From assembly GCF_038022665.1 (NCBI RefSeq), contig NZ_CP150629.1, positions 744,001 through 808,000 of the forward strand: a stretch of DNA of 64,000 bases, written 5' to 3'. Source of the DNA: Methanolobus sp. WCC4. GTDB lineage: Archaea; Halobacteriota; Methanosarcinia; Methanosarcinales; Methanosarcinaceae. The notes beneath the pieces were generated by a model. The model did not search any database. It saw only the letters and a list, made by a program, of their open reading frames with translations, and was not told where the DNA came from. Both the position numbers and the translations under genes were made by a program. Below are positions 1-64,000 of this stretch, piece by piece (position 1 is the stretch's first letter; each line of letters begins with the position of its first letter).

Positions 1-282
1 CTCGCTGCCCTTGAAGAGGGTTTCATGGAAGGTTATGACCTTGCCATTGTAACGGTCCTCTGGGGTCCGCCAACACTCACTGCCGGGGTCATTGACAGGA
101 TAGATGAGGTTAGGACCAGATACGGGAAACCCGTGATCATATGCAGTCCGGGAGGGGAGTTCACAAGGAATATGTACGGATCGTTCGAGGAAAAGGGAAT
201 GCCGGTTTTCTCAACCCCCGAAGCTGCGGTAAGGGCTGCGGCTGTTCTGACCGGTCACGGGACTGTGCGGGATAAAAAGTGA
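1..282 (+). CDS. ADP-forming acyl-CoA synthetase alpha subunit, C-terminal part (5' truncated)
   Basis: The reading frame is open from the first base, so this is the 3' end of a gene that starts outside the window. The visible residues include WGPPTLTAGVIDRIDEV and GKPVIICSPGGEFTRN, which fit the C-terminal CoA-ligase domain of NDP-forming acyl-CoA synthetases. The next gene, 13 nt downstream, is the matching ATP-grasp beta subunit, which supports the call. These enzymes interconvert acyl-CoA plus ADP and phosphate with acid, CoA and ATP in the cytoplasm. The acyl specificity cannot be read from this fragment. Confidence 0.75.
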   Translation, partial: LAALEEGFMEGYDLAIVTVLWGPPTLTAGVIDRIDEVRTRYGKPVIICSPGGEFTRNMYGSFEEKGMPVFSTPEAAVRAAAVLTGHGTVRDKK

Positions 283-295
283 GAGGAACGGGACC

Positions 296-1003
296 ATGAG
301 CATGGAAGAGGTCGACAGGATAATTGACAATGCCCTTAACGAGGGAAGGCATTCTCTGCTTGAAACAGAGGCCAGGGCTCTGATCAGCCATTGGGATATC
401 CCTGTTCCCGGCTCGGTTCTTATAACAGGGTCCGAAATTCCAGAGTTCAGCATGGCTGGGTTCGACCCGCCTTTCGTACTCAAGGTGATATCGAGGGACA
501 TCCTTCATAAAACAGAAGTAAAGGGTGTGATAACGGGTCTCAGGGACAGGGATGATGTAATGAATGCCCTCATCCGCATGAAAAGGGACCTTGAGGAGAA
601 TGCCCCGCAGGCAAGGATAGAAGGCTTCCTTCTGGAGGAGTTCGTCCCCCGGGGAGTTGAGGTGATCATTGGGGGGATGAGGGATCCTCAGTTCGGTCCT
701 GTGGTCATGTTCGGTACGGGGGGGATCATGGTAGAACTGATGAAGGATGTGAGTTTCAGGCTTGCACCTCTGGATAAGGGTGAAGCCATGGCAATGATGG
801 AGGATGTGAGGGGCTATCCTCTCCTGACAGGATACCGGGGTTCAAAGCCGGTGGATAGGGAAATGCTTGCGTCTGTGATAGTAAAACTCTCTGATATCAT
901 AACGAAGATAGAAGTGATCCGGGAAATTGAGATCAATCCGCTTTTTGCTTATGAGGATGGGGTAATGGCAGTGGATGCCAGAGTCATATTAGAAGAAAGG
1001 TGA
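296..1003 (+). CDS. ADP-forming acyl-CoA synthetase beta subunit (ATP-grasp)
   Basis: This 235-residue protein has the size and motifs of the ATP-grasp beta subunit of archaeal acetyl/acyl-CoA synthetase (ADP-forming). Visible motifs are FVLKVISRDILHKTEVKGV near residue 60, FGPVVMFGTGGIMVELMKD near 140, and the C-terminal EINPLFAYEDGVMAVDARV typical of the fold. A purine-rich GAGAGGAACGGG precedes the ATG. It lies 13 nt after the alpha subunit gene and just before an AMP-forming acyl-CoA synthetase, so the three probably form one operon for acyl-CoA formation or ATP-yielding acyl-CoA use. The substrate is not determinable here. Confidence 0.85.
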   Translation: MSMEEVDRIIDNALNEGRHSLLETEARALISHWDIPVPGSVLITGSEIPEFSMAGFDPPFVLKVISRDILHKTEVKGVITGLRDRDDVMNALIRMKRDLEENAPQARIEGFLLEEFVPRGVEVIIGGMRDPQFGPVVMFGTGGIMVELMKDVSFRLAPLDKGEAMAMMEDVRGYPLLTGYRGSKPVDREMLASVIVKLSDIITKIEVIREIEINPLFAYEDGVMAVDARVILEER

Positions 1004-1047
1004 AGATGTGGGTTCTGTTGAGGGCTACACATTCAGGGGTGTGTGAA

Positions 1048-2721
1048 ATGGGAAACGAGACAAATGTATTCGATTATGAAGAGGAGAGGGCTAATTTCAA
1101 CTGGGATATTCCGGCTGACTATAATTTTGTTGATGTTATCAGAAAATGGGCAAAGGACCGAACAAAGCTTCTGGCGATAATTGAACATCCTGATGAGGAG
1201 GTTGAAAAGGCCACATACCGTGAGGTATGGGACGATGCCATGAGGTTCGGGAACATCCTCAGGGATTCAGGTATCCATAAAGGTGACAGGGTAATGATAT
1301 TATTCCCCAGGGGATTGGATGTGTATATTGCGAGTATCGGTATATGGGCAATAGGGGCTGTCGTCGTTCCGGGAACGGTAATGCTCAGGAGGGATGATAT
1401 AGAATACAGGCTCCTGAACGCCGGGATAAAAGCGCTGGTCACGAACGATATGATGGTGGCTGATGAGATGGATTCTATAAAGGATAAGGTTCCAGATGTC
1501 AGGCTTTTCTTTTCAAGTTATATGGCGGGTTGGAGTGATTACCGCTGCGAAATGGATTCGGCATCAAGAAGCCTGGACCGCGAAGAACTTATTGCCAGTG
1601 ACCTTCTTGCTATCAACTATACATCGGGTACGACGGGTGCACCAAAAGGTGTGTTGCATACCCATTCACAGATGTATTGTTTTGAAAGGCTTAACAGGCA
1701 TTACTGGTGGAACACCCGGCCTTACGAACTCTGCTGGGCCACCACTGAGCCTGGATGGGCAAAATGGTACTGGGCTCCGTTTGGAGCGATCCTGAATGGT
1801 GGTGCCACCAATTTCCATTACACTGGCAGGTTCGAGCCTGAGAAATGGTTCGAGCTGCTTGATAAATGGAGGGTGAACAGGGCGTGTATGACCGCAACGG
1901 AACTCAGGGCCATGGCAGCGATCGATGGTGCGGACAGGAGATACGATCTGGAAGAACTGAAAGTGATTCTGACCGCCGGGGAACCATGCACACCCGGGAT
2001 CATCAGGTATTTCGATGAGAAGTTCGGATCGGATGTAAGGGAAGGTTACGGGCAAACGGAGACCTGTGTAATTGCCTGCACTCTGCCGGGAATGGAGATA
2101 AGACCTGGTTCAATGGGCCGGTTCACACCCGGAGTAAGGGGTGCTATCGTGGACCCGGATACCGGGGAAGAAGTGCCTGCCGGCAGTGTGGGAGTGATTG
2201 CTGTTGAAAAGGACCACCCCATGCTTTTCAAAGGATATCATGGTCAGCCTGAAAGGACAGCTGAATGTTTTATCGGCAACTGGTATCTGACAGGAGACCT
2301 TGCAACGATGGATGAGGACGGGTACATATGGTTCGATTCCAGGGCTGATGATGTCTGTATTAGTTCGGGGTACAGGATCGGTCCTTTCGAGGTTGAGAGT
2401 GCGGTGAATTCTCATGAGGCGGTTCTCGAATCATCGATGATCCCCAGTCCCGAACCGTTAAGAGGTGAGGTTGTTAAGGTTCTTGTCGTCCTGAAGGAAG
2501 GATACGAGCCATCAGAGGAACTCGTTCATGATATCCAGCAGCATGTCAAAGATATAACCGCCCCTTACAAGTATCCCCGGGAAATCGAATTTGTCAGTGA
2601 GTTACCAAAGACCATCAGTGGTAAGATCAAACGTAAAGAGCTCAGGACCATGGAGTTCGAGAAGAAAAGGGATGTAATTGAGAAGCTGAAGGAAAAGGGA
2701 CTCTGGGAAAGGGTAGATTGA
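1048..2721 (+). CDS. AMP-forming acyl-CoA synthetase (medium-chain type)
   Basis: A member of the adenylate-forming superfamily, 557 residues from the ATG at 1048. An upstream in-frame ATG at 1000 overlaps the previous gene and gives a non-conserved leader. Core motifs are YTSGTTGAPKGVLHTH near residue 190, EGYGQTE near 333, TGDLATMDEDGYIWFDSRADD near 415, and the C-terminal catalytic-lysine region PKTISGKIKRKELR near 521. The WATTEPGWAKWYWAPF segment resembles medium-chain and branched acyl-CoA synthetases known from Methanosarcina. It activates a carboxylic acid with ATP and CoA, releasing AMP and pyrophosphate. The chain length preference is an inference from family resemblance. Confidence 0.85.
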   Translation: MGNETNVFDYEEERANFNWDIPADYNFVDVIRKWAKDRTKLLAIIEHPDEEVEKATYREVWDDAMRFGNILRDSGIHKGDRVMILFPRGLDVYIASIGIWAIGAVVVPGTVMLRRDDIEYRLLNAGIKALVTNDMMVADEMDSIKDKVPDVRLFFSSYMAGWSDYRCEMDSASRSLDREELIASDLLAINYTSGTTGAPKGVLHTHSQMYCFERLNRHYWWNTRPYELCWATTEPGWAKWYWAPFGAILNGGATNFHYTGRFEPEKWFELLDKWRVNRACMTATELRAMAAIDGADRRYDLEELKVILTAGEPCTPGIIRYFDEKFGSDVREGYGQTETCVIACTLPGMEIRPGSMGRFTPGVRGAIVDPDTGEEVPAGSVGVIAVEKDHPMLFKGYHGQPERTAECFIGNWYLTGDLATMDEDGYIWFDSRADDVCISSGYRIGPFEVESAVNSHEAVLESSMIPSPEPLRGEVVKVLVVLKEGYEPSEELVHDIQQHVKDITAPYKYPREIEFVSELPKTISGKIKRKELRTMEFEKKRDVIEKLKEKGLWERVD

Positions 2722-2805
2722 GAGCATTAGCTTCACAAAACAAACAATCATGTAATCCACATTACTAATAAATAGGTGCAAAATAACAATGTTTTTATGT
2801 TATTA

Positions 2806-2820
2806 TGCACATGATGTGCA
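2806..2820. repeat. 15-bp palindrome TGCACAT-G-ATGTGCA, next to a second inverted repeat
   Basis: A perfect 7-bp palindrome with a one-base centre. Just before it (2782-2804) lie AATAACA and TGTTATT, an inverted repeat with a 9-nt loop. Both sit in the 412-nt gap downstream of the acyl-CoA synthetase. They could form its 3' processing or termination region or be protein-binding sites; nothing here decides between these. Confidence 0.4.
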
Positions 2821-2847
2821 AGTGCAGTTGAATGTATTGTTTGTTGA

Positions 2848-3099
2848 TCACCCATACCGTATTTTGCCTAACTGATAACGAGCATCACTATTGTCTTCAT
2901 TCGACTGCACCATTATTGGCCACACTTTCACAAACACTTCCCGGTACATGAATAACCCCTTTTTTGGTCAATAATGATTTCCTTTAATCAAATCGAGAGA
3001 AACAAACTGGTCTTTCTCCTCCAGACGAAGGTACATACTGTCTAAGATTTCCTCTTTGTCAACTGCATCTGTCAATCGGATAAAGGTGGTAATCAACAA
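2848..3099 (-). pseudogene. possible remnant of a small gene with an in-frame TGA
   Basis: The gap 2722-3133 has no intact gene, but one minus-strand frame reads like protein. From a TTG at 3099 it gives DAVDKEEILDSMYLRLEEKD and then ...DLIKGNHY, a TGA at 2970-2968, and continues in the same frame through MYREVFVKVWPIMVQSNED to a second stop at 2848. The composition (acidic and amphipathic, then hydrophobic) looks coding, and the two halves share a frame, so a decayed gene of about 84 codons is plausible. I do not recognise the family. It could also be chance. The region is AT-rich and next to two orphan membrane proteins. Confidence 0.25.
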
Positions 3100-3133
3100 T
3101 CAGTTATTGGATTAAAGGTAAAAATTAAGTTGT

Positions 3134-3457
3134 TTAAACCCAAAATCCAAACAAAAAAAGAATTGCTCCAAAAGAGTACATATAAATTGATTTAGGGTCA
3201 TCATATCGCCATTTTGGTACCAAATTGTTAACTGCTAGACGACTTACAATAATCATTATTCCCAGAGTGGAAATATCAGACATTGGTCCAATAACCTCTT
3301 GCCATGCAGAATCTATCCATTCTCCGATTTTGGAGAGCACATAAATCGACACAAGGAATATTATGGTTGCACTTTCCTTTGTCTGCATTTTGTCATTAGA
3401 TTTGAAACTTCTGTGGGTGGTAGTGTAAAAATTAATTCCTAACATTCCAATGTACAC
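3134..3457 (-). CDS. hypothetical membrane protein, three predicted TM segments
   Basis: A 107-residue protein I do not recognise. Hydrophobic stretches ATIIFLVSIYVLSKI, STLGIMIIVSRLAVNNL and SIYMYSFGAILFLFGFW suggest three membrane helices. The true start may be the internal methionine at 3388 (MQTKESATIIF), because the preceding residues are polar and no clear Shine-Dalgarno sequence marks the first ATG. It lies 77 nt downstream of another membrane protein on the same strand and may be cotranscribed with it. Base composition is more AT-rich than the flanking housekeeping genes, consistent with an accessory patch. Confidence 0.5.
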   Translation of the reverse strand: MYIGMLGINFYTTTHRSFKSNDKMQTKESATIIFLVSIYVLSKIGEWIDSAWQEVIGPMSDISTLGIMIIVSRLAVNNLVPKWRYDDPKSIYMYSFGAILFLFGFWV

Positions 3458-3534
3458 GTACTTAATATAAGCACGATATTCTCCGCAAAAATCTCCTCTG
3501 TCATCCTCTCACTCTTCATAAAATGGCGGATAAT

Positions 3535-4215
3535 TCACTCGTCATCAATGGATTCTGGTAAATCTTTCAGGTTGGATTTATCTTTTTTATTGAATCGAGA
3601 GTTTGCCAGGTTTAAAGTAACTTCCATTAATGATTTATCCATTGTACTTTCTACTTTAGAGATATTATCCTTTTTTAGTGCTACCCACTCTAATGGTTTA
3701 TCAACTCTCTGAAGATAAATTAAATCACTTGATTCAAAGAGAACACGCCTGTATACCTCCTCTTTTTCACAATCAAAGGATATGTTGATAGCTTTTTGAG
3801 TTGATAGTTCATAAATGAGACCTATTAGGGAAATAACTCCGAAGGAAAGCAAATAAATCATAGACAAGGCAGTTAGAATTATCATTCCCTGCATTACACT
3901 TTTGTATATTACTTCTACTTCTTTTTGCGTTAACAGATTACTTGTGAGCATTTTTTGAATCAGCTCATCTATTGAAATAAAAAGGTTATTTGCTGGCTCT
4001 GGATTCGAAGATATGGACATTGCAATAAGGTACCAGATAGCAGATACCAATGCAACGGCTAAGGCCACATTAGGAAGCATATTAGAAGAACTCTTGTTAA
4101 TGTCATAAGGTTCAGTAAGCATAAGCCTTCTGGGTAAGTAAAAAGCATCCTTCACAAGAAATCCGATTATTGCAAGGATAAGAATGAAGCCACCAAAATC
4201 ATCTAATAGTACCAT
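3535..4215 (-). CDS. hypothetical membrane protein with C-terminal soluble tail
   Basis: A 226-residue protein of unknown family. Hydrophobic segments occur at FILILAIIGFLVKDAF near residue 10, NVALAVALVSAIWYLIAM near 50 and IILTALSMIYLLSFGVISLIG near 112, giving about three membrane helices. The remaining ~85 residues are charged and probably cytosolic (ISFDCEKEEVYRRVLFESSDLIYLQ...). No catalytic motif is visible. It is followed by a second small membrane protein gene and preceded by tRNA-Gln. Low GC and the absence of recognisable homology suggest recently acquired or lineage-specific genes. Confidence 0.6.
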   Translation of the reverse strand: MVLLDDFGGFILILAIIGFLVKDAFYLPRRLMLTEPYDINKSSSNMLPNVALAVALVSAIWYLIAMSISSNPEPANNLFISIDELIQKMLTSNLLTQKEVEVIYKSVMQGMIILTALSMIYLLSFGVISLIGLIYELSTQKAINISFDCEKEEVYRRVLFESSDLIYLQRVDKPLEWVALKKDNISKVESTMDKSLMEVTLNLANSRFNKKDKSNLKDLPESIDDE

Positions 4216-4321
4216 AAGCTTAAAAAGTGTCTGTTAAGTATAAATTAGTTTACACTATATGTGATGTTGCTTCTCTCTCCCTCTGCAGAAAGAGGATAAT
4301 AGGAATACTATAAGAAAACAG

Positions 4322-4394
4322 TAGTCCCGGCCGGATTCGAACCAGCGTCTTCGGCTCCAAAGGCCGGAAGGATTGACCACTACCCTACGGGACT
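4322..4394 (-). tRNA. tRNA-Gln (anticodon TTG)
   Basis: The reverse complement folds as a 73-nt tRNA. The acceptor stem AGTCCCG/CGGGACT is followed by discriminator A. The anticodon loop is CTTTGGA (anticodon TTG, reading CAA) on a stem with one C-A mismatch at its base. The T-arm is GCTGG-TTCGAAT-CCGGC. No intron is seen and CCA is not encoded. Confidence 0.95.
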
Positions 4395-4455
4395 ACATTG
4401 ATCAGCAGAATAAATGCATAATAATACTTATCTGTTATGCAGGTAAGCTTTTTAG

Positions 4456-5547
4456 TTATTTGGCTATGATGAGTGTTAGAAGGTCCTGGTCTTCCAGTAC
4501 GTGATCGAGTCCTGCTCTCTGGCCGGGGTGTTTTGCGGAAGTTCCCCATACCTGGGAATACCTGAACTTCCTTCTGAAATCACGGTGCAGGTGGTCACAG
4601 ACATCTCCAACGGTAACACCTTTTCTAACGATAAGCGGCTCATCCATGTCAGCCGGTCCGCCCTGAGGTTTCAGGTATATGCGGATGAAATCAAGAGCAT
4701 CGAATATCAGTTCTTTCACAGCTTCAAGGTTCATTCCCTCGTTAGCGGAGATGTACGTTGCATCAGGATATTCTTCCTTGCACTTCTTCAGCACGAACTC
4801 GTCTGCCATATCCACCTTGTTCACAACGGTAACTGCAGGTATGAACACCCTGTTACCCATGACCGCATCGATGAGCTGGTCCACATTGATGTTGTCCCTG
4901 ATGAGCACATGGGCGTTGTGTATCTTGTAATCATTAAGTACGGCTTTGATAAGGTCCTCTGAAAGTTCAAGGTCCATGGTACTGCTGACAGTGATGCCTC
5001 CGCGATCCTGTCTTTTGATAACCACGTCAGGAGCCTTCTGGTTCAGGCGGATACCTGCATCGTACAGTTCCTGAGTGAGCACTTCATGGTGATAGTTCTG
5101 GAACACATCAAGTATGAACACCACAAGGTCACAGTTCCTTACAACCGAGATGACCTCTCTTCCACGACCTCTGCCGCTGGCTGCGCCTTTTACAAGTCCC
5201 GGTACATCAAGTATCTGGATGGTGGCATTGTTATATTCAAGCACACCGGGGATGACATCAAGGGTCGTGAACTCATAGGCACCTACCTCTGACTCTGCAC
5301 CTGTGAGCTGGTTGAGCAGGGTGGATTTACCAACGGAAGGAAAACCTACAAGCGTTACAGTGGCGTCTCCTGACTTTCTCACGGAGTATCCTTCGCCACC
5401 GCCCTTACTTGCGGCCTTCTTGACAACCTCATCACGCAGGCGTGCGAGTTTCGCCTTAAGTTTACCTATGTGATGTGATGTCGCCTTGTTGTAGGGAGTC
5501 TTCTTTATCTCCTCTTCAACTTCCTGTATATCCTCATGTAATCCCAT
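4456..5547 (-). CDS. DRG-family GTP-binding protein (Obg-like, TGS domain)
   Basis: A 363-residue archaeal DRG protein, the usual length for the family. An N-terminal helical region precedes the G domain: G1 GFPSVGKST near residue 68, G3 DVPGLVKGAASGRGRG near 114, and G4 NKVD near 243. The C-terminal TGS domain follows (EPLIVRKGVTVGDVCDHLHRD). DRG proteins bind GTP and associate with ribosomes or translation factors, so a cytoplasmic role in translation is likely from family knowledge. It is a single gene between tRNA-Gln and moeA, on the same strand as moeA but separated by 65 nt. Confidence 0.93.
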   Translation of the reverse strand: MGLHEDIQEVEEEIKKTPYNKATSHHIGKLKAKLARLRDEVVKKAASKGGGEGYSVRKSGDATVTLVGFPSVGKSTLLNQLTGAESEVGAYEFTTLDVIPGVLEYNNATIQILDVPGLVKGAASGRGRGREVISVVRNCDLVVFILDVFQNYHHEVLTQELYDAGIRLNQKAPDVVIKRQDRGGITVSSTMDLELSEDLIKAVLNDYKIHNAHVLIRDNINVDQLIDAVMGNRVFIPAVTVVNKVDMADEFVLKKCKEEYPDATYISANEGMNLEAVKELIFDALDFIRIYLKPQGGPADMDEPLIVRKGVTVGDVCDHLHRDFRRKFRYSQVWGTSAKHPGQRAGLDHVLEDQDLLTLIIAK

Positions 5548-5612
5548 TTGTAACCTGCCATAATATCAAAATAAAAAAGCCTTCTTGATTCTTTAGTTTC
5601 TAGGACTTAACG

Positions 5613-7523
5613 TTAAAAGGAGGATATTATACTACCGGTCAGTTCGTATGTGTGCATACCCTCCGGAAGTCTCTCAGAGAACTCTCCGGAACGCAATGCA
5701 TCAAGGAACATCTGTACTTCTTTGATCTCCAGGAGGTCCTTCCTTATCACAAAGTCGAAATCGTCCTCCGCAACCGGGATGAACTCAAGTCCTGCCTCCT
5801 CTGCCGCAGCTCTGATGCCAAAGCCGATATCCGCCTTTCCGCTCCTCACAGCATCACAGACCGACCTGTGGGTCTTTGAACCTGAATTGTAGCCTTTGAG
5901 ACCTTTTATGAGCTCGCTTTTAGATACACCTCTGGCCTCTGCCAGTATACCAAGTTCCCTGTCAAGAAGTGTCCTTGTTCCTGAACCGCGGTTCCTGTTG
6001 ATCATCTGCAAGTTAACTATATCCTCAAATCCATAAACGTGGTTCTCAGGCTTGAATATGATTCCCTGTTCACGTCTGTAACCTTTTACCAGCACGACAT
6101 CTTCAAGGTTCATTCTCTTCAGGATGGATGAATTGTAATTGCCCTCTGCATCGATCATATTGACACATGCTATATCAGCAGTGCCACCTGACATTGCTGT
6201 GAATCCCGCACTGGAACCCATGTTCAGTGTCCTGAACATAAGCCCTGTCATCTCCTCGAGCAGATCCACTCCGGGACACTGTCCACCGACCAGCATGAGG
6301 TCAGGGCTCCTGACATTGCCGAACATGGTTACTTCCACCTCTGAGCCGGCTTCGATATATTCTGTATGTGCCCTTATCTCGATCATCCCGTCTGCATCGG
6401 ATAATGTGGTAATGGCTCCTGATGTCTTGTCGGCAGGGTAGACCTTCCCTCTCACGACGCCAACAGGGAAGAGCTCCTCCCTGCCGCCGGAACGTATTCC
6501 GGTTCCCATGACTGCGGTTATCTTCGTTTTGAATGATGGCTTCATGCCGAGTGAATTATAGATGATAGGTGCAACGAACTCATTGAATATACTGAGGGCA
6601 GATGTAGGATTCCCGGGCAGCCCGATGGTCGGTGTGCCATCTATCATGCCTATCACAACAGGTTTTCCGGGTTTGATGGCAATCCCGTGTGTGAGAGTCT
6701 CACCTTTTTTCTCGATGATCATATACATTATGTCGCCGGCACCTGCTGAAGTGCTGCCCGAAGTGAGGACGATGTTACATTCCTCTATGGCCCTGTTAAG
6801 CGTCTCTTCCATCAGTTCCTCTTCGTCGGGAACGATGCCGTATATCTTCGGTGTTCCGCCGCATTCCTCTATAGCTGCTGCGATGGCATAGGAATTCGCA
6901 TCATATATCTTGCTGATGTCAAGCTCCTCTCCGGGTTTTATAAGTTCACTTCCGGTGGATATGATGCCAACCATCAATCTCTTCACCGGAACTTTGTCCA
7001 TGCCGATCGAAGCCAGTACACCGATCTCTCTGGAACCCATGCGTGTGTTCTTCCGCAGGATCCTTTCCCCTTTCATAATGTCGGAGCCTGCCTTCATGAT
7101 GTTCTCACCGATATGCACGGGCTGGTAGATAAGCACGGAATCATCTGTTTGCTTTGTGCTCTCGACCATTATGACCGCATCCGCGCCGCCGGGGATGGGC
7201 GCACCTGTGGATATCTCTATGGTCTCTCCGTCATCAACAAAAAAACTGTCCTTACAACCTGCAGGTATGGCCCCGATACACTTAAGCTCCTGTGGCTGTG
7301 GTTCGCTTGCGTGATAGCTGTCCTTTGCACGGATGGCATATCCGTCCTTTACTGAACGGTTGAATGCAGGAACATCAACGCCAGAAAGTATGTCCTCTGC
7401 CAGTATATGTCCTGCAGCTTCCTCTATAGGTAGAATAGTAGTTCCTGGGCGGACCCTTATGGTGTCCACCAGTTCCCTTGCATCCTCTACGGATGTCAGC
7501 TCTCTGAATTCTTTACGTTCCAT
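5613..7523 (-). CDS. moeA: molybdopterin molybdenumtransferase MoeA fused to a periplasmic-binding-protein-like domain
   Basis: A 636-residue two-part protein. Residues 1-405 are MoeA: the N-terminal region contains ILSGVDVPAFNRSVKDGYA, the MPT-binding domain has GIISTGSELI and LTSGSTSAGAGD, and TIGLPGNPTSAL precedes MoeA domain IV. Residues ~415-636 form a substrate-binding-protein-like domain (GTADIACVNMIDAEGNY, NRNRGSGTRTLLDRELG), as in many archaeal MoeA proteins. MoeA inserts molybdate (or tungstate) into adenylylated molybdopterin in the cytoplasm; the C-terminal domain may bind the oxyanion or act as a sensor, which is inference. A small membrane protein gene lies 11 nt upstream, and modABC lies 6 kb away. 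Confidence 0.9.
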   Translation of the reverse strand: MERKEFRELTSVEDARELVDTIRVRPGTTILPIEEAAGHILAEDILSGVDVPAFNRSVKDGYAIRAKDSYHASEPQPQELKCIGAIPAGCKDSFFVDDGETIEISTGAPIPGGADAVIMVESTKQTDDSVLIYQPVHIGENIMKAGSDIMKGERILRKNTRMGSREIGVLASIGMDKVPVKRLMVGIISTGSELIKPGEELDISKIYDANSYAIAAAIEECGGTPKIYGIVPDEEELMEETLNRAIEECNIVLTSGSTSAGAGDIMYMIIEKKGETLTHGIAIKPGKPVVIGMIDGTPTIGLPGNPTSALSIFNEFVAPIIYNSLGMKPSFKTKITAVMGTGIRSGGREELFPVGVVRGKVYPADKTSGAITTLSDADGMIEIRAHTEYIEAGSEVEVTMFGNVRSPDLMLVGGQCPGVDLLEEMTGLMFRTLNMGSSAGFTAMSGGTADIACVNMIDAEGNYNSSILKRMNLEDVVLVKGYRREQGIIFKPENHVYGFEDIVNLQMINRNRGSGTRTLLDRELGILAEARGVSKSELIKGLKGYNSGSKTHRSVCDAVRSGKADIGFGIRAAAEEAGLEFIPVAEDDFDFVIRKDLLEIKEVQMFLDALRSGEFSERLPEGMHTYELTGSIISSF

Positions 7524-7534
7524 TCCGCTCGGAT

Positions 7535-7783
7535 CTACTGTTTCTCAATATAGTCTATAAGCCTTTTGTTAAGTCTGAAAACCCTTGAAGCTACATACCA
7601 CAAGCCCATAAGATATACGATCCATGTAGCGATCGAGATCCACTTGAGGCTTCCTGTGTCATCAAGTGCTTCAAAAGTTATCACAAGGGTGACCGGCATC
7701 AGAAGCAGGATGGCAAGAACCGAATCGTTCAGGTACTTCAGGTTCTCCATTATTATTTTGTCTTTCTCTCCCTCATTTTCCAT
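7535..7783 (-). CDS. small two-TM membrane protein upstream of moeA
   Basis: An 82-residue protein with a charged N-terminus (MENEGEKDKIIMENLKYLN) and two hydrophobic helices (VLAILLLMPVTLVITFEAL and WISIATWIVYLMGLWYVA), followed by a basic tail. It ends 11 nt before the moeA start, so the two are probably cotranscribed. I do not recognise the family. A link to molybdenum cofactor synthesis is suggested only by position. Confidence 0.65.
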   Translation of the reverse strand: MENEGEKDKIIMENLKYLNDSVLAILLLMPVTLVITFEALDDTGSLKWISIATWIVYLMGLWYVASRVFRLNKRLIDYIEKQ

Positions 7784-7920
7784 TCTAATACCTCATTTAT
7801 GGAACACCATCAACCTGGTATTTCCTGATAATATTATTTAAGTTCAATATATAAATGAAGTAATCACTAATTAATGTTTTGAAAAATAAATATAGGGAAA
7901 AACAAGAACAAAGAAAAGGT

Positions 7921-7940
7921 ATGAAGGGTCAGCCCTTCAT
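7921..7940 (-). terminator. hairpin terminator downstream of ilvE
   Basis: ATGAAGGG and CCCTTCAT form a perfect 8-bp stem with a 4-nt loop, 8 nt after the ilvE stop. On the transcribed strand it is followed by a pyrimidine-rich run (TTTTCTTTGTTCTTGTTTTT). Confidence 0.7.
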
Positions 7941-7948
7941 TCAGGGAT

Positions 7949-8827
7949 TTACGGGTTGATCGGTGTACCTGTGGTGGTTGTGACCTTCTCGAAAGCCTCG
8001 ACCATCTTCTTTGTGATAGGTCCTGGCTTTCCGTCACCGATAGGACGACCGTCCACCTTGACAAGAGGTGCTGCTTCTGCTGCTGTTCCTGTAACGAATA
8101 TCTCGTCAGCTGTGTAGAGGTCGAACATCCCGAGGTTCTCGACATGTGTCTCGATTCCCATCTCTTCAAGCAGCTCGATCGCTGTTGCCCTTGTGATACC
8201 TTTAAGGTTGTTGATGGTCGGAGGAGTGGCAACCCTTCCGTTCTTGATAATGAATATGTTGTCTCCTGAACCCTCTGAAAGGTAACCGTTCTGGTCGAAG
8301 AAGATAGCTTCATCTCCGCCCTTCTCGTTAGCCTCGATCTTTGCGAGGATGTTGTTCAGGTAGTTGAGTGACTTGATGTTCGGTGAGAGTGCATCGCAGG
8401 AGTTTCTCCTTACTGAGACTGTGACACCTGTCAGGCCAACTTCATAGAGGTCGCCATACATTGCACCCCATTCCTGTGAGATGATGAATATGTTCGGTTT
8501 AGGGCATTTCCTGGGGTCCAGACCAAGGTCACCGACACCCCTTGATACGATAGGTCTGATGTAGGCATCTGTGAGGTTGTTCCTCCTGAGTGTTTCCAGG
8601 ATCGCCTCTTCCATCTCCTCTCTGGTCAGTGGTATCTCAAGAGCGATCGCCTTTGCGGAGTCATAGAGCCTGTCAACGTGCTCGCGTAACTTGAAGACAC
8701 GTCCGTTGTAAGCCCTTATTCCCTCAAAGACACCATCGCCATACAGGAATCCGTGGTCATAAACGGATGTTGTGGCCTGGGATTTAGGGACAAAGTCACC
8801 ATTATAATATATCAGAAGTTCACTCAT
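7949..8827 (-). CDS. ilvE: branched-chain amino acid aminotransferase
   Basis: A 292-residue class IV PLP-dependent aminotransferase of normal length. [16 protein letters not shown] near residue 27 and the IKSLNYLNN segment, with K152 as the likely PLP lysine, identify the branched-chain family. Further matches are [13 protein letters not shown] near 171 and [13 protein letters not shown] near 210. It transfers the amino group between glutamate and 2-keto acids in the last step of valine, leucine and isoleucine synthesis, in the cytoplasm. It is monocistronic, with a strong hairpin terminator directly downstream. Confidence 0.93.
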
Positions 8828-8998
8828 AATAAAGCCTCAGCATTGTAATAACTCATTGTAATAGTTGGTTAGTGTTCATGTCAAACTATTATATATTTGT
8901 ATTCACAACAACATTGGACATAAACAATAGAAGTCTCCATTCCTTACAAAAGGCTTTTATGCTAGAAAACCTATTTCCCATCCCAGTCAATGCTTAGC

Positions 8999-9073
8999 GG
9001 TCCCGTGGCTTAGCCAGGATATAGCATCGGGCTTCTAACCCGAGGGTCAGGGGTTCAAATCCCTTCGGGATCG
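8999..9073 (+). tRNA. tRNA-Arg (anticodon TCT)
   Basis: A 75-nt tRNA. The acceptor stem GGTCCCG/CGGGATC contains one G-T pair, with discriminator G. The anticodon arm TCGGG-CTTCTAA-CCCGA gives anticodon TCT (AGA codon). The T-arm is CAGGGGTTCAAATCCCTT. CCA is not encoded. A T-rich run (CTTTTCTCTTATTTTT) follows directly and probably terminates transcription. Confidence 0.95.
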
Positions 9074-9125
9074 CTTTTCTCTTATTTTTGATGGTTCTAT
9101 TCTGAATCAGCCATATCATTACTCT

Positions 9126-9141
9126 GAGTATAGTTATACTC
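9126..9141. repeat. inverted repeat GAGTATA-GT-TATACTC
   Basis: A perfect 7-bp inverted repeat in the 241-nt gap between tRNA-Arg and the end of the histidine kinase gene. It has no adjacent T run for termination on either strand. Its function is unknown; no gene is seen in the gap. Confidence 0.35.
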
Positions 9142-9314
9142 TTGAAGCATTTTCTTCAATTATCCTGCCAATTTATCCATGCAGCAACATTCAAATTAAA
9201 GAACTGTAGCTTGCTTTTATTTGCAGCTAAAAAGATGTAAAGTAAAAAAAGAGTAAAGGGACACCATATCTTCATTTGAGCTGATATCCTTACGATCCAC
9301 ATTGATTTGTCTAT

Positions 9315-11720
9315 TCAGATGCCTGTCCTGGGTCTTACCGGAATCGTAAATGTGAAAACGCTGCCTTCATCTATCTTACTTTCAACCCATATCTTCCCGC
9401 CATGCATTTCAACGAATTTCTTCGAAAGGGCGAGACCAAGGCCGGTCCCTTCATGCTTGCGGGTGAGGTGCGGATTGAGTTGCTTGAACGGCTGGAAGAG
9501 CTTATCCATATCCTCCTCCGCAATTCCAATACCCGTATCTTTTATACTGGTCTGGAGGTGATCCTCTAAGATCTCTACCTTAATGTTCACATTTCCATTT
9601 TCAGGGGTGAACTTGATAGCATTGCTGAGGAGATTTGTCAATATCTGTTTGAATTTGATCCTGTCTGCAGATATATTTTTGATTTCTTCATTCATCTCTA
9701 TTTCTATGTGAATGTCCTTTCTTGTTGCAAGAGGGTATAATCCTTCAATAATGATTGAAAAAGTCTGTGAAACATCGAATATTTCATAGAATAGCTCACT
9801 TTCTCCCGATTCGACCTTTGAAAGATCGAGTATGCCATTTATGAGCTCGAGCAGATGGTTGCCGGCATCCAGGACGTGGGTCATGTAGGTGGTCTGTTTT
9901 TTGTTCAAACTTCCGGCAATCCCTTCCAGCATCACATCGGAAAAACCTATGATCGAAGTAAGGGGAGTCCTTAGTTCATGGCTCATAATGGAAAGGAAAT
10001 CACTCTTGGTCTTATTAGCACTCTCGGCACAGATCTTCGCAGCCATAAGTTCCCTTTCGAACATCTTGCGCTGACCGATATCCCTGCAAACACAAAAGGT
10101 CATTTTCCTGTCTCCAAAAACAGCCGTGTTTGCATTTATTTCCATCTCAACGAAACTTCCATCCTTGCGTTTCTGGCATGTTTCGTAAAGGCTACTTTCC
10201 GAGTTAGAATGTTGAAGAGTCTTACTTATCTCTTCACAATCACAATGAATATCCATATCTCCAAGGTTCATGGTCTGGATCTCCTCATGCGAGTAGCCCA
10301 GCATCTCAGCATAACGTGGGTTTGCCTCGATAATATTTCCTTCCTGGTCAACAGCAACGATACCGTCTCTGGACCCTTCCATCAGGGCACGTCGCCATGC
10401 AGCTTCCTCTGAGATCTTGATCGCGGCTTTCTTCTGTTCTGTTATATCCTGGATAGAACCTGTGACCTTTATAATTCTACCATCATCTATCTTAGGATGA
10501 CCGATCATGCGGATCCATCTATGCTTCTCTTTTGCAGTGATAAGTTCCAGTTCAAGATCGAATCTCTGGCCTTTCTTCAGCGTTCTCTTTAAGGCATCTT
10601 CTAAGAGCTTTCTGGAAGATGAAGAGTAATGGTTCAGGAGGGAGGCAAGGTCTATGATACGATTGGTCCTCAGTCCATGTATCCTGGCAACTTCGTATGT
10701 CCATGTGATCGTATTGGTTACAGGGTCAAGTTCCCATCCCCCGACATGTGCGATCCTGCCAACTTCATTCAGGAGGGTTTTTCTCTCACGCAGTTCACCC
10801 TTTGTCTGTTTGAGCGGAGTGATGTCATGCAGGACGCCTATGATGGTGTTCCTTTCTGAATGGTATTCGGCAACAGCATGTATGACCCTGATCTCTCCAT
10901 CATTAGGTCTTCTTATTTTGAATTGCACATCAAAGGGGATATTTCTCTTTACAAGATCATTCTGGGCTTTTTCAAGAACAGGAAGGTATTTTGGCAGCGG
11001 TATCTCACAGATCCTGTTAATTGTGCACACTCCACTCTTAATACCGCATATCCTCTTTGTTTCTTCAGAGACGGTAACTTTACCTGAGGCAAGGTCTATT
11101 TCCCATTCGCCTATGTTCCTGAGCTTTTGTACCGCAGATAGTTTCAACCTTTTCTTTTTTAATCTGTCGTGTATAAGTTCTTGCTCAGCAATGTCATGTA
11201 CTATATTATAGATCAGCTCATTCTCCCCTGATCCTGTCAGGCCGCTGTATACTTCTACATCCCGTACCTGTCCGTTTGCAAGGGCATGTTTAAGCAGAAG
11301 ATACTTCCGTTTCTCATCTTCCGCCCTTTCTATCTCATCATCGATCTCTTCTGCTGGCAGGACATTTATATCCATCATGTTCTTGCCTGTGATCACTTCA
11401 TGGGGCCATCCATAGTAATCACATGCTGCTCTGTTCGCATCGATAATGTTGCCTGTCTTTGGATCGATAAATAGCATGACCTCATTGTTATTCTGGAAAA
11501 AAGAAGCGTAAAAGCTTTTCTCCCTCTGGAGTTCCTCTTTTTCGATATTATTAAGGCCGGTGTTGTCATTCTCTGGAAGTTTATGAGATAACGCTGACCA
11601 ATTTCTAAATACAGGATATTTCCTTTTGTATGAAGGATCTCGCAATTGTTCATTTGCCATAGATATGGTTCCCTTCATAATTTCAAGTGCACCAGTAGTC
11701 CTCTGAAATGACCTGTCCAT
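9315..11720 (-). CDS. multi-PAS sensor histidine kinase, soluble
   Basis: An 801-residue kinase with no membrane segment, so probably cytoplasmic. Four PAS-type domains can be read: one starting near residue 70 (FFQNNNEVMLFIDPKTGNIIDANRA), a second near 200 (GEWEIDLASGKVTVSEET), a third near 320 (GGWELDPVTNTITWTYEVARIHG) and a fourth near 450 (DGIVAVDQEGNIIEANPRY). HisKA follows with MSHELRTPLTSIIGFSDV. The HATPase domain has N box NLLSNAIKFTP, DTGIGIAEEDMDKLF and GTGLGLALSKKFVEMHGG. No receiver domain is fused or adjacent. The signal is unknown; PAS domains in methanogen kinases often sense redox state or small ligands. A second kinase with a very similar core lies at 41874. Confidence 0.9.
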   Translation of the reverse strand: MDRSFQRTTGALEIMKGTISMANEQLRDPSYKRKYPVFRNWSALSHKLPENDNTGLNNIEKEELQREKSFYASFFQNNNEVMLFIDPKTGNIIDANRAACDYYGWPHEVITGKNMMDINVLPAEEIDDEIERAEDEKRKYLLLKHALANGQVRDVEVYSGLTGSGENELIYNIVHDIAEQELIHDRLKKKRLKLSAVQKLRNIGEWEIDLASGKVTVSEETKRICGIKSGVCTINRICEIPLPKYLPVLEKAQNDLVKRNIPFDVQFKIRRPNDGEIRVIHAVAEYHSERNTIIGVLHDITPLKQTKGELRERKTLLNEVGRIAHVGGWELDPVTNTITWTYEVARIHGLRTNRIIDLASLLNHYSSSSRKLLEDALKRTLKKGQRFDLELELITAKEKHRWIRMIGHPKIDDGRIIKVTGSIQDITEQKKAAIKISEEAAWRRALMEGSRDGIVAVDQEGNIIEANPRYAEMLGYSHEEIQTMNLGDMDIHCDCEEISKTLQHSNSESSLYETCQKRKDGSFVEMEINANTAVFGDRKMTFCVCRDIGQRKMFERELMAAKICAESANKTKSDFLSIMSHELRTPLTSIIGFSDVMLEGIAGSLNKKQTTYMTHVLDAGNHLLELINGILDLSKVESGESELFYEIFDVSQTFSIIIEGLYPLATRKDIHIEIEMNEEIKNISADRIKFKQILTNLLSNAIKFTPENGNVNIKVEILEDHLQTSIKDTGIGIAEEDMDKLFQPFKQLNPHLTRKHEGTGLGLALSKKFVEMHGGKIWVESKIDEGSVFTFTIPVRPRTGI

Positions 11721-11735
11721 AAAAGCCTTTTTTAC

Positions 11736-11759
11736 ATGTACTCATTTATTTTTGTACAT
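11736..11759. repeat. inverted repeat ATGTAC-N12-GTACAT upstream of the histidine kinase
   Basis: Two 6-bp arms separated by 12 nt, placed between a TATA-like ATACATATATG (about 11802-11812) and the kinase start at 11720. This is a possible operator in the promoter or leader. No regulator can be assigned. Confidence 0.3.
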
Positions 11760-11886
11760 TAGTGAATTTGGTTGATCACTTCTACAATTAACTCAATGAC
11801 ATATATGTATAAATGTGTTTTTGTTGAGCAAAGAAGTCAAAAAAGAGGCAGTATAGTTCTATTTATCTAAATAACTAAAAATCCAC

Positions 11887-12012
11887 TCAGTCATTAAGAC
11901 CCAGAATATTGTGTTTATCCTTCCTTTTTGCCACCTTCTTCTCATTCTTGGTCTTCTTCACGAACTCAGTGACTTCCCTGATTCTGTGGATATCTGCTTC
12001 ATCATGTCCCAT
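11887..12012 (-). CDS. 41-residue basic hypothetical protein
   Basis: A short gene on the strand of the coiled-coil gene just upstream. From the ATG at 12012 it encodes MGHDEADIHRIREVTEFVKK and then KTKNEKKVAKRKDKHNILGLND, 41 residues, acidic at the start and lysine-rich after. A strong Shine-Dalgarno GGAGAGG lies 6 nt before this ATG. An in-frame ATG at 12036, one base after the stop of the coiled-coil gene, would add 8 residues (MSSKERKS). The two genes are therefore translationally close and probably work together. The family is not recognised. Confidence 0.55.
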   Translation of the reverse strand: MGHDEADIHRIREVTEFVKKTKNEKKVAKRKDKHNILGLND

Positions 12013-12037
12013 ACTTTTCCTCTCCTTACTGGACATT

Positions 12038-13330
12038 TCAGTACTCGATCTCGCTTTCTTCACCAAACACCTTCCTTACATTCGTAAGAAGTGTGTTTTT
12101 AGCGTTCTCCATATCATCCTTCTGGCTGTACAGGTGCTTGCTCTCCGAGTCTATGTCGTTGTTAGTTGATATCACATCATTGCGATGCTTCTCTATCTCC
12201 TTCTCAATGTTCTCTTTCTCCTGGTAGATGCTAAGGCCATTGAGCTCATCTGCCAGTCCCTCTCTTTCAGCAAGATGCTCATGTCTCCGCTCTGCAAGGG
12301 ATGAGAGCATTCTCTTGTCATTAAGAACCTGTATCTGCTTCAGGGCCTTATCGCACATCTGTTCCTTCAGTCCAAGCTCTCCGCTCTCTATTCTGTTTGT
12401 GATTTCTGAAAGGAACGGTTCAAGGTCCTGTTCGATCGCTATGGCAGGGTCTTCTTTGATCGACCTTAGTATTTCCCTGTTCTCTGATGAGAGGACACAT
12501 CTCTTGTTCTCATCCTGTTTTTCCATTCTGGTGATTGCCTTTGAGAGTGGTGTGAACAGTCTTCTTGCCTCAGATCCAGTGTTTGAGATCCTGCTATCAA
12601 GTTCTTTGATATCGTTTTCCAGTTCCTTCGCCCTTCCAAACTCCCTGCTGTTCCCGATCTCCTTAAGTCTGGATTCATCTCTGGAAAGTCTATCCTTTGC
12701 AGCCTCATATCTCAGGTTCGTTTCATGGATCTTCTTCGTGCTCTTATCCATCTCCTCTTCGATCATTCTGATATCGTCGATATTTTCTGATATCATCTGC
12801 AGGTCAGCAACCATCTTGTTACCCTGCGCTATGGAGGAGTAGAGCCCATCAAGTCCATCCTCAAGTTCCGCAAGACCCTGGTTGATCATCTGGTGTTCCT
12901 GTGGGTAGAGCGCTTTGATATACATCAGGCTCCTGCTGGTATTGTCGAGAACTGTTTTGAGGGTCGATTTCGCTTCTATATAGAATTCCGAAGCAGCTAA
13001 AGGTGATGTGTTTCCCGGGATCTTTAGTTTATCCTGGATGAGTTTCAGGTTGTTGACGACATTCTCCCTGTTGGAGTCACCAAGCTTTTCTCCCCTCTTG
13101 CTGGCAGCCTCGATGGGTTGTGCATCAAGCAGTTCCTTCTTCAAGACCTCAAGTTCCTTCAAGGCCAGTGCTATCGTTCCATATCCATCTTTAACAACAG
13201 GTCTGAGACTCTCTTCCTGTTCATCGGACCTCTCTTTCACGATACGGGGAAGTTCCCTGAATACAAAAACAACTGGATGAGATTCTTCCTTTTCCTGCTT
13301 TTTTCCAAAAAGCCTTTCAATGAACTTCAT
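12038..13330 (-). CDS. coiled-coil protein of unknown function
   Basis: About 430 residues from the methionine in MKFIERLFGKKQEKEESHPVVFV; an upstream in-frame ATG at 13342 is possible. The first ~30 residues are followed by a long, charged, helical sequence with several coiled-coil stretches (for example DDIRMIEEEMDKSTKKIHET near residue 200 and EKENIEKEIEKHRNDVIS near 390). No ATPase motif or membrane segment is visible, so it is not an SMC or Rad50. It is followed by a 41-residue basic protein gene. A scaffolding or cytoskeletal role is possible but unsupported. Confidence 0.7.
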   Translation of the reverse strand: MKFIERLFGKKQEKEESHPVVFVFRELPRIVKERSDEQEESLRPVVKDGYGTIALALKELEVLKKELLDAQPIEAASKRGEKLGDSNRENVVNNLKLIQDKLKIPGNTSPLAASEFYIEAKSTLKTVLDNTSRSLMYIKALYPQEHQMINQGLAELEDGLDGLYSSIAQGNKMVADLQMISENIDDIRMIEEEMDKSTKKIHETNLRYEAAKDRLSRDESRLKEIGNSREFGRAKELENDIKELDSRISNTGSEARRLFTPLSKAITRMEKQDENKRCVLSSENREILRSIKEDPAIAIEQDLEPFLSEITNRIESGELGLKEQMCDKALKQIQVLNDKRMLSSLAERRHEHLAEREGLADELNGLSIYQEKENIEKEIEKHRNDVISTNNDIDSESKHLYSQKDDMENAKNTLLTNVRKVFGEESEIEY

Positions 13331-13419
13331 CTCTTGAAACACAGAACGCAGGATAACTTTAAAAGTTTATTGGGATATGTTCTGGAAGTCCCATATTACT
13401 AAAAAGAAAAAAGTAGCAT

Positions 13420-14538
13420 TCAGAAAAGAACTATCCTGTCCCTTTCCATACTTACCAGACACTCATCTTCGGTCTTAAGTTCCAGTCCCTCAAAGGATTG
13501 GTTCCCTATCTCGGCTATCAGAAGTTCACTGTGTTCCTTAACCTTAAGTGCCAGGACCTTGCTTGATCCCTTATTCACAATGCTCTTCACAATAGCAGGG
13601 AATACGTTCTCATTAATGGTAGTTTTATCATCCAGTGGCAGGACACGCATGTTCTCAGGTCGGATGCCCCATGATATCCTCTCTTTGATGGTACCATCAG
13701 GTCTGCTTGCGGTGATAGCCATGTTTTCGCATCCGATTGTAATGGTCCCTGCCATCTCGTCATCGCCTGTCACCATGGAATCCTCGAATATGTTCGTCAG
13801 TCCTACCAGCTCTGCGACATGCTTGTTCTCCGGATGGTAGAAGACATCCTCAGGTGTTCCTATCTGCTGAACACGTCCGTCATGGAATATCACTATCTTG
13901 TCGGCTATGGTGAAGGCTTCCACATGGTTATGGGTGATAAAGAGCACAGGTATCTTCAGTTCTCTCTGTATCTCCTTGATCTTCTCCCTGAGCTTCATGC
14001 GAACCACCCTGTCAAGGGCAGAGAATGGCTCATCAAGCAACAGTATGTCAGGTTTCGGTGCAAGTGCACGTGCCAGAGCAACCCTCTGTTTCTGCCCGCC
14101 TGAGAGCTGTGAAGGATAATTGTTCTCCAGTCCCTCTATCTCAAGCATCTGGAGCATCTCGGTGACCCTTTCCTCTTTGTCACTCTCGCTCCATCCTTTA
14201 AGGCCATAGGCTATGTTCTTCTTCACATCCATGTGCGGGAAAAGGGCATAGCTCTGGAAAACGTATCCCAGGCTACGCTGCTGTACCGGCAGGTTGATCC
14301 TCTTGTGGCAGTCAAAATACACATTTCCGTTGACAATTATCTTGCCACCATTGGGTTCCAGTAACCCGGAGATACACTGGAGTGCGGTCGTCTTTCCTGA
14401 ACCCGACCTTCCGAAGAATACGACAAGTTCATCACCGACCTCGAACTGGGCATCAAGGGTAAAAGCAGCCTCTATACCTTTCTTCTTATCGCTCTTCCTG
14501 CGATAGTATCGCCTTCTGAAATCTGCTTTAATACCCAT
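13420..14538 (-). CDS. modC: molybdate ABC transporter ATP-binding protein
   Basis: A 372-residue ABC ATPase. Walker A FGRSGSGKTTALQCISG lies near residue 42, the Q-loop is VFQSYALFPH, the signature LSGGQKQRVALARALA lies near 142, and Walker B ILLLDEPFSALDR lies near 163. A C-terminal TOBE-type region (~250-372) completes the ModC layout. It energises uptake of molybdate, or possibly tungstate, at the inner face of the membrane. It is the last gene of modABC, 18 nt after modB. Confidence 0.9.
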   Translation of the reverse strand: MGIKADFRRRYYRRKSDKKKGIEAAFTLDAQFEVGDELVVFFGRSGSGKTTALQCISGLLEPNGGKIIVNGNVYFDCHKRINLPVQQRSLGYVFQSYALFPHMDVKKNIAYGLKGWSESDKEERVTEMLQMLEIEGLENNYPSQLSGGQKQRVALARALAPKPDILLLDEPFSALDRVVRMKLREKIKEIQRELKIPVLFITHNHVEAFTIADKIVIFHDGRVQQIGTPEDVFYHPENKHVAELVGLTNIFEDSMVTGDDEMAGTITIGCENMAITASRPDGTIKERISWGIRPENMRVLPLDDKTTINENVFPAIVKSIVNKGSSKVLALKVKEHSELLIAEIGNQSFEGLELKTEDECLVSMERDRIVLF

Positions 14539-14556
14539 TTTTCTTCCTGCCTCCTC

Positions 14557-15228
14557 TCATATCTTCCAGTTGTTAATTATCTTTGCAGTTATGGCCATTG
14601 AGAGCAAGGACATGACTATGAGTATTATAACCAGCATATTGGCAAGGTCGTTATTCCCTGCCTGGAATGCACTGTATATGGAAATTGACATCGTGTTCGT
14701 TCTTCCGGGAATGTTCCCTGCGAACATCAGCGTAGCACCGAATTCTCCCACTGCTCTGGCAAAACTGAGGACTATTCCTGCAAGTATTCCTTTTTTTGCC
14801 AGGGGGAGGGTAATGAAAAGCGCAGTATCCAGTTCTTTCCTTCCAAGTGTGAAAGCTGCGTATTCGTATTCCCTGTCCACAGCTTCGATGGCAGCAGTTG
14901 TGGTCTTGACCATAAGCGGGAGTGATACAACAAAAGCAGCAATGACCGCTGCCTGCCATGTGAACACTATGCTCCATCCGGTGAGCTCGTAAAGAATGCT
15001 TCCGAGAATTCCCTTCTTCCCGAGCAGAACCACCAGGAGATATCCTGTTACTGTTGGAGGGAGGACAAGGGGTAAGGTCACAAGTATGTCGGCCAGCCAT
15101 TTCCCCCGGAACTCCCTTCTTGCAAGTATGTATGATATCACCATACCTGTGATAGCCACTATCAATGTGGACAGGCCGGCGATCTTCAAAGTTATTAACA
15201 GGGGAAATCCTATCTGGTCGAGCATTTT
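14557..15228 (-). CDS. modB: molybdate ABC transporter permease
   Basis: A permease of about 223 residues from MLDQIGFPLLITLKIAG; an alternative start at 15264 lies inside modA. Several hydrophobic helices are present, such as LSTLIVAITGMVISYILA and LVLPPTVTGYLLVVLLG. The cytoplasmic EAA-type loop AFTLGRKELDTALFITLPLA contacts the ATPase. ARAVGEFGATLMFAGNIPG is typical of ModB/CysT permeases. The start lies 10 nt after the modA stop and the gene ends 18 nt before modC, so the three form one operon. Confidence 0.9.
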   Translation of the reverse strand, partial: KMLDQIGFPLLITLKIAGLSTLIVAITGMVISYILARREFRGKWLADILVTLPLVLPPTVTGYLLVVLLGKKGILGSILYELTGWSIVFTWQAAVIAAFVVSLPLMVKTTTAAIEAVDREYEYAAFTLGRKELDTALFITLPLAKKGILAGIVLSFARAVGEFGATLMFAGNIPGRTNTMSISIYSAFQAGNNDLANMLVIILIVMSLLSMAITAKIINNWKI

Positions 15229-15238
15229 ATTTGTCCAT

Positions 15239-16051
15239 TCAAGCTGTGAATCCGTAGGATTCAAGTATTGCAGTTCCTTCCTCAGAAGTTACGAAATCCA
15301 CAAATTCCTGTGCAGCGTTCTGTTGTGTAGATGATGAGACCAGTGCTATCGGATAGCTTATAGGTGTGACCGTTGGTATGGTTGCCTTTACCTCGATAGT
15401 ACCTTCCTCTGCGGTTGCTGCATCAGTACTGTAGACGAAACCTGCATCAACTTCTCCTCTCTCCACATATACCAGGACCTGTTTAACATCATCAGCCAGC
15501 AATGTCTTTGCTTCAAGTTCATCCCAGAGACCTGCTTCCTCAAGTGCTTCAAGGGTGTATTTTCCTACAGGTGCTGTTTCAGGATTTCCGATGGTGATCG
15601 TCTCAACATCATCTGATGTAAGGTCTTCCGGTCCGGCAATGCCTAGTTCACTGTCAACAGGTGTTATCAGGACGACTGTGTTGGCTGCAAAGTCCTTTCT
15701 TGAGTCTTCATCGATAAGGTCCTGCTCACTTAATATGTTCATGTGATTCTGTGATGCCGATGCGAACACATCGATAGGTGCTCCGCCCTCTATCTGCATC
15801 CTGAGGGTGCCTGATCCTGCGAAGTTGTAATTGACATCGATCTCGGGATTCTCTTCCTCGAATGCCGTTTCCAGTTCTGTGAAAGCCTCGGTAAGGCTTG
15901 CTGCTGCAGACACTGTTATTGTTGTAACCTGATCTGTCTTTGTGTCTGTGTCTACCTGTTCTACGTTGTTGGTATCAGTGCATCCACTTACAAAGACCGC
16001 AAGTACCAGTAGAATTGTGATAGCAAGAATTGACATCTTTTTCATTTCCAT
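15239..16051 (-). CDS. modA: molybdate-binding lipoprotein of an ABC transporter
   Basis: A 270-residue binding protein with a lipoprotein signal: MKKMSILAITILLVLAVFVSGC, where VSGC is the lipobox. VSAAASLTEAFTELETAF, AGSGTLRMQIEGGAPIDVFA and GNPETAPVGKYTLEAL match the ModA family. It captures molybdate (tungstate is possible) outside the membrane and delivers it to ModBC. AAGAAGGT precedes the ATG. The promoter upstream carries a clear TATA box and a ModE-like operator, indicating repression when molybdate is sufficient. Confidence 0.92.
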   Translation of the reverse strand: MEMKKMSILAITILLVLAVFVSGCTDTNNVEQVDTDTKTDQVTTITVSAAASLTEAFTELETAFEEENPEIDVNYNFAGSGTLRMQIEGGAPIDVFASASQNHMNILSEQDLIDEDSRKDFAANTVVLITPVDSELGIAGPEDLTSDDVETITIGNPETAPVGKYTLEALEEAGLWDELEAKTLLADDVKQVLVYVERGEVDAGFVYSTDAATAEEGTIEVKATIPTVTPISYPIALVSSSTQQNAAQEFVDFVTSEEGTAILESYGFTA

Positions 16052-16106
16052 GATATTACCTTCTTTGATATTTCAACTGGAATGAACGATGTGATTTTAT
16101 GTCAGT

Positions 16107-16155
16107 CGTTATGTTCTCCAGTACACAACGCTACTCTTCATGATTCTTTATATAA
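16107..16155 (-). promoter_or_regulatory. modABC promoter with ModE-like operator
   Basis: On the minus strand a TATA box (TTATATAA, 16148-16155) precedes an inverted repeat CGTTGTG-N10-CATAACG at 16107-16130. The repeat is 24 nt overall, with arms matching at 6 of 7 positions. Its length and half-sites closely resemble the E. coli ModE box at modA (a CGTTATAT... and ...CATAACG arrangement). The expected start site, about 27 nt from the TATA centre, falls inside the repeat, a position suited to repression. Confidence 0.65.
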
Positions 16156-16257
16156 GTACCTTTCCTGATGAAACCGGTATAAAGGTATTCAGTCTCTGTA
16201 CGTGTTATTACACAAAGAATGCGTGAGATTAAAAAACTATCCTTAAAAACAGTGAAT

Positions 16258-16279
16258 TGCAGTATCAAAAGATACTGCA
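16258..16279 (-). terminator. hairpin downstream of the cyclophilin gene
   Basis: TGCAGTATC and GATACTGCA form a perfect 9-bp stem with a 4-nt loop, about 30 nt past the cyclophilin stop. On the transcribed strand it is followed by T-rich sequence (TTCACTGTTTTTAAGG). It is a probable terminator that isolates modABC. Confidence 0.6.
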
Positions 16280-16308
16280 GAATGAATTGGAAATATTAAA
16301 AATAGGTT

Positions 16309-16749
16309 TTATTCTTCGACAACGGTGACCTTTTTCATCACATCTTTTGGCTTGATCTTGTTGACGACATCCTGTCCCTCGATAACCTGACCGAAGACTG
16401 TGTGTACACCATCAAGGTGTGGCTGTGGTGAGTGTGTGATGAAGAACTGGCTTCCACCTGTGTTCTTTCCGGCGTGTGCCATGGAGAGTGCACCTGTGCC
16501 GTGTTTACGTGGGTTGCCCTTTGTCTCACACTTGATGGAGTATCCGGGTCCACCTGTTCCGTCTCCTCTTGGGCATCCGCCCTGAATGACAAAGTTTGGT
16601 ATTACCCTGTGGAATGTGAGTCCGTCATAGAAGCCTTCCTTGATGAGCTTCTCAAAGTTAGCCACGGTCTTTGGTGCATCCTTCTCGAACAGTTCCAGAG
16701 TGATTGTTCCTTTGTCGGTTTCGATGATCGCTTTCTTCATGATTTTCAC
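16309..16749 (-). CDS. peptidyl-prolyl cis-trans isomerase, cyclophilin type
   Basis: A 146-residue single-domain cyclophilin without a signal peptide, so cytoplasmic. Motifs are [21 protein letters not shown] near residue 46 (catalytic Arg in FHRV), [20 protein letters not shown] near 86, and [19 protein letters not shown] near 114. It catalyses proline isomerisation during protein folding. AAAGGTG lies before the ATG, and a TATA-like TTTAAGG at about 16779 suggests its own promoter, although it lies only 63 nt after the pilin-like operon on the same strand. Confidence 0.95.
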
Positions 16750-16812
16750 CTTTGATTGAACTGGTTAATGGGTGGGATCGATTTAAGGGTTTCTGTGAAT
16801 CCGGCCAATCTC

Positions 16813-18342
16813 TCAATTCAATGCTATCTCAAGCTCATTACTAGTTATGTGCAGGTAGGTGAGAATGGCGCCATTCGCATCATAAATTGCGGTGTATGAG
16901 GATAGATCGGTCTCAATCTTGCCATTACTTTTTTGTTCCCAGGTACACTCGATCGTACCATCCTGTGCCAGGAGCCTCATATAGTGCTGGGTGATATTAT
17001 GCAATGACTGGGTGCGATTTGCATTACTGGCATCATCTGTTATGATCAGGTCTGGAGTTGTTGAATTGGATCCGACGGGACCCCACGAATACTCATTATC
17101 ACTGGTGTCATAATACATCATGTAAGAATCACTGACAAGATCGATCGTGGTATTTGCAACTGCACTATTACCACTACCTATTGAGTTCACGAGAAAACCA
17201 CTACCTGAACTTGTTTCCCATATTTCGGTGACTCCTATTGAGGTGTCAGTATATGTAAGTGCATGAGAAGTACCCAGGGAATTAGCCGCATCGAGCATTA
17301 CTTCATCGCTATCTTTCTTACTAAAGCTATATACTAGGGACTTTCCAGTATTTGATGTGGCAGTTAAGATCGTATCAGATGCTATAAGGTCGCTAGAATC
17401 CCCTTCTACATAATAGAAGAATGAGAAATTGTCAAATGGTTCAGGGTTAGTGTGGTTCAGGGCTGGAATCTCAAAATACGTTGGTAAAGGATTAACCGTT
17501 CCCATTTTTGGTTCTGCGTCCATTTCAATGATAGCAGTCTTATTATCATGGTCCAGGGTTGCAGTGGTGGATGTAAGTGTTTCTGCATAGTCTGCCCATC
17601 CGTCGTAAAAATCGCTTTGGATGTATATCAGGATCTTATTGGCGCTAATGGGGTTCGTGAAATTAGCATTCAGACTTGTATTGGGGTAGAGAATTACAGG
17701 TGTATTTGATGACCTGACTTCGATATTAACATCAGAGCTTCCGCTTATGGTATCATTCCCGCTCACTTTCACGATCGGCAGGGTCATGGTCTCACCATTG
17801 TAATGGAATTCCGGAGGTGAGGTCATTATTGTTCCTCCATCTTCATATTTTGACCAGACTCCACCTCCTTCATATGCTATCTCCCTGTCATCCAGATAGT
17901 ATCTCACAGATCCCATGGAAGCCTCCAGTCCTGCGAAATCCGAATAGGTGCTCTCATAACTTTCCCATGCATTCCAGTATGTGTGATTTTGATAGAAATT
18001 ATCATACCAGGATGAATTAGAGTACAGGAATATGATCTTGATCCTGCTGTCGTTGTAGGAATTGCTGTCGCCGTATACTTCTACATTTTCACCCATGAGG
18101 GTAAGCGTGGTTGTCTGAAGTGGGGATTCGCCAAGTGATGCTTTACTTGTTCTGGAGTCAAGAACAGTAAATGCCTGCTCGACCTTCTGGGACTTTGCCA
18201 TATCCTGCGTGTCACTTATAAGAGGTGCGGTGTACAGGATCATCAGGCCGATAGACAACAGGCTAATTACAAGTATTATTGAGATACCGATAACAGATGA
18301 TACTGCCAGATCATTTATCCGTATACTTTTCAAGTTTTCCAC
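16813..18342 (-). CDS. pilin-like secreted protein, cassette A gene 6 (509 aa)
   Basis: Last and largest gene of cassette A. The N-terminus has a short charged leader and a pilin-like helix: NDLAVSSVIGISIILVISLL, where A|VS fits a class III (prepilin peptidase) processing site. The rest is a large extracellular beta-rich region with many N-x-S/T sequons and no cysteine pattern. YEGGGVWSKYEDGGTIMTSP and the C-terminal ITQHYMRLLAQDG and TYLHITSNELEIALN are shared with the paralogue at 21658, and weakly with gene 5 of each cassette. The likely place is the cell surface, as a pilus or pseudopilus subunit or tip protein; the function is inferred. Confidence 0.7.
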   Translation of the reverse strand: MENLKSIRINDLAVSSVIGISIILVISLLSIGLMILYTAPLISDTQDMAKSQKVEQAFTVLDSRTSKASLGESPLQTTTLTLMGENVEVYGDSNSYNDSRIKIIFLYSNSSWYDNFYQNHTYWNAWESYESTYSDFAGLEASMGSVRYYLDDREIAYEGGGVWSKYEDGGTIMTSPPEFHYNGETMTLPIVKVSGNDTISGSSDVNIEVRSSNTPVILYPNTSLNANFTNPISANKILIYIQSDFYDGWADYAETLTSTTATLDHDNKTAIIEMDAEPKMGTVNPLPTYFEIPALNHTNPEPFDNFSFFYYVEGDSSDLIASDTILTATSNTGKSLVYSFSKKDSDEVMLDAANSLGTSHALTYTDTSIGVTEIWETSSGSGFLVNSIGSGNSAVANTTIDLVSDSYMMYYDTSDNEYSWGPVGSNSTTPDLIITDDASNANRTQSLHNITQHYMRLLAQDGTIECTWEQKSNGKIETDLSSYTAIYDANGAILTYLHITSNELEIALN

Positions 18343-18356
18343 CTTTTCCTCTCTTA

Positions 18357-19130
18357 TTAGTCGATTGTAACTTTCATGGGTGAATAAATTACATATACAT
18401 CAATATTGGTAGGGTAACTTTTACTGCAGTTTATAGTTCTATTATTACTATCTTCCATAACTATCTGCATCTGCAGGCTTTCATTCAGGTATCTGCCCCA
18501 TGCTTCAAAGTAGTCACTTGTGATCGATGCGTTCATCATCGAGACATTTTCATATTTGTATACTTTCTTACTTCCAGAATCTGCGGTCACCCTGGAAAGC
18601 CCGGAGCCTGATATTGAGTAAGAACCTCCGATAAGGGCAACAGGTATTACCATGACATCATTTGCAAAGGTAAAACGTGGCTCAGATACCATCACTGCTT
18701 CACCCTCTTCATATTTTGCCCATACTCCTGTATTCTCATAGGAAACAATGGTATCATGGTAGCTATTCTCTATATTCTTAACTTCGTAACCAACGGCAGA
18801 CTGCATCTCGGTGCTACCTGCGGAAGAATTCCATACCTGCAGATCAATACTGATATAGTTGTCTCCAGCTACGGACAGAGCCCCTCCGTACATTTTTAGT
18901 TCAACGGATTGAGAAGGAGCATTTCCAAAAACAACTTTGTTCATGTTCATGGCCATGACCTCAAAGCTCTGTCTTATATTCTCAGTGTGCTGCACTTCCT
19001 GCATATCTTCCAGCATGGGTACTCCAGCCACCACGATTATTCCGGTTGCGAGAACAATTATGCTTAAAATAATGCTGTAATCCACCATTTCCGATACAGC
19101 AGCATTGTCTGTGAATATATTACCTTTCAT
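18357..19130 (-). CDS. pilin-like secreted protein, cassette A gene 5 (257 aa)
   Basis: The leader DNAAVSEMVDYSIILSIIVL resembles class III signal peptides, with a hydrophobic helix followed by ~220 extracellular residues. NIRQSFEVMAMNMNKVVFG, SQSVELKMYGGALSV and YENTGVWAKYEEGEAVMVSE are matched closely in the paralogue at 23136. The VWAKY...MVS segment also matches gene 6, so genes 5 and 6 look like older paralogues. Many N-glycosylation sequons are present. It lies 14 nt upstream of gene 6 and 16 nt after gene 4. It is probably an envelope-located filament component; no enzymatic motif is seen. Confidence 0.7.
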   Translation of the reverse strand: MKGNIFTDNAAVSEMVDYSIILSIIVLATGIIVVAGVPMLEDMQEVQHTENIRQSFEVMAMNMNKVVFGNAPSQSVELKMYGGALSVAGDNYISIDLQVWNSSAGSTEMQSAVGYEVKNIENSYHDTIVSYENTGVWAKYEEGEAVMVSEPRFTFANDVMVIPVALIGGSYSISGSGLSRVTADSGSKKVYKYENVSMMNASITSDYFEAWGRYLNESLQMQIVMEDSNNRTINCSKSYPTNIDVYVIYSPMKVTID

Positions 19131-19146
19131 GCGTCCCTTCTCTATC

Positions 19147-19623
19147 TCAATGTACTTCTACCATGTTTGTGGCAGGATCATAATACAAAGCAAACTCGCT
19201 TGACCCGCTGTACAATTTAACAGATGCTACATCGACCTCATGTACCTGATAAGGCACTTTTACCCGTGTAGCATCCTTCCCATGGGATTCGAATATGATC
19301 TCATTGGTCTGGTTCGATATCTCCATTGAATATTGTTGTCCTGCAATCTCATCAGGAAGCGGTAGCTTAAAGAAAAAGCTTCCAACCTCTCCTCCCGCAC
19401 TTGTTGTTATCTGTACGGCGGTATCGATGTTTGACATCTGCAATGCTATGTCATTTCCGTGTATCTCGAACTCGTCTCTCATGATGGTATGCTCCGCTCT
19501 GTCCATCATATCGTAGAAAGAACTTATCACGACCATCATGGTTATTATCGTGATGGATAATGTCAATATGAAGCCCACTGAGATGGATACTGCTCTCTCG
19601 TCATCCTTGAATTTCCGGATCAT
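19147..19623 (-). CDS. pilin-like secreted protein, cassette A gene 4 (158 aa)
   Basis: The N-terminus KDDERAVSISVGFILTLSI is the most pilin-like of the cassette: a charged leader, A|VS, then a glycine-containing helix much like haloarchaeal PilA pilins. The ~120-residue remainder includes RAEHTIMRDEFEIHGNDIAL, nearly identical in the paralogue at 23928 (EQTVMRDEFEIHANDIAV). Its ATG overlaps the stop of gene 3 by 4 nt, indicating translational coupling. The size and signal suggest a major or minor pilin, an inference from architecture. Confidence 0.75.
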   Translation of the reverse strand: MIRKFKDDERAVSISVGFILTLSITIITMMVVISSFYDMMDRAEHTIMRDEFEIHGNDIALQMSNIDTAVQITTSAGGEVGSFFFKLPLPDEIAGQQYSMEISNQTNEIIFESHGKDATRVKVPYQVHEVDVASVKLYSGSSEFALYYDPATNMVEVH

Positions 19624-20483
19624 ATATGCCCCTTCGGTAAAGTAATCGGTATTGTCGCGTTGACCTCAAGGTGTCCGTTCTTGTTCAGCTTCATTGTGCT
19701 TTCAACAACATGGATTCTCTCGGCGTAGTACGAATCACCGTTGCGAAGGCCTCCTTCCATACGGAAGGTGCCCATGGAATCACTTCCGTTCATGAACGTG
19801 AGGCTGTATATTTGATTTGCTGTCTGGTTGTTGAAGTAGAACTCAAAGGAGTTATTTCCGTTAATCTCATTTCCTGTGATGTTAAGGTTGTAGATTGTAT
19901 CGCTATTATTCCAATAATGTGGTAAATTGTTGTTGTCATAGACGGTGACATTAACATTACCACTCGAGTTGAAGATACTGGCTAGCCATATTCTACTACC
20001 TGATTGGTTATTGGCCTCTATTGTTAACTTACTTGATTCATTCCCAAGGGTTGATGCGTTCAATTCAAATAAATTAAATCTATCAGTATGATTTATTCTT
20101 TCAACTACGATCCAGTTGTCGTTTCCATCAACAAGACCATTTTCAGTGAAGTAGGGATTCTGTAATGTGCCTGTATCAAGAGTACATATAAATCCTGAGA
20201 GTGAATAGCTCTTTATCATTTTTTCGGAGTAGTTTGCCATGTAGGCATTGAAAGCTGTAGTGTTAGCTCCGTAATTTGAGTCTGCATAGGCTTTCTCATG
20301 AGCTTCAATGGTGCTGTCAACAACATTCGAATAATCAAAGACATTTGTCTCGATACTGGACTCTGAGGCGGTGTTACTCGCATAGACTATGTTGTTAAGC
20401 ATGACAGTCAGGACTACGATACCTATGGCGATGATGAAACCGGATATCAATATGATCTGCCCTGATTCGTCTATTCTTTTCAT
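19620..20483 (-). CDS. pilin-like secreted protein, cassette A gene 3 (287 aa)
   Basis: DESGQIILISGFIIAIGIVV gives a G|Q processing site and hydrophobic helix, like Q-starting class III substrates of methanogens. VLTVMLNNIVYASNTASESS follows and is conserved in the paralogue at 24404 (VLTIMLNNVIYASNIASESS). The distal part is asparagine- and serine-rich with many glycosylation sequons and reads as beta-structured. It ends in ...PITLPKGHI, like the paralogue's ...PISLPGRIS. The gene overlaps gene 4 by 4 nt and lies 12 nt after gene 2. The function is unknown beyond a probable surface location. Confidence 0.7.
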   Translation of the reverse strand: MKRIDESGQIILISGFIIAIGIVVLTVMLNNIVYASNTASESSIETNVFDYSNVVDSTIEAHEKAYADSNYGANTTAFNAYMANYSEKMIKSYSLSGFICTLDTGTLQNPYFTENGLVDGNDNWIVVERINHTDRFNLFELNASTLGNESSKLTIEANNQSGSRIWLASIFNSSGNVNVTVYDNNNLPHYWNNSDTIYNLNITGNEINGNNSFEFYFNNQTANQIYSLTFMNGSDSMGTFRMEGGLRNGDSYYAERIHVVESTMKLNKNGHLEVNATIPITLPKGHI

Positions 20484-20495
20484 GTTAACACCTGG

Positions 20496-21107
20496 TTACA
20501 TTCTCCACAAAGTCAGTTTCACGTCAATGAGGTTATAGAAATCCGTACTCTTATCAGCATCAGGTATGCCTGTGGTGTATTGGAATTGGGTTGGATTTGA
20601 CATGTCTGAATTTGACAGTAATACCCTTCGGGATACAACAACTGCATTATCCGAAGGCTCTCCGTTGAAAATGTAGGGAAGGGTCATGATACTCCCTGTA
20701 TCACTGATCATGGCAAATTCGACATTGTGTGCAATACCTTTGGGCGTAATGATGTCCATCAAAATATTTGCAGTCGAGCTACCTGTAAGGATGCTGTTCT
20801 CTTCAGATACATAATCGGTAGAGTTCCATGCGTATTCTTCCCCATTCCAGTTCAGTATGTCATCCTTGAGGCTGGAATTCTGTCCGGAAGTGCTGTGGTC
20901 CAGTACAGAGAGCATATCCTGTGCCAGGGTCTGAAGCTGTGCCTCTATGTGTGCGTTTGCAGTAGAAGATGTAAGTGGAGTAAGTGAAGTCGCCTGTACC
21001 GTGAAAACTATAACTCCTGTGATAAGGATGAGGGTTATCAAAGATTCCAGGGTGTGTAGCTGGGCTGATGTATCGGTTTTTATCCTGCGTGGTGATTTTC
21101 CGTCCAT
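20496..21107 (-). CDS. pilin-like secreted protein, cassette A gene 2 (203 aa)
   Basis: A basic leader RRIKTD is followed by TSAQLHTLESLITLILITGV, with A|Q as the likely class III cleavage site and a glutamate a few residues in, as in type IV pilins. The block TSSTANAHIEAQLQT is identical in the paralogue at 25285, as are GIAHNV, PYI.NG.PSDNAV and the terminal LTLWRM/MTLWRM. Such a perfectly kept block after the helix suggests a conserved interaction surface. It starts 3 nt after gene 1 and is part of the same operon. Confidence 0.75.
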   Translation of the reverse strand: MDGKSPRRIKTDTSAQLHTLESLITLILITGVIVFTVQATSLTPLTSSTANAHIEAQLQTLAQDMLSVLDHSTSGQNSSLKDDILNWNGEEYAWNSTDYVSEENSILTGSSTANILMDIITPKGIAHNVEFAMISDTGSIMTLPYIFNGEPSDNAVVVSRRVLLSNSDMSNPTQFQYTTGIPDADKSTDFYNLIDVKLTLWRM

Positions 21108-21110
21108 CTA

Positions 21111-21587
21111 TTACCACACCCTCACGAATAATGTTGCCTGGACTTTATCTCCTGTGCTTTCATTTTCTACCAGCACGATCCGTTTTGTCTGGCCAATATT
21201 CCCCTGTAAGGGCAAAGGTTTACCTGCGGAATGATCAATACTTCCTGCTGTAATGTTCTGCATTGTGATATTGAGTTCATAGGTAAGGAATGAGCTATTC
21301 ATACCATAGTGGTCGATAGTGCCTTCATAATTTGCATTCATCTGGGTGAAAAAGTTGTCAACCTTTTTACTGTTAAGCAGATTTGGTGTCCGGGGGTTCC
21401 CCGCACTCGTGCTTTGTTCTATCACATTTGTCGATATCCTGTCAGCGATCAACGTGACTTCGTCTGAGTTGGACTGGAAAGGGGTGAAAAGCCCTGCCGT
21501 ATATGAGAATACAAATATCACACTTGTAAGGAAGATAGCGATGCCTATTAGATAATCTATATGCATCTGTCCATGGTCATCTCGCAT
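21111..21587 (-). CDS. pilin-like secreted protein, cassette A gene 1 (158 aa)
   Basis: First gene of cassette A. DDHGQMHIDYLIGIAIFLTS gives a predicted G|Q cut and an acidic residue at mature position 5, the classic pilin pattern. TAGLFTPFQSNSDEVTLIAD is almost identical in the paralogue at 25902. The C-terminal GQTKRIVLVEN and FVRVW also match. A TATA box lies ~28 nt before the ATG, implying a very short or absent 5' leader. A surface filament subunit is likely, based on signal type and context. Confidence 0.75.
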   Translation of the reverse strand: MRDDHGQMHIDYLIGIAIFLTSVIFVFSYTAGLFTPFQSNSDEVTLIADRISTNVIEQSTSAGNPRTPNLLNSKKVDNFFTQMNANYEGTIDHYGMNSSFLTYELNITMQNITAGSIDHSAGKPLPLQGNIGQTKRIVLVENESTGDKVQATLFVRVW

Positions 21588-21611
21588 AATACCACATATA
21601 ATATAATCAAG

Positions 21612-21625
21612 TTATTATATAAAAA
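21612..21625 (-). promoter_or_regulatory. promoter of pilin-like cassette A
   Basis: The forward-strand string TTATTATATAAAAA occurs here and, identically, before cassette B at 26394-26407. On the minus strand it gives TTTTTATATAATAA. In both copies it lies the same distance (~25 nt) upstream of the first ATG, so each cassette carries its own near-leaderless promoter. Confidence 0.7.
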
Positions 21626-21657
21626 GTGATTGTAAATTACTTGGTTTCTGTTCTCAT

Positions 21658-23109
21658 TTAATTCAATGTCGCCACAAGGTCATTTCGGCTCACATGAAGA
21701 TAGGTGATACTTCCTGGCATTCCGTCATAGTATAATGTAAGGGTTGATTCATCGTAATCCACTGGATCGGATTTTCCAGGCTGCTGGAGATTGAACACTA
21801 CTGATCCCTCCATTGTGAGAAGTTTGAGGTAGTGTTGTGTAAGATCATACAATGCAACATCCTCTCCGCCCGTGTAATCGACATCCGGTGCTATACTGAT
21901 TGATGTATTGTTTGCCCATGAGAAATCACTGCTCTCTTCATAATTGAGTGTCAATGTTGTGGACAGGAGATCAACCGTGGCAGACTGGTCCTCTTTCGTA
22001 CCATCAACTGTGAATTCACTGTTCCCCTGCCATGTTTCTGTCCCTCCTCCCGGAGCAAGGTCTACGTATACAAGACCGATCTCTAGCTGGTTAGCACCAC
22101 CTTTCTTCGCAAGTGTGTATGTCAATGTCTTTGTCCCTGAAGTGGCAGTTATCTCATAGTTACTTGGGTTCAGTCCCTGTGAGGCCCTTGCTTCAAGGTC
22201 GATTGAGAAGTTGTAGATGGGTGCAGGGTTGTCCTGATTTACAGCACCTATCTTGAAAGCAGATTTGAGTGTATCCTTGCCCATCGCAGGTATCACTTCT
22301 AGCTCAATAACTGCAGTCTCATTCGTATCGTCGGTTACTGCACTGGCATAAGCCAGGGAATTTGCATAATCCGCCCATGCATTGTAGAACTCGCTTTTAA
22401 TGTAAATGATCACTTTGTCGGATGTAAGGGGGTTGGTTCTTCTTGAATCTGTGGCAGGGTCAGGATATAGAACTACCGGCATATTGTCTGAGCTAACTGT
22501 AACAGCAACATCAGATATGCCGCTGGATGTTGCATCTCCTTCTATTCTCATTACCGGTAGTGTAAGTGTTTCCCCATTATAGTGGAATTCCGGTGGAGAT
22601 ATCATCACAGACTTCCCATTTGGATATTTGGACCAGACTCCTCCTCCCTCGTAACCTATAACTCTGTCATCATTGGTGAAAACGATGCTTCCCATAGATG
22701 AATTGAATTCATTCATGCCTGTTTCGTTGGTATACGAGTTCCAGCTTCTCCATCTGTATCTGTTGTTCTTGAAGCTGCTATACCATGAGGCATCCATATC
22801 GACAGAAATAATGACGATCTGGCTTTCATTGTAAGATGCATTGTCACCGTTGACCTGTATGTCCCCATCCATCATAGAGAATGATGTTGTCTGGCTTGGT
22901 GATTCCCCGAGTGCCACCTTACTGGTCCTGGAATCGAACACTGTAAAGGCCTGCTCGACCTTCTGGGCATTTGCCATATCTTCCATCTCGTATATCGTCG
23001 GTACACCGTAAAGGAAGATCACACTTATCGATGTGATAGTGAGCGCAAGTATCACTATCATTCCCATTAGTGCTGAAACGGCTTTTTCTGATACAAGGAA
23101 CTCTTTCAT
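21658..23109 (-). CDS. pilin-like secreted protein, cassette B gene 6 (483 aa)
   Basis: Paralogue of the gene at 16813. The N-terminus VSEKAVSALMGMIVILALTI has the A|VS class III pattern and a membrane helix. AQKVEQAFTVFDSRTSKVAL is shared nearly word for word with the A copy (QKVEQAFTVLDSRTSKASL), and so is YEGGGVWSKYPNGKSVMISP. A long extracellular region follows, ending with LTQHYLKLLTMEGS and TYLHVSRNDLVATLN. It closes cassette B; 70 nt further on, cassette A begins with its own promoter. Its size and end position suggest a tip or adhesin-like component, but that is inference. Confidence 0.7.
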   Translation of the reverse strand: MKEFLVSEKAVSALMGMIVILALTITSISVIFLYGVPTIYEMEDMANAQKVEQAFTVFDSRTSKVALGESPSQTTSFSMMDGDIQVNGDNASYNESQIVIISVDMDASWYSSFKNNRYRWRSWNSYTNETGMNEFNSSMGSIVFTNDDRVIGYEGGGVWSKYPNGKSVMISPPEFHYNGETLTLPVMRIEGDATSSGISDVAVTVSSDNMPVVLYPDPATDSRRTNPLTSDKVIIYIKSEFYNAWADYANSLAYASAVTDDTNETAVIELEVIPAMGKDTLKSAFKIGAVNQDNPAPIYNFSIDLEARASQGLNPSNYEITATSGTKTLTYTLAKKGGANQLEIGLVYVDLAPGGGTETWQGNSEFTVDGTKEDQSATVDLLSTTLTLNYEESSDFSWANNTSISIAPDVDYTGGEDVALYDLTQHYLKLLTMEGSVVFNLQQPGKSDPVDYDESTLTLYYDGMPGSITYLHVSRNDLVATLN

Positions 23110-23135
23110 GATATGGCCTCTAATTGACTATCTTT

Positions 23136-23918
23136 TCACTCAATGCTAATGCTCATCGGGGAAACTGTTACCAGTACGTCTATGTTCTGGCTGTAGTTCT
23201 TCTCCATACTCACAGTCTGTGTAGTTGTATTGATGTTTGTTTGCTGCATGCCAATTGAATCACTTAGATATCTCTCCCAGGCTTCGTAATACTCGCTGGA
23301 TATTGTCATTTCGACCCTGGATACATTCTCAAATCTTTCTACTGCAAGCTGCCCGCCTTCTGATATCACTCTTATCAGTCCTGAACCTGACACTCCGTCC
23401 ACCCCTGTGATGGTGACCATGGGTATGACCATTGAACTGTTGTCGTACGTAATGATGGGCTTGGTGATCATCACCGATCTACCTGGTGGGTATCTGGCCC
23501 ATGTTCCTGTATTCTCATAGGCTATTGTGGTATCCTTGTATTCGTTCTGTATCATGCGTAATTGCTTCTCGTAGGAAACGGTTTCAGTGGCTGCTGTCGT
23601 ATCGTTCCACTTATCCATGGTGATGTTCATGTAGCTATCACCGGTGATGTATACTCCGCCGCCATACATCTTCAGCTCGACGGATTGTGATGGTGCCTTG
23701 CCTGACGCTATCTTGTTCATGTTAGGAGCAAGTACGGAGAAACTCTGTTTGATATTCTCAATGTGCCCTGATTCTTTCATATGTTCGATAAGGGGGTATC
23801 CTGCAAGGCCGATGACACTTATAGCCAGAAGCATTATTCCAAGCGTGATGACGAAATCGACTACTTCGGTGAGTGCATCTTCGGAAGTGAATATGTCCCT
23901 GTTTCCTGTCCTTCTCAT
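23136..23918 (-). CDS. pilin-like secreted protein, cassette B gene 5 (260 aa)
   Basis: TSEDALTEVVDFVITLGIML is the leader and start of the helix; the A|L junction is less canonical than in its siblings. NIKQSFSVLAPNMNKIASGK, SQSVELKMYGGGVYITGDSY and YENTGTWARYPPGRSVMITK align with the A copy at 18357. The ending NIDVLVTVSPMSISIE matches NIDVYVIYSPMKVTID. It lies 26 nt upstream of gene 6. It is a probable envelope protein; no enzymatic motif is visible. Confidence 0.7.
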   Translation of the reverse strand: MRRTGNRDIFTSEDALTEVVDFVITLGIMLLAISVIGLAGYPLIEHMKESGHIENIKQSFSVLAPNMNKIASGKAPSQSVELKMYGGGVYITGDSYMNITMDKWNDTTAATETVSYEKQLRMIQNEYKDTTIAYENTGTWARYPPGRSVMITKPIITYDNSSMVIPMVTITGVDGVSGSGLIRVISEGGQLAVERFENVSRVEMTISSEYYEAWERYLSDSIGMQQTNINTTTQTVSMEKNYSQNIDVLVTVSPMSISIE

Positions 23919-23927
23919 TTCAGTTCC

Positions 23928-24407
23928 TCAGGATATTATTATGGCATTGTTGCCGGAGTCGTATTGTATGGTATACTCTCCCTTCGGGCTTTGTAATGTA
24001 GTTGAAAACAGCACTGTGTTCTCTGTATAGTAGGGTACTTTTACCATTGTCTCATCCCTGCCCTGTGAAACGAACACGATATCTTTCGTACTGTTATCGA
24101 ACCCAATCGAATACGGCTTCCCGGCTATCCTTTCAGGAAGAGATAGCTCATATTCCAGTTCGCCGATATCTGACCCGGAGCTGGTGGCAGTTCCAACCAT
24201 TGTATCAATGGTTGCGATACGTACTGCTATATCATTGGCATGTATCTCGAACTCGTCTCTCATGACCGTTTGTTCTGCTGTGTTCATCAGGGAATAGAAT
24301 GAACTGAGTATCGTTACCAATATGATAACGGTGATCGAGAATGTGAGGATGAATCCCACTGTGATGGATACTGCGCTGTCATCCTCTTTCAGGCTACGTA
24401 ACTTCAT
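23928..24407 (-). CDS. pilin-like secreted protein, cassette B gene 4 (159 aa)
   Basis: KEDDSAVSITVGFILTFSIT is a textbook archaeal pilin leader and helix with an A|VS cut. MRDEFEIHANDIAVRIATID is the best conserved block relative to the A copy at 19147. The ATG overlaps the gene 3 stop by 4 nt, exactly as in cassette A, so gene order and junction type survived the duplication. Position 9 nt before gene 5 supports one transcript. Confidence 0.75.
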   Translation of the reverse strand: MKLRSLKEDDSAVSITVGFILTFSITVIILVTILSSFYSLMNTAEQTVMRDEFEIHANDIAVRIATIDTMVGTATSSGSDIGELEYELSLPERIAGKPYSIGFDNSTKDIVFVSQGRDETMVKVPYYTENTVLFSTTLQSPKGEYTIQYDSGNNAIIIS

Positions 24408-25264
24408 GATATCCTCCCCGGTAAAGATATTGGAAGGCTGCGTGTGATACTCATGTCACTGGAATGCATGGTGACTGTAGGATTCGCAACAAAGTACCTA
24501 GCGAACATGAAAGGTTCCCCTGTTGTGAGGTTGCCTGAGAAAGTACAGTATGCTGCAGCATTACTTCCTCCGAGCACGTTGATGGAATAATCATTACCTT
24601 CTGTATAATCGTCAAAATCAAAACCCACTGACGTACTATTGTCAATCAGTTCGCCTATTATGTCTATCTGCGTGAGGCTCATCTCTCTTTGCTCGATAAC
24701 TGATGACAGACCGTCTGTAACAGTGATGTTCACACTTCCGCTGGAGTTGTAGAGTTCAATGGACCAGAGGAGCCCTGTACTATTGGTTGCAGTGATCATC
24801 AGGCTGTTAGAGCTGTTCCCCAGTTTGGATACATTGCTGATCTCCATCAGGAATGTATTGGTGATATTGACATTGCTGACGATGGTCCAGTCATCTTCTC
24901 CACTGGCAAGACCATTCTGTGTCATGTATGCCTCATAAAGTGCGTAGTCCTCGAAATTGAATGTATGTCCTGTGATGGCATAGCTCTTAGAAGCCGTTTC
25001 AGCATAGGCTTCCAGTTCCTGTTCGAATGTACTGTTATCAAAAGGACCGCTTTCAGTAGCGGACTGGTATGCATTCTCGTATGCCTGTGTTGTCATCTCA
25101 AGGCCATTGGAGATATCGTAGCGTGCAGTATCAATGCTTGACTCCGATGCAATGTTACTTGCATATATCACATTGTTCAACATGATGGTGAGTACTACTA
25201 TTCCTACACCTATTGCAAATCCTGCAAGGAGTAATAATTGTGCACTGTCATCAGGTCTTTTCAT
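24404..25264 (-). CDS. pilin-like secreted protein, cassette B gene 3 (286 aa)
   Basis: DDSAQLLLLAGFAIGVGIVV gives an A|Q class III site. LNNVIYASNIASESSIDTAR follows, matching the A copy at 19620. The distal domain carries many N-x-S/T sequons (for example FNSSGSVNIT-type stretches in both copies). Divergence is high outside the N-terminal ~60 residues, so the exposed part evolves faster than the filament-core part. The gene overlaps gene 4 by 4 nt. Confidence 0.7.
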   Translation of the reverse strand: MKRPDDSAQLLLLAGFAIGVGIVVLTIMLNNVIYASNIASESSIDTARYDISNGLEMTTQAYENAYQSATESGPFDNSTFEQELEAYAETASKSYAITGHTFNFEDYALYEAYMTQNGLASGEDDWTIVSNVNITNTFLMEISNVSKLGNSSNSLMITATNSTGLLWSIELYNSSGSVNITVTDGLSSVIEQREMSLTQIDIIGELIDNSTSVGFDFDDYTEGNDYSINVLGGSNAAAYCTFSGNLTTGEPFMFARYFVANPTVTMHSSDMSITRSLPISLPGRIS

Positions 25265-25284
25265 TTTTTCACGCTCCAGTGTTC

Positions 25285-25899
25285 CTACATTCTCCAGAGT
25301 GTCATTTTGACATTGACTATATTATAGAAGCCACTGCTGTTATCTGCATCAGGTATTCCTGTATTCGTCATGAATATCGATGCGTTACCGATATCATTCT
25401 CTGAAAGGACTACTTTTTTTGAGACTATTACTGCATTATCTGACGGATCACCATTGTAGATATAAGGCCGTGTGATAGTCACTCCGTCATCACTGACCCA
25501 TGTGAAATGTACATTGTGCGCTATTCCTCTGGGGATGGCAATGAATTCGAACATCTCTGCGAGTGAACTGTTGGTGAGTGTTATGTTATTTGAATCCCTT
25601 GAATCATATGCAGTGCCGTTCCATACGTATTCGATGCCGTCCCAGTTCATGACATCATCCTTCAGGTCAGAGTCATGACTGAGCCCTGTATAAGAAAGGA
25701 CGTTAAGCATGTCCTGGCCCATGGTCTGTAACTGGGCCTCTATGTGTGCATTAGCTGTAGATGATGTAAGGGGTGTGAGGGATGTAGCCTCCACTGCAAA
25801 TACTATCACTCCTACCATGATAAGTGAAGCCATTACAGCTTCGAGTGAATGCATCTGGCCACAGGTGTCCAGCTTATTTGAAAAGATACCTTTGAACAT
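25285..25899 (-). CDS. pilin-like secreted protein, cassette B gene 2 (about 204 aa)
   Basis: I chose the ATG at 25899 (MFKGIFSNKLDTCGQMHSLE), 2 nt after the gene 1 stop, because the A copy has the same junction; a GTG at 25908 is the alternative. G|QMHSLEAVMASLIMVGVI is the predicted cleavage site and helix. TSSTANAHIEAQLQT is identical to the A copy, and the protein ends in MTLWRM. The single cysteine sits in the leader. It is part of the same operon as genes 1 and 3-6. Confidence 0.72.
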   Translation of the reverse strand: MFKGIFSNKLDTCGQMHSLEAVMASLIMVGVIVFAVEATSLTPLTSSTANAHIEAQLQTMGQDMLNVLSYTGLSHDSDLKDDVMNWDGIEYVWNGTAYDSRDSNNITLTNSSLAEMFEFIAIPRGIAHNVHFTWVSDDGVTITRPYIYNGDPSDNAVIVSKKVVLSENDIGNASIFMTNTGIPDADNSSGFYNIVNVKMTLWRM

Positions 25900-25901
25900 T
25901 G

Positions 25902-26369
25902 TTACCACACCCTGAATGAGATGATGGCTGTCTCTCTGGCACCAGTGTCGGTATATCTCAACAGGACCACTCTTTTTGTCTGTCCGATATTAACACCCGA
26001 TGGCATTTTCTTCCCTGCCATATTGATGGTCCCCGTTTCGTTCTCAAGTGTCACATTGAGGTCATATGTGATGTAGGATCCTTTCATACCCAGGTCAGTG
26101 ATGGTATTTTCATAGTTGGTATCAAGTTCCGTAAGGAATGTATCTACCTTTGTACTGTTCACCATGTTTGGGACGTTCTCATCACCTTCACTGAGTATCT
26201 TTTCTACAAGGACGAGTGATGTCCTGTCGGCAACAAGGGTAACTTCATCTGAGTTGGACTGGAAAGGTGTGAATATCCCTGCAGTATAGTTGAACACAAA
26301 AGCAATTGCAAACAGGAAAATAGTGATGCTGATAAGATAATCTATAGTGATCTGTCCTTTGTTATCCAT
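25902..26369 (-). CDS. pilin-like secreted protein, cassette B gene 1 (155 aa)
   Basis: The first gene of the whole array. DNKGQITIDYLISITIFLFA has a G|Q cut and Asp at mature position 5, matching the Q-x-x-x-[DE] start of methanogen class III substrates. YTAGIFTPFQSNSDEVTLVA is shared with the A copy at 21111. A GAGGG lies before the ATG, and the TATA box is ~28 nt upstream, so the leader is very short. It is divergent from mre11 (137-nt gap). Confidence 0.75.
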   Translation of the reverse strand: MDNKGQITIDYLISITIFLFAIAFVFNYTAGIFTPFQSNSDEVTLVADRTSLVLVEKILSEGDENVPNMVNSTKVDTFLTELDTNYENTITDLGMKGSYITYDLNVTLENETGTINMAGKKMPSGVNIGQTKRVVLLRYTDTGARETAIISFRVW

Positions 26370-26393
26370 GATGCCCTCTGTATTATTAGGTCT

Positions 26394-26407
26394 TTATTAT
26401 ATAAAAA
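26394..26407 (-). promoter_or_regulatory. promoter of pilin-like cassette B
   Basis: The same 14-mer as before cassette A (TTATTATATAAAAA on the forward strand), 25 nt from the first ATG. The following A/T-rich, TGTAA-containing bases also resemble those at cassette A, so the promoter was duplicated with the genes. Confidence 0.7.
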
Positions 26408-26506
26408 ATAAATGTAATAATCTCTCTATACAATATGGCTGTGGCAATGTGCCACTCCCATTCATACCAAACAATTAAAAATCACGAAAACATATGATAA
26501 TCCCTG

Positions 26507-28048
26507 ATGGATGAGATAAGGATAGTCCACACAGGGGACACACATCTTGGATACCGGCAGTACCACAGTGATGTGCGCCGGAAGGATTTCTTCAATGCTT
26601 TTTCCAGTGTGGTGGATGATGCTATCGATATGGGTGTGGACGCTGTAGTTCATGCAGGTGATCTGTTCGATTCCAGGAATCCGACCCTTGATGATATTCT
26701 TGATGCCATGGGTCTTTTCTCAAAACTAAAAGATGCAGGTATTCCTCTGCTTGCAATTGTCGGTAACCATGAGAGCAAACAGAGCACTCAGTGGCTTGAC
26801 CTTTACAGCAGCCTCGGTCTTGTGACCCGTCTTGGGCCTGAGCCTTATGTGTTGGGGGGTGTGGCAGTGTACGGTATCGACAGTGTGGCAAAGACAAAGA
26901 TCCCGCTGTTCGATTACTCCATGTTCGACGGAAAAGGAACAGCTGCGCGATATAATCTGCTTGTGATGCACCAGCTTGTAAAACCCTTTGCATTCGGTGA
27001 ATGGGACATCAAAGAGGTCATTGATTCAATTCCTTTCGACATCCATGCAGTGCTTCTGGGAGATAATCACAAATACGAGATCACAAAGGTGGATGATGCC
27101 TGGGTTACCTATGCAGGCAGTACTGAAAGGAACAGTACTGCTGAACGTGAACCCCGGTCATATAATATAGTGACTATTGGGGATGGCGGTATAGAGATAA
27201 GCAGGCGCACGATCGAGACCCGTGATTTCGTTTTCATACCGGTTACCCTCGCCGAAGGTTCCAATGCCCTTGATGATGTGTTCTCCACGATAAAGGAGCA
27301 TGACATTACCGACAAAGTAGTATTTGTAGAACTTTCAGGCGATACCATGTCAAAGCTGGACCTCAGTGAGGTTGAGAAGTTCCTTCTGTCAAGGGGTGCG
27401 CTGGTCCCGGGAATAAAGGACCTTCGTTCTGGCGTTGACTCGCTGGCAGACTCTTCCCTGAAAGTCTCTTTCTCAGACCCTGATGATGTAGTTAAGGAAG
27501 AGATAAGGAAAATGAACCTTACATCCGGCGGTCTGCTGCTTGATGAGATAATACGTGACCCTCAGTTCGTCAAGACAAGGGTTGGTGACGAGGCGGAGGC
27601 AAAATTGGGAGAATTACTTGAAAGGATCGATTTCTCTGTCCCGGTTCCGGTCAGTTCACATGTTCCGATTGCAGACGAAGTGATGGAGAAAGAGGCCGAT
27701 ATTTCCGGGGAAAAGGTCGATCATGAGTTACCAGTTGATGATCAGTTTGCTCCTGATGTAGTAAAGGAAGTCTCATTGGAGATGGACGTTCCGGAGAAGC
27801 AGCCGGCTGAAACCATTGAAACTGTTGGAACCGTTGATACCGTTGAAACTTCAAAAGATGCCGTGTCTGGTCAGTTGATCAATGAAGAGAAGGACCCGGG
27901 GAGGATATCTGATGTCGATGAGGACCAAGAAGGACCTTCTGCTATCTCTCCTGAAGAGGTCGCAGGGGATGCAGAAACTTCTGATGAAGGGAAGAAAGAA
28001 GATAGTTCTGTAAAACCACGACAATATAATCTGGGTGATTACCTGTGA
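26507..28048 (+). CDS. mre11: DNA double-strand break repair nuclease Mre11
   Basis: A 513-residue Mre11. The N-terminal phosphoesterase motifs are in order: HTGDTHLG near residue 7, HAGDLFDSRNP near 46, VGNHESK near 82, and GDNHKYE near 185 (the position of the usual GHxH motif). A capping region follows to ~380. The last ~120 residues are acidic, repetitive and probably disordered (ETIETVGTVDTVETSKD). It is an endo/exonuclease that works with Rad50 at DNA ends. The stop overlaps the rad50 start as TGATG, so the two are translationally coupled. Confidence 0.93.
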   Translation: MDEIRIVHTGDTHLGYRQYHSDVRRKDFFNAFSSVVDDAIDMGVDAVVHAGDLFDSRNPTLDDILDAMGLFSKLKDAGIPLLAIVGNHESKQSTQWLDLYSSLGLVTRLGPEPYVLGGVAVYGIDSVAKTKIPLFDYSMFDGKGTAARYNLLVMHQLVKPFAFGEWDIKEVIDSIPFDIHAVLLGDNHKYEITKVDDAWVTYAGSTERNSTAEREPRSYNIVTIGDGGIEISRRTIETRDFVFIPVTLAEGSNALDDVFSTIKEHDITDKVVFVELSGDTMSKLDLSEVEKFLLSRGALVPGIKDLRSGVDSLADSSLKVSFSDPDDVVKEEIRKMNLTSGGLLLDEIIRDPQFVKTRVGDEAEAKLGELLERIDFSVPVPVSSHVPIADEVMEKEADISGEKVDHELPVDDQFAPDVVKEVSLEMDVPEKQPAETIETVGTVDTVETSKDAVSGQLINEEKDPGRISDVDEDQEGPSAISPEEVAGDAETSDEGKKEDSSVKPRQYNLGDYL

Positions 28049-30708
28049 TGCTGAAACGCCTGAAGGTCGAGAATATACGGAGCTATAAAGAGCTTGATAT
28101 TGCTTTTAAGAACGGGGTTACCGTTGTCTCAGGTGTCAATGGCAGTGGTAAGTCCAGTCTGCTCGAATCATGTTTCACAGGACTCTTCGGTAGTAAGACA
28201 CTGGATAAGGAGTTCGTGCTCTCTGATATCATTACAAAGGGTGCTTCAAAGGCATCCATATTGCTGGAGTTCGAGCAGAAAGGTCATGATTATTCTGTGG
28301 AGCAATCCTTCAGGAACGACCCTGAGAAGGGACGTGCTTCCAATACGAAGTCCGTCTTCAAGAAGGACGGGGAAATAATCTTCGATCAGGCAACGAGGAC
28401 GTATGAGGCAGTTCACTCCCTCCTGAATATGGATGAAGAGGCTTACAGGAATTGTGTTTACATCCGTCAGGGTGAGATCGATGTCCTTATCAACTCCAAA
28501 CCGAAGGACCGGCAGAAGATGATAGATGATCTTCTCCAGCTTGGTAAACTGGAGGAGTACCGTGAGAGGGCTTCAAGTGCCAGAGTGGGAGTTGGTCGAC
28601 ATCAGCGTGATAATGAACGACGTATAAAGGAAGTTACCGCTGAGATACTGGAAGTAGAGGACAGTGACCCTAATGGCAGGCTGGCTGCCCTGAGAACGAG
28701 GTCCAAAGACATAGATGCTGAAATGGGCTCTTTGAATGAGAAAAGGGACCGCACTCTTTCCAGAATGGATGAGGTCACAAAGAAGATCTCCGAACTGAAT
28801 GAACTCGCCGGTAAAAAGGAATCTGTGGGCCAGCAGATAAAGGAACTGACCGACAGGCGTTCGAAGTCCTTCATTTCCATAGATTCCATATCAAAGGATA
28901 TTCGCTCACGTAAGGAACTCCTTGAGACAAAACATACAAGAATCTCTGAGCTTGGTGTGAAGCTGGAAACCTCTCCCGGGAATATCGATGCGGTTGTCTC
29001 AAAGCTTGATACAGATGAGCGTTCTTTACGCGATGATATAGGTGAGATGAAAAGTAAACGTGCGGTCCTGGAGAAGGATGTTCTTAATATCGTTCGTTCG
29101 GTGAAGGATATCGAGAAACAGCTAAAGACCCTTGAGGATTCAGGGAAGGATATCGATTCTAAGATCAAGGCCATCCGGTCCGGGATAGAAAAGCATCTAC
29201 TTAGCGTAGAGGAACTTGGGAACAAGCGTGTGGAAGTTGTTGCCAGGGTTGATTCTCTGGGTCTCAGCCTTGAAAAACTGGAGAATATCGATGATGTCCT
29301 GGACCTTGTAAATGACCAGCAGAAGCGGTTCCATGGGCTTGAGGCGGAACTCAAAGCGAAGATCTCCGAGATAAGAAAACGGCTTGAGAGGTCAAAGCAA
29401 CTTCTTGATGCAGGAAAGTGCCCTACGTGCGGTCAGGACCTTAAAGGTTCATGTGTGGAGGAATCTACCGTTTCTGACAATGAGGAGATGGACAGACTGG
29501 AAGCCGAACTTTCAGAGCTTAAAGTAAAGCAGGAAGAGGCAGGGGCAAGGGTAGAGAAGGTTAAGGCGGCACGCGGTTGCAGGACCGAGATAGAGTCCAT
29601 CGACAGGGATATCGTTTCAGCTAAGGAAGCTATCGAAAGGGATGAGACGCGGATAGATGAGTACAGCCTTCATATAAAGGAAGATGAAGGCAGGATAAAA
29701 GAACTGATGTCCGGGAAAGAGGCTCTTGAAAAGACCCTTGTTGAGACCAGGGAGAAGGTTCAGCAGATGGGAGAGTCCGAAGGGACTGTTCAGAAAGAGC
29801 ACGCCGGTCTTCTTGAAAGTCTCGGACTTGCTCGTGAGATGCAGAAACTACTTGCAGACTCGGACCTGATCGATTCTGAGATAAAACAGATGGATGAGAA
29901 GATAACCAGCATTCAGGAAATGATCTCTCTCTTTGACGGGCAGATAGGAGAGAAGAAAGTGTCTCTGGATGAGCTCGATAAGAAGATGGGCGAGTTCGAT
30001 AAGAAGGAACTCGAATCACTTAACCGGGACTACGGGTCCGCATTCAAGCTGATCAATTCAGAGATCGACAAGTTGAAGGTCGAGAAGGACGATGTCATGA
30101 AGAAGGCCGGAATGGCGGAGAATGACCGAAAACGTCTTTCAGACCTGAAAAAGAACCTGAACATCCTGAAGAACAAAGGTGAATATCTCAATGCTGTGTA
30201 TTCGGATGCAGAGGAGCTTGAGAGTATGTACATACGTATACGTGCACAACTTCGTTCCAGTAATATACAGACCCTTGACAGGCTGATAAATGAGATCTTC
30301 TCTTTTATGTACTCTAACAATGCGTATTCCCATGTGATGCTGGATCCCGATTACAACCTTACCGTGTTCGAGAAGGATGGCACCGCCCTCGAACCGAAAC
30401 TTCTCAGTGGCGGTGAGCGTGCTTTGTTCAATCTGGTGCTTCGCTGTGCGATCTATCGTCTGTTGTCCCTTGGAACCTCATCGAACGATGGTGCAGGACT
30501 TCCGCCTCTTATTATGGATGAGCCGACCGTTTTCCTTGACAGGGGACATGTGCACCAGTTGATAAAGCTGATCGATATGATGAGGGATATAGGGGTGGCG
30601 CAGATACTTATCGTATCCCATGACGAATCGCTTATCGATTCTGCAGACAATGTATTTGCTGTGGAGAAGGATCCGGTGACAAATACCTCCGGCATATATG
30701 CCCGGTGA
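28048..30708 (+). CDS. rad50: DNA double-strand break repair ATPase Rad50
   Basis: About 886 residues from the ATG that overlaps the mre11 stop. Walker A GVNGSGKSSLLES lies near residue 31, then two long coiled coils flank the zinc hook CPTCGQ (cysteines near 458 and 461). The C-terminal lobe has signature LLSGGERALFNLVLR near 785 and Walker B PLIMDEPTVFLDRG near 825. Rad50 dimerises by the hook and by ATP-bound heads to tether and open DNA ends for Mre11. The length is typical of archaeal Rad50. Confidence 0.95.
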   Translation: MLKRLKVENIRSYKELDIAFKNGVTVVSGVNGSGKSSLLESCFTGLFGSKTLDKEFVLSDIITKGASKASILLEFEQKGHDYSVEQSFRNDPEKGRASNTKSVFKKDGEIIFDQATRTYEAVHSLLNMDEEAYRNCVYIRQGEIDVLINSKPKDRQKMIDDLLQLGKLEEYRERASSARVGVGRHQRDNERRIKEVTAEILEVEDSDPNGRLAALRTRSKDIDAEMGSLNEKRDRTLSRMDEVTKKISELNELAGKKESVGQQIKELTDRRSKSFISIDSISKDIRSRKELLETKHTRISELGVKLETSPGNIDAVVSKLDTDERSLRDDIGEMKSKRAVLEKDVLNIVRSVKDIEKQLKTLEDSGKDIDSKIKAIRSGIEKHLLSVEELGNKRVEVVARVDSLGLSLEKLENIDDVLDLVNDQQKRFHGLEAELKAKISEIRKRLERSKQLLDAGKCPTCGQDLKGSCVEESTVSDNEEMDRLEAELSELKVKQEEAGARVEKVKAARGCRTEIESIDRDIVSAKEAIERDETRIDEYSLHIKEDEGRIKELMSGKEALEKTLVETREKVQQMGESEGTVQKEHAGLLESLGLAREMQKLLADSDLIDSEIKQMDEKITSIQEMISLFDGQIGEKKVSLDELDKKMGEFDKKELESLNRDYGSAFKLINSEIDKLKVEKDDVMKKAGMAENDRKRLSDLKKNLNILKNKGEYLNAVYSDAEELESMYIRIRAQLRSSNIQTLDRLINEIFSFMYSNNAYSHVMLDPDYNLTVFEKDGTALEPKLLSGGERALFNLVLRCAIYRLLSLGTSSNDGAGLPPLIMDEPTVFLDRGHVHQLIKLIDMMRDIGVAQILIVSHDESLIDSADNVFAVEKDPVTNTSGIYAR

Positions 30709-30845
30709 GATGGATCAAATAGTTATTTATTGCTTGGAAAAGATAATATGTGCTGACCATAAGGTATATTTATACTTTTATTCATATATTAACGTGGTTT
30801 TCGCCTGAAGGCGATGAGGGACTGAATGGATCTGCGAGGCTTTTC

Positions 30846-31709
30846 ATGAATACAGAGAACAGGGACTTTGTAATTGAACGCCTTGAGCGGCAGCTCAAGG
30901 AAAAAGAATCAGAGATAGATGATATCAAGACCAATCTCCGTGAGTCTATACTCCGAGAGATAAGAAGCGACCTTAAGACCGATCTGGATTTCCATAACCG
31001 GATCGTGGAACTCGAACGTAAGGTCCAGGCCATGAACAATAATATAAATGGTGTCATGGATGAGCTCCTTGACCAGAAGTCGATGATCCGTTCTCTGAAG
31101 GAGACACCGGTTCCAAAACCAGTAGTTGAGAAGAAGACTTCAGTGGAGATCCCTGAAAAGGATGCGCCACAAGCAACTGCAACCCCTGTTCCAAAATCAG
31201 CTCCAACACCTGCTCCTGCTCCAAAGTTATACAGGCCGGAGCCAAAACCTGTTGAGACATCACCATTACCTCCTAAAGAAGAACAAGTTCCTTCCCCATC
31301 CGCAGTCCCCTCTGCTCCTGTCAGTGCCAGACCGGCTCCCAAGGTATCAGCTCCCTCTGCAGGACCTATGAATTCAAAGGTAACCATCCGGTCCGATGAG
31401 GACGCTCCTGCAGCTCGCACACCAGTGCCATCATCGTCCAATGTACGCTTCAATGTGAGGGAGATCCCTTCAGTGAAGCCACCGGAAATGCCTGAACCTG
31501 AACACAGGTCGGAATATATCATTGCAGAGACTGATGATGAACGTCAGCTAAGGCTCTCAGGGGATTCCCGCAGAGATACCAAAAACTGTAACTATATTGT
31601 TGCAGAAGAGGACACTCCGGCATCCTGCAATGACGAGGATTCCGAGTACGAGACCGTTGAATCTCGTGAAGATGAAGATGCGGTCGTGGTCACTACACGA
31701 AGAAGATGA
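30846..31709 (+). CDS. coiled-coil, proline-rich protein of unknown function between rad50 and smc
   Basis: I start it at MNTENRDFVIERLERQLKEK (287 residues); the longer frame from 30750 begins in promoter-like AT-rich DNA with TATA sequences. Residues 1-95 are a charged coiled coil. Residues ~100-215 are a proline/alanine/lysine-rich linker (PKSAPTPAPAPKLYRPEPK). The acidic C-terminus contains two similar short motifs, EYIIAETDD and NYIVAEEDT, and ends in TTRRR. No known domain is seen. Its place in a run of DNA-end repair and chromosome-condensation genes suggests a chromosome-related scaffold with disordered linker, but this is inference. Confidence 0.75.
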   Translation: MNTENRDFVIERLERQLKEKESEIDDIKTNLRESILREIRSDLKTDLDFHNRIVELERKVQAMNNNINGVMDELLDQKSMIRSLKETPVPKPVVEKKTSVEIPEKDAPQATATPVPKSAPTPAPAPKLYRPEPKPVETSPLPPKEEQVPSPSAVPSAPVSARPAPKVSAPSAGPMNSKVTIRSDEDAPAARTPVPSSSNVRFNVREIPSVKPPEMPEPEHRSEYIIAETDDERQLRLSGDSRRDTKNCNYIVAEEDTPASCNDEDSEYETVESREDEDAVVVTTRRR

Positions 31710-31735
31710 TATTCTCATAAAAACAGAGGATTCGC

Positions 31736-34700
31736 GTGCATATCAAGGAACTTGAGTTCATAAACTTCAAATCTTTCGGGAAAAAGGTAAAGATACCTTT
31801 TTTTGATGGTTTCACAACCATCTCCGGTCCGAACGGCAGTGGTAAATCCAACATCATAGATGGTATCCTCTTTGTGCTCGGTCTTTCCAGTTCAAGGACA
31901 CTGAGGGCTGAAAAGCTCACTGACCTTATCTACAACGGTGAAGGCTCCAAAAAACCTGACTTTGCACAGGTAACCATCCGTTTCGACAATACGGACCGTG
32001 AGATGCCATTCGATGCCGACGAGATCTCCATCACAAGGAAGATCCGCGAGACAGATTCCGGCTATTACAGTTATTTCTATTTCAATGGCAAGGCAGTGAG
32101 CCTTGGCGAAGTTCACAATTATCTTTCGAAGGCCCGTGTGACCCCCGAGGGCTATAACGTTGTGATGCAGGGAGATGTCACACGCATCATCAACATGACA
32201 CCCACAGAAAGACGTAAGATCATCGATGAGATCGCAGGTGTGGCCGAGTTCGACAGTAAGAGGGACAGGGCACTCAGCGAGCTTGATATCGTGCGTGAGA
32301 GGGTGGAGAGGGTAGACATAATCATAGAAGAGGTCGGTCAGCAGCTCGGTAAGTTGAAGACCGAACGTGACCAGGCTCTCAAATACCAGTCCCTTAAAGA
32401 AGAGAAGATGAAGTTCGAGGGTTTTGTGTTGCTTGCAAAGCTCAAGGATGCAAAGACCGAACTTCTTTCCGTTGCCGATGATATCCTCGCCAAGGAGGAG
32501 GTCCTTGGTAAGCTGGAACTTGACCTTGAGACCAAACGTCTTGATGTGGAGAAGCTTGAGCAGGAACTCGAGGAGATGACCCTCAACATCCAGAGGATGG
32601 GTGAGGACGAGCAGATCCGCATAAAGAAGGAAATAGAGGGCATCAGGGGTGAGGTGTCAAGGTGTGTCGATACCATCGAGCTTTCAGAAAAGGAGATGGA
32701 AGATGTCGAATCAAGGCGAAGGAAGATCTTCGTTGAGATCGATGAGATAAAAGGTAAGATCGAGGAACTCGATTCCAGTATCTCCGAAGAGACAATGAGG
32801 AAGGAGAATATCCTTGCCGAGATGTCCGAGCGCAAGACCGAGCGCATGATCCTCCAGAGCAAGATCGCTGATGTGGATGCGAAGTTCGCCCAGACAAGGG
32901 ATGAGCTCAGCACCCTCAGGTCAAAGCTCGAGACCGTTAAGGATGAGAAGAACGAACTGATGCGTCAGGAGGACCGTCTTCTTGATTCACTGAGAAGGAA
33001 GTCCGCAGAGGTAAGGGACATCGAAAGCGAGATCGCTGATGCGAAGTCAAAGGCTGAATCCTCTGACAGTGACACGAAGTCCGTTGAATATGATATAGAG
33101 AAGCTCAATGAGAAGATAGATGTCCTGACAAAGGATATCGATGACCTTGAGAACAACCGTTCCCAGTTAAAGACCATTGTAAAGGAATTCGAGGAAGAGC
33201 TTCGAAAGCACCAGAATGATTATGCAAGGATCGAGATGCGTGTGCGTGCCGCAGAGGACCACAGCAAGTATTCCAAAGCGGTTGACATGGTGATGAACGA
33301 GAAGAAGCACCACGGTCTGCCGGGAATATACGGAACCATCGCAGAACTTGGTAGTGTGGACCAGAAGTATTCCAATGCTCTGGGCATCGCTGCCGGTGGG
33401 CGTATGCAGTCAATCGTTGTCGAGACTGACGAGGATGCCTCAAGGGCCATATCCTTCCTTAAACAGAGAAGGGGAGGGAGAGCTACATTCCTGCCACTGA
33501 ACAAGATGGAAGCCCGCAGGCCATATAAGGATCTTTCTGACAGGGAGGGTGTGATCGGCTATGCGATGGACCTTGTTGATTTTGACAGGAAGTTCGAGGC
33601 TGCATTCTGGAATGTCTTCAGGGACACACTTGTCGTTGATACACTTACCAATGCCCGCCGTCTTATGGGAGGCTTAAGGATGGTCACCCTTGAAGGGGAG
33701 GTCATTGAGAAGAGCGGTGCAATGGTCGGTGGATCCCAGCCGCAGAGTTCAGGTCTTTCATTTGCTGCTTCCGAGAAGGACAAGCTCGTGAAGATCGCTG
33801 AGAAGTTGACCGAGCTCGATTCAAAGCGTGCCAATGCGATCAAGAAACTGGACCAGGTGGAAGGTCATATCTCACAGATCAACCGTGAGATCCATGAGCA
33901 TGACAAGGAGATATCCAGGAAGCAGGTACAGCTCGATGAGATAGAAGGCAGAGGCGAGCGCCTTACCCAGCTCATTGAGTCAAAGGGTCAGGAACTGACT
34001 GCTATCGAGGAGTCCCGCAAGGAACTCAGGGAAGAGATGGACAGGACCGTTACCCAGAAGCAGGAGAAAGAAGAGCTTGTTATCTCACTTGAGAAGGACA
34101 TCGAGGTCCTCGAGAAGAAGCTTGCAGGTTCTGAGGTACCTGAACTCAACAGGCAGGCAGAACAGCTCGATGAGGAACTGAGACGTCTGGATGGTCGTGT
34201 AAGGGATATAGATTCCACATTGAATGCACTCCAGCTCAATCATGATAATGCGACCTCGAAGATCGAGGACAACAGGGAACTCATCAAGACCATGGATGAG
34301 AACAAGGCCAATCATAAGCAGCGTGTAGCTGATCTCAAGGCTAAGATATCTGAACTGGAGGGAAGCCTTAAGGAGAAACAGCAGCGTGAGGAAGAGCTTG
34401 CAGAGGAACTGAAGGAACTCCAGCAGGAGCGTGTCCGTCTCCATGACGAGCATGCTGCTGTGAAGAAGGAATATGAGAAGATAAGGGTCAGGTTCGATGA
34501 CGGCAACCGTCAGATGATGGCCCTGAACGCTACAAAGGAAGCCCTCGATGAGCAGGTTACAGAACTTGCAGAGGAGATTCAGAGGCGTGGTATCGAGGAA
34601 TCCGAGGAAGTCCCTAATTATGAGACGGTCCGCACAAGGATAGCTTCGATCGAGAAGGCAATGGAGCGCCTTGAGCCTGTCAATATGCGTGCCATCGATG

Positions 34701-35260
34701 AGTACGATGAGGTTGAGGGCAGGCTCGATGAACTGGTTACCAGGCGTGATACCCTGTCCACGGAGAGGGAGCAGATCCTTGAGCGCATAAAACAGTATGA
34801 GCAGCTCAAGAAAGATACCTTCATGGAGGCCTATGACGGTATCAATGGACCGTTCAAGGAGATATTCAATGAGCTTTCTGACGGCATAGGTGAGCTGGTA
34901 CTTGATAATTATGATGATCCATTTGCAGGCGGTATGACACTGAAAGCACAGCCAAAGGAAAAGACACTGCAGCGTCTGGAAGCGATGTCTGGAGGAGAGA
35001 AGAGTCTCACTGCCCTGTCATTCGTGTTCGCTATCCAGCAGTACAGGCCTGCACCGTTCTATGCATTCGATGAGATCGATATGTTCCTTGATGGTGCCAA
35101 TGCAGGCAAGGTTGCCCAGCGTGTCAAAAAGGCGGTCGCCAATGCACAGTTCATTGTCGTCTCCCTGAGAAAACCGATGATAGAGGCTGCAGAGCGCACG
35201 ATCGGTGTTGCTATGCAGGAAAACAACATTACAAGCATTACGGGTGTGAAATTACGTTGA
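31736..35260 (+). CDS. smc: chromosome segregation/condensation protein SMC
   Basis: An 1174-residue SMC with a GTG start preceded by GAGG. Walker A GPNGSGKSN lies near residue 31. A long coiled coil surrounds the hinge at ~515-670 (GIYGTIAELGSVDQKYSNAL, GGRMQSIVVETDEDA). A second coiled coil follows, then signature AMSGGEKSLTALS near 1083 and Walker B FYAFDEIDMFLDG near 1110. It forms the ATP-driven ring of the archaeal SMC-ScpAB condensin. Its end overlaps the scpA start, and scpB follows, giving the full complex in one operon. Confidence 0.97.
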   Translation: MHIKELEFINFKSFGKKVKIPFFDGFTTISGPNGSGKSNIIDGILFVLGLSSSRTLRAEKLTDLIYNGEGSKKPDFAQVTIRFDNTDREMPFDADEISITRKIRETDSGYYSYFYFNGKAVSLGEVHNYLSKARVTPEGYNVVMQGDVTRIINMTPTERRKIIDEIAGVAEFDSKRDRALSELDIVRERVERVDIIIEEVGQQLGKLKTERDQALKYQSLKEEKMKFEGFVLLAKLKDAKTELLSVADDILAKEEVLGKLELDLETKRLDVEKLEQELEEMTLNIQRMGEDEQIRIKKEIEGIRGEVSRCVDTIELSEKEMEDVESRRRKIFVEIDEIKGKIEELDSSISEETMRKENILAEMSERKTERMILQSKIADVDAKFAQTRDELSTLRSKLETVKDEKNELMRQEDRLLDSLRRKSAEVRDIESEIADAKSKAESSDSDTKSVEYDIEKLNEKIDVLTKDIDDLENNRSQLKTIVKEFEEELRKHQNDYARIEMRVRAAEDHSKYSKAVDMVMNEKKHHGLPGIYGTIAELGSVDQKYSNALGIAAGGRMQSIVVETDEDASRAISFLKQRRGGRATFLPLNKMEARRPYKDLSDREGVIGYAMDLVDFDRKFEAAFWNVFRDTLVVDTLTNARRLMGGLRMVTLEGEVIEKSGAMVGGSQPQSSGLSFAASEKDKLVKIAEKLTELDSKRANAIKKLDQVEGHISQINREIHEHDKEISRKQVQLDEIEGRGERLTQLIESKGQELTAIEESRKELREEMDRTVTQKQEKEELVISLEKDIEVLEKKLAGSEVPELNRQAEQLDEELRRLDGRVRDIDSTLNALQLNHDNATSKIEDNRELIKTMDENKANHKQRVADLKAKISELEGSLKEKQQREEELAEELKELQQERVRLHDEHAAVKKEYEKIRVRFDDGNRQMMALNATKEALDEQVTELAEEIQRRGIEESEEVPNYETVRTRIASIEKAMERLEPVNMRAIDEYDEVEGRLDELVTRRDTLSTEREQILERIKQYEQLKKDTFMEAYDGINGPFKEIFNELSDGIGELVLDNYDDPFAGGMTLKAQPKEKTLQRLEAMSGGEKSLTALSFVFAIQQYRPAPFYAFDEIDMFLDGANAGKVAQRVKKAVANAQFIVVSLRKPMIEAAERTIGVAMQENNITSITGVKLR

Positions 35261-36090
35261 ACGAAATAGCAGAAGACATGGAAGTGGTCCAGGCAGTGGA
35301 TATTGCCGGGGCTACAGGTGTTTCACTACCATGCACCATCGACCCGCAGTTCATTGAGACACTGAGAGGACTCGGTGTCGCTGAGGATCATCTTGAGTTC
35401 CAGGAGGATGTTCTCAGCGAGCCTGTGGAGATCCTTATGAACCTTGCAAAGGATGGTGCTATCAATCCATGGGATATCGATATCGTCAATGTGACAGACA
35501 TGTTCCTCGAACGCATCGAAGTGATGGAGATGCTGGACCTTCGCCTTTCAGGCCGCACCCTACTCTATGCAGCTATCCTTCTGCGTATGAAGTCCACCGG
35601 AATTGTCCAGGAAGAAGAGGAAGAGGAATGTTTCGATATGTTCGATGATGAACTGGACCTCTATGAGGTGGATGAATATCCTATCCCAAAACTCCCTATA
35701 AGGCGCAGGGCCACACGTCCTGTCACCCTTCAGGAACTCATAGTCGAACTGCGCAAGGCCGAGAAGGTCGAGACCAGGAGAAAGGACCGTAAGACACATC
35801 GTAAGCTGGAAGAAAGGTCTGCGGTAACCACCGATGAGGTTCTTGGTATCGCTCACGAGGAGGATATACTGGGACGTGTCAGGGATATGGATGAGATGCT
35901 TACGGAATCCTTCAGAGAGAATGAATGTATTATGCTTTCCGACCTGATGACCGATGACAGGTCAGAGAATATCATGACGTATGTATCATTACTTTTCCTT
36001 GCAACAGATAAGAAGGTCTGGCTCACGCAGAAGGAGCTTTTCGGTGAACTGTATGTCTATCCGGCAGAGCATGATATAAGGGCAGTATGA
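35257..36090 (+). CDS. scpA: segregation and condensation protein A (kleisin)
   Basis: A 277-residue kleisin. The TTG start overlaps the smc stop by 4 nt; an ATG at 35278 is an alternative. EPVEILMNLAKDGAINPWDIDIV and DMFLERIEVMEMLDLRLSGR (near residues 50-90) are typical of the N-terminal SMC-binding helices. KSTGIVQEEEEEE marks the acidic middle. A C-terminal winged helix (SLLFLATDKKVWLTQKELFGELYV) closes the protein. It bridges SMC heads. Overlap with smc and the 27-nt gap to scpB indicate one transcript. Confidence 0.92.
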   Translation: MNEIAEDMEVVQAVDIAGATGVSLPCTIDPQFIETLRGLGVAEDHLEFQEDVLSEPVEILMNLAKDGAINPWDIDIVNVTDMFLERIEVMEMLDLRLSGRTLLYAAILLRMKSTGIVQEEEEEECFDMFDDELDLYEVDEYPIPKLPIRRRATRPVTLQELIVELRKAEKVETRRKDRKTHRKLEERSAVTTDEVLGIAHEEDILGRVRDMDEMLTESFRENECIMLSDLMTDDRSENIMTYVSLLFLATDKKVWLTQKELFGELYVYPAEHDIRAV

Positions 36091-36117
36091 GAGTGTTTTC
36101 CAGCTTAGGGTGATAGT

Positions 36118-37248
36118 GTGAGCGACAATATCGATAATAATGTAAGTGACAGGGAGGTTATCGAAGCAGCACTTTTCGCTGCTGGTGGTGCGATCGATGC
36201 GGCAACCCTGGCAAAGCTTACGGGCATGAAGAAGAAACAGGTCATTCCTATAGCCCTTGGTATAGTTGAAGAGTACGCTTCAAGGGAGACAGGTATCGAG
36301 GTGATCGACCTTGGTGAACGATATGTGATGCAGGTCAAGCCCAAGTACACCGATATGGTCAGACCTTTCGCTCCAAAGGAATTGAGTGCACCGATGTTGC
36401 GCACTCTTTCCATGATAGCATATCATCAGCCTCTTATCCAGTCCGATCTTGTGGATATGAGGGGCAACTCAGCCTATGATCACATAAGGGAACTGAAGGA
36501 AAGGGGTTTTGTTGAGGCTCTGCCCCATGGAAGGACCAAGATCCTTCAAACCACTTCTCTATTTGCTGATTATTTCGGTCTGGAGTCAAATGATCCAGAA
36601 CTTGTGAAGAAGAAGATCGTCGAGCTGTCACGTCTGCAGAGTGGGCAGAGCGGCCTCAACAAGTGGCTTGGCAGGAGGTTCATCGGTGTTACTCCTATGT
36701 ACAGGTCCCTGATGGACCTGTGTGGTATAAGGGAATACAGGGTTATCAATGCCTATGATCCTACTGAGGAAGAACTTGATGAGCTTGAGGATGTTTACAA
36801 GCTTGTGATCTCTAAAGGTTATGCTGAGAAGGTAAGCAAGTATTATGACGGTGAGATAATCGAGGTGAGTTCCACAACATTCGATGATATCATAGATTCC
36901 ATAAGGCTTCTTGAGAACGTGGGCGACACTGAGAAGGCGGAATCAAGTATCGAACTGATCGCGGACCTCAAAGAAAGGTACGCTTCAAAGGCACTTGTAA
37001 TAAGTAAGAAGGTTCGTCCTGCAACAGATATGGTTGCGCGCATTGTCAGTGACCTGCGTCTGGGTGTGTCCTCTACAGGTATTGTGATAGCTCCTGATTA
37101 CGGCACATCGACTGACGGGGTAGAGGTTTCGGAAGGCGCTGACATCCTGGTCCCAACTCACAAGAACCTTGATGGTGACCTTCTGGACCGGGTCTGCAGC
37201 AAATATGATGCTGTAATAGACGGACTCAGGAATTTTGAGGATAGCTGA
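36118..37248 (+). CDS. scpB: segregation and condensation protein B with long C-terminal extension
   Basis: A 376-residue protein with a GTG start. Residues 1-175 are the ScpB double winged helix: EVIEAALFAAGGAIDAATLA, PMLRTLSMIAYHQPLIQSDL, ALPHGRTKILQTTSLFADYF. The remaining ~190 residues (from SGLNKWLGRRFIGVTPMYRS to the end) are not part of bacterial ScpB and I do not recognise them. They contain an alpha/beta-looking stretch LGVSSTGIVIAPDYG and TDMVARIVSDLRL. The extra domain could regulate or anchor the condensin. It is cotranscribed with smc and scpA. Confidence 0.85.
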   Translation: MSDNIDNNVSDREVIEAALFAAGGAIDAATLAKLTGMKKKQVIPIALGIVEEYASRETGIEVIDLGERYVMQVKPKYTDMVRPFAPKELSAPMLRTLSMIAYHQPLIQSDLVDMRGNSAYDHIRELKERGFVEALPHGRTKILQTTSLFADYFGLESNDPELVKKKIVELSRLQSGQSGLNKWLGRRFIGVTPMYRSLMDLCGIREYRVINAYDPTEEELDELEDVYKLVISKGYAEKVSKYYDGEIIEVSSTTFDDIIDSIRLLENVGDTEKAESSIELIADLKERYASKALVISKKVRPATDMVARIVSDLRLGVSSTGIVIAPDYGTSTDGVEVSEGADILVPTHKNLDGDLLDRVCSKYDAVIDGLRNFEDS

Positions 37249-37310
37249 ACGAAAGTGGAGTTGATGTAAATTTTTGCATTATCTTTGTTATTTCGTGACG
37301 TCCTTAAAAA

Positions 37311-37342
37311 CCTATATAAATAAGAGGGTATAAGTTTATATA
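37311..37342 (+). promoter_or_regulatory. two TATA boxes before tbp
   Basis: CTATATAAAT at 37311 and TTTATATA at 37335 lie 77 and 53 nt before the tbp ATG. Both have A/T-rich surroundings and purine-rich BRE-like bases upstream. They may give two start sites, or one may allow autoregulation by TBP. Confidence 0.5.
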
Positions 37343-37387
37343 CTGATTTGTTGAATATAAGCCCGCTTTAAATATGAGGATTATACT

Positions 37388-37939
37388 ATGTCAGATTACA
37401 ACATCAAAATTGAAAATGTGGTCGCATCTACCAAGCTTGCAGAGGAGTTCGATCTTACAAAGATAGAAGCTGAATTCGAGGGTGCTGAATATAACAAGCA
37501 GAAGTTCCCCGGACTTGTATATCGTGTCTCTGACCCAAAAGCAGCATTCCTTGTCTTCACATCCGGTAAGGTAGTATGTACCGGTGCAAAGAATGTGGAT
37601 GATGTTCACACTGTCATAGGTAACATGGCAAAGAAGCTCAACGGTATCGGTATTAAGACCATCGAGAACCCTGAGATCACCGTACAGAACATCGTGGCAT
37701 CAGCTGATCTTCAGGCAGTACTGAACCTCAATGCTATTGCTATCGGACTTGGTCTTGAGAACATCGAATATGAGCCGGAGCAGTTCCCTGGTCTTGTTTA
37801 CCGTATCGATGACCCAAAGGTCGTTGTTCTTATCTTCAGTTCAGGAAAGCTTGTGGTCACCGGCGGAAAATCCCCTGAGAACTGTGAGCAGGGTGTTGAG
37901 GTCGTAAGACAACAGCTCGACAGCATGGGTCTGCTTTAA
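37388..37939 (+). CDS. tbp: TATA-box-binding protein
   Basis: 183 residues forming the two-repeat TBP saddle. Repeat 1 contains [40 protein letters not shown] and GKVVCTGAK; repeat 2 contains [40 protein letters not shown] and GKLVVTGGK. It recruits TFB and RNA polymerase to promoters. It is a normal-length archaeal TBP without an acidic tail. It is preceded by two possible TATA boxes and followed 25 nt later by a glycosyltransferase gene on the same strand. Confidence 0.98.
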
Positions 37940-37964
37940 GACCTTTCATTTCTATTTTGTATCA

Positions 37965-38885
37965 ATGACTAATGATAATGTCTGTATTCTGTTGCCCACT
38001 CTTAATGAAGAGGCTACCGTAGGTCAGGTCATCAGGGACTTCCGTTCAGAGGGCTTTGACAATATAATGGTCATAGACGGCAACAGCAAGGACAGGACAC
38101 GCGAGATAGCCGAGGCTGAAGGTGCAAGGGTAGTGGTCCAGACCGGGAAGGGCAAAGGGCAGGCAATAAAGCAGGCCTTTGATCTTATCGAAGAGGACTA
38201 TGTCGTCATGGCAGACGGCGACGGCACCAATCTTGCAAAGGATGTCCATGCGGTGCTTGGCCCTGTACTGGAAGGAAAGGCCGACCATGTGATGGGGAAC
38301 AGGCTGGTGGACTATGAGAAGGGAGCATTTACCAGGCTCAACCTGATAGGGAACAAGCTGATCAACAAGATGTTCGGAATGGCCTATGGTGTCTGGCTCG
38401 ATGATATTCTCACAGGCTATCGTGCTTTCAACAGAAAAGCGATAAAGTCGTTCGAACTGAAAAAGATGGGATTCGAGGTTGAGTCTGAGATCACAATTGA
38501 AAGTGTGAAGAAGGACCTGCGTATCGAGGAAGTCCCGACAACCTATCTGGCAAGACATTCGGAAGGTGCCACCAAGCTGAATCCGCTCAAGGATGGATGG
38601 AGGATCGGTTCTACCATTTACAAGATGGCCAGACTTCACAATCCCATGTTCTATTTTGGCATCATTGGCGGAGCTTTCATCCTGGCGGGTCTGTTTACCG
38701 GTACATATGTGGTTGTTGAGTGGTTCCATGGTGTCACACGTATCCCCATGACGATCCTCACTGCACTACTGATCATTGCAGGTTTCCAGATGTTCGTTTT
38801 TGGTATGCTGAGTGATCTGGTGGTAGCTCTTCACAGGGAGAACATGCGCATTTTAAGGAAGATCGATGAAAGTAAGAAGGAATGA
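37965..38885 (+). CDS. AglJ-like dolichol-phosphate glycosyltransferase (GT2) with two C-terminal TM helices
   Basis: A 306-residue protein with a GT2 catalytic domain: CILLPTLNEEATVGQVI near residue 8, DGNSKDRTREIA near 37, and the DGDGTN metal motif near 85. LDDILTGYRAFNRKAIKSF and FEVESEITIE near 150-180 are shared with dolichol-phosphate sugar transferases. Two helices at the end (IIGGAFILAGLFTGTYVVVE and TILTALLIIAGFQMFVFGML) anchor it in the membrane. The order and motifs resemble haloarchaeal AglJ, which starts N-glycan assembly for S-layer glycoproteins. That role fits the sequon-rich surface proteins nearby but is inferred. Confidence 0.8.
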   Translation: MTNDNVCILLPTLNEEATVGQVIRDFRSEGFDNIMVIDGNSKDRTREIAEAEGARVVVQTGKGKGQAIKQAFDLIEEDYVVMADGDGTNLAKDVHAVLGPVLEGKADHVMGNRLVDYEKGAFTRLNLIGNKLINKMFGMAYGVWLDDILTGYRAFNRKAIKSFELKKMGFEVESEITIESVKKDLRIEEVPTTYLARHSEGATKLNPLKDGWRIGSTIYKMARLHNPMFYFGIIGGAFILAGLFTGTYVVVEWFHGVTRIPMTILTALLIIAGFQMFVFGMLSDLVVALHRENMRILRKIDESKKE

Positions 38886-39061
38886 TCCTTCTTCATTCTC
38901 AGGCTTTCATCCTTACTTTGTTCACAGTGAGAATTCTATTTGTGAAGACAAATTAATTTGTTCTACATAGCGGGCATTATTGTAACAGGCACTCTCTGTG
39001 TTATTTATTAGTGTCTATGGTTCGCGATTTAATAGTGTATTTACTTTTATATTGTCAGAAC

Positions 39062-39140
39062 AGTTAAACATAAAATTATTATCTGTAAAGTTAACTTGAC
39101 TTTATCTAAAGTTAATTTTTCGACAAACATTATATACCAT
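39062..39140 (+). promoter_or_regulatory. thiC promoter with palindrome and repeated AGTTAA
   Basis: The 294-nt gap before thiC has no gene. AAGTTAACTT (39088-39097) is a perfect palindrome, AAAGTTAA recurs at 39108-39115, and AGTTAA also occurs at 39062. TATA box TATATA lies at 39131-39136, with ATG at 39180 and GAGGT as ribosome site. The repeats lie upstream of the TATA box, a position suited to an activator or repressor. No TPP riboswitch motif (CTGAGA with ACC...CTGATCTGG) is seen. Confidence 0.5.
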
Positions 39141-39179
39141 CTGGTTATTGTAAGTTACATCCAAACTTGAGGTATAAAC

Positions 39180-40469
39180 ATGACAATAGTTACAGATGCA
39201 AAAAATGGTAAGATCACAGAAGAGATGAAGATCGTTGCCCAGAACGAAGGTAAAGACCCTGAATTCATCAGACGTGGTATCGCAGCAGGAAGAATTGTAA
39301 TCCCAATGACCCCATACAGGGACATCAAGATATGTGGTATTGGTGAAGGCTTAACCACAAAGGTTAATGCATCCATCGGTGCATCATCAGACATTGTTGA
39401 CCTTGACATGGAAGTAAAGAAAGCACAGGCTGCTGAAGCCGCTGGTGCAGACACACTTATGGAGCTCGGTACAGGTGGAGACTTCCTTGGTATCAGGAAA
39501 GCAGTCTGTGACTCAATTTCCCTTCCAGTAGGTTCAGTACCACTCTATCAGGCATTCATCACCGCAGCAAAGAGAGACGGTTCCATTGTCCACATGACAG
39601 AGGACGACCTCTGGTATGCAACCGAGGAGCAGGCAAAGCTCGGTACAAACTTCATGGCTATCCACACAGGTATCAACAACATTGTCCTTGACAGGTTGAA
39701 GTCACACGGCAGATACGGTGGTCTCTGTTCCCGTGGCGGTGCATTCATGAGCACATGGATGCTGCACAACGAGAAGGAAAACCCACTTTACGCAGACTTT
39801 GACTACCTCTGTGAGATCCTCAAGGAACACGAAGTCACCCTTTCAACAGGTAACGGAATGCGCGCAGGAGCGGTCCACGACGCAACCGACAGGGCACAGG
39901 TCCAGGAGCTCATCATCAACTCCGAGTGCGCAGAGAAAGCACACGACAAATACGACCTTCAGGTAATCGTAGAAGGACCAGGTCACGTACCACTTGATCA
40001 GGTAGAGATGAATGTCAAGCTCATGAAGGCAATGAGCAACAGAAAACCATTCTACATGCTCGGTCCACTGGTATCAGACATCGGTGCAGGCCGTGACCAC
40101 ATCGTAACAGCGATCGGTGCATCAGCTTCCGCAGCAGCAGGCTGTGACTTCCTCTGTTACGTAACACCAGCAGAACACCTTGCACTTCCAAACCTTGAAG
40201 ATGTTGTTGAAGGTGTCAAGACATCAAAGATTGCAGCACACGTCGGTGACATGGTCAAATACCCGGACACAGCTCGTGATGTTGACCTCGCAATGGGCAG
40301 AGCACGCGCAAAACTTGACTGGGAGGAACAGTACAAGTACGCACTCGACCCAGAACTTGCAAGAGCAACCAGGGACAGCAGATCACCAGGCGACGAAGAC
40401 GCATGTACCATGTGCGGTGACTTCTGCGCTCTTAAGATCGTTAACGCAAACTACGACCTTTGCAAGTAA
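39180..40469 (+). CDS. thiC: phosphomethylpyrimidine synthase ThiC
   Basis: A 429-residue ThiC, the archaeal/bacterial short form. DTLMELGTGGDFLGIRKA near residue 95, SRGGAFMSTWML near 185, VEGPGHVPLDQVEMNVKLMK near 263 and GPLVSDIGAGRDHIVTAIG near 297 are family signatures. The C-terminal CTMCGDFCALK carries the CxxC-x4-C ligands of the 4Fe-4S cluster used for radical SAM chemistry. It converts 5-aminoimidazole ribotide to the thiamine pyrimidine. Codons are strongly biased to NNA/NNC (CCA, GCA, ACA), suggesting high expression. It is monocistronic with a pyrimidine-rich terminator. Confidence 0.97.
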   Translation: MTIVTDAKNGKITEEMKIVAQNEGKDPEFIRRGIAAGRIVIPMTPYRDIKICGIGEGLTTKVNASIGASSDIVDLDMEVKKAQAAEAAGADTLMELGTGGDFLGIRKAVCDSISLPVGSVPLYQAFITAAKRDGSIVHMTEDDLWYATEEQAKLGTNFMAIHTGINNIVLDRLKSHGRYGGLCSRGGAFMSTWMLHNEKENPLYADFDYLCEILKEHEVTLSTGNGMRAGAVHDATDRAQVQELIINSECAEKAHDKYDLQVIVEGPGHVPLDQVEMNVKLMKAMSNRKPFYMLGPLVSDIGAGRDHIVTAIGASASAAAGCDFLCYVTPAEHLALPNLEDVVEGVKTSKIAAHVGDMVKYPDTARDVDLAMGRARAKLDWEEQYKYALDPELARATRDSRSPGDEDACTMCGDFCALKIVNANYDLCK

Positions 40470-40489
40470 TGCCCCTGGCATTATCTTGC

Positions 40490-40546
40490 TTCTTTTACCT
40501 TTCTTTTTTTCTTTGCTTTTCTTATCTCTTTTTTTGGTAAACAAGT
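40490..40546 (+). terminator. pyrimidine-rich terminator after thiC
   Basis: Immediately after the thiC stop the coding strand is almost only T and C (CTTTCTTTTTTTCTTTGC, then CTTTTTTTGG), the usual form of an intrinsic archaeal terminator without a hairpin. Confidence 0.6.
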
Positions 40547-40642
40547 CTCTCTCTATTGAATTGTTCAAAAGGGCCGTAGTGAGATAACATTTTTATAATC
40601 TTATAGCCCACTTTATTATGTGGGTTCAATGGTGGTTGATCG

Positions 40643-41887
40643 ATGAAGGATCTTCTACCTACATATATGTTATATGCAAATGACAGGGGTAGTGGTATGG
40701 CCACGTTAGACGCTGATAGAGCAATTGATGTTATTCATGGAACTCTTCCTATTCGGAAATTCTCAGCACCTGAGATAATAATGGGCGATGGCTCCCGGAA
40801 TCTCGTAGGCCAGTATGTTCTCAGTCTGTCTGGAAAAAATGTATTTCTTGTCAGTGACCCCGGTATTTTTAAGGCAGGTTGGGCCGGAGAGGTTATAGGC
40901 GAGTTGGAATCTTCAGGTATCAATGTCGTGGTCTATGATGGCGTATCTCCAAACCCGAAGTCCTCGGAAGTAATGCGGGGTGCGGAGGTTTATGAGGAGG
41001 CAGGTTGTGACCTGATAGTTTCTGTGGGGGGTGGTAGTTCCATGGACTGTGGTAAGGCTATAGGTGCTGTAGTCTCCAATCAGTGTGATGTTCTGGAACT
41101 GGAAGGGATCGATGAGGTGGTAATGCCTGCTCCTCCTTTCATATGTATACCTACGACCGCAGGTTCTTCTGCTGACGTGTCCCAATTCGCTATTATCAAT
41201 GACGAACAGAAGAAACGTAAGTTTGCCATAATCAGTAAGACTATGATCGCGGACCTGGCACTCGTCGATCCGGAAACCACAGTCACTATGGATCCTGAAC
41301 TGACCGCAACAACAGGAATAGATGCCCTTAGTCATGCTTTTGAGGCATATGTTTCAAATGCATCTTCTGTAATTACCGATATGTATGCTCTGGAGGCTGT
41401 TAAACTGGTAGCAGAATATCTTCCAAAAGCATATGGTGAACCTGACAACCTAATGTTCAGGGATAAGGTTATGCTTGGAAGTATGTATGCAGGTCTGGCA
41501 TTCTCCAACGCCAGCTTGGGTCTGGTGCATGCTATGGCACATAGTCTTGGAGGTTACAATGATTCTCCTCATGGTGAATGTAATGCACAGCTCCTGGAAC
41601 ATGTGGTTGCCTTCAATTATTCTCATGCAGAGGCAAAATATAGGGATCTTGAAGCCGCTATGTCCGGTAAGGTGCCATCAAAGAACAGCGGTCCGGATGG
41701 TCTGATACGTGAACTGCGAAATATGACTTCCGAGCTGGATATAGTTCCGGGATTATGTCATATGGGTGTAAAAGAGGATGACCTTGAGTATCTAAGTGAG
41801 AATGCATATGTGGATCCATGTCTGGCAACCAATCCCTGTCCTGCAACAAAAAAGGATATAGAGAGAATCTATCATGAATCACTCTGA
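40643..41887 (+). CDS. iron-containing alcohol dehydrogenase family protein
   Basis: A 414-residue group III dehydrogenase. FSAPEIIMGDGSRNLVGQYV opens the NAD-binding domain, and SVGGGSSMDCGKAIGAV near residue 128 is the GGGS(x)2D cofactor motif. IPTTAGSSADVSQFAI follows. Metal ligands are in TTGIDALSHAFEAYVS and LVHAMAHSLGGYNDSPHGECNAQLL. It oxidises an alcohol or reduces an aldehyde with NAD(P)H; the substrate is unknown. An ATG at 40697 with AGGGGT before it is an alternative start. Its 3' end overlaps the next gene, a PAS histidine kinase, by 14 nt, so the two are likely coupled. Confidence 0.88.
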   Translation: MKDLLPTYMLYANDRGSGMATLDADRAIDVIHGTLPIRKFSAPEIIMGDGSRNLVGQYVLSLSGKNVFLVSDPGIFKAGWAGEVIGELESSGINVVVYDGVSPNPKSSEVMRGAEVYEEAGCDLIVSVGGGSSMDCGKAIGAVVSNQCDVLELEGIDEVVMPAPPFICIPTTAGSSADVSQFAIINDEQKKRKFAIISKTMIADLALVDPETTVTMDPELTATTGIDALSHAFEAYVSNASSVITDMYALEAVKLVAEYLPKAYGEPDNLMFRDKVMLGSMYAGLAFSNASLGLVHAMAHSLGGYNDSPHGECNAQLLEHVVAFNYSHAEAKYRDLEAAMSGKVPSKNSGPDGLIRELRNMTSELDIVPGLCHMGVKEDDLEYLSENAYVDPCLATNPCPATKKDIERIYHESL

Positions 41888-43130
41888 AGACGATGACAGG
41901 CAGGATATTATTAGAAAGAAGATCATCGGACTGGGGGATACTTCCCATCGTAAAAGCTACTATCCCCAGCTAAAGGAACAGATACGTGAGCTTAATGTCA
42001 CCATGCGTGCGTTGCGTGAGAGTGAAGAAAAGTACAGGACATATGTAACGGTCTCTCCTTATCCTATTCTTGTATTGGATCATCGCGGTGATTTCATTGA
42101 TGTGAATCCGGCAGCTTGTAAGGTGACTGGTTATTCCAGAGAAGAGATGCTTCAGATGAATATTTCTGATTTCATACTTCCGGCAAGACATGAGAACTAT
42201 CTGCGGTCATTTAAACAGCTACATGACGAAGGCAAGTTATCAGGGGAGTTCCCATTTCTAAATAAGGGTAATGGGGTATTCTACATGGAACTCCATGCTG
42301 TTTCTATTCCTGATGATCGTTTCCTTGCAATATGCATGGATGTAACTGAAAAGAAAAGGTTCCAGGAGGATCTCTTAAAGGCAAAGATAACTGCAGAGAA
42401 TGCAAACCGTACTAAAACAGAGTTCCTTGCCAATATGAGCCATGAACTGCGGACCCCATTGAATTCAATAATTGGATTCTCGGATATGCTTCTTGAAGGG
42501 CTCACAGGAGAGATGAACGATAAGCAATCCCGTTACATAAGGAATATCTCCCAGAGTGGGAAACATTTACTGAGCATCATCAACGAGATACTGGATATTT
42601 CCAGGATCGAGTCCGGAAATATGAAATTACACAAAGAAGACATTCATATTGACGAGGTCTATGAGGATATTTATTCTACATTTAAGAATATTGCAGATGC
42701 TAAAGGTCTTCTTCTGGAATTGTCCACTGATCAGAAAGATAGGTGTGTATGTGCCGATAAGGCAAAGCTAAAACAGATACTTTTCAATCTTGTCAGCAAT
42801 GCCATTAAATTCACTGATAGCGGTGGATCAGTTAAAGTGACTGCAGATATTAAAGATGGTTTTGTACATATCTCTGTAACTGATACGGGAATCGGCATTG
42901 ATATGGATGATCTTGGGAAGATCTTTACTCCATTCGTGCAACTGGATTCTTCGGAAGCAAGAAAATATCAGGGTACCGGGCTTGGCCTGGCACTTTCAAA
43001 GGAGCTTATCGAGTTACATGGTGGGGCAATATGGGTTGAAAGTGAACCCGGGAAAGGAAGTATCTTCACTTTTACCCTGCCTTTGTGTGAAACCTGTGAA
43101 TTCGGGTTATCGAATGTTCAGCTCAAATAA
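41874..43130 (+). CDS. PAS sensor histidine kinase
   Basis: A 418-residue soluble kinase. A short helical N-terminus is followed by one PAS domain (SPYPILVLDHRGDFIDVNPA near residue 60), then HisKA with FLANMSHELRTPLNSIIGFSD near 185. The HATPase domain has ILFNLVSNAIKFTDSGGSVK, DTGIGIDMDDLGKIFTPF and GTGLGLALSKELIELHGG. The HisKA-HATPase core is close to that of the four-PAS kinase at 9315, indicating paralogues. No membrane helix or receiver domain is present. The start lies inside the alcohol dehydrogenase gene (14-nt overlap), so the kinase may sense a state linked to that enzyme; this is inference. Confidence 0.9.
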   Translation: MNHSEDDDRQDIIRKKIIGLGDTSHRKSYYPQLKEQIRELNVTMRALRESEEKYRTYVTVSPYPILVLDHRGDFIDVNPAACKVTGYSREEMLQMNISDFILPARHENYLRSFKQLHDEGKLSGEFPFLNKGNGVFYMELHAVSIPDDRFLAICMDVTEKKRFQEDLLKAKITAENANRTKTEFLANMSHELRTPLNSIIGFSDMLLEGLTGEMNDKQSRYIRNISQSGKHLLSIINEILDISRIESGNMKLHKEDIHIDEVYEDIYSTFKNIADAKGLLLELSTDQKDRCVCADKAKLKQILFNLVSNAIKFTDSGGSVKVTADIKDGFVHISVTDTGIGIDMDDLGKIFTPFVQLDSSEARKYQGTGLGLALSKELIELHGGAIWVESEPGKGSIFTFTLPLCETCEFGLSNVQLK

Positions 43131-43192
43131 TGTGGGATAGGGTCAGTCCATCCGGAGTACATATTTATATTAAAATTTACAAAATCCTTATT

Positions 43193-43972
43193 ATGTCTAT
43201 AATCACTCTCACCACAGATTTCGGATCGCTATATCCTGCATCCATGAAAGGTGTCATATTAAGTATAGACCCTGATGCCACTATTGTCGATATCACTCAT
43301 TCCATACCCCCTACTGATATTCAGGCAGGTGCTCTTGCAATGCATTCTGTTGTAAGGTATTATCCTCAGGGGACGATACATGTTGGTGTCATCGACCCGG
43401 GTGTTGGTACGGAAAGAAAGGCTATAGTGGTTCGTGCGGGTGGGCAATATCTTGTAGGACCTGACAATGGGCTCCTCATGCCTGCGGCAAAGCTTCTGGG
43501 AGATATGGAGGTATATGAGATAAGTTCAGATATCCTTCCGGATGAAGTATCATCTACTTTCCATGGCAGGGATATCTTTGCTCCGGTGGCCGCACACATC
43601 TCAAAAGGAATGGGACTTAAGGAGATCGGGAAGCCTGTGGATGAATATGTGACCCTCGATATTTCGGGTTATGAGATAGAGAAGGATTTCATAAGGACCA
43701 GGGTTGTGTACATTGATAGTTTTGGAAACATCATCACCAATGTTCCCGGGGATGAACTGATGAGAAGTGTACAGCAGGGCGCAATACTCTCTATTGCCGG
43801 ACGTCAGATGCCATTTCTGAGCACCTATGGTGAGGTTACCAGAGGAAAGTTACTTTCACTTGTAGGAAGCCATGGTTTTCTGGAGGTCGCCCTTAACCAG
43901 GGCAGTGCAGCAAAGCTGCTGCATCTTGATAATGGAAATGAGATAACGATCGGGATACTTGGCGGTCAATGA
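43193..43972 (+). CDS. SAM hydroxide adenosyltransferase (SAM hydrolase, DUF62)
   Basis: 259 residues from the ATG of MSIITLTTDFGSLYPASMKG; the upstream extension from 43130 is AT-rich leader. Family motifs: TDFG near residue 7, DPGVGTERKAIVV near 69, GPDNGLLMPAA near 88, STFHGRDIFAPVAAH near 120 and VVYIDSFGNIITNVPGDEL near 174. The family cleaves S-adenosylmethionine with water into adenosine and methionine, using conserved Asp, Arg and His residues that match those motifs. It is a cytoplasmic enzyme of methyl/SAM balance. Confidence 0.92.
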   Translation: MSIITLTTDFGSLYPASMKGVILSIDPDATIVDITHSIPPTDIQAGALAMHSVVRYYPQGTIHVGVIDPGVGTERKAIVVRAGGQYLVGPDNGLLMPAAKLLGDMEVYEISSDILPDEVSSTFHGRDIFAPVAAHISKGMGLKEIGKPVDEYVTLDISGYEIEKDFIRTRVVYIDSFGNIITNVPGDELMRSVQQGAILSIAGRQMPFLSTYGEVTRGKLLSLVGSHGFLEVALNQGSAAKLLHLDNGNEITIGILGGQ

Positions 43973-43994
43973 CTACCGTATCCTTCAATGACCC

Positions 43995-44642
43995 TTATCT
44001 TCTTTTAATGAAGTATATGCACATCAGGGCAAATACAAGCGGGACAAGTGTGTTCTGTCCTGTCTGCTGACTATCTGATGTAGCTTCTATTTCTTCCTGT
44101 TCTTCAGCAATGATCTCGGCATCACCTATGGCTAACATTGCATTGTTGATGTTTACAGGGAGCTTTTCTCCTGCAGAATTGGTGAGGATCACATTCTTCA
44201 TCTCAACCTCAGTTACTCCAGATATTTCCTTTGAACTGAAAGTGATGGTTGCAAAGGTTCCTGGATCAAGTGGCATATCGTTTCCCAGGATCGCACAATA
44301 GACACCGTTTACAATACCTGCATCATTGTCAATGGTTCCCCTGGAGAATATGGTGCTTTTTCCACTCTGCTTGAAGATATCTCCCTCAGTGATAGAGGTG
44401 ATACTGATGAGGTCGGGGTCGTAGGATAATTCCAGTTCGGCACCTGATGTATTTACATCAGGTGTTATTACAATATCAAGTGTGAATTCTGCATTTTCCT
44501 CGACTTTCAGCTGTACCGGGGAGAACTCAATGGTAGATTCGGCACTTGCAGTGCATGCAAATGACAATACGACAAAAGTTACAATAAAAGTGAACAAAGC
44601 GATGTTTATTAATGATCTTATATCTCGGGTTCCGGACATCAT
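43995..44642 (-). CDS. secreted cohesin-domain protein with C-terminal membrane anchor
   Basis: About 215 residues from the ATG at 44642, behind AAAGGTGG. A signal peptide (LINIALFTFIVTFVVLSFACTASA) is followed by a cohesin-type beta domain (~30-170): VEENAEFTLDIVITPDVNTS, GAELELSYDPDLISI, LDPGTFATITFSSKEISGVT. A short linker precedes a terminal helix and basic end, TLVPLVFALMCIYFIKRR, a surface anchor. Cohesins bind dockerin modules; no dockerin is seen in this window. It follows a radical SAM gene on the same strand at 65 nt. Confidence 0.8.
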   Translation of the reverse strand: MMSGTRDIRSLINIALFTFIVTFVVLSFACTASAESTIEFSPVQLKVEENAEFTLDIVITPDVNTSGAELELSYDPDLISITSITEGDIFKQSGKSTIFSRGTIDNDAGIVNGVYCAILGNDMPLDPGTFATITFSSKEISGVTEVEMKNVILTNSAGEKLPVNINNAMLAIGDAEIIAEEQEEIEATSDSQQTGQNTLVPLVFALMCIYFIKRR

Positions 44643-44712
44643 AACCACCTTTCAATTATTATTTGATGGTTTGATCCTATTAAATATATCGCTTCATAAT
44701 AAATGTGGGCCA

Positions 44713-45687
44713 TCACATCCATTCATAGTGCTGTGCTACTTCCAGGTTGAAATTATACATGAGACTGTTCTCTACGTAACCAAAGAAAAGACATTTCCTG
44801 CAGTTGTGTGCCATATCCTTCCGTAGCTTCTTCGTGTTCTCCCATACATTGGCTATTCCGTCATCTATATGCCCTATTGGTGTTCGATTCACCCTGCAGT
44901 TCTCAATACTTCCGTCTGCTGTCACATCCAGTATTATATCGTTAGCATGGCATGTGAACTCTGTCCTGAGATCACGGACCATTCTCAGGTATGTGTAGGA
45001 ATTGATGATCGGGTAACCCTCCTTTTTCATCTCCATGATCCTGTCCACTGTCCTGCGGTATTTCTCCATATCCCTTATTCCCATGTCGTTCCATGTGTCA
45101 CTTTCAATTCCCTGGAATTCGTACATGGGCTCGAATGAGATCTTCACATCCAGTTCCTTTGTCATGGTGATCAGTTCTTCAATATCATCGAGGTTCTTCC
45201 CGCTGATGACACAGTTCAGCAGAAGCGGGTTCTTGATAACCTCTCGTGCTTTCACGATGCCCGGCATGATCCTGTCAAGGCTGATACCTCTTATGTCCTT
45301 ATAACTGGAGGTGCCATCCACAGAAACTGAGAGATAGTCAAGGTCCTTCAGTTCATCTATCCTCTTTTCCAGCAGCAGGCCATTGGTGATGAGCGAGGTA
45401 ATCATTCCCAGTTGTTTTGCATGGGCCAGTATCTCAGGCAGATCCTCCCTCAAAAGAGGCTCTACTGTCCATGCATTGTAGACGAGTATTCCAAAGCCTC
45501 TTGCTTCTTCAAGGAGCCTGAATATATTTTCAAGTTCCATTTCCTCCCCTTCAGTTTTCCAGTATTCGCAAAAAGAGCATTTCATGTTGCATCTGGAATT
45601 GATAGCATGTGACAGTACAAAGGGTCTTTTTCTTATCCGCATTTGCCAGACAGCCTTTGCTGCAATGAGGGGTGAGTATTTTGCCAT
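44713..45687 (-). CDS. radical SAM protein with SPASM-like C-terminal cysteines
   Basis: A 324-residue protein with the canonical SAM-binding motif CNMKCSFC near residue 33. GILVYNAWTVEPLLREDLPE and DYLSVSVDGTSSYKDIRGI follow in the barrel. The C-terminal region holds further cysteines (FTCHANDI, ENCRVNR, NCRKCLFF) arranged like a twitch/SPASM auxiliary cluster domain. Such proteins modify peptides or cofactors; the substrate is unknown. It lies 65 nt upstream of the cohesin-domain gene on the same strand, and divergent from cbiM. No obvious precursor peptide gene is next to it. Confidence 0.85.
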   Translation of the reverse strand: MAKYSPLIAAKAVWQMRIRKRPFVLSHAINSRCNMKCSFCEYWKTEGEEMELENIFRLLEEARGFGILVYNAWTVEPLLREDLPEILAHAKQLGMITSLITNGLLLEKRIDELKDLDYLSVSVDGTSSYKDIRGISLDRIMPGIVKAREVIKNPLLLNCVISGKNLDDIEELITMTKELDVKISFEPMYEFQGIESDTWNDMGIRDMEKYRRTVDRIMEMKKEGYPIINSYTYLRMVRDLRTEFTCHANDIILDVTADGSIENCRVNRTPIGHIDDGIANVWENTKKLRKDMAHNCRKCLFFGYVENSLMYNFNLEVAQHYEWM

Positions 45688-45795
45688 GGTGTTCTATCCG
45701 TTCTATCACTTTCTCTTTTATATATCTTGGTTTTGTCCGGCTGAGTTTCTACAAAAAATGAGTAATACGTTTTTTGATAATGTTAGTTCATTAAG

Positions 45796-45848
45796 TATAT
45801 ATACATCCTATTACGTATCCACAAGTGTTACGAAAATTAATAATTTTC
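45796..45848 (+). promoter_or_regulatory. cbiMN promoter with operator-like palindrome
   Basis: TATA box TATATATA (45796-45803) is followed by GAAAATTA-A-TAATTTTC (45832-45848), a perfect 17-bp palindrome. The predicted start site (~45826) lies just before it, so a bound repressor would block initiation. GAGGAG precedes the cbiM ATG. Metal-dependent repression of cobalt/nickel uptake is the likely meaning, by inference. Confidence 0.5.
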
Positions 45849-45881
45849 ACATCACTGGTCATAACATCATGAGGAGTTAAA

Positions 45882-46532
45882 ATGCATATACCTGATTCAT
45901 TCATACCAATGGGACAGGCTATCATCTACTGGGTGATCGCTCTGCCTTTCATATTCATGTCCCTTAAATGGGCAAGAAAAGAACTTGACGACATGAAAGT
46001 ACCTATCCTTGCTGCACTTGCGGCAGGTATTTTTGCCATACAGGCACTCAACATCCCAATAGGCATGGGAACCAGCGGGCACATGGTCGGTGCTGCACTT
46101 GTAGCTATCATATTCGGTAGTCCCTGGGCCGGTGTTCTCGTACTTACACTCGTCCTGCTGGTACAGGGCTTTGTCTTTGGTGATGGTGGCATAACAACAA
46201 TGGGTGCAAATATCTTTAATATGGGTGTTATTTCCGGTTTTGTAGGATACTATACCTTTGCAGCAGTAAAGGATATGGCTGGAATAAAGACTGCTTCCTT
46301 TGTAGGGGCATGGCTTGGATTGTTTGTGTCCGCACTTGCATGTGCTATTGAGATGTATGCTGCAGGAACCTTCCCTCTGGAAGCAGGACTTGCAGCAATG
46401 GGTCTTTACCACCTTATAATCGGATTCATTGGCGAAGGTCTTATCACTGCTATAGTCATCACTGCCATAGGAAAAGCAAGACCTGATCTGCTGGATTCAT
46501 CCGTTACCAGCACAAAAGGGGTAGGAGCATGA
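45882..46532 (+). CDS. cbiM: cobalt/nickel ECF transporter substrate-binding membrane protein CbiM
   Basis: A 216-residue CbiM. The N-terminus MHIPDSFIPMGQAIIYW includes the conserved N-terminal His-2 region that chelates the metal. MGTSGHMVGAALVAIIFGSP near residue 63 and LVQGFVFGDGGITTMGANIF near 90 are further family signatures. Six or so hydrophobic helices are present. It provides specificity for Co2+ (or Ni2+), needed for corrinoids and F430. It overlaps the downstream small gene by 4 nt (ATGA). Confidence 0.93.
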   Translation: MHIPDSFIPMGQAIIYWVIALPFIFMSLKWARKELDDMKVPILAALAAGIFAIQALNIPIGMGTSGHMVGAALVAIIFGSPWAGVLVLTLVLLVQGFVFGDGGITTMGANIFNMGVISGFVGYYTFAAVKDMAGIKTASFVGAWLGLFVSALACAIEMYAAGTFPLEAGLAAMGLYHLIIGFIGEGLITAIVITAIGKARPDLLDSSVTSTKGVGA

Positions 46533-46840
46533 GTGTGACCGTCAGTAAAGGTATGAATATGAAGTTCCTCTACGCAGGAATTGCAATTGCTTTACTTATA
46601 TCTGTACTTGCACCTTTCCTTGCATCCCCTGACCCGGATGGACTGGAAAGTGCTGCTGGTGGTGTTATAGATGAAGCTACATTCGCTGAAATGGAAGAAG
46701 CAGCTCCTTTTGTAGAGTCTCCTATGCCTGACTATGCCATTGAAGGCCAGGGCAAGATGGGTGAGGTCCTTGCTATAGTGGTTGGTACCCTTCTGGTGCT
46801 GGGCATTAGTTTTGGACTCGGGAAACTTGCAAAGAAATAA
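46529..46840 (+). CDS. CbiN-like small subunit of the cobalt/nickel ECF transporter
   Basis: A 103-residue protein with two hydrophobic helices (FLYAGIAIALLISVLAPFLA and LAIVVGTLLVLGISFGLGKL) around an extracytoplasmic loop. The loop contains DPDGLESAAG, the PDGLE motif that marks CbiN/NikN-type components. It overlaps cbiM by 4 nt and is translationally coupled. The N subunit assists metal loading of CbiM. A T-rich terminator follows. Confidence 0.88.
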   Translation: MSVTVSKGMNMKFLYAGIAIALLISVLAPFLASPDPDGLESAAGGVIDEATFAEMEEAAPFVESPMPDYAIEGQGKMGEVLAIVVGTLLVLGISFGLGKLAKK

Positions 46841-46841
46841 C

Positions 46842-46876
46842 TTCCTTTCCTTCTTTTTCATTTCTCTTTTTTTTTG
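46842..46876 (+). terminator. T-rich terminator after cbiMN
   Basis: The coding strand right after the stop is almost all pyrimidine (CTTCCTTTCCTTCTTTTTC, then CTCTTTTTTTTTGACTC), a standard archaeal intrinsic terminator. The 234-nt gap to the cbiQ end contains no gene. Confidence 0.6.
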
Positions 46877-47074
46877 ACTCTGTATAATCCTCTACTTTGT
46901 TATAGATCACAGTTGCACGCAGATGAATACAGGTGTGACAAAAAGGAATCTTACCTGCGAAACGTTTCTTTATCAGGCATCAAACTTCGGTATGAGGAAA
47001 GTGTATCTGTGATTGCCTGCGACCATAGTTGAAATCTCATTGACATCTGTGATCTCTAAAGGCCATTTATTTGA

Positions 47075-47881
47075 TCAGGACACAAAAGCCAGCAATAATA
47101 TGCCGATCGTTATTATTGAAAAAAGAATATCTGTGTTTTTGATGCTGTTCTTGTGAACATATACTTTCTCAGCACTGGAATATCCTCTGCAGAGCATGCT
47201 TATGTATGTCCTTTCTCCCTGTTCGTAGGAGCGGATGAAAAGTGAGCTTATGGTGTAGGCCACCTGTTCAAGTATCCATCTGCGTGGTACGTCCTTGTTC
47301 CATATGTAGAACAGGCGTGTCTTCTGGGCGACCCTTATACGTTTGAGTATTATCCAGAATACGAAAAGGTACCTCACCATCATTGACAATATCAGGGTGA
47401 ACTCTGCCGGCATACCAAGGCGTCTGGCCGAAGTGACCATGTCATTCATCTTCATAGTGGAGGACATGAGTACGATGGCTGTTATGCAGACGGTATATTT
47501 TGCAAGTAGTACCATTCCGAAGAATATGCCTTCATACGTCAGGGTGATTCCCAGTGGAAGGTCAAGTGGGTATACTGTAAATGATCCGATGAATGGCTGC
47601 CTGACAAAGGGTTGGATTATCACGATAGCAAGCCCGAAGGGCAGTATCGACAGGAACCTTGCAATAGTATATACAGGGTTCAGGCGTGCAATTGCCATGA
47701 GTGTGATAAGGTATATCTCAAGGATCGCAAGTTTCATGAAGTTAGCTTCATCCATGCGTGGGAGACTGACCGCGAAGACAATGATCGCGATGGTAGCGAG
47801 TATTTTCACTCTTCCGTCAAGTCTGTGGACAGGGCTATCCTTGTATGCTTCCCTTTCAATATCTGTAAGTGTGATCTCCAT
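47075..47881 (-). CDS. cbiQ: cobalt/nickel ECF transporter T component CbiQ
   Basis: A 268-residue CbiQ-type transmembrane coupling protein. About five hydrophobic helices are present. Near the end, LILSMMVRYLFVFWIILKRI and AQKTRLF precede RSYEQGERTYISMLCRGYSS, the coupling helix region with the conserved Arg-Gly motif that docks to the ATPase. AAAGGT precedes the ATG. It follows cbiO by 12 nt on the minus strand, convergent to cbiMN. Confidence 0.9.
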   Translation of the reverse strand: MEITLTDIEREAYKDSPVHRLDGRVKILATIAIIVFAVSLPRMDEANFMKLAILEIYLITLMAIARLNPVYTIARFLSILPFGLAIVIIQPFVRQPFIGSFTVYPLDLPLGITLTYEGIFFGMVLLAKYTVCITAIVLMSSTMKMNDMVTSARRLGMPAEFTLILSMMVRYLFVFWIILKRIRVAQKTRLFYIWNKDVPRRWILEQVAYTISSLFIRSYEQGERTYISMLCRGYSSAEKVYVHKNSIKNTDILFSIITIGILLLAFVS

Positions 47882-47893
47882 GGGCAGACCTTT

Positions 47894-48739
47894 TTAGTTC
47901 CTGTTCTCGACCAGTCGGATTATCTCATCCCTTGCATCCCGGGGAGTTATCTTTATATCGGCATCCATGCCGGATTCCTGTAGTAGTTCGAACACTTCTG
48001 CAATGCGTGGCATTCTCAGGTGTGCGTTCTCAAGGATCTCGTGTTTCTTGAATATCTCTCTGGCTGTTCCGCTGGCTTCGATCCTGCCATGGTGCATGAT
48101 ATGGACGATATCTGCAAAAAGAGGAACTATGTCTACATCATGTGTCGAGAGGATTACAGTTATGCCGAATTTTTTGTTCATGCCGTCAATTATCTTCATG
48201 ATATTCTCGGCACTTAATGGATCAAGTCCTGCTGTGGGTTCGTCCAGTACTACGACTTCAGGCTGCATTGCCAGCACTCCGGCGATTGCTACAAGCTTCT
48301 TCTGACCACCACTGAGGTGGTGTGGAGAACGTTCCTCGAAACCTGAAAGGTTCACAAGTTCCAGTGCCTCCTTTACTCTTCTTTCTACCTCTTCCTCGCC
48401 CAGTCCCATGTTAATGGGGCCGAATGCCACATCCTGTTCGATGGTAGGTGCAAGTATCTGGTCGTCAGGATTCTGGAACACTATCCCTACGGTCTGGCGA
48501 ACCTTCCTGATATTCTTCTTCGATATCTGTTCTCCTTTTACAAGTATCTCGCCGGATGCAGGCTTGAGTATGCCGTTAAGATGCTTGAAAAGGGTGGATT
48601 TACCGGCACCGTTGGCTCCGAGGATGGCTATCTTCTTTCCGGAGTGTATATCGAGGTCGATGTTGTCAAGAGCTTTTGTCTTGCTACTTGCGTAGAAATA
48701 GGATACTCCTTTGAGCTGGACGATAGGTTTTTCGGTCAT
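47894..48739 (-). CDS. cbiO: cobalt/nickel ECF transporter ATPase CbiO
   Basis: About 281 residues from MTEKPIVQLKGVSYFYASSK; an in-frame ATG at 48763 is possible. Walker A LGANGAGKSTLFKHLNG lies near residue 37, VFQNPDDQILAPTIEQDVAF follows, signature HLSGGQKKLVAIAGVLA near 137 and Walker B EVVVLDEPTAGLDPLS near 157. It powers the ECF transporter together with CbiM, CbiN and CbiQ. It is the first gene of the minus-strand cbiOQ unit. Confidence 0.93.
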   Translation of the reverse strand: MTEKPIVQLKGVSYFYASSKTKALDNIDLDIHSGKKIAILGANGAGKSTLFKHLNGILKPASGEILVKGEQISKKNIRKVRQTVGIVFQNPDDQILAPTIEQDVAFGPINMGLGEEEVERRVKEALELVNLSGFEERSPHHLSGGQKKLVAIAGVLAMQPEVVVLDEPTAGLDPLSAENIMKIIDGMNKKFGITVILSTHDVDIVPLFADIVHIMHHGRIEASGTAREIFKKHEILENAHLRMPRIAEVFELLQESGMDADIKITPRDARDEIIRLVENRN

Positions 48740-48967
48740 TGTGGTCACATACAGGTATCTCAACCGGCCAAAAAGCCTGTTTTTGACAGGAAGTTTTTCA
48801 TTCTACATAAGAATCCTGTTATAAATACTTGTTTGGTGTTAACAAACAGTAATATTTTTTTATTTATTTTATCTAACAGTAACTCTTTTCTTAATTCGCT
48901 TCTGCTTTGCAGGAAACAAGAATTATTAGAATGATACCAATCTATATCTACTACAAGGGCAAACATA

Positions 48968-50605
48968 ATGCTGATGTTCAGGAAGATCCGCAGGTACATT
49001 ACTATTTTCAGGGTATTCTCAAAGTACAATCTATTCAGCCTTCTGTATAGTGAGGTCAACCAGTATTACGTTTCCAACAGGAGGAATCCCTGTGTACTGG
49101 ATTCCAGGAACCGGGATAAAGCTGTAAAGCTCAGGAAGGCACTTGAGGAACTTGGACCCACATTCATAAAGCTGGGTCAGATACTTAGCAAGAGACCTGA
49201 CATCGTCCCTGCTATCTATATCGAGGAACTCGGGAATCTTCAGGATAATGTCAATCCTCTTGATTTCAACACGATGAAAGTGGCCTTCGAGGGTTTTAGT
49301 TGTAGCATAGGTACCGTTGAGAATGACGAAAGTATTGACCACTCCGGTATAGATATTCTTGATATATTCGATGAATTCAATACAGAACCTATTGCTTGTG
49401 CCTCCATAGCCCAGGTATATGAAGCAAAGCTCGATGGGAAAAGGGTTGCTGTAAAGATCACAAGGCCAAATCTGGTTGAGACGATCAATCTTGACCTTGC
49501 GATCCTCAATGACATCAAACCTCTTATTGTAAGGGCCATTGGCCTTGGAAAGAATTTCGATATCGACGGTTTCCTTTATGAATTCCGTGAGCTTCTCAAT
49601 CGTGAGCTTGACCTTAGCAATGAGGCAAGGAATATCAGGCGGTTTGACGAGAATTTTGCAGGATTTGATGAGGTTCATGTTCCACACATCTATGATGATC
49701 TTTCAAATGAGAACGTTCTTGTCATGGAGTATATGGAAGGTGTAACCATCAGAAAGCTTTCAGACGTGTCGCCTGAAAAGAAAAAGTGGTATGCCGATAT
49801 CATCAGTAGAAGTTACCTTCAGCAGGTTTACATTGATGGTTTCTATCATGCAGATCCCCATAGCTCCAACATAATCCTGCAGGAAGATGGTATTGCCTAT
49901 ATCGACTTTGGTGCGGTGGGGACGATCGATGATGAACTTAGACGTAATATGCTCAATCTTTTCTATGGTATTTACAAGAAAAGGCTTGATGTGGTATTCG
50001 AATCATTTATGAAGATCACCGGGGTGAACAGTGAAGACATCAATGTACGCAGGTTCAAGCTTGATCTTGATGACATCATATCGAAGCAGAACTATTCATC
50101 CGGTGAACGCCAGAGTGATAATTATGCAACCCTTGGTCTGAAGTATGACCTGTCCCTGCCAACTGAGTTCTCAACACTTGAAAGGGCTCTGATACTCATC
50201 GAGGCCAATTGTCTTGAACTGGACCCGAAGTTCAACCTTCTGGAAAATGCTAAACCTGTCATCACGAAGGTCTTGATGAAGCGCTATTCCCCATTTGAGG
50301 CATTCGAGTACCTGCAACTGGAAGGTGACAGATATCTGGAGATCATCAAGGAACTGCCTCAGGGTGTTAACGACGTTATTGAGACTATCAGGGGCTATAA
50401 GATAGAAAGGTTCGAGAAGAAAGCCGATGAGATAAGGAAATACAGGACGATCGATTCAATTGCAAAGTATATCTTCCTTCTTGGAATCCTTGTGTCTTCC
50501 GCATACCTTGCTATCAATGGTGATGGTTATCTTCCATTTATGGGGGCTGTTGGGTTCATAAGTGCAATATTCCTTTTTGGATTGCTCTTCATAAGAGACT
50601 CATAG
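48968..50605 (+). CDS. ABC1/UbiB-family atypical kinase-like protein
   Basis: A 545-residue UbiB-type protein. The KxGQ motif is in LGPTFIKLGQILSKRPDIVP near residue 60. A-rich nucleotide-loop EPIACASIAQVYEAKLDGKR is followed by VAVKITRPN (the catalytic lysine). ANGFYHADPHSSNII-type sequence (IDGFYHADPHSSNIILQEDG) and YIDFGAVGTID give the metal-binding motifs. Two hydrophobic helices end the protein (IFLLGILVSSAYLAI and FISAIFLFGLLFI), anchoring it in the membrane. The family affects isoprenoid quinone or lipid metabolism; here methanophenazine-related function is a guess. The promoter region is shared with divergent cbiO. Confidence 0.9.
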   Translation: MLMFRKIRRYITIFRVFSKYNLFSLLYSEVNQYYVSNRRNPCVLDSRNRDKAVKLRKALEELGPTFIKLGQILSKRPDIVPAIYIEELGNLQDNVNPLDFNTMKVAFEGFSCSIGTVENDESIDHSGIDILDIFDEFNTEPIACASIAQVYEAKLDGKRVAVKITRPNLVETINLDLAILNDIKPLIVRAIGLGKNFDIDGFLYEFRELLNRELDLSNEARNIRRFDENFAGFDEVHVPHIYDDLSNENVLVMEYMEGVTIRKLSDVSPEKKKWYADIISRSYLQQVYIDGFYHADPHSSNIILQEDGIAYIDFGAVGTIDDELRRNMLNLFYGIYKKRLDVVFESFMKITGVNSEDINVRRFKLDLDDIISKQNYSSGERQSDNYATLGLKYDLSLPTEFSTLERALILIEANCLELDPKFNLLENAKPVITKVLMKRYSPFEAFEYLQLEGDRYLEIIKELPQGVNDVIETIRGYKIERFEKKADEIRKYRTIDSIAKYIFLLGILVSSAYLAINGDGYLPFMGAVGFISAIFLFGLLFIRDS

Positions 50606-50665
50606 ACTTAATTGAGGAGGTAACCCTAAATACTCCGGCACCAATATTTTATTTGGGTGTTGGAA

Positions 50666-51304
50666 ATGTCTCATAAGACCAATGGTAAAGGGAACAATTT
50701 CGGCTGGTTCTTTGGTGGTAGTCATTACGATGTATTTGCCACCATCCTTGGTTTTGGGCATTCATATTATGGGCGTGTAGCATCAGCTCTTCCTCTGGAA
50801 AGTGGTATGTCCGTACTTGATCTGGGCTGCGGGACTGAATCAGTAGGTATTGCCATATCAGAACGTCTTGAAGGGCATGTTGATATTCATGGACTCGACC
50901 TTTCCAGTGTTCAACTGGGATATGCTACTGAAAAGGGTGAACGCAAGAGCGTACCTTTGAATCTCTATAAGGGAACTATGGATATGCTTCCTTTCCATGA
51001 TGATTCATTCGATCTTGTAGTAACGTCGGTTGCTTTCTGTGAAACGAATTCCGATGTACGTAAGGGTGCTATAGAGGAGGTCTCACGTGTCCTGAAGGGT
51101 GACTCGTACTTTGCTATTGTCGATTGTGCAAAGCCTATCCTGGGTCTGGATACCGTTATGATGCTTCCTTTTTTCATGTTCAAGGAAACTGCCGATAGCT
51201 GGAATAACCATTATCCTGATATTTGCAGGGAGTATGGTCTGGTCCTTGAGAATGAGATATATATTAAATCCTATGTCAAATGCCAGCTTTACAGGAAATT
51301 ATAG
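50666..51304 (+). CDS. class I SAM-dependent methyltransferase
   Basis: About 212 residues from MSHKTNGKGNNFGWFFGGSH; a GTG at 50657 is the alternative start, and GGGTG precedes the ATG well. Motif I VLDLGCGTESVGIAISERL lies near residue 50, the acidic loop GLDLSSVQLGYA near 78, and DMLPFHDDSFDLVVTSVAFC near 107 is the post-motif region. The substrate is unknown. It lies 60 nt after the UbiB-like gene, as methyltransferases of quinone-like pathways often do, and is separated from the ribosomal operon by a bidirectional terminator. Confidence 0.85.
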   Translation: MSHKTNGKGNNFGWFFGGSHYDVFATILGFGHSYYGRVASALPLESGMSVLDLGCGTESVGIAISERLEGHVDIHGLDLSSVQLGYATEKGERKSVPLNLYKGTMDMLPFHDDSFDLVVTSVAFCETNSDVRKGAIEEVSRVLKGDSYFAIVDCAKPILGLDTVMMLPFFMFKETADSWNNHYPDICREYGLVLENEIYIKSYVKCQLYRKL

Positions 51305-51332
51305 GAAAGCTGATTAAAAAAAAAGAATGTGT

Positions 51333-51352
51333 TGTCCGCACAAAGGCGGACA
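51333..51352. terminator. bidirectional hairpin terminator
   Basis: TGTCCGC and GCGGACA form a perfect 7-bp stem with a 6-nt loop between the convergent ends of the methyltransferase and rpl12. T runs follow on each strand (GCTTTTTTATCC on plus, CTTTTTTTTTAATC on minus). Confidence 0.75.
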
Positions 51353-51365
51353 TGAAGTTGCTTTT

Positions 51366-51671
51366 TTATCCGAAAAGTGCTCCGAGACCAGCCATGCCGC
51401 TCTCTTCTGCTTCTTCCTCTTCTTCTTCAGCTGCTTCTTCTGCTGGAGCTTCCTCAGCTGCTGCTACTGGTGCTGCTGCTGCTGGTGCTGCTGCGACTGC
51501 TGCGGTTGCCATTGCCTCTTCGATGTCTACGCCATCAAGAGCTGCGACAAGTGCCTTTGCACGTGAGTCGTCAACGTCTACGCCTGCTGCCTGAAGTACG
51601 GCTGCAACTGTTTCTTCTGTAATGTCTTTACCTGCTTTGTGGAGTAAAAGTGCTGCATATATGTATTCCAT
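51366..51671 (-). CDS. rpl12: ribosomal protein L12 (P1/P2 type)
   Basis: 101 residues. The N-terminal dimerisation domain starts [20 protein letters not shown] and is followed by an alanine-rich hinge and a highly acidic [10 protein letters not shown] stretch. The protein ends [10 protein letters not shown], the conserved factor-binding tail shared with L10. It forms the lateral stalk that recruits translation GTPases. It is the last gene of the L11-L1-L10-L12 run. Confidence 0.97.
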
Positions 51672-51724
51672 GTGAAATCACCTTTTATTTTATCAATGTA
51701 AATTCTGTAGTTTGTTAAATCTGA

Positions 51725-52753
51725 TCATCCAAAGAGTGCTCCAAGACCGGCCATGCCGTCCTCTTCTGCTGGCTCTTCTTCCTGTTCCTCTTCCTTCTCT
51801 TCTTCTTCAGCAGTCTCTGCCGGGGCGGCTGCTGCTGCTGCACTTGCTGCAGCACCCAGTGCTTCCTTCAGTTCATCGTCAACTGCTTCCTCATTGTTAG
51901 CAGATGCAGCTGATGCGACTGAAAGCATCTCTGAATGTGCTTTTCCAAGAAGTGCGTCGATAATCTCTGGCTCCAGTACCACTGCGTTGATACCAAGGTT
52001 GCGTGACTCGGTTGCTGCCTTTGCAACGAGTGTCTTGATGTTCTCTGCAGTTGGGTATGCTGCGAACACGGATGTGTTGAATGCCTGCTGTGTTGCCAGT
52101 ACGATATCGGAGAAGTACTTATCCTCGTCAATTGCCAGTACATCTGGTGTGAAGATCGATCCGTTCTCGAAAGCTGCTCTAAGGTCAAGACCTACTTCCA
52201 TTGGGTAGATCTCAAGTCTTGTGAGCATTGCAGCAAGTTTCTGTGAAACTGCTTCGCCTTCATTTGCAACGGCCTTTGTCTCTTTGATCACGACCTTTCC
52301 ACCGTCAATAGCTGCAGGGATTCCTGCTTGCTGCATGTCACCGAGTATCGGTCCAGGTGGGAATGATGTTTCTCCCTTTTCGACGATGATATCGCGAGGT
52401 GCGATAGTACCTGCTTTGATAGGGGATGGGCTCTTGCTCTTTTCCAGTGTCTTGAACAGCTTGAAAGGGTTCTGTTCTGTGAATATAAGGGCGGTCTGTA
52501 CGTCAATGTACTTGTCCATTTCCTTTACATCATCACTGGACTGATCAAGGGCTCTTTTCATAAGAGTGTTCCTTGCGACTTTCAAAACAGCCTTGTCCTT
52601 AAGGTCCCTTCTCATCTTCTGAAGTTGCTTTGCAGGGATTCCACCAATACCTACGACACCAATGATCGGGTATTTGCTGATGAGATCCTTTATCTCTTCA
52701 ACTTCATCCTTCTTCCACTGTGGGATGTGGCTTGTGTGGTGGTCTTCTTCCAT
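51725..52753 (-). CDS. rpl10: ribosomal protein L10 (P0)
   Basis: 342 residues, the archaeal P0 length. The N-terminal rRNA-binding domain includes KYPIIGVVGIGGIPAKQLQK and SPSPIKAGTIAPRDIIVEKG. The C-terminal spine helices bind L12 dimers. The protein ends with acidic EEEKEEEQEEE and [10 protein letters not shown], identical to the L12 tail. The ATG overlaps the L1 stop (TAATG), so L1 and L10 are coupled. Confidence 0.97.
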   Translation of the reverse strand: MEEDHHTSHIPQWKKDEVEEIKDLISKYPIIGVVGIGGIPAKQLQKMRRDLKDKAVLKVARNTLMKRALDQSSDDVKEMDKYIDVQTALIFTEQNPFKLFKTLEKSKSPSPIKAGTIAPRDIIVEKGETSFPPGPILGDMQQAGIPAAIDGGKVVIKETKAVANEGEAVSQKLAAMLTRLEIYPMEVGLDLRAAFENGSIFTPDVLAIDEDKYFSDIVLATQQAFNTSVFAAYPTAENIKTLVAKAATESRNLGINAVVLEPEIIDALLGKAHSEMLSVASAASANNEEAVDDELKEALGAAASAAAAAAPAETAEEEEKEEEQEEEPAEEDGMAGLGALFG

Positions 52754-53394
52754 TATAGCACCCTCACTGATTTTCCCATGGTGGTGGTAACATAAATTGA
52801 TTTTATGTTATGCTTACCTTTTTCAAGGGAGCCTTCCACTCTGCTAAGGACTGTTTCTACGTTCTCTGCAAGTTTCTGGACATCCATGTCCCTGCGGCCA
52901 ACGGATACGTGGAATGTGAGTTTATCCTTTGATCTTACCCTTATTGAGCCTTTTGCGCTCTTGATAAGATCGCCCACGTTCTTTCCTGGTGGCAACGGGG
53001 TTGGCATCTTTCCTCTAGGACCAAGGATAGCACCAAGTGCCTTACCGATCTGTGCCATGTACTGGACCTCTGCAATGAAGAAGTCGTATTCATTGGCAAC
53101 TGACCTTGCACGTGACTTGTCCTCTGCCAACTCTGCAAGATCCTCTTCGGAGAAAACATTCTCTGCGCCAGCATCTTTAGCCTGGAGACCAACCTCACCT
53201 TTCGCAAATACTGCGATTCTGAGGTCTTTACCTAATCCGTTTGGAAGTAATATCTCTTCATCAACACGGTTCTTAGGCTGACTCATATCCAGATTCTTCA
53301 AGTTAATAGCAAGTTCAACACCCTCAGGGAATTTCCTGTCAGGTGATTCAGCTAATAACTTCTCAATAGCTTCTACTGTTGTTTCGTCTGCCAT
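52753..53394 (-). CDS. rpl1: ribosomal protein L1
   Basis: 213 residues. RKFPEGVELAINLKNLDMSQ near residue 20 and LGAILGPRGKMPTPLPPGKN near 120 are diagnostic, with a C-terminal FHVSVGRRDMDVQKLAENVE. It binds the L1 stalk of 23S rRNA and, in other archaea, its own mRNA as a translational repressor. A strong GGGAGG lies 6 nt before the ATG. The preceding 164-nt gap holds several inverted repeats that may be a regulatory leader. Confidence 0.97.
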   Translation of the reverse strand: MADETTVEAIEKLLAESPDRKFPEGVELAINLKNLDMSQPKNRVDEEILLPNGLGKDLRIAVFAKGEVGLQAKDAGAENVFSEEDLAELAEDKSRARSVANEYDFFIAEVQYMAQIGKALGAILGPRGKMPTPLPPGKNVGDLIKSAKGSIRVRSKDKLTFHVSVGRRDMDVQKLAENVETVLSRVEGSLEKGKHNIKSIYVTTTMGKSVRVL

Positions 53395-53404
53395 TCTTTA
53401 CCTC

Positions 53405-53524
53405 CCGTAGTGTTGAACTCAAGGTTCAGGCAGGACCGTTACGGTCTACTACGGATGCGTTTAGAGTTTCAGGTCAGGTGACCTTCCCTCTGTCTATTAT
53501 ATGGTGCGAACACCAATAATTGGT
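53405..53524 (-). promoter_or_regulatory. structured leader and possible internal promoter of rpl1
   Basis: In transcript order (minus strand): ACCAAT-T-ATTGGT (53524-53512), a TGGTG-TTCG-CACCA hairpin with a UUCG loop (53515-53502), CATATAATAG as a possible TATA box, AGGTCA-CC-TGACCT (53484-53471), then an outer stem CCGTAGT (53454-53448) with ACTACGG (53411-53405) enclosing two hairpins, GACCG-TAA-CGGTC and TGAAC-CTTGA-GTTCA. The last stem ends inside the GGGAGG ribosome site of rpl1. This predicts a three-way junction controlling L1 translation. Confidence 0.55.
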
Positions 53525-53558
53525 ATTTATTTTAAAGTTATTGGTTTAAAGCATGGGG

Positions 53559-54044
53559 TTACCATGCTTCCTGTGCCAGTACGTCGTCGTACTGTCCCTC
53601 GTCGATAGCTTTCTGGCATTCCTTTGCGGTCATACCTTCAGCAGTTACGCCCATTGGGACACAGGATCCAAGTACTTCTTTCACAGCAGCCTTAAGGTCG
53701 TATGAGAGAATATCGTCTTTCTTCATACGTGCGATCTTTGCTGCCTGTGGAATTGTTATATTTCCTACAGTCACTGTGTTAGGCTCGCCGGATCCCTTCT
53801 GGATTCCTGCTTCCTGTAATATGAGTGCAGATGTTGGTGGAGTTCCTACTTCTATCTCGAAACTCTTGTCGTCTGCTACTATTACCTTGACCGGGACTTG
53901 CATCCCATTGTAATCGTTTGTCTTCTCGTTGATCTTGTCGATCACGTCTTTTATGTTAATTCCAAGAGGACCAAGGGCAGGACCGAGTGGTGGACCTGGG
54001 TTTGCTTTTCCTCCTGGGACCAATGCTTCAACAACATTTGCCAT
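53559..54044 (-). CDS. rpl11: ribosomal protein L11
   Basis: 161 residues. VEALVPGGKANPGPPLGPAL opens the N-terminal domain that binds thiostrepton-type sites, followed by GINIKDVIDKINEKTNDYNG. The C-terminal 23S rRNA-binding domain includes TVGNITIPQAAKIARMKKDD and GSCVPMGVTAEGMTAKECQK. It forms the base of the stalk. It lies 50 nt after the spt5 gene and 164 nt before rpl1. Confidence 0.97.
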   Translation of the reverse strand: MANVVEALVPGGKANPGPPLGPALGPLGINIKDVIDKINEKTNDYNGMQVPVKVIVADDKSFEIEVGTPPTSALILQEAGIQKGSGEPNTVTVGNITIPQAAKIARMKKDDILSYDLKAAVKEVLGSCVPMGVTAEGMTAKECQKAIDEGQYDDVLAQEAW

Positions 54045-54094
54045 TTGAATATCACCATTGAATTGTATAAATATAACATTGAGATTTCAGGATC

Positions 54095-54562
54095 TCAGGC
54101 ATTTTGTTCCTCGTCTTTCCTGAGGACTCTTACAGTATCACCGCGAATAGTTATAGGTATCGGTACAACTGCATCGAACAGTTCTACAGTTATTTCCTCG
54201 TGACCTTCGTCCACTCTCTTCACACGGGCTTTCTCGCCCTTGAATGGACCTGATGTGATCTCGATGATCGCACCTTCTGATATTCCGGTCACGGTTGGCT
54301 TTGGTGTAAGGAAATGTGATATCTCCTCAATTGAGGACTGTCCCTTTACAAGAGCTCTTGCATGTGGAACTGTCTGTATTGCCTGTTCTACATCTCCGGG
54401 AGATACAGCCTCAATGAGCACGTATCCTTTCAGCTCATCAGGTGCGAGGATCGCTCTGATATCCAGATGTTCTTTCCTTGCGGACTGTGTAATCATGTTC
54501 GCAACTGAACGTTCCTGGTTAGCTGTCGTTTTCACGACGAATATTGCAGAATCAGCAGTCAT
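54095..54562 (-). CDS. spt5: transcription elongation factor Spt5 (NusG)
   Basis: About 155 residues from MTADSAIFVVKTTANQERSV, whose ATG lies 2 nt after the secE stop behind GGGTG. The NGN domain (SVANMITQSARKEHLDIRAI, LKGYVLIEAVSPGDVEQAIQ) binds the RNA polymerase clamp. The KOW domain follows (ISEGAIIEITSGPFKGEKAR). It increases processivity with Spt4. It is between secE and rpl11 as in most archaea. Confidence 0.95.
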   Translation of the reverse strand: MTADSAIFVVKTTANQERSVANMITQSARKEHLDIRAILAPDELKGYVLIEAVSPGDVEQAIQTVPHARALVKGQSSIEEISHFLTPKPTVTGISEGAIIEITSGPFKGEKARVKRVDEGHEEITVELFDAVVPIPITIRGDTVRVLRKDEEQNA

Positions 54563-54564
54563 GA

Positions 54565-54777
54565 TTACACCCATTTAGGCATCTCTACCAATAACACATA
54601 TATCAGGAATCCTACGAAACCTATTGCAAGGATTCCCAGACCTGCAACCTTTGCTATGGTCAGGAATTCCTCTCTGGATGGTTTCTTTGTTAATTTGAGG
54701 ACCCTAAGGTATGTCTTAAGGGATTGATTTATGCTAGCGCTATTGATTTTACTTAGATCGAATGACTCTTCTGCCAA
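54565..54777 (-). CDS. secE: preprotein translocase subunit SecE (Sec61 gamma)
   Basis: 70 residues with one C-terminal membrane helix (AGLGILAIGFVGFLIYVLLV). The amphipathic segment SLKTYLRVLKLTKKPSREEF before it is the conserved SecE/Sec61-gamma cytosolic region. It clamps SecY in the translocon. A TATA-like AATATAAACG about 30 nt before the ATG probably starts the secE-spt5-rpl operon. Confidence 0.93.
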   Translation of the reverse strand: MAEESFDLSKINSASINQSLKTYLRVLKLTKKPSREEFLTIAKVAGLGILAIGFVGFLIYVLLVEMPKWV

Positions 54778-54906
54778 AGTATTTCACAACCGGTTATGAT
54801 CGTTTATATTGCATGCGTTTATTTTGAAGCTAAGTTATGATGCCAGAATTTACTATCCTGTAATCTGTAGAGCCATCAAAACTACGTCTTTAATAAAATA
54901 CCTTTC

Positions 54907-54936
54907 GATTGGATCTCGAAAATGTGCGATCCAATC
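54907..54936. repeat. 9-bp inverted repeat GATTGGATC-N12-GATCCAATC
   Basis: A perfect inverted repeat in the gap between ftsZ and secE. It may stabilise the ftsZ 3' end, or be a regulatory site about 95 nt upstream of the secE promoter. A CCCTTTTTT run lies before it on the ftsZ transcript rather than after, so a simple terminator is less likely. Confidence 0.45.
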
Positions 54937-54967
54937 AACAGGCTCTATGTTAAAAAAGGGATATGTT

Positions 54968-56080
54968 CTATTTAACGAAATCGATTCCGTATTTCCTTGT
55001 TACGTTCTTGGCTCCGCCATGGCCGTATATCTGTGGTGACCTGACGCCTGTTACTACTATCATGGTACGCACGGTCTGCTCAAGGTCATCATTGACCTGT
55101 GCTCCCCAGATGAGCCTTGCTTCAGGGTCTATCCTGTTGTATACTTCCTGAACGACACTCTCTGCTTCGGAGATCGTCATGTCCGGCCCGCCTATTACAT
55201 TGACAAGTGCGGATGTTGCTCCTGATATGTCTACATCCAGAAGTGGGCTGCGAAGTGCTTTCTGTACGGATTCCACAGCTTTCATCTCGCCATCTGATTC
55301 TCCAAGTCCTATCATTGCAACGCCACCGTTCTGCATGACGGTCCTGACATCAGCGAAGTCAAGGTTGACAAGTCCTGGCTTTGTGATAAGTTCTGTGATA
55401 CCTTTGACAGCTCTCATAAGCACCTCATCGGATACTTTGAATGCTGCCTGTAGTGGGAGCCTTGGGACAACTTCGAGGAGCTTGTCATTCGGAACTACTA
55501 TTACAGTATCAGCCACATCTCTCAGTCTTTCAAGACCTGCTTCTGCATTTGTCCTTCTGACCTGTCCTTCCACACTGAATGGCAATGTGACCACAGCGAT
55601 AGTGAGCGCTCCTGCATCCCTTGCAGCTTCTGCGACAACTGGTGCAGATCCGGTACCGGTTCCTCCTCCGAGTCCGCATGTGATGAATACCATATCACTG
55701 CCATTCACAACATCGGCGATCTCATCTACGCTTTCAAGTGCAGCATCCTCTCCTATCTGTGGAAGACTGCCTGCTCCAAGACCTCTGGTCTTCTTCTTTC
55801 CAATGAGTATCTTCTGGTCTGCCTTGATGTTCAGGAGGTGCTGAGCATCTGTGTTGATGGCAACGAACTCTGCGCCCTTGATGCCCTCATCGACCATTCT
55901 CTGCGTGCTGTTGGACCCGCCGCCGCCACAGCCTATGACCTTGATATTGGTGTGTAACTGGCGCAGCATTTCCTCCAATTCTGCGTTTATGTCTTTGTGC
56001 TCCGGGTTTTGTGTGGTCTGGCCGCGAAGGTTAGCCTCCTGTTCAGACCTTGCAAGTGCCTCTTCTACTATGGATCTCAT
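54968..56080 (-). CDS. ftsZ: cell division protein FtsZ
   Basis: 370 residues. The N-terminal ~40 residues are variable; the GTPase domain starts with [20 protein letters not shown]. The tubulin signature [18 protein letters not shown] lies near residue 140. [20 protein letters not shown] and [20 protein letters not shown] follow in the C-terminal domain, where the catalytic Asp-rich T7 loop lies. It polymerises with GTP into the division ring. It is upstream of secE-spt5 on the same strand but separated by 190 nt. Confidence 0.97.
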
Positions 56081-56137
56081 TCTTTTTATCCCTCAAATGA
56101 AAATCGTATATTGGATTAAAGGTATGATGATATATAT

Positions 56138-57538
56138 CTAATTGGACAGTAAGATTTCCCTGACCTTTCTTTTATGGACCATTTCCGGTTCGATCCTCTT
56201 TCCATCCACAACAACAGGATTGCCTTTTGCCAGTTCACCCAACATCGGTCCAGGTGGAATTCCTAATTCCTTTGCTGCAATTGGATCGAATCTTTTACTT
56301 ATTATGTAAAGTATATTCTCATCAGGAATATATTTAATTTCATAATGCTCTTTTAGTATTTTAATGCATTCATTTGTGATGGTCTGCATAGCAGTTTTCG
56401 TATCTTCACCGATTCCCAGTATGTGATTTGATATCGTTCCGTTCTTGTTGTCTACATAGATGGGTGAGTACTGTTCAAATATCTCTGTGGTTCTTTTCCT
56501 GTCAGCACTTGCAGACTCTTTGATAAGTTCCTCGTTCAGCTCACCTGTGGTGATATCAGGATACTGGTCCGGTGTGGAGTGTCTTATCTTTTCCAGGGAG
56601 GACCTGAATATCCCGTTTATCCTGAGCCTGCCTTCCGGGACCAGCCTGTCACATTCTTCTTTCAGGCGGATGAAAAGTTCCCACGGTATGTCTCCCATCT
56701 CTCTGATCTCATTCTCTCGAAGTGATATGTATCCAAGCTCTTCTATGATCTCGGATAATCTCTGTCTCTCTTTTGAGCTCATGGATTTCCTGTCAAAATA
56801 GACAAGATCTGCTTTTGACCTGTTGAATGCCTGAATGACCATGTCTCTGTCAACGTGGGATAACTGGTAGTCTGGAAAATTATGTCCGAACGTGATATTT
56901 GAGTTCAGTATCAGCTCGGTTTGTCTTGCAGCGTAATGTCCTCCCCCAAAGCCTATAGCAACAGGTACGTCAACGGGTTGTGCTTCCAATATCGCCCTTG
57001 CAACGATCTCTCCTGCAAGTGGGTCTCCCCACTGTTCTTCTCCACTTCCTATCTCTGCGTAGACCATTGGGGTTATGAGGTCGGTTGGTCCATGGTGTGT
57101 GGATTCCATGTTTGTCTCATAATGGGTGTCCTTTGCCATTTTCTCCATCTTTCTCAGGATCGAGCACAGCATCTTTGGTGCGGCTACGGAGAGTTCCTTC
57201 GGTCTTCCGCCAAAATCTGCAGTATCTGGATTGCCTGTGAAATGTGCAGTAAGCACTGATCTGCCATCCTTGCTCTTGTGTCTGGAGGCTACTATTATAA
57301 GGTCAGTGTCATATCCTGCTTCCTTCATTCTCTCGTCGATCCTGTCCTCATAGATGTGATGTCCTTCAATCTCTATTATCCTGTGGGTTGGATTCTCATG
57401 GACCGATAACAGTCCATCCCATCCGTTGGTGAGCTTGTCAGACAACTGCCATTTTCCAATTCTGAGCAGATGTTCCTTTATGTTCTGGCTGGCAATGTCT
57501 GCAGCCGAGCAAAGTATGTTGATCTTCTTTTCCTTCAT
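56138..57538 (-). CDS. dtdA: D-aminoacyl-tRNA deacylase DtdA (GEK1 type)
   Basis: About 466 residues from MKEKKINILCSAADIASQNI; longer in-frame starts at 57610 and 57556 are basic and less likely. Domain signatures of archaeal DTD2 are ASRHKSKDGRSVLTAHFTGN near residue 85, STHHGPTDLITPMVYAEIGS near 150 and VAIGFGGGHYAARQTELIL near 195. It hydrolyses D-amino acids from tRNA, proofreading translation. The last ~190 residues are an extension beyond the minimal ~270-residue enzyme, as in other methanosarcinal forms, with GIPPGPMLGELAKGNPVVVD near the end. Confidence 0.9.
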   Translation of the reverse strand: MKEKKINILCSAADIASQNIKEHLLRIGKWQLSDKLTNGWDGLLSVHENPTHRIIEIEGHHIYEDRIDERMKEAGYDTDLIIVASRHKSKDGRSVLTAHFTGNPDTADFGGRPKELSVAAPKMLCSILRKMEKMAKDTHYETNMESTHHGPTDLITPMVYAEIGSGEEQWGDPLAGEIVARAILEAQPVDVPVAIGFGGGHYAARQTELILNSNITFGHNFPDYQLSHVDRDMVIQAFNRSKADLVYFDRKSMSSKERQRLSEIIEELGYISLRENEIREMGDIPWELFIRLKEECDRLVPEGRLRINGIFRSSLEKIRHSTPDQYPDITTGELNEELIKESASADRKRTTEIFEQYSPIYVDNKNGTISNHILGIGEDTKTAMQTITNECIKILKEHYEIKYIPDENILYIISKRFDPIAAKELGIPPGPMLGELAKGNPVVVDGKRIEPEMVHKRKVREILLSN

Positions 57539-57719
57539 GTTCTCTTTATCTCTCATCTTTCGGAAACTTATCCTTTTTGTTTGGATCAGGTACTTTTTCT
57601 TGTCTTCCATGATCTTAGACTGATATGGTCTCCTTTCAGTAACTTTAATGCCTATTATGTTATCTTCAGTTAGTTATGGGCCCTGCGTTCCTGCAGGCCT
57701 GTCGAAGGGATGTGATATC

Positions 57720-58376
57720 TTGGACAGCACAACAATTGATGGTGTTTTTATAAAGTGGCTTGGTAATGCAGGTTTTATGATGAAGGCCGATGGCATGGTA
57801 GTCTACATCGATCCAACTGGCATACAGGGTAATATCCCTGATGAGGATATGGCAGATCTGCTTCTGATCACTCATGAGAAATTCGGACACTGCGACCCTG
57901 ATTCTATCCGTAAGGTTCGCAAGTCAGATTGTACCACACTTATCCCTGAAAATATGAGTCTTCAGTTCAGGGGAGATGCACGAAGGGTCATGGGTGGCGA
58001 TTCCCTTTCAGGAGAACTTAGCATCAAGGGTGTAGATATCGAAGTAATGGACACCTATGACTCTTGTGAGGCTGCTACTACTACTCCGGGTGAAGGTGTG
58101 GGGTATGTCCTGACATTCGGAGGTCTGAACATCTATCATGCAGGTCACACGTGCACTGTTCCCGACCTGGGCCCGATATCTGTGGATATTGTTCTATTGC
58201 CTGTCATCAATGATGCAATGGACGTAGAAGCTGCAGTTGATGCAGTTTCTTTGATAGGTCCCGATGTGGTGATTCCTATGGGCTATGAACAGAATGAAAG
58301 CTCAGTTGAGGATATCAATACCTTTGTTACCATGGTAACGGAAAAGTCACCCTCTACAAGGGTAGTGCTACTTTGA
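57720..58376 (+). CDS. metallo-beta-lactamase-fold protein lacking the usual metal ligands
   Basis: About 218 residues from a TTG at 57720 (MDSTTIDGVFIKWLGNAGFM), behind GGGATGTGAT; an ATG at 57648 would add 24 residues. The order of elements is that of UPF0173-like MBL hydrolases: KWLGNAGFMMK, YIDPTGIQ, ITHEKFGHCDPDSI, YHAGHTC, VIPMGYEQN. The metal ligands normally found there (THxHxDH, GDT, MHY) read THEKFGH, GHT and MGY, so most ligands are replaced. It is therefore probably non-catalytic or uses a different site. It is upstream of rnp4 by 42 nt, divergent from dtdA. Confidence 0.75.
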   Translation: MDSTTIDGVFIKWLGNAGFMMKADGMVVYIDPTGIQGNIPDEDMADLLLITHEKFGHCDPDSIRKVRKSDCTTLIPENMSLQFRGDARRVMGGDSLSGELSIKGVDIEVMDTYDSCEAATTTPGEGVGYVLTFGGLNIYHAGHTCTVPDLGPISVDIVLLPVINDAMDVEAAVDAVSLIGPDVVIPMGYEQNESSVEDINTFVTMVTEKSPSTRVVLL

Positions 58377-58418
58377 TGTTCTGATGGGTGCAATTTTGGG
58401 TTCAATATAGGTGCAAAA

Positions 58419-58745
58419 ATGGCAAAGAACAGGAAGAAGAATAAGACAATAGCCAGGAGTATCGCTCAGGAGCGAATAGAATATCTCTTTGGCCTTGCAA
58501 AGGAAGAGCTTTCCAGCAACCCCGAAAGGAGTGCCAGATATGTATCACTGGCAAGGAAGATCGGTATGAGGCACCGTGTGCGGATCCCTGCTGAACTTAA
58601 AAGGAGTTTTTGCAGGAACTGTGGTTCTCTGCTTGTCCCGGGATACAATTCAAGGACACGTTCTAAAAATGGCTGTGTTGTGGTCACCTGTCTGAACTGT
58701 GGTTCTATCAAAAGATATCCTTTCAGTTCATCAGAAGTGGAGTGA
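58419..58745 (+). CDS. rnp4: RNase P protein component 4 (Rnp4/Rpp21)
   Basis: 108 residues. IARSIAQERIEYLFGLAKEE and RSARYVSLARKIGMRHRVRI form the N-terminal helices; the zinc ribbon is CRNCGSLLVPG with CLNCGSIKRYPF. It binds RNase P RNA and helps tRNA 5' maturation. AGGTG lies 5 nt before the ATG. The upstream region carries two GGTGCAA copies also found before the winged-helix gene at 59660. Confidence 0.93.
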   Translation: MAKNRKKNKTIARSIAQERIEYLFGLAKEELSSNPERSARYVSLARKIGMRHRVRIPAELKRSFCRNCGSLLVPGYNSRTRSKNGCVVVTCLNCGSIKRYPFSSSEVE

Positions 58746-58973
58746 TCATGCAGTGGCCCATGCCATTATTCTTGTTATGATGTAGGCAACAGTGAATATA
58801 ATTAGTCCCATTGCGACATAAAGGAATATATTCCTGAAAACCACGTCCTTTTCAGAGCCTGCCTTTATCCCAAAACCGCCACAGCATCCACCACTGCCAC
58901 AGGATGTGCATGCACTTTCATTTTTTTGAGTCTCTTTGTTCAGCAGTGGGATCGTTATTTTTTCAGACATCAT
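58746..58973 (-). CDS. small cysteine-rich tail-anchored protein
   Basis: 75 residues from MMSEKITIPLLNKETQKNES; the longer open frame upstream runs into tRNA-Ser and is not real. The cluster ACTSCGSGGCCGGFG (four cysteines) is followed by one hydrophobic helix, NIFLYVAMGLIIFTVAYIIT, and a short end. A metal or redox role of the cysteines is possible. AAGAGATAT lies before the ATG. The family is not recognised. The stop abuts the rnp4 stop tail to tail. Confidence 0.65.
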   Translation of the reverse strand: MMSEKITIPLLNKETQKNESACTSCGSGGCCGGFGIKAGSEKDVVFRNIFLYVAMGLIIFTVAYIITRIMAWATA

Positions 58974-59056
58974 AGCTATATCTCTTCTTATCGTTAATAG
59001 TTCCTTTGCCGGAAACGCATTGCTAATGGTGTGGTAAGTATTCTTTAAAAAAAGTA

Positions 59057-59141
59057 CGACGAGAGGGGGATTCGAACCCCCGAGGCGCATAGCACCACAG
59101 GATTAGCAATCCTGCGCCATACCGGGCTTGGCTATCTCGTC
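59057..59141 (-). tRNA. tRNA-Ser (anticodon GCT)
   Basis: An 85-nt type II tRNA with a long variable arm. The acceptor stem is GACGAGA/TCTCGTC with discriminator G. The anticodon arm CAGGA-TTGCTAA-TCCTG gives GCT. The variable arm is TGGTGCTATGCGCC. The T-arm is GGGGG-TTCGAAT-CCCCC. CCA is not encoded. Confidence 0.95.
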
Positions 59142-59197
59142 ATGATCAGTGTTCGTTCCTAAACGCAATTCAGGTATTTAACGTTTTCCGGAATTAA

Positions 59198-59514
59198 GTG
59201 ACAGGCACGCCCAGAGTTGTTATTTTTCACATTTCCAGGTGGTCTGCGATCTCGTCTCCACCCCGCAACCCTCCAAGCGACGATTGTCCATGGTAGGCCT
59301 GCTCCCTTCCGGGCCTGGGCTGGTTCCCACAGTTAAGGTATAAGAACAAGTTCTCCAACAAGCACTTATGCCAACGTCATCCAAGCAGGACGGGGCTTCT
59401 CAGTTGAAATTACAGGTTTGAAAATGATCCAAACATCTTCCCCAGGCTTCGTCCCCCGCATATCGGCGATCTCGGGTTACAGGTAACGCCGGCCTACCCG
59501 GACTAGCCTGTCAC
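59198..59514 (-). ncRNA. signal recognition particle RNA (7S)
   Basis: About 317 nt. The ends pair: 5' GTGACAGGC with 3' GCCTGTCAC (helix 1). Near the 5' end, CCTGTAACCCGAGATCGCCG matches the Alu domain of archaeal SRP RNA. Toward the 3' part, GGGAACCAGCCCAGGCCCGG followed by AAGGGAGCAGGCCTACC is helix 8, the SRP54-binding site with its GGAA(G)-type tetraloop region. It is the scaffold for SRP19 and SRP54 in cotranslational targeting. Confidence 0.95.
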
Positions 59515-59596
59515 CCTTACATACGCATTACTGGTTATAAAAGTATCCTTTGAACATTATATGGTTGAATGGCTGCGCTGCTCCTATTATGTCTAA

Positions 59597-59627
59597 AGGT
59601 GCAATAGGTGCAAAAGTAACTATATAG
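59597..59627 (+). promoter_or_regulatory. promoter with tandem AGGTGCAAT/AGGTGCAAA
   Basis: Two adjacent 9-bp direct repeats (59597-59614) lie directly before a TATA box ACTATATAG (59619-59627), 33 nt upstream of the winged-helix gene. The position is typical for a regulator-binding site, possibly for that protein itself. Confidence 0.5.
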
Positions 59628-59659
59628 AATGTAGTACAATAGTCCAATGGAGGCAGAAT

Positions 59660-59899
59660 ATGGATGAATTGATAGGATTTGTGACCGGTAATAAGAATCG
59701 CCAGAAATTACTTGCTCTTCTGGGTTCAAAACACCAGCTAGATGCAGTTAAGCTGGCAAAGAACATGCATATAGCCCGTCCTTCGGTGGACAAGGTCCTG
59801 GGTGAACTAATTGAAAAAGAGTTAGTGATCCAGGAAAGCGATGTCTACAAACTGACAGAACAGGGTGAGGCTTTAGAACGAAAGGTTCAGAGCATCTGA
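59660..59899 (+). CDS. small winged-helix DNA-binding protein
   Basis: 79 residues forming one winged helix: NRQKLLALLGSKHQLDAVKL, then the recognition helix region NMHIARPSVDKVLGELIEKE, and the wing LVIQESDVYKLTEQGEALER. It resembles small archaeal ArsR/MarR-like regulators without an effector domain. GGAGG lies before the ATG. The tandem AGGTGCAA repeat at its promoter could be its own operator. It is next to the KaiC-like genes, convergent with the first. Confidence 0.8.
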   Translation: MDELIGFVTGNKNRQKLLALLGSKHQLDAVKLAKNMHIARPSVDKVLGELIEKELVIQESDVYKLTEQGEALERKVQSI

Positions 59900-59934
59900 T
59901 AATACTTCTTTTCCAGACTTTTCCTTTTTATATC

Positions 59935-61311
59935 TCATATCAAAGTGTCAGTTCTGAGTTTGATTCCATTCTCAGTGATCGCATATTCTTTTACTGAGCG
60001 TTTATGTTTTGTTCCTCTTGACTTGGTGACACACATGTATCTTCTGTCCCTCGCCCTGGAATTGTGTAATATGAGAACCGAATCCATAATGGCTGCTGCG
60101 TCTATCTTTTCATTCCCTGGACATTCCGAGGCAGCGGTATCGGTTGTGAACAATGATGTTATATTCTTGCTTTTCAGATAACTTGTCATTGAATGCAGAT
60201 ACCCTCTAAGTTCCAGGTGATCCGGCATTGATAGTTCCAGGTGATTGGTACCGTCGAAGAACACTCTTTCAATACCATGTTCTTCTATTGTCGTTTTAAT
60301 GCTGGCTGCATGTTCTGCAGGATATATCTCGCTTGGGTTATTACACATAAAGTGAAGTAATCCTTCATCTATGTATTTTTGCAGGTCCCATCCCATTCTG
60401 CCAGCATCAAGTATCATCTGATGCGGTGTATCCTCAAAACTAATAACTGTTCCTGGTTCTCCATTCTCCAGGCCTTTGAGTATGAATTGCAGCCCGAATA
60501 GTTTCTTCCCGGTTCCCGGCACTCCTGCCACCAGGAGGCTATTATATTTGTATAGTCCTCCCTCGAACATATTATCAAGACCCGGAATTCCTGTTTCTGT
60601 TCTTGTATCCTTAAGTTCAGTGATCTCCTCGGGTTTCAGGTGAGGATAAACTGTAAATCCGGTTGAGCTGATGTCATAAAGGTACTTGTGAGATGTGATC
60701 GCCGATCTTTTTCCCGGATCGATCCCTCTCATTTTTATGAACTCTAAACGATGGTCTGCCCTTGAGTCCCTGTCCTCTCGTGTAAGGTATATTATTCCAT
60801 CTGATAGGTGGCTGATCACAGAATTATGTATTTCTGGTTTTAGCATCTCTCCAACAAGGAATGTAAGCATATTCCTTTCCTGGAGCATGGAATCGAGTGT
60901 GTAGAAGAATCTTCTCTTTTCCTGCTCGATGAATCCATAACCAAGTGGTGTAACAGGGTCAATGACAAGTCTGTCAGGCTTGACAGATTCTATTATGTTC
61001 CCTATCTCGATTAATGTTGTCAACGGATCCTTTTCTGCAAGTTGCCTGTTTATTGCATGAACCTCAAAAGAGTTATCGAAAAAATCAAGGGTTGAATTAT
61101 ACATCATTAGCTTTTCAGGGTTCTCTGTCGTGATCGGGATGTAGAGTGCCTTTTCCCCATTCTTTGATGCATTGGATAACATCTGAAGTGACATTATCGT
61201 TTTCCCCACACCTGCAGTTCCTGCTATCAGGATAGTTGAGGGACTAATCACTCCGTCAAGTATGGTATCAAGCCCTTCAATGCCACATGATATCTTTTTA
61301 AGTTCGTTCAT
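59935..61311 (-). CDS. double-domain KaiC-like ATPase
   Basis: 458 residues with two KaiC/RecA-type domains. Domain 1: SCGIEGLDTILDG, Walker A IAGTAGVGKTIMSLQML near residue 30, acidic pair region ITTENPEKL near 60, Walker B RLVIDPVTPLGY near 115. Domain 2: TGIPGLDNMFEGGLYKYNSL near 241, P-loop AGVPGTGKKLFGLQFI near 264, SFEDTPHQM near 290, RVFFDGTNHLELS near 345. The second P-loop ends GKK, not GKT or GKS, so ATP binding there may be altered. Domain 1 has TE where KaiC has EE. The family takes part in signalling or assembly in archaea; the exact role is unknown. Confidence 0.85.
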   Translation of the reverse strand: MNELKKISCGIEGLDTILDGVISPSTILIAGTAGVGKTIMSLQMLSNASKNGEKALYIPITTENPEKLMMYNSTLDFFDNSFEVHAINRQLAEKDPLTTLIEIGNIIESVKPDRLVIDPVTPLGYGFIEQEKRRFFYTLDSMLQERNMLTFLVGEMLKPEIHNSVISHLSDGIIYLTREDRDSRADHRLEFIKMRGIDPGKRSAITSHKYLYDISSTGFTVYPHLKPEEITELKDTRTETGIPGLDNMFEGGLYKYNSLLVAGVPGTGKKLFGLQFILKGLENGEPGTVISFEDTPHQMILDAGRMGWDLQKYIDEGLLHFMCNNPSEIYPAEHAASIKTTIEEHGIERVFFDGTNHLELSMPDHLELRGYLHSMTSYLKSKNITSLFTTDTAASECPGNEKIDAAAIMDSVLILHNSRARDRRYMCVTKSRGTKHKRSVKEYAITENGIKLRTDTLI

Positions 61312-61407
61312 TCTATCTTCTTTTATAACTTGATTCTGGTAGCTAGAACACTTGTTTATACGATAATTTAATATACATTTTTATATAATTAATGGTTGGT
61401 GAATCTG

Positions 61408-61551
61408 ATGAACTATAGATGTCCTATATGTGATGGTAAAATGAATCGCTGGCGATATCCTGCTATAAAGAGACAGGATCAATATGGCCGTGCACTTGTA
61501 GTTTACAAATGTGTTGAATGCGGCCATGAGGAAATGTATCCTGACCTTTGA
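61408..61551 (+). CDS. 47-residue zinc-ribbon protein
   Basis: A small gene between the two KaiC-like genes, on the opposite strand. It begins MNYRCPICDGKMNRWRYPAI and ends VYKCVECGHEEMYPDL. The two CxxC pairs (CPIC and CVEC), 27 residues apart, make a zinc ribbon. A TATA box TTTATATAATT lies ~30 nt upstream and GGTGA lies 5 nt before the ATG. It is too short for more than one domain; it may bind nucleic acid or protein. Confidence 0.7.
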   Translation: MNYRCPICDGKMNRWRYPAIKRQDQYGRALVVYKCVECGHEEMYPDL

Positions 61552-61560
61552 TATTTCCAA

Positions 61561-62340
61561 TTAGAACATGGAATATACTTCTTCGTGTGGATGGATGACA
61601 AACCCGCCGGGCGTGATGTCGTATGGGTGGATCTTCTTACTGTGGTCCGATCCTCTCATCTTGTATATTTCCATACTTCTCATCCTTACGTTCTCGTGTC
61701 TCTTGTAGTATAGTACTATAGTACCATCAGTTACGAAGTTCTCAACGCCGAATCTGGATGGTTTCGTTTCGTCGATGAGTTCACATGTCATCATCGATGT
61801 CAGGCCGATGACCTCAAGAGTGGTGCTGAGTTTCAGGAGTTCGATCCTTATCTTCGCAGGGTCCTGAAGATAGAAGCTGACAGATGTTGTTGAATCGATG
61901 AGTGCACGTTTCGCGTTGATCTCTTCCTGGGTTGCGATTATCTGGTCCATCATTGACCTTATGTCAAATGGACGTACATCCACATACTTTTCCTGCGAGG
62001 GGATGCCTATCTTGGTGGAACATGCATCTATTATAACCAGCTTGTTCTCATCCTCAAGTGCCTGAAGGTCCCAGCCGAATTTGAGCACGTTCTCTCTTAT
62101 CTGCTCCGGCCTTTCTTCAGTGGCGACGATTATTCCGTTCTCACCGTATTTGGTTATTCCGTTATAGATGAACTGTATTGAAAAATTGGTTTTGCCTGCA
62201 CCGGATGTACCTGAAATGAGGTATGTCCTGTCACGGATAAGTCCTCCGCCGCATAGCTCATCGAATCCTGGTATGCCCGTTTTTACACGATTTGCTTCAT
62301 CGTCCATTGATATCTCTTCAGAAACTGCACCATCAAACAT
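61561..62340 (-). CDS. single-domain KaiC-like ATPase
   Basis: 259 residues. TGIPGFDELCGGGLIRDRTY near residue 22 and Walker A ISGTSGAGKTNFSIQFIYNG near 42 open the RecA fold. ATEERPEQIRENVLKFGWDL has the KaiC glutamate pair. Walker B is RALIDSTTSVSFYL near 143. Near the C-terminus, MRSMEIYKMRGSDHSKKIHP is typical of archaeal KaiC-like proteins. All catalytic elements are intact, unlike domain 2 of the neighbour at 59935. It is probably a signalling or regulatory ATPase. It is divergent from the S-layer gene region. Confidence 0.88.
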   Translation of the reverse strand: MFDGAVSEEISMDDEANRVKTGIPGFDELCGGGLIRDRTYLISGTSGAGKTNFSIQFIYNGITKYGENGIIVATEERPEQIRENVLKFGWDLQALEDENKLVIIDACSTKIGIPSQEKYVDVRPFDIRSMMDQIIATQEEINAKRALIDSTTSVSFYLQDPAKIRIELLKLSTTLEVIGLTSMMTCELIDETKPSRFGVENFVTDGTIVLYYKRHENVRMRSMEIYKMRGSDHSKKIHPYDITPGGFVIHPHEEVYSMF

Positions 62341-62474
62341 CTTATTATTTCACTCCTGTGGCATGTATTATTATAGTAACCCTGATATGCGAATCGAAAA
62401 ATTTAGTTATCTTTTTAGACTTTTATTTCATGTCCATTTTATGTTATCATATATATAAATATATTGAAGTATTC

Positions 62475-62637
62475 CTGCCACGATGGCAGTTATTTTGTAG
62501 TTCTTAGCATATATCTGTCACTATAACGGCATCGACAATCTATAAACATTACTTCTGTTTTCGCCTGTTTTTTCTTTTTAACGGGGGACCAAGTTCGACA
62601 TTTACCGTCAATTGCATCGATGTTTGCCATTGCAATG
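62475..62637. other. gene-free stretch upstream of the S-layer promoter, with palindromes
   Basis: Between the KaiC-like start (62340) and the S-layer promoter (~62669) I see no gene. It holds CTGCCA-CGA-TGGCAG (62475-62489), a perfect hairpin followed by TTATTTTG, and the palindrome CATTGCAATG (62628-62637), preceded by a related ATTGCATCGATG. An AT-rich TATATATAAATAT at ~62450 can serve as promoter for the KaiC-like gene or for an unseen plus-strand RNA. Confidence 0.35.
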
Positions 62638-62668
62638 CGATAATTACTCTGAATTAGACCACAAAAGA

Positions 62669-62778
62669 TTTAAAAGGGCAACTGATTAATACAACACTTG
62701 TAATCCAATATGACGGGATTAGGAGGGTGATGAAGTCTCCTTCGGCAATGGACGAATCTTTGATCATTGAATGGTCAA
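62669..62778 (+). promoter_or_regulatory. S-layer gene promoter and structured leader
   Basis: TATA box TTTAAAAG at 62669-62676 predicts a start near 62699 and a leader of ~176 nt, long for this window. The leader begins with TAATCC-N9-GGATTA (62701-62721), then AGGAG-N11-CTCCT (62721-62741), which would trap the ribosome site AGGAGGG of a 33-codon frame, and TTGATCAT-TGA-ATGGTCAA (62760-62778, one G-T pair). Tandem hairpins suggest mRNA stabilisation or translational control. Confidence 0.55.
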
Positions 62779-62831
62779 TACATGTCTGCTTGTCAGAAGA
62801 TGATGAAGTGTTAATTCACTTTATTCCTTGA
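62730..62831 (+). CDS. possible 33-residue leader peptide before the S-layer gene
   Basis: The frame starts at ATG 62730, right after AGGAGGGTG, the strongest Shine-Dalgarno in the region although spacing is short. It encodes MKSPSAMDESLIIEWSIHVC and 13 more residues, and ends 43 nt before the S-layer ATG. Its ribosome site is paired in the predicted hairpin AGGAG/CTCCT. It may be a true small protein, a leader peptide, or chance within a structured leader. Confidence 0.35.
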   Translation: MKSPSAMDESLIIEWSIHVCLSEDDEVLIHFIP

Positions 62832-62874
62832 TTCTCACTCTTAATTACTTAGAATAAATTCGGAGGAAAATTTA

Positions 62875-64000
62875 ATGAAAAGATTTACAACTATCGCATT
62901 AGTTGCTCTTCTTGCTCTTGCAGCATTAGTAGTGCCTGCAACTGCAGCAGAGTCAATTGAAGTGCGCAGTCAAGTCTATAATGGTTCTGAATTTTCAGAA
63001 ATCATTGCTGGCGGCGATGTAGTGATTAACGCTACTAACTTTGCAGGATTCTGGTATGACCTTGATGATGGTCTTTCCAGCGAAACTCTCACTATCGTGA
63101 ACAACAGTGCTCTTGTAGATGGCACAACCATTCAAGAAGATGGACTTGTTTACAATGCTTCAATCCAGCAGACTGATTATGAGGCTGCTTTTGGTGACGA
63201 TACACAGTATCCTATAATGGGTCTCTTTGCAGAAGAGTATGTCCCGCTTGCAGATGATTCCCCTGACCAGCTTGTAAAGCTGCTCCTTGACAATGATGAC
63301 AAGTACACACTCAGGACCGGTTCCTCACTCGAACTCGCTGGTGGCTATGAACTTACCGCAAAGCAGATTGATGTAGAGGGTGACAAGGTCTGGATGGAAC
63401 TTTCCAAGGACGGCGAATTCATAGAAGATGAAGTAGTAGATGTTTCCAACACTTCAGTTGATGGTGAAACCTGGAGCTATGACGTCGATGTAGCAGATGA
63501 AGATGATGTAGTTGTCTTCAAAGTATTCATCACCGATGTATTCCAGGGTCAGGTAGACAGTCTTGCTGTAATCGAAGGTCTCTGGCTTGTAGACTATGAG
63601 AATGTCCTTGAGATCGAATCTGCTGACGAGTTCGGTGAACTTGAGGTTGACAACATTGGTTCTACCTTTATCACAATGAACAACACTGGTTCACTTTCAC
63701 TCACAAATGATAAAACCGTGGAAATTGCAGAAGGTATGAGCTTCAAGACTGCTGACGATGATGATGGCTACCTCAGGTTCTTCCTTATGAAGGAATACAC
63801 TGAGCCAGGTACCTATGAGATAAGAGGAACAGTTGAGGGCGATGGCCCTGCATCATGGGATTATTCATCCTTTGCAGGTTTCTTCTATGACCTTGATGAT
63901 AATCAGGGTACAGAATCTCTGGAAATCTTTACTTCCGACCTTGCTGATGGTCAGCGTACAATCGCAGAAGATGAACTTGTTTACAACACATCCATTGTGC
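62875..64000 (+). CDS. S-layer protein, N-terminal part (runs off the window)
   Basis: The open frame continues to the window end (375 codons seen). GGAGG lies 8 nt before the ATG. A signal peptide MKRFTTIALVALLALAALVV...ATAA is followed by the mature start ESIEVRSQVYNG. Two tandem S-layer domains of the Methanosarcina type are visible: NFAGFWYDLDDGLSSETLTI near residue 55 and SFAGFFYDLDDNQGTESLEI near 332, a period of ~277 residues. It is acidic with N-glycosylation sequons and no cysteine seen. It forms the crystalline cell envelope; the C-terminal linker and anchor would lie beyond the window. Confidence 0.93.
   Translation, partial: MKRFTTIALVALLALAALVVPATAAESIEVRSQVYNGSEFSEIIAGGDVVINATNFAGFWYDLDDGLSSETLTIVNNSALVDGTTIQEDGLVYNASIQQTDYEAAFGDDTQYPIMGLFAEEYVPLADDSPDQLVKLLLDNDDKYTLRTGSSLELAGGYELTAKQIDVEGDKVWMELSKDGEFIEDEVVDVSNTSVDGETWSYDVDVADEDDVVVFKVFITDVFQGQVDSLAVIEGLWLVDYENVLEIESADEFGELEVDNIGSTFITMNNTGSLSLTNDKTVEIAEGMSFKTADDDDGYLRFFLMKEYTEPGTYEIRGTVEGDGPASWDYSSFAGFFYDLDDNQGTESLEIFTSDLADGQRTIAEDELVYNTSIV

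Follow-up and report, generated by a model that had tools for sequence, protein, structure and literature searches.

Twelve pilin-like genes, arranged as two copies of one six-gene order, lie side by side in the window, by which we mean the whole 64,000-nucleotide stretch of DNA from Methanolobus sp. WCC4 that was analysed. The question raised by this locus is what two such sets do in one cell. To our knowledge, most archaeal pilin genes are uncharacterised. The analysis presented below leads to the view that the two copies probably encode alternative tip sets of minor pilins for a single type of pilus.

Two copies of a six-gene cassette

In agreement with the preliminary description, all twelve genes are present on the minus strand at 16813-26369 and form two copies, named here c1 and c2, with the gene order and protein lengths that it had reported. 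In terms of Pfam families the order of genes A to F in each copy is DUF7287-DUF7288-DUF7261-DUF7266-DUF7289-DUF7289/DUF7308. The features are as follows (E-values in brackets).

26394..26407, minus strand: TATA-type sequence TTTTTATATAATAA upstream of c1, core 36 nt before the gene-A ATG
25902..26369, minus strand: c1 gene A, 155 aa, DUF7287 pilin-like, PF23958 (9.1e-33)
25285..25908, minus strand: c1 gene B, 207 aa from GTG, DUF7288, PF23959 (1.5e-45)
24404..25264, minus strand: c1 gene C, 286 aa, DUF7261-like, PF23922 (9.5e-5; 23.1 of 27 bits)
23928..24407, minus strand: c1 gene D, 159 aa, DUF7266, PF23928 (5.2e-13)
23136..23918, minus strand: c1 gene E, 260 aa, DUF7289, PF23960 (2.8e-25)
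21658..23109, minus strand: c1 gene F, 483 aa, DUF7289 + DUF7308
21612..21625, minus strand: TATA-type sequence TTTTTATATAATAA upstream of c2, core 36 nt before the gene-A ATG
21111..21587, minus strand: c2 gene A, 158 aa, DUF7287 (1.5e-36)
20496..21107, minus strand: c2 gene B, 203 aa, DUF7288 (2e-43)
19620..20483, minus strand: c2 gene C, 287 aa, DUF7261-like (1e-5; 26.3 of 27 bits)
19147..19623, minus strand: c2 gene D, 158 aa, DUF7266 (5.5e-10)
18357..19130, minus strand: c2 gene E, 257 aa, DUF7289 (2.3e-28)
16813..18342, minus strand: c2 gene F, 509 aa, DUF7289 + DUF7308

The assignment of gene C is to be read as DUF7261-like, its score in both copies being slightly under the Pfam cut-off of 27 bits. 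The start of c1 gene B is uncertain: translation from the GTG gives 207 aa, and an internal ATG at 25899 gives 204 aa. A 4-nt overlap joins genes C and D in c1 (24404-24407) as well as in c2 (19620-19623), as had been described. The proteins encoded by the two copies are 55, 56, 36, 47, 48 and 44% identical for A to F, respectively, and in BLAST comparisons the clear match of each gene was its counterpart in the other copy, except for the related pair E/F. The 14-base sequence TTTTTATATAATAA is identical at both sites and has just these two copies within the window. The presence of the same TATA-type sequence at equal spacing before each gene A indicates that c1 and c2 are probably separate transcription units.

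The cassettes of Methanolobus may have a fixed chromosomal site next to mre11-rad50. Here these two genes (window 26507-30708) diverge from the cassette, and the same surroundings recur in many loci of Methanolobus and Methanomethylovorans; in the Methanolobus loci that we fetched, c1 adjoins mre11-rad50 wherever the sequence covers that end. A peptidyl-prolyl isomerase gene and a molybdate-type ABC transporter (window 13420-16749) lie downstream of c2, and also downstream in several relatives.

That the cassette is kept in two versions was borne out by a tree of gene B (DUF7288), in which c1 and c2 fall into separate, well-supported clades inside Methanolobus (17 and 13 rows, respectively), with Methanolobus as the nearest named relatives. 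The two copies thus go back to one old duplication, which was followed by separate evolution without homogenisation. In a genome of a different family (locus L062, genome G009) the whole six-gene cassette has been duplicated in tandem independently.

Pilin character of the products

An early hydrophobic stretch, within the first ~40 residues and behind a short charged leader, was confirmed for all twelve products. The class III signal peptide pattern (short charged leader, small residue, hydrophobic helix) is predicted in 12 of 12 proteins by pattern. A stretch reported as identical between the gene-B products of c1 and c2, TSSTANAHIEAQLQT, is indeed so. The further claim that N-termini are more conserved between the copies holds for A to F, and strongly for C and D only: identities of the first 65 residues versus the rest are 62/50, 60/54 and 58/29% for A to C, and 59/38, 51/47 and 49/43% for D to F. 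The Pilin_N family was matched by 13 of the 19 F homologues, with a best E-value of 1.1e-5.

Structure models were available for B and F out of the six cassette proteins. The AlphaFold model of c1 B (mean pLDDT 80) has N-terminal helices (residues 15-72) and a beta head, and that of c1 F (mean pLDDT 79) a long helix (8-66) followed by a large beta-rich region. When these models were compared with solved structures by Foldseek, the best match of B was no better than E 0.15, and F gave weak matches of jelly-roll type and no convincing solved pilin; searching the profiles of E and F against the sequences of solved structures gave nothing convincing either. The bacterial tip pseudopilin families of type II secretion and type IVa pili (GspHIJK, FimU-PilVWX) had no Pfam match in any of the twelve proteins, nor an NCBIfam match in the six c1 proteins. 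The initial reading of the cassette as a pilin set is supported by the helix-plus-beta-head models of B and F, by Pilin_N in the F homologues and by linkage to TadA-TadC genes in haloarchaea (see below). Four Pilin_N proteins are encoded elsewhere in the genome, which is a single contig of 2.85 Mb, and these could be major pilins.

Distribution in relatives and the candidate assembly motor

DUF7288 is present in 261 of 393 Halobacteriota genomes; Haloferax volcanii carries it too. A profile check across archaeal genomes, as the preliminary description had proposed, showed that the six-gene order is kept in the neighbourhoods examined. In 8 of the 11 haloarchaeal loci examined, which were read by profile matches only because they are GC-rich and long opposite-strand ORFs mask genes, TadA-TadC lies directly upstream of the cassette on the same strand; TadA-TadC also adjoins the cassette at locus L065. 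With the cassette behind TadA-TadC, these haloarchaeal loci are laid out as archaeal type IV pilus operons. DUF7288 had no match in the sampled genomes of two genera (g6 and g7), which we took as Methanosarcina because the control Methanosarcina acetivorans likewise lacks it. In other methanogens (L064, L071, L061, and also L068 and L072) the proteins of slot C or slot D are far larger, at 587-907 aa and 597 aa, respectively. Three of these enlarged proteins contain Ig-like Big_7 domains, which fits an exposed, adhesive role.

As noted before, the window contains neither an assembly ATPase nor a platform protein, and the sole prepilin peptidase match of the genome (Peptidase_A24, 897135-897446) lies outside it. 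A genome-wide check for TadA returned, in addition to the archaellum locus, five clear TadA genes. The cassettes are not linked to the archaellum-type locus (L011), which is at 28 kb of the genome. The best motor candidate (L010) is located at genome 1794627-1798968, about 1 Mb from the cassettes, and consists of a TadA gene at 1796827-1798968 with TadC beside it. Close orthologues of this TadA (63-81%) are present in 24 of the 25 cassette-bearing genomes of the order, the present one included, and in none of the 16 cassette-free genomes of g6 and g7, which yielded paralogues of no more than 50% and nothing closer. These 16 negatives come from two related genera, so that the co-occurrence rests on few independent events; with this reservation it is suggestive of a motor of the L010 type. 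In one further locus (L095) an orthologue of the candidate TadA lies near the F-E end of a cassette. Counting against the candidate are that no motor gene is near the cassettes in this genome and that, leaving aside the archaellum ATPase, the genome has four TadA genes in addition to the candidate.

The one cassette-bearing genome outside this pattern, G172, belongs to another genus and its motor is broken. In this genome (L059, L114, L115) the TadA of the motor is split into three pieces and its TadC is shortened; of two cassettes, one has a split gene A and lacks D-F, and the other is intact. These fragments reflect either decay or assembly errors. Motor copy number is normally one, whether a genome has one, two or three cassettes; in a fragmented genome (G247) the motor appears at two places. 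Assigning the motor from a tree of the ATPases alone was tried and given up: its deep branches were unresolved and long branches came together, the haloarchaeal cassette-linked TadA proteins did not group firmly with the candidate and the placement of L065 was unsure. The basis of the assignment is therefore co-occurrence together with linkage. At L013 (genome 2375000-2394000), and likewise at L104 and L105, a different TadA-TadC pair has one DUF7289 protein of ~300 aa behind it, apparently as a smaller pilus system.

Many Methanolobus genomes contain a third version of the cassette, diverged and with five genes, A'-E', and no F, which is accompanied by a giant gene whose protein has Ig-like and VWA domains. 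In the genomes searched for both, the giant gene was present in all 15 with B' and in none of the 21 without B', two of the latter giving a VWA-sized match only. B' and the giant gene lie side by side in almost all cases, and about 60 kb apart in G192. A strict rule by which the adhesin goes with the third version only fails at L031, where a giant gene follows a standard cassette, showing that the link is not absolute. Both giant proteins that were scanned contain VWA and Big_1 domains; the PilC/PilY family, the mark sought for a PilY1-type tip adhesin, had no match in either. The N-terminus of the giant adhesin resembles an ordinary signal sequence. In one genome (G343, L118) A'-E' and the giant gene are at the mre11 site, where they replace c1, and four genomes (G090, G163, G192 and G207) have the third version only and have kept the motor. 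The occurrence of both states inside each of four genera speaks for several events of gain or loss. The present genome has no B' and, with two adhesin queries, no giant adhesin gene; the second of these queries matched in ten other Methanolobus genomes.

Proposed function of the two cassettes

On these grounds we regard it as rather likely that c1 and c2 are alternative minor-pilin tip sets of a euryarchaeal type IV pilus, served by one shared motor and conferring two binding specificities. Each cassette would encode a full complement of minor pilin-like subunits, A-F, whose precursors would be cleaved by the prepilin peptidase of the genome and assembled by a TadA/TadC pair from another locus, for which genome 1794627-1798968 is the best candidate. 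By analogy with bacterial minor-pilin sets (PMC9109919, PMC8179133, PMC9934059), A-E may prime pilus assembly, and F, the largest exposed subunit, may be displayed at the adhesive tip, a place that the giant adhesin would take in the third version. The two tip sets, c1 and c2, would be transcribed separately, share one motor and give the pilus two binding specificities. The analogy with a minor-pilin tip complex is plausible, and the linked giant adhesin of relatives strengthens it.

Comparison with known systems bears on this proposal. The census of archaeal type IV pili by Makarova et al. (2016) covers pilin sets of this kind and proposes that motors work with pilin sets encoded elsewhere (PMC4858521). 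The arrangement resembles its clade 2 PilB4-type/subclade 4C systems, with a TadA/TadC pair and several different pilins; unlike the euryarchaeal systems described there, however, the complete set is here tandemly duplicated and far from any motor. Its arCOG02911, a duplication-prone minor pilin of 250-550 aa, fits the DUF7289 proteins E and F by length range and duplication only. In H. volcanii the pilB1-C1 operon (ATPase, platform and pilin) is needed for full adhesion and PilB3-C3 can rescue the loss of PilB1-C1 (PMC6491452), which indicates that motors can serve other pilin sets. Paralogous sets are also known from Myxococcus xanthus, which has three minor-pilin/PilY1 operons per genome that are proposed to give pili differing by the PilY1 paralog at the tip (PMC9109919). 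These can be likened to the third version, which travels with a VWA adhesin. The M. xanthus system is bacterial, though, and no sequence relation of its subunits to A-F was detected; the adhesin of the relatives studied here matched VWA and Ig-like domains only, and motor sharing is something we infer. The minor pilins PilB (VWA) and PilC (lectin) of Streptococcus sanguinis bear adhesive modules and are modelled at the tip (PMC8179133, PMC9934059), and such grafted modules recall the Ig-like domains in slots C and D of relatives. PilC was also a structural match of F, weak and below significance (E 0.047, probability 0.20); in contrast to PilB and PilC, F has no known module recognisable by sequence.

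Three other explanations have to be weighed. A-F might not be a tip set at all and instead co-polymerise along the shaft, c1 and c2 then building two whole different filaments. Makarova et al. propose that the filament may contain all of the extra pilins as structural components (PMC4858521), and each cassette has its own promoter-like sequence. We nevertheless consider this unlikely, given the possible major pilins among the four Pilin_N proteins elsewhere in the genome, the large and modular nature of F (and of C in some relatives), and the linkage of a giant adhesin to one cassette version.

It is very improbable that the cassettes encode, in place of an adhesive pilus, a type-II-secretion-like exporting pseudopilus or a bindosome-like complex at the surface. 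The presence of several different pilin-like proteins in each cassette does recall pseudopilin sets, and secreted adhesin genes adjoin related cassettes, yet no bacterial pseudopilin family was matched, the giant adhesin apparently starts with an ordinary N-terminal signal sequence, and no substrate-binding protein is constantly linked, ModA being downstream in part of Methanolobus only. There is also little chance that c2 is a redundant or decaying duplicate with no separate role. Tandem duplication is common, as the independent case at L062 illustrates, but c1 and c2 are both intact, with promoter-like sequence and gene order kept, and they represent two clades retained in many Methanolobus species.

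Returning to the alternative tip sets, Pfam names exist for the families and the census (PMC4858521) covers such sets, which means that the cassette in itself is no novelty. In a literature search that excluded most subscription journals we found no description of the tandem pair, of the third version with its adhesin or of the same-site replacement, and no paper naming DUF7261, DUF7266, DUF7287, DUF7288 or DUF7289, the only match being for arCOG02911.

The comparison of relatives suggests an exchange of minor-pilin sets around one assembly motor that is retained, whereby a cell may alter what its pilus sticks to. We put forward tentatively, as a possibility for the Methanosarcinaceae as a whole, that one motor is combined with a stock of tip cassettes that can stand in for one another (c1, c2 and the adhesin-linked third version) and are duplicated and replaced at a fixed site, the one beside mre11-rad50 in Methanolobus, which would amount to archaeal tip-adhesin switching. 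The two natural copies, the adhesin-tied third version and the single candidate motor make tip composition and motor sharing testable in a methanogen. They also allow Pfam families whose function is unknown to be given a working annotation; of these, DUF7288 occurs in about two thirds of the sampled Halobacteriota.
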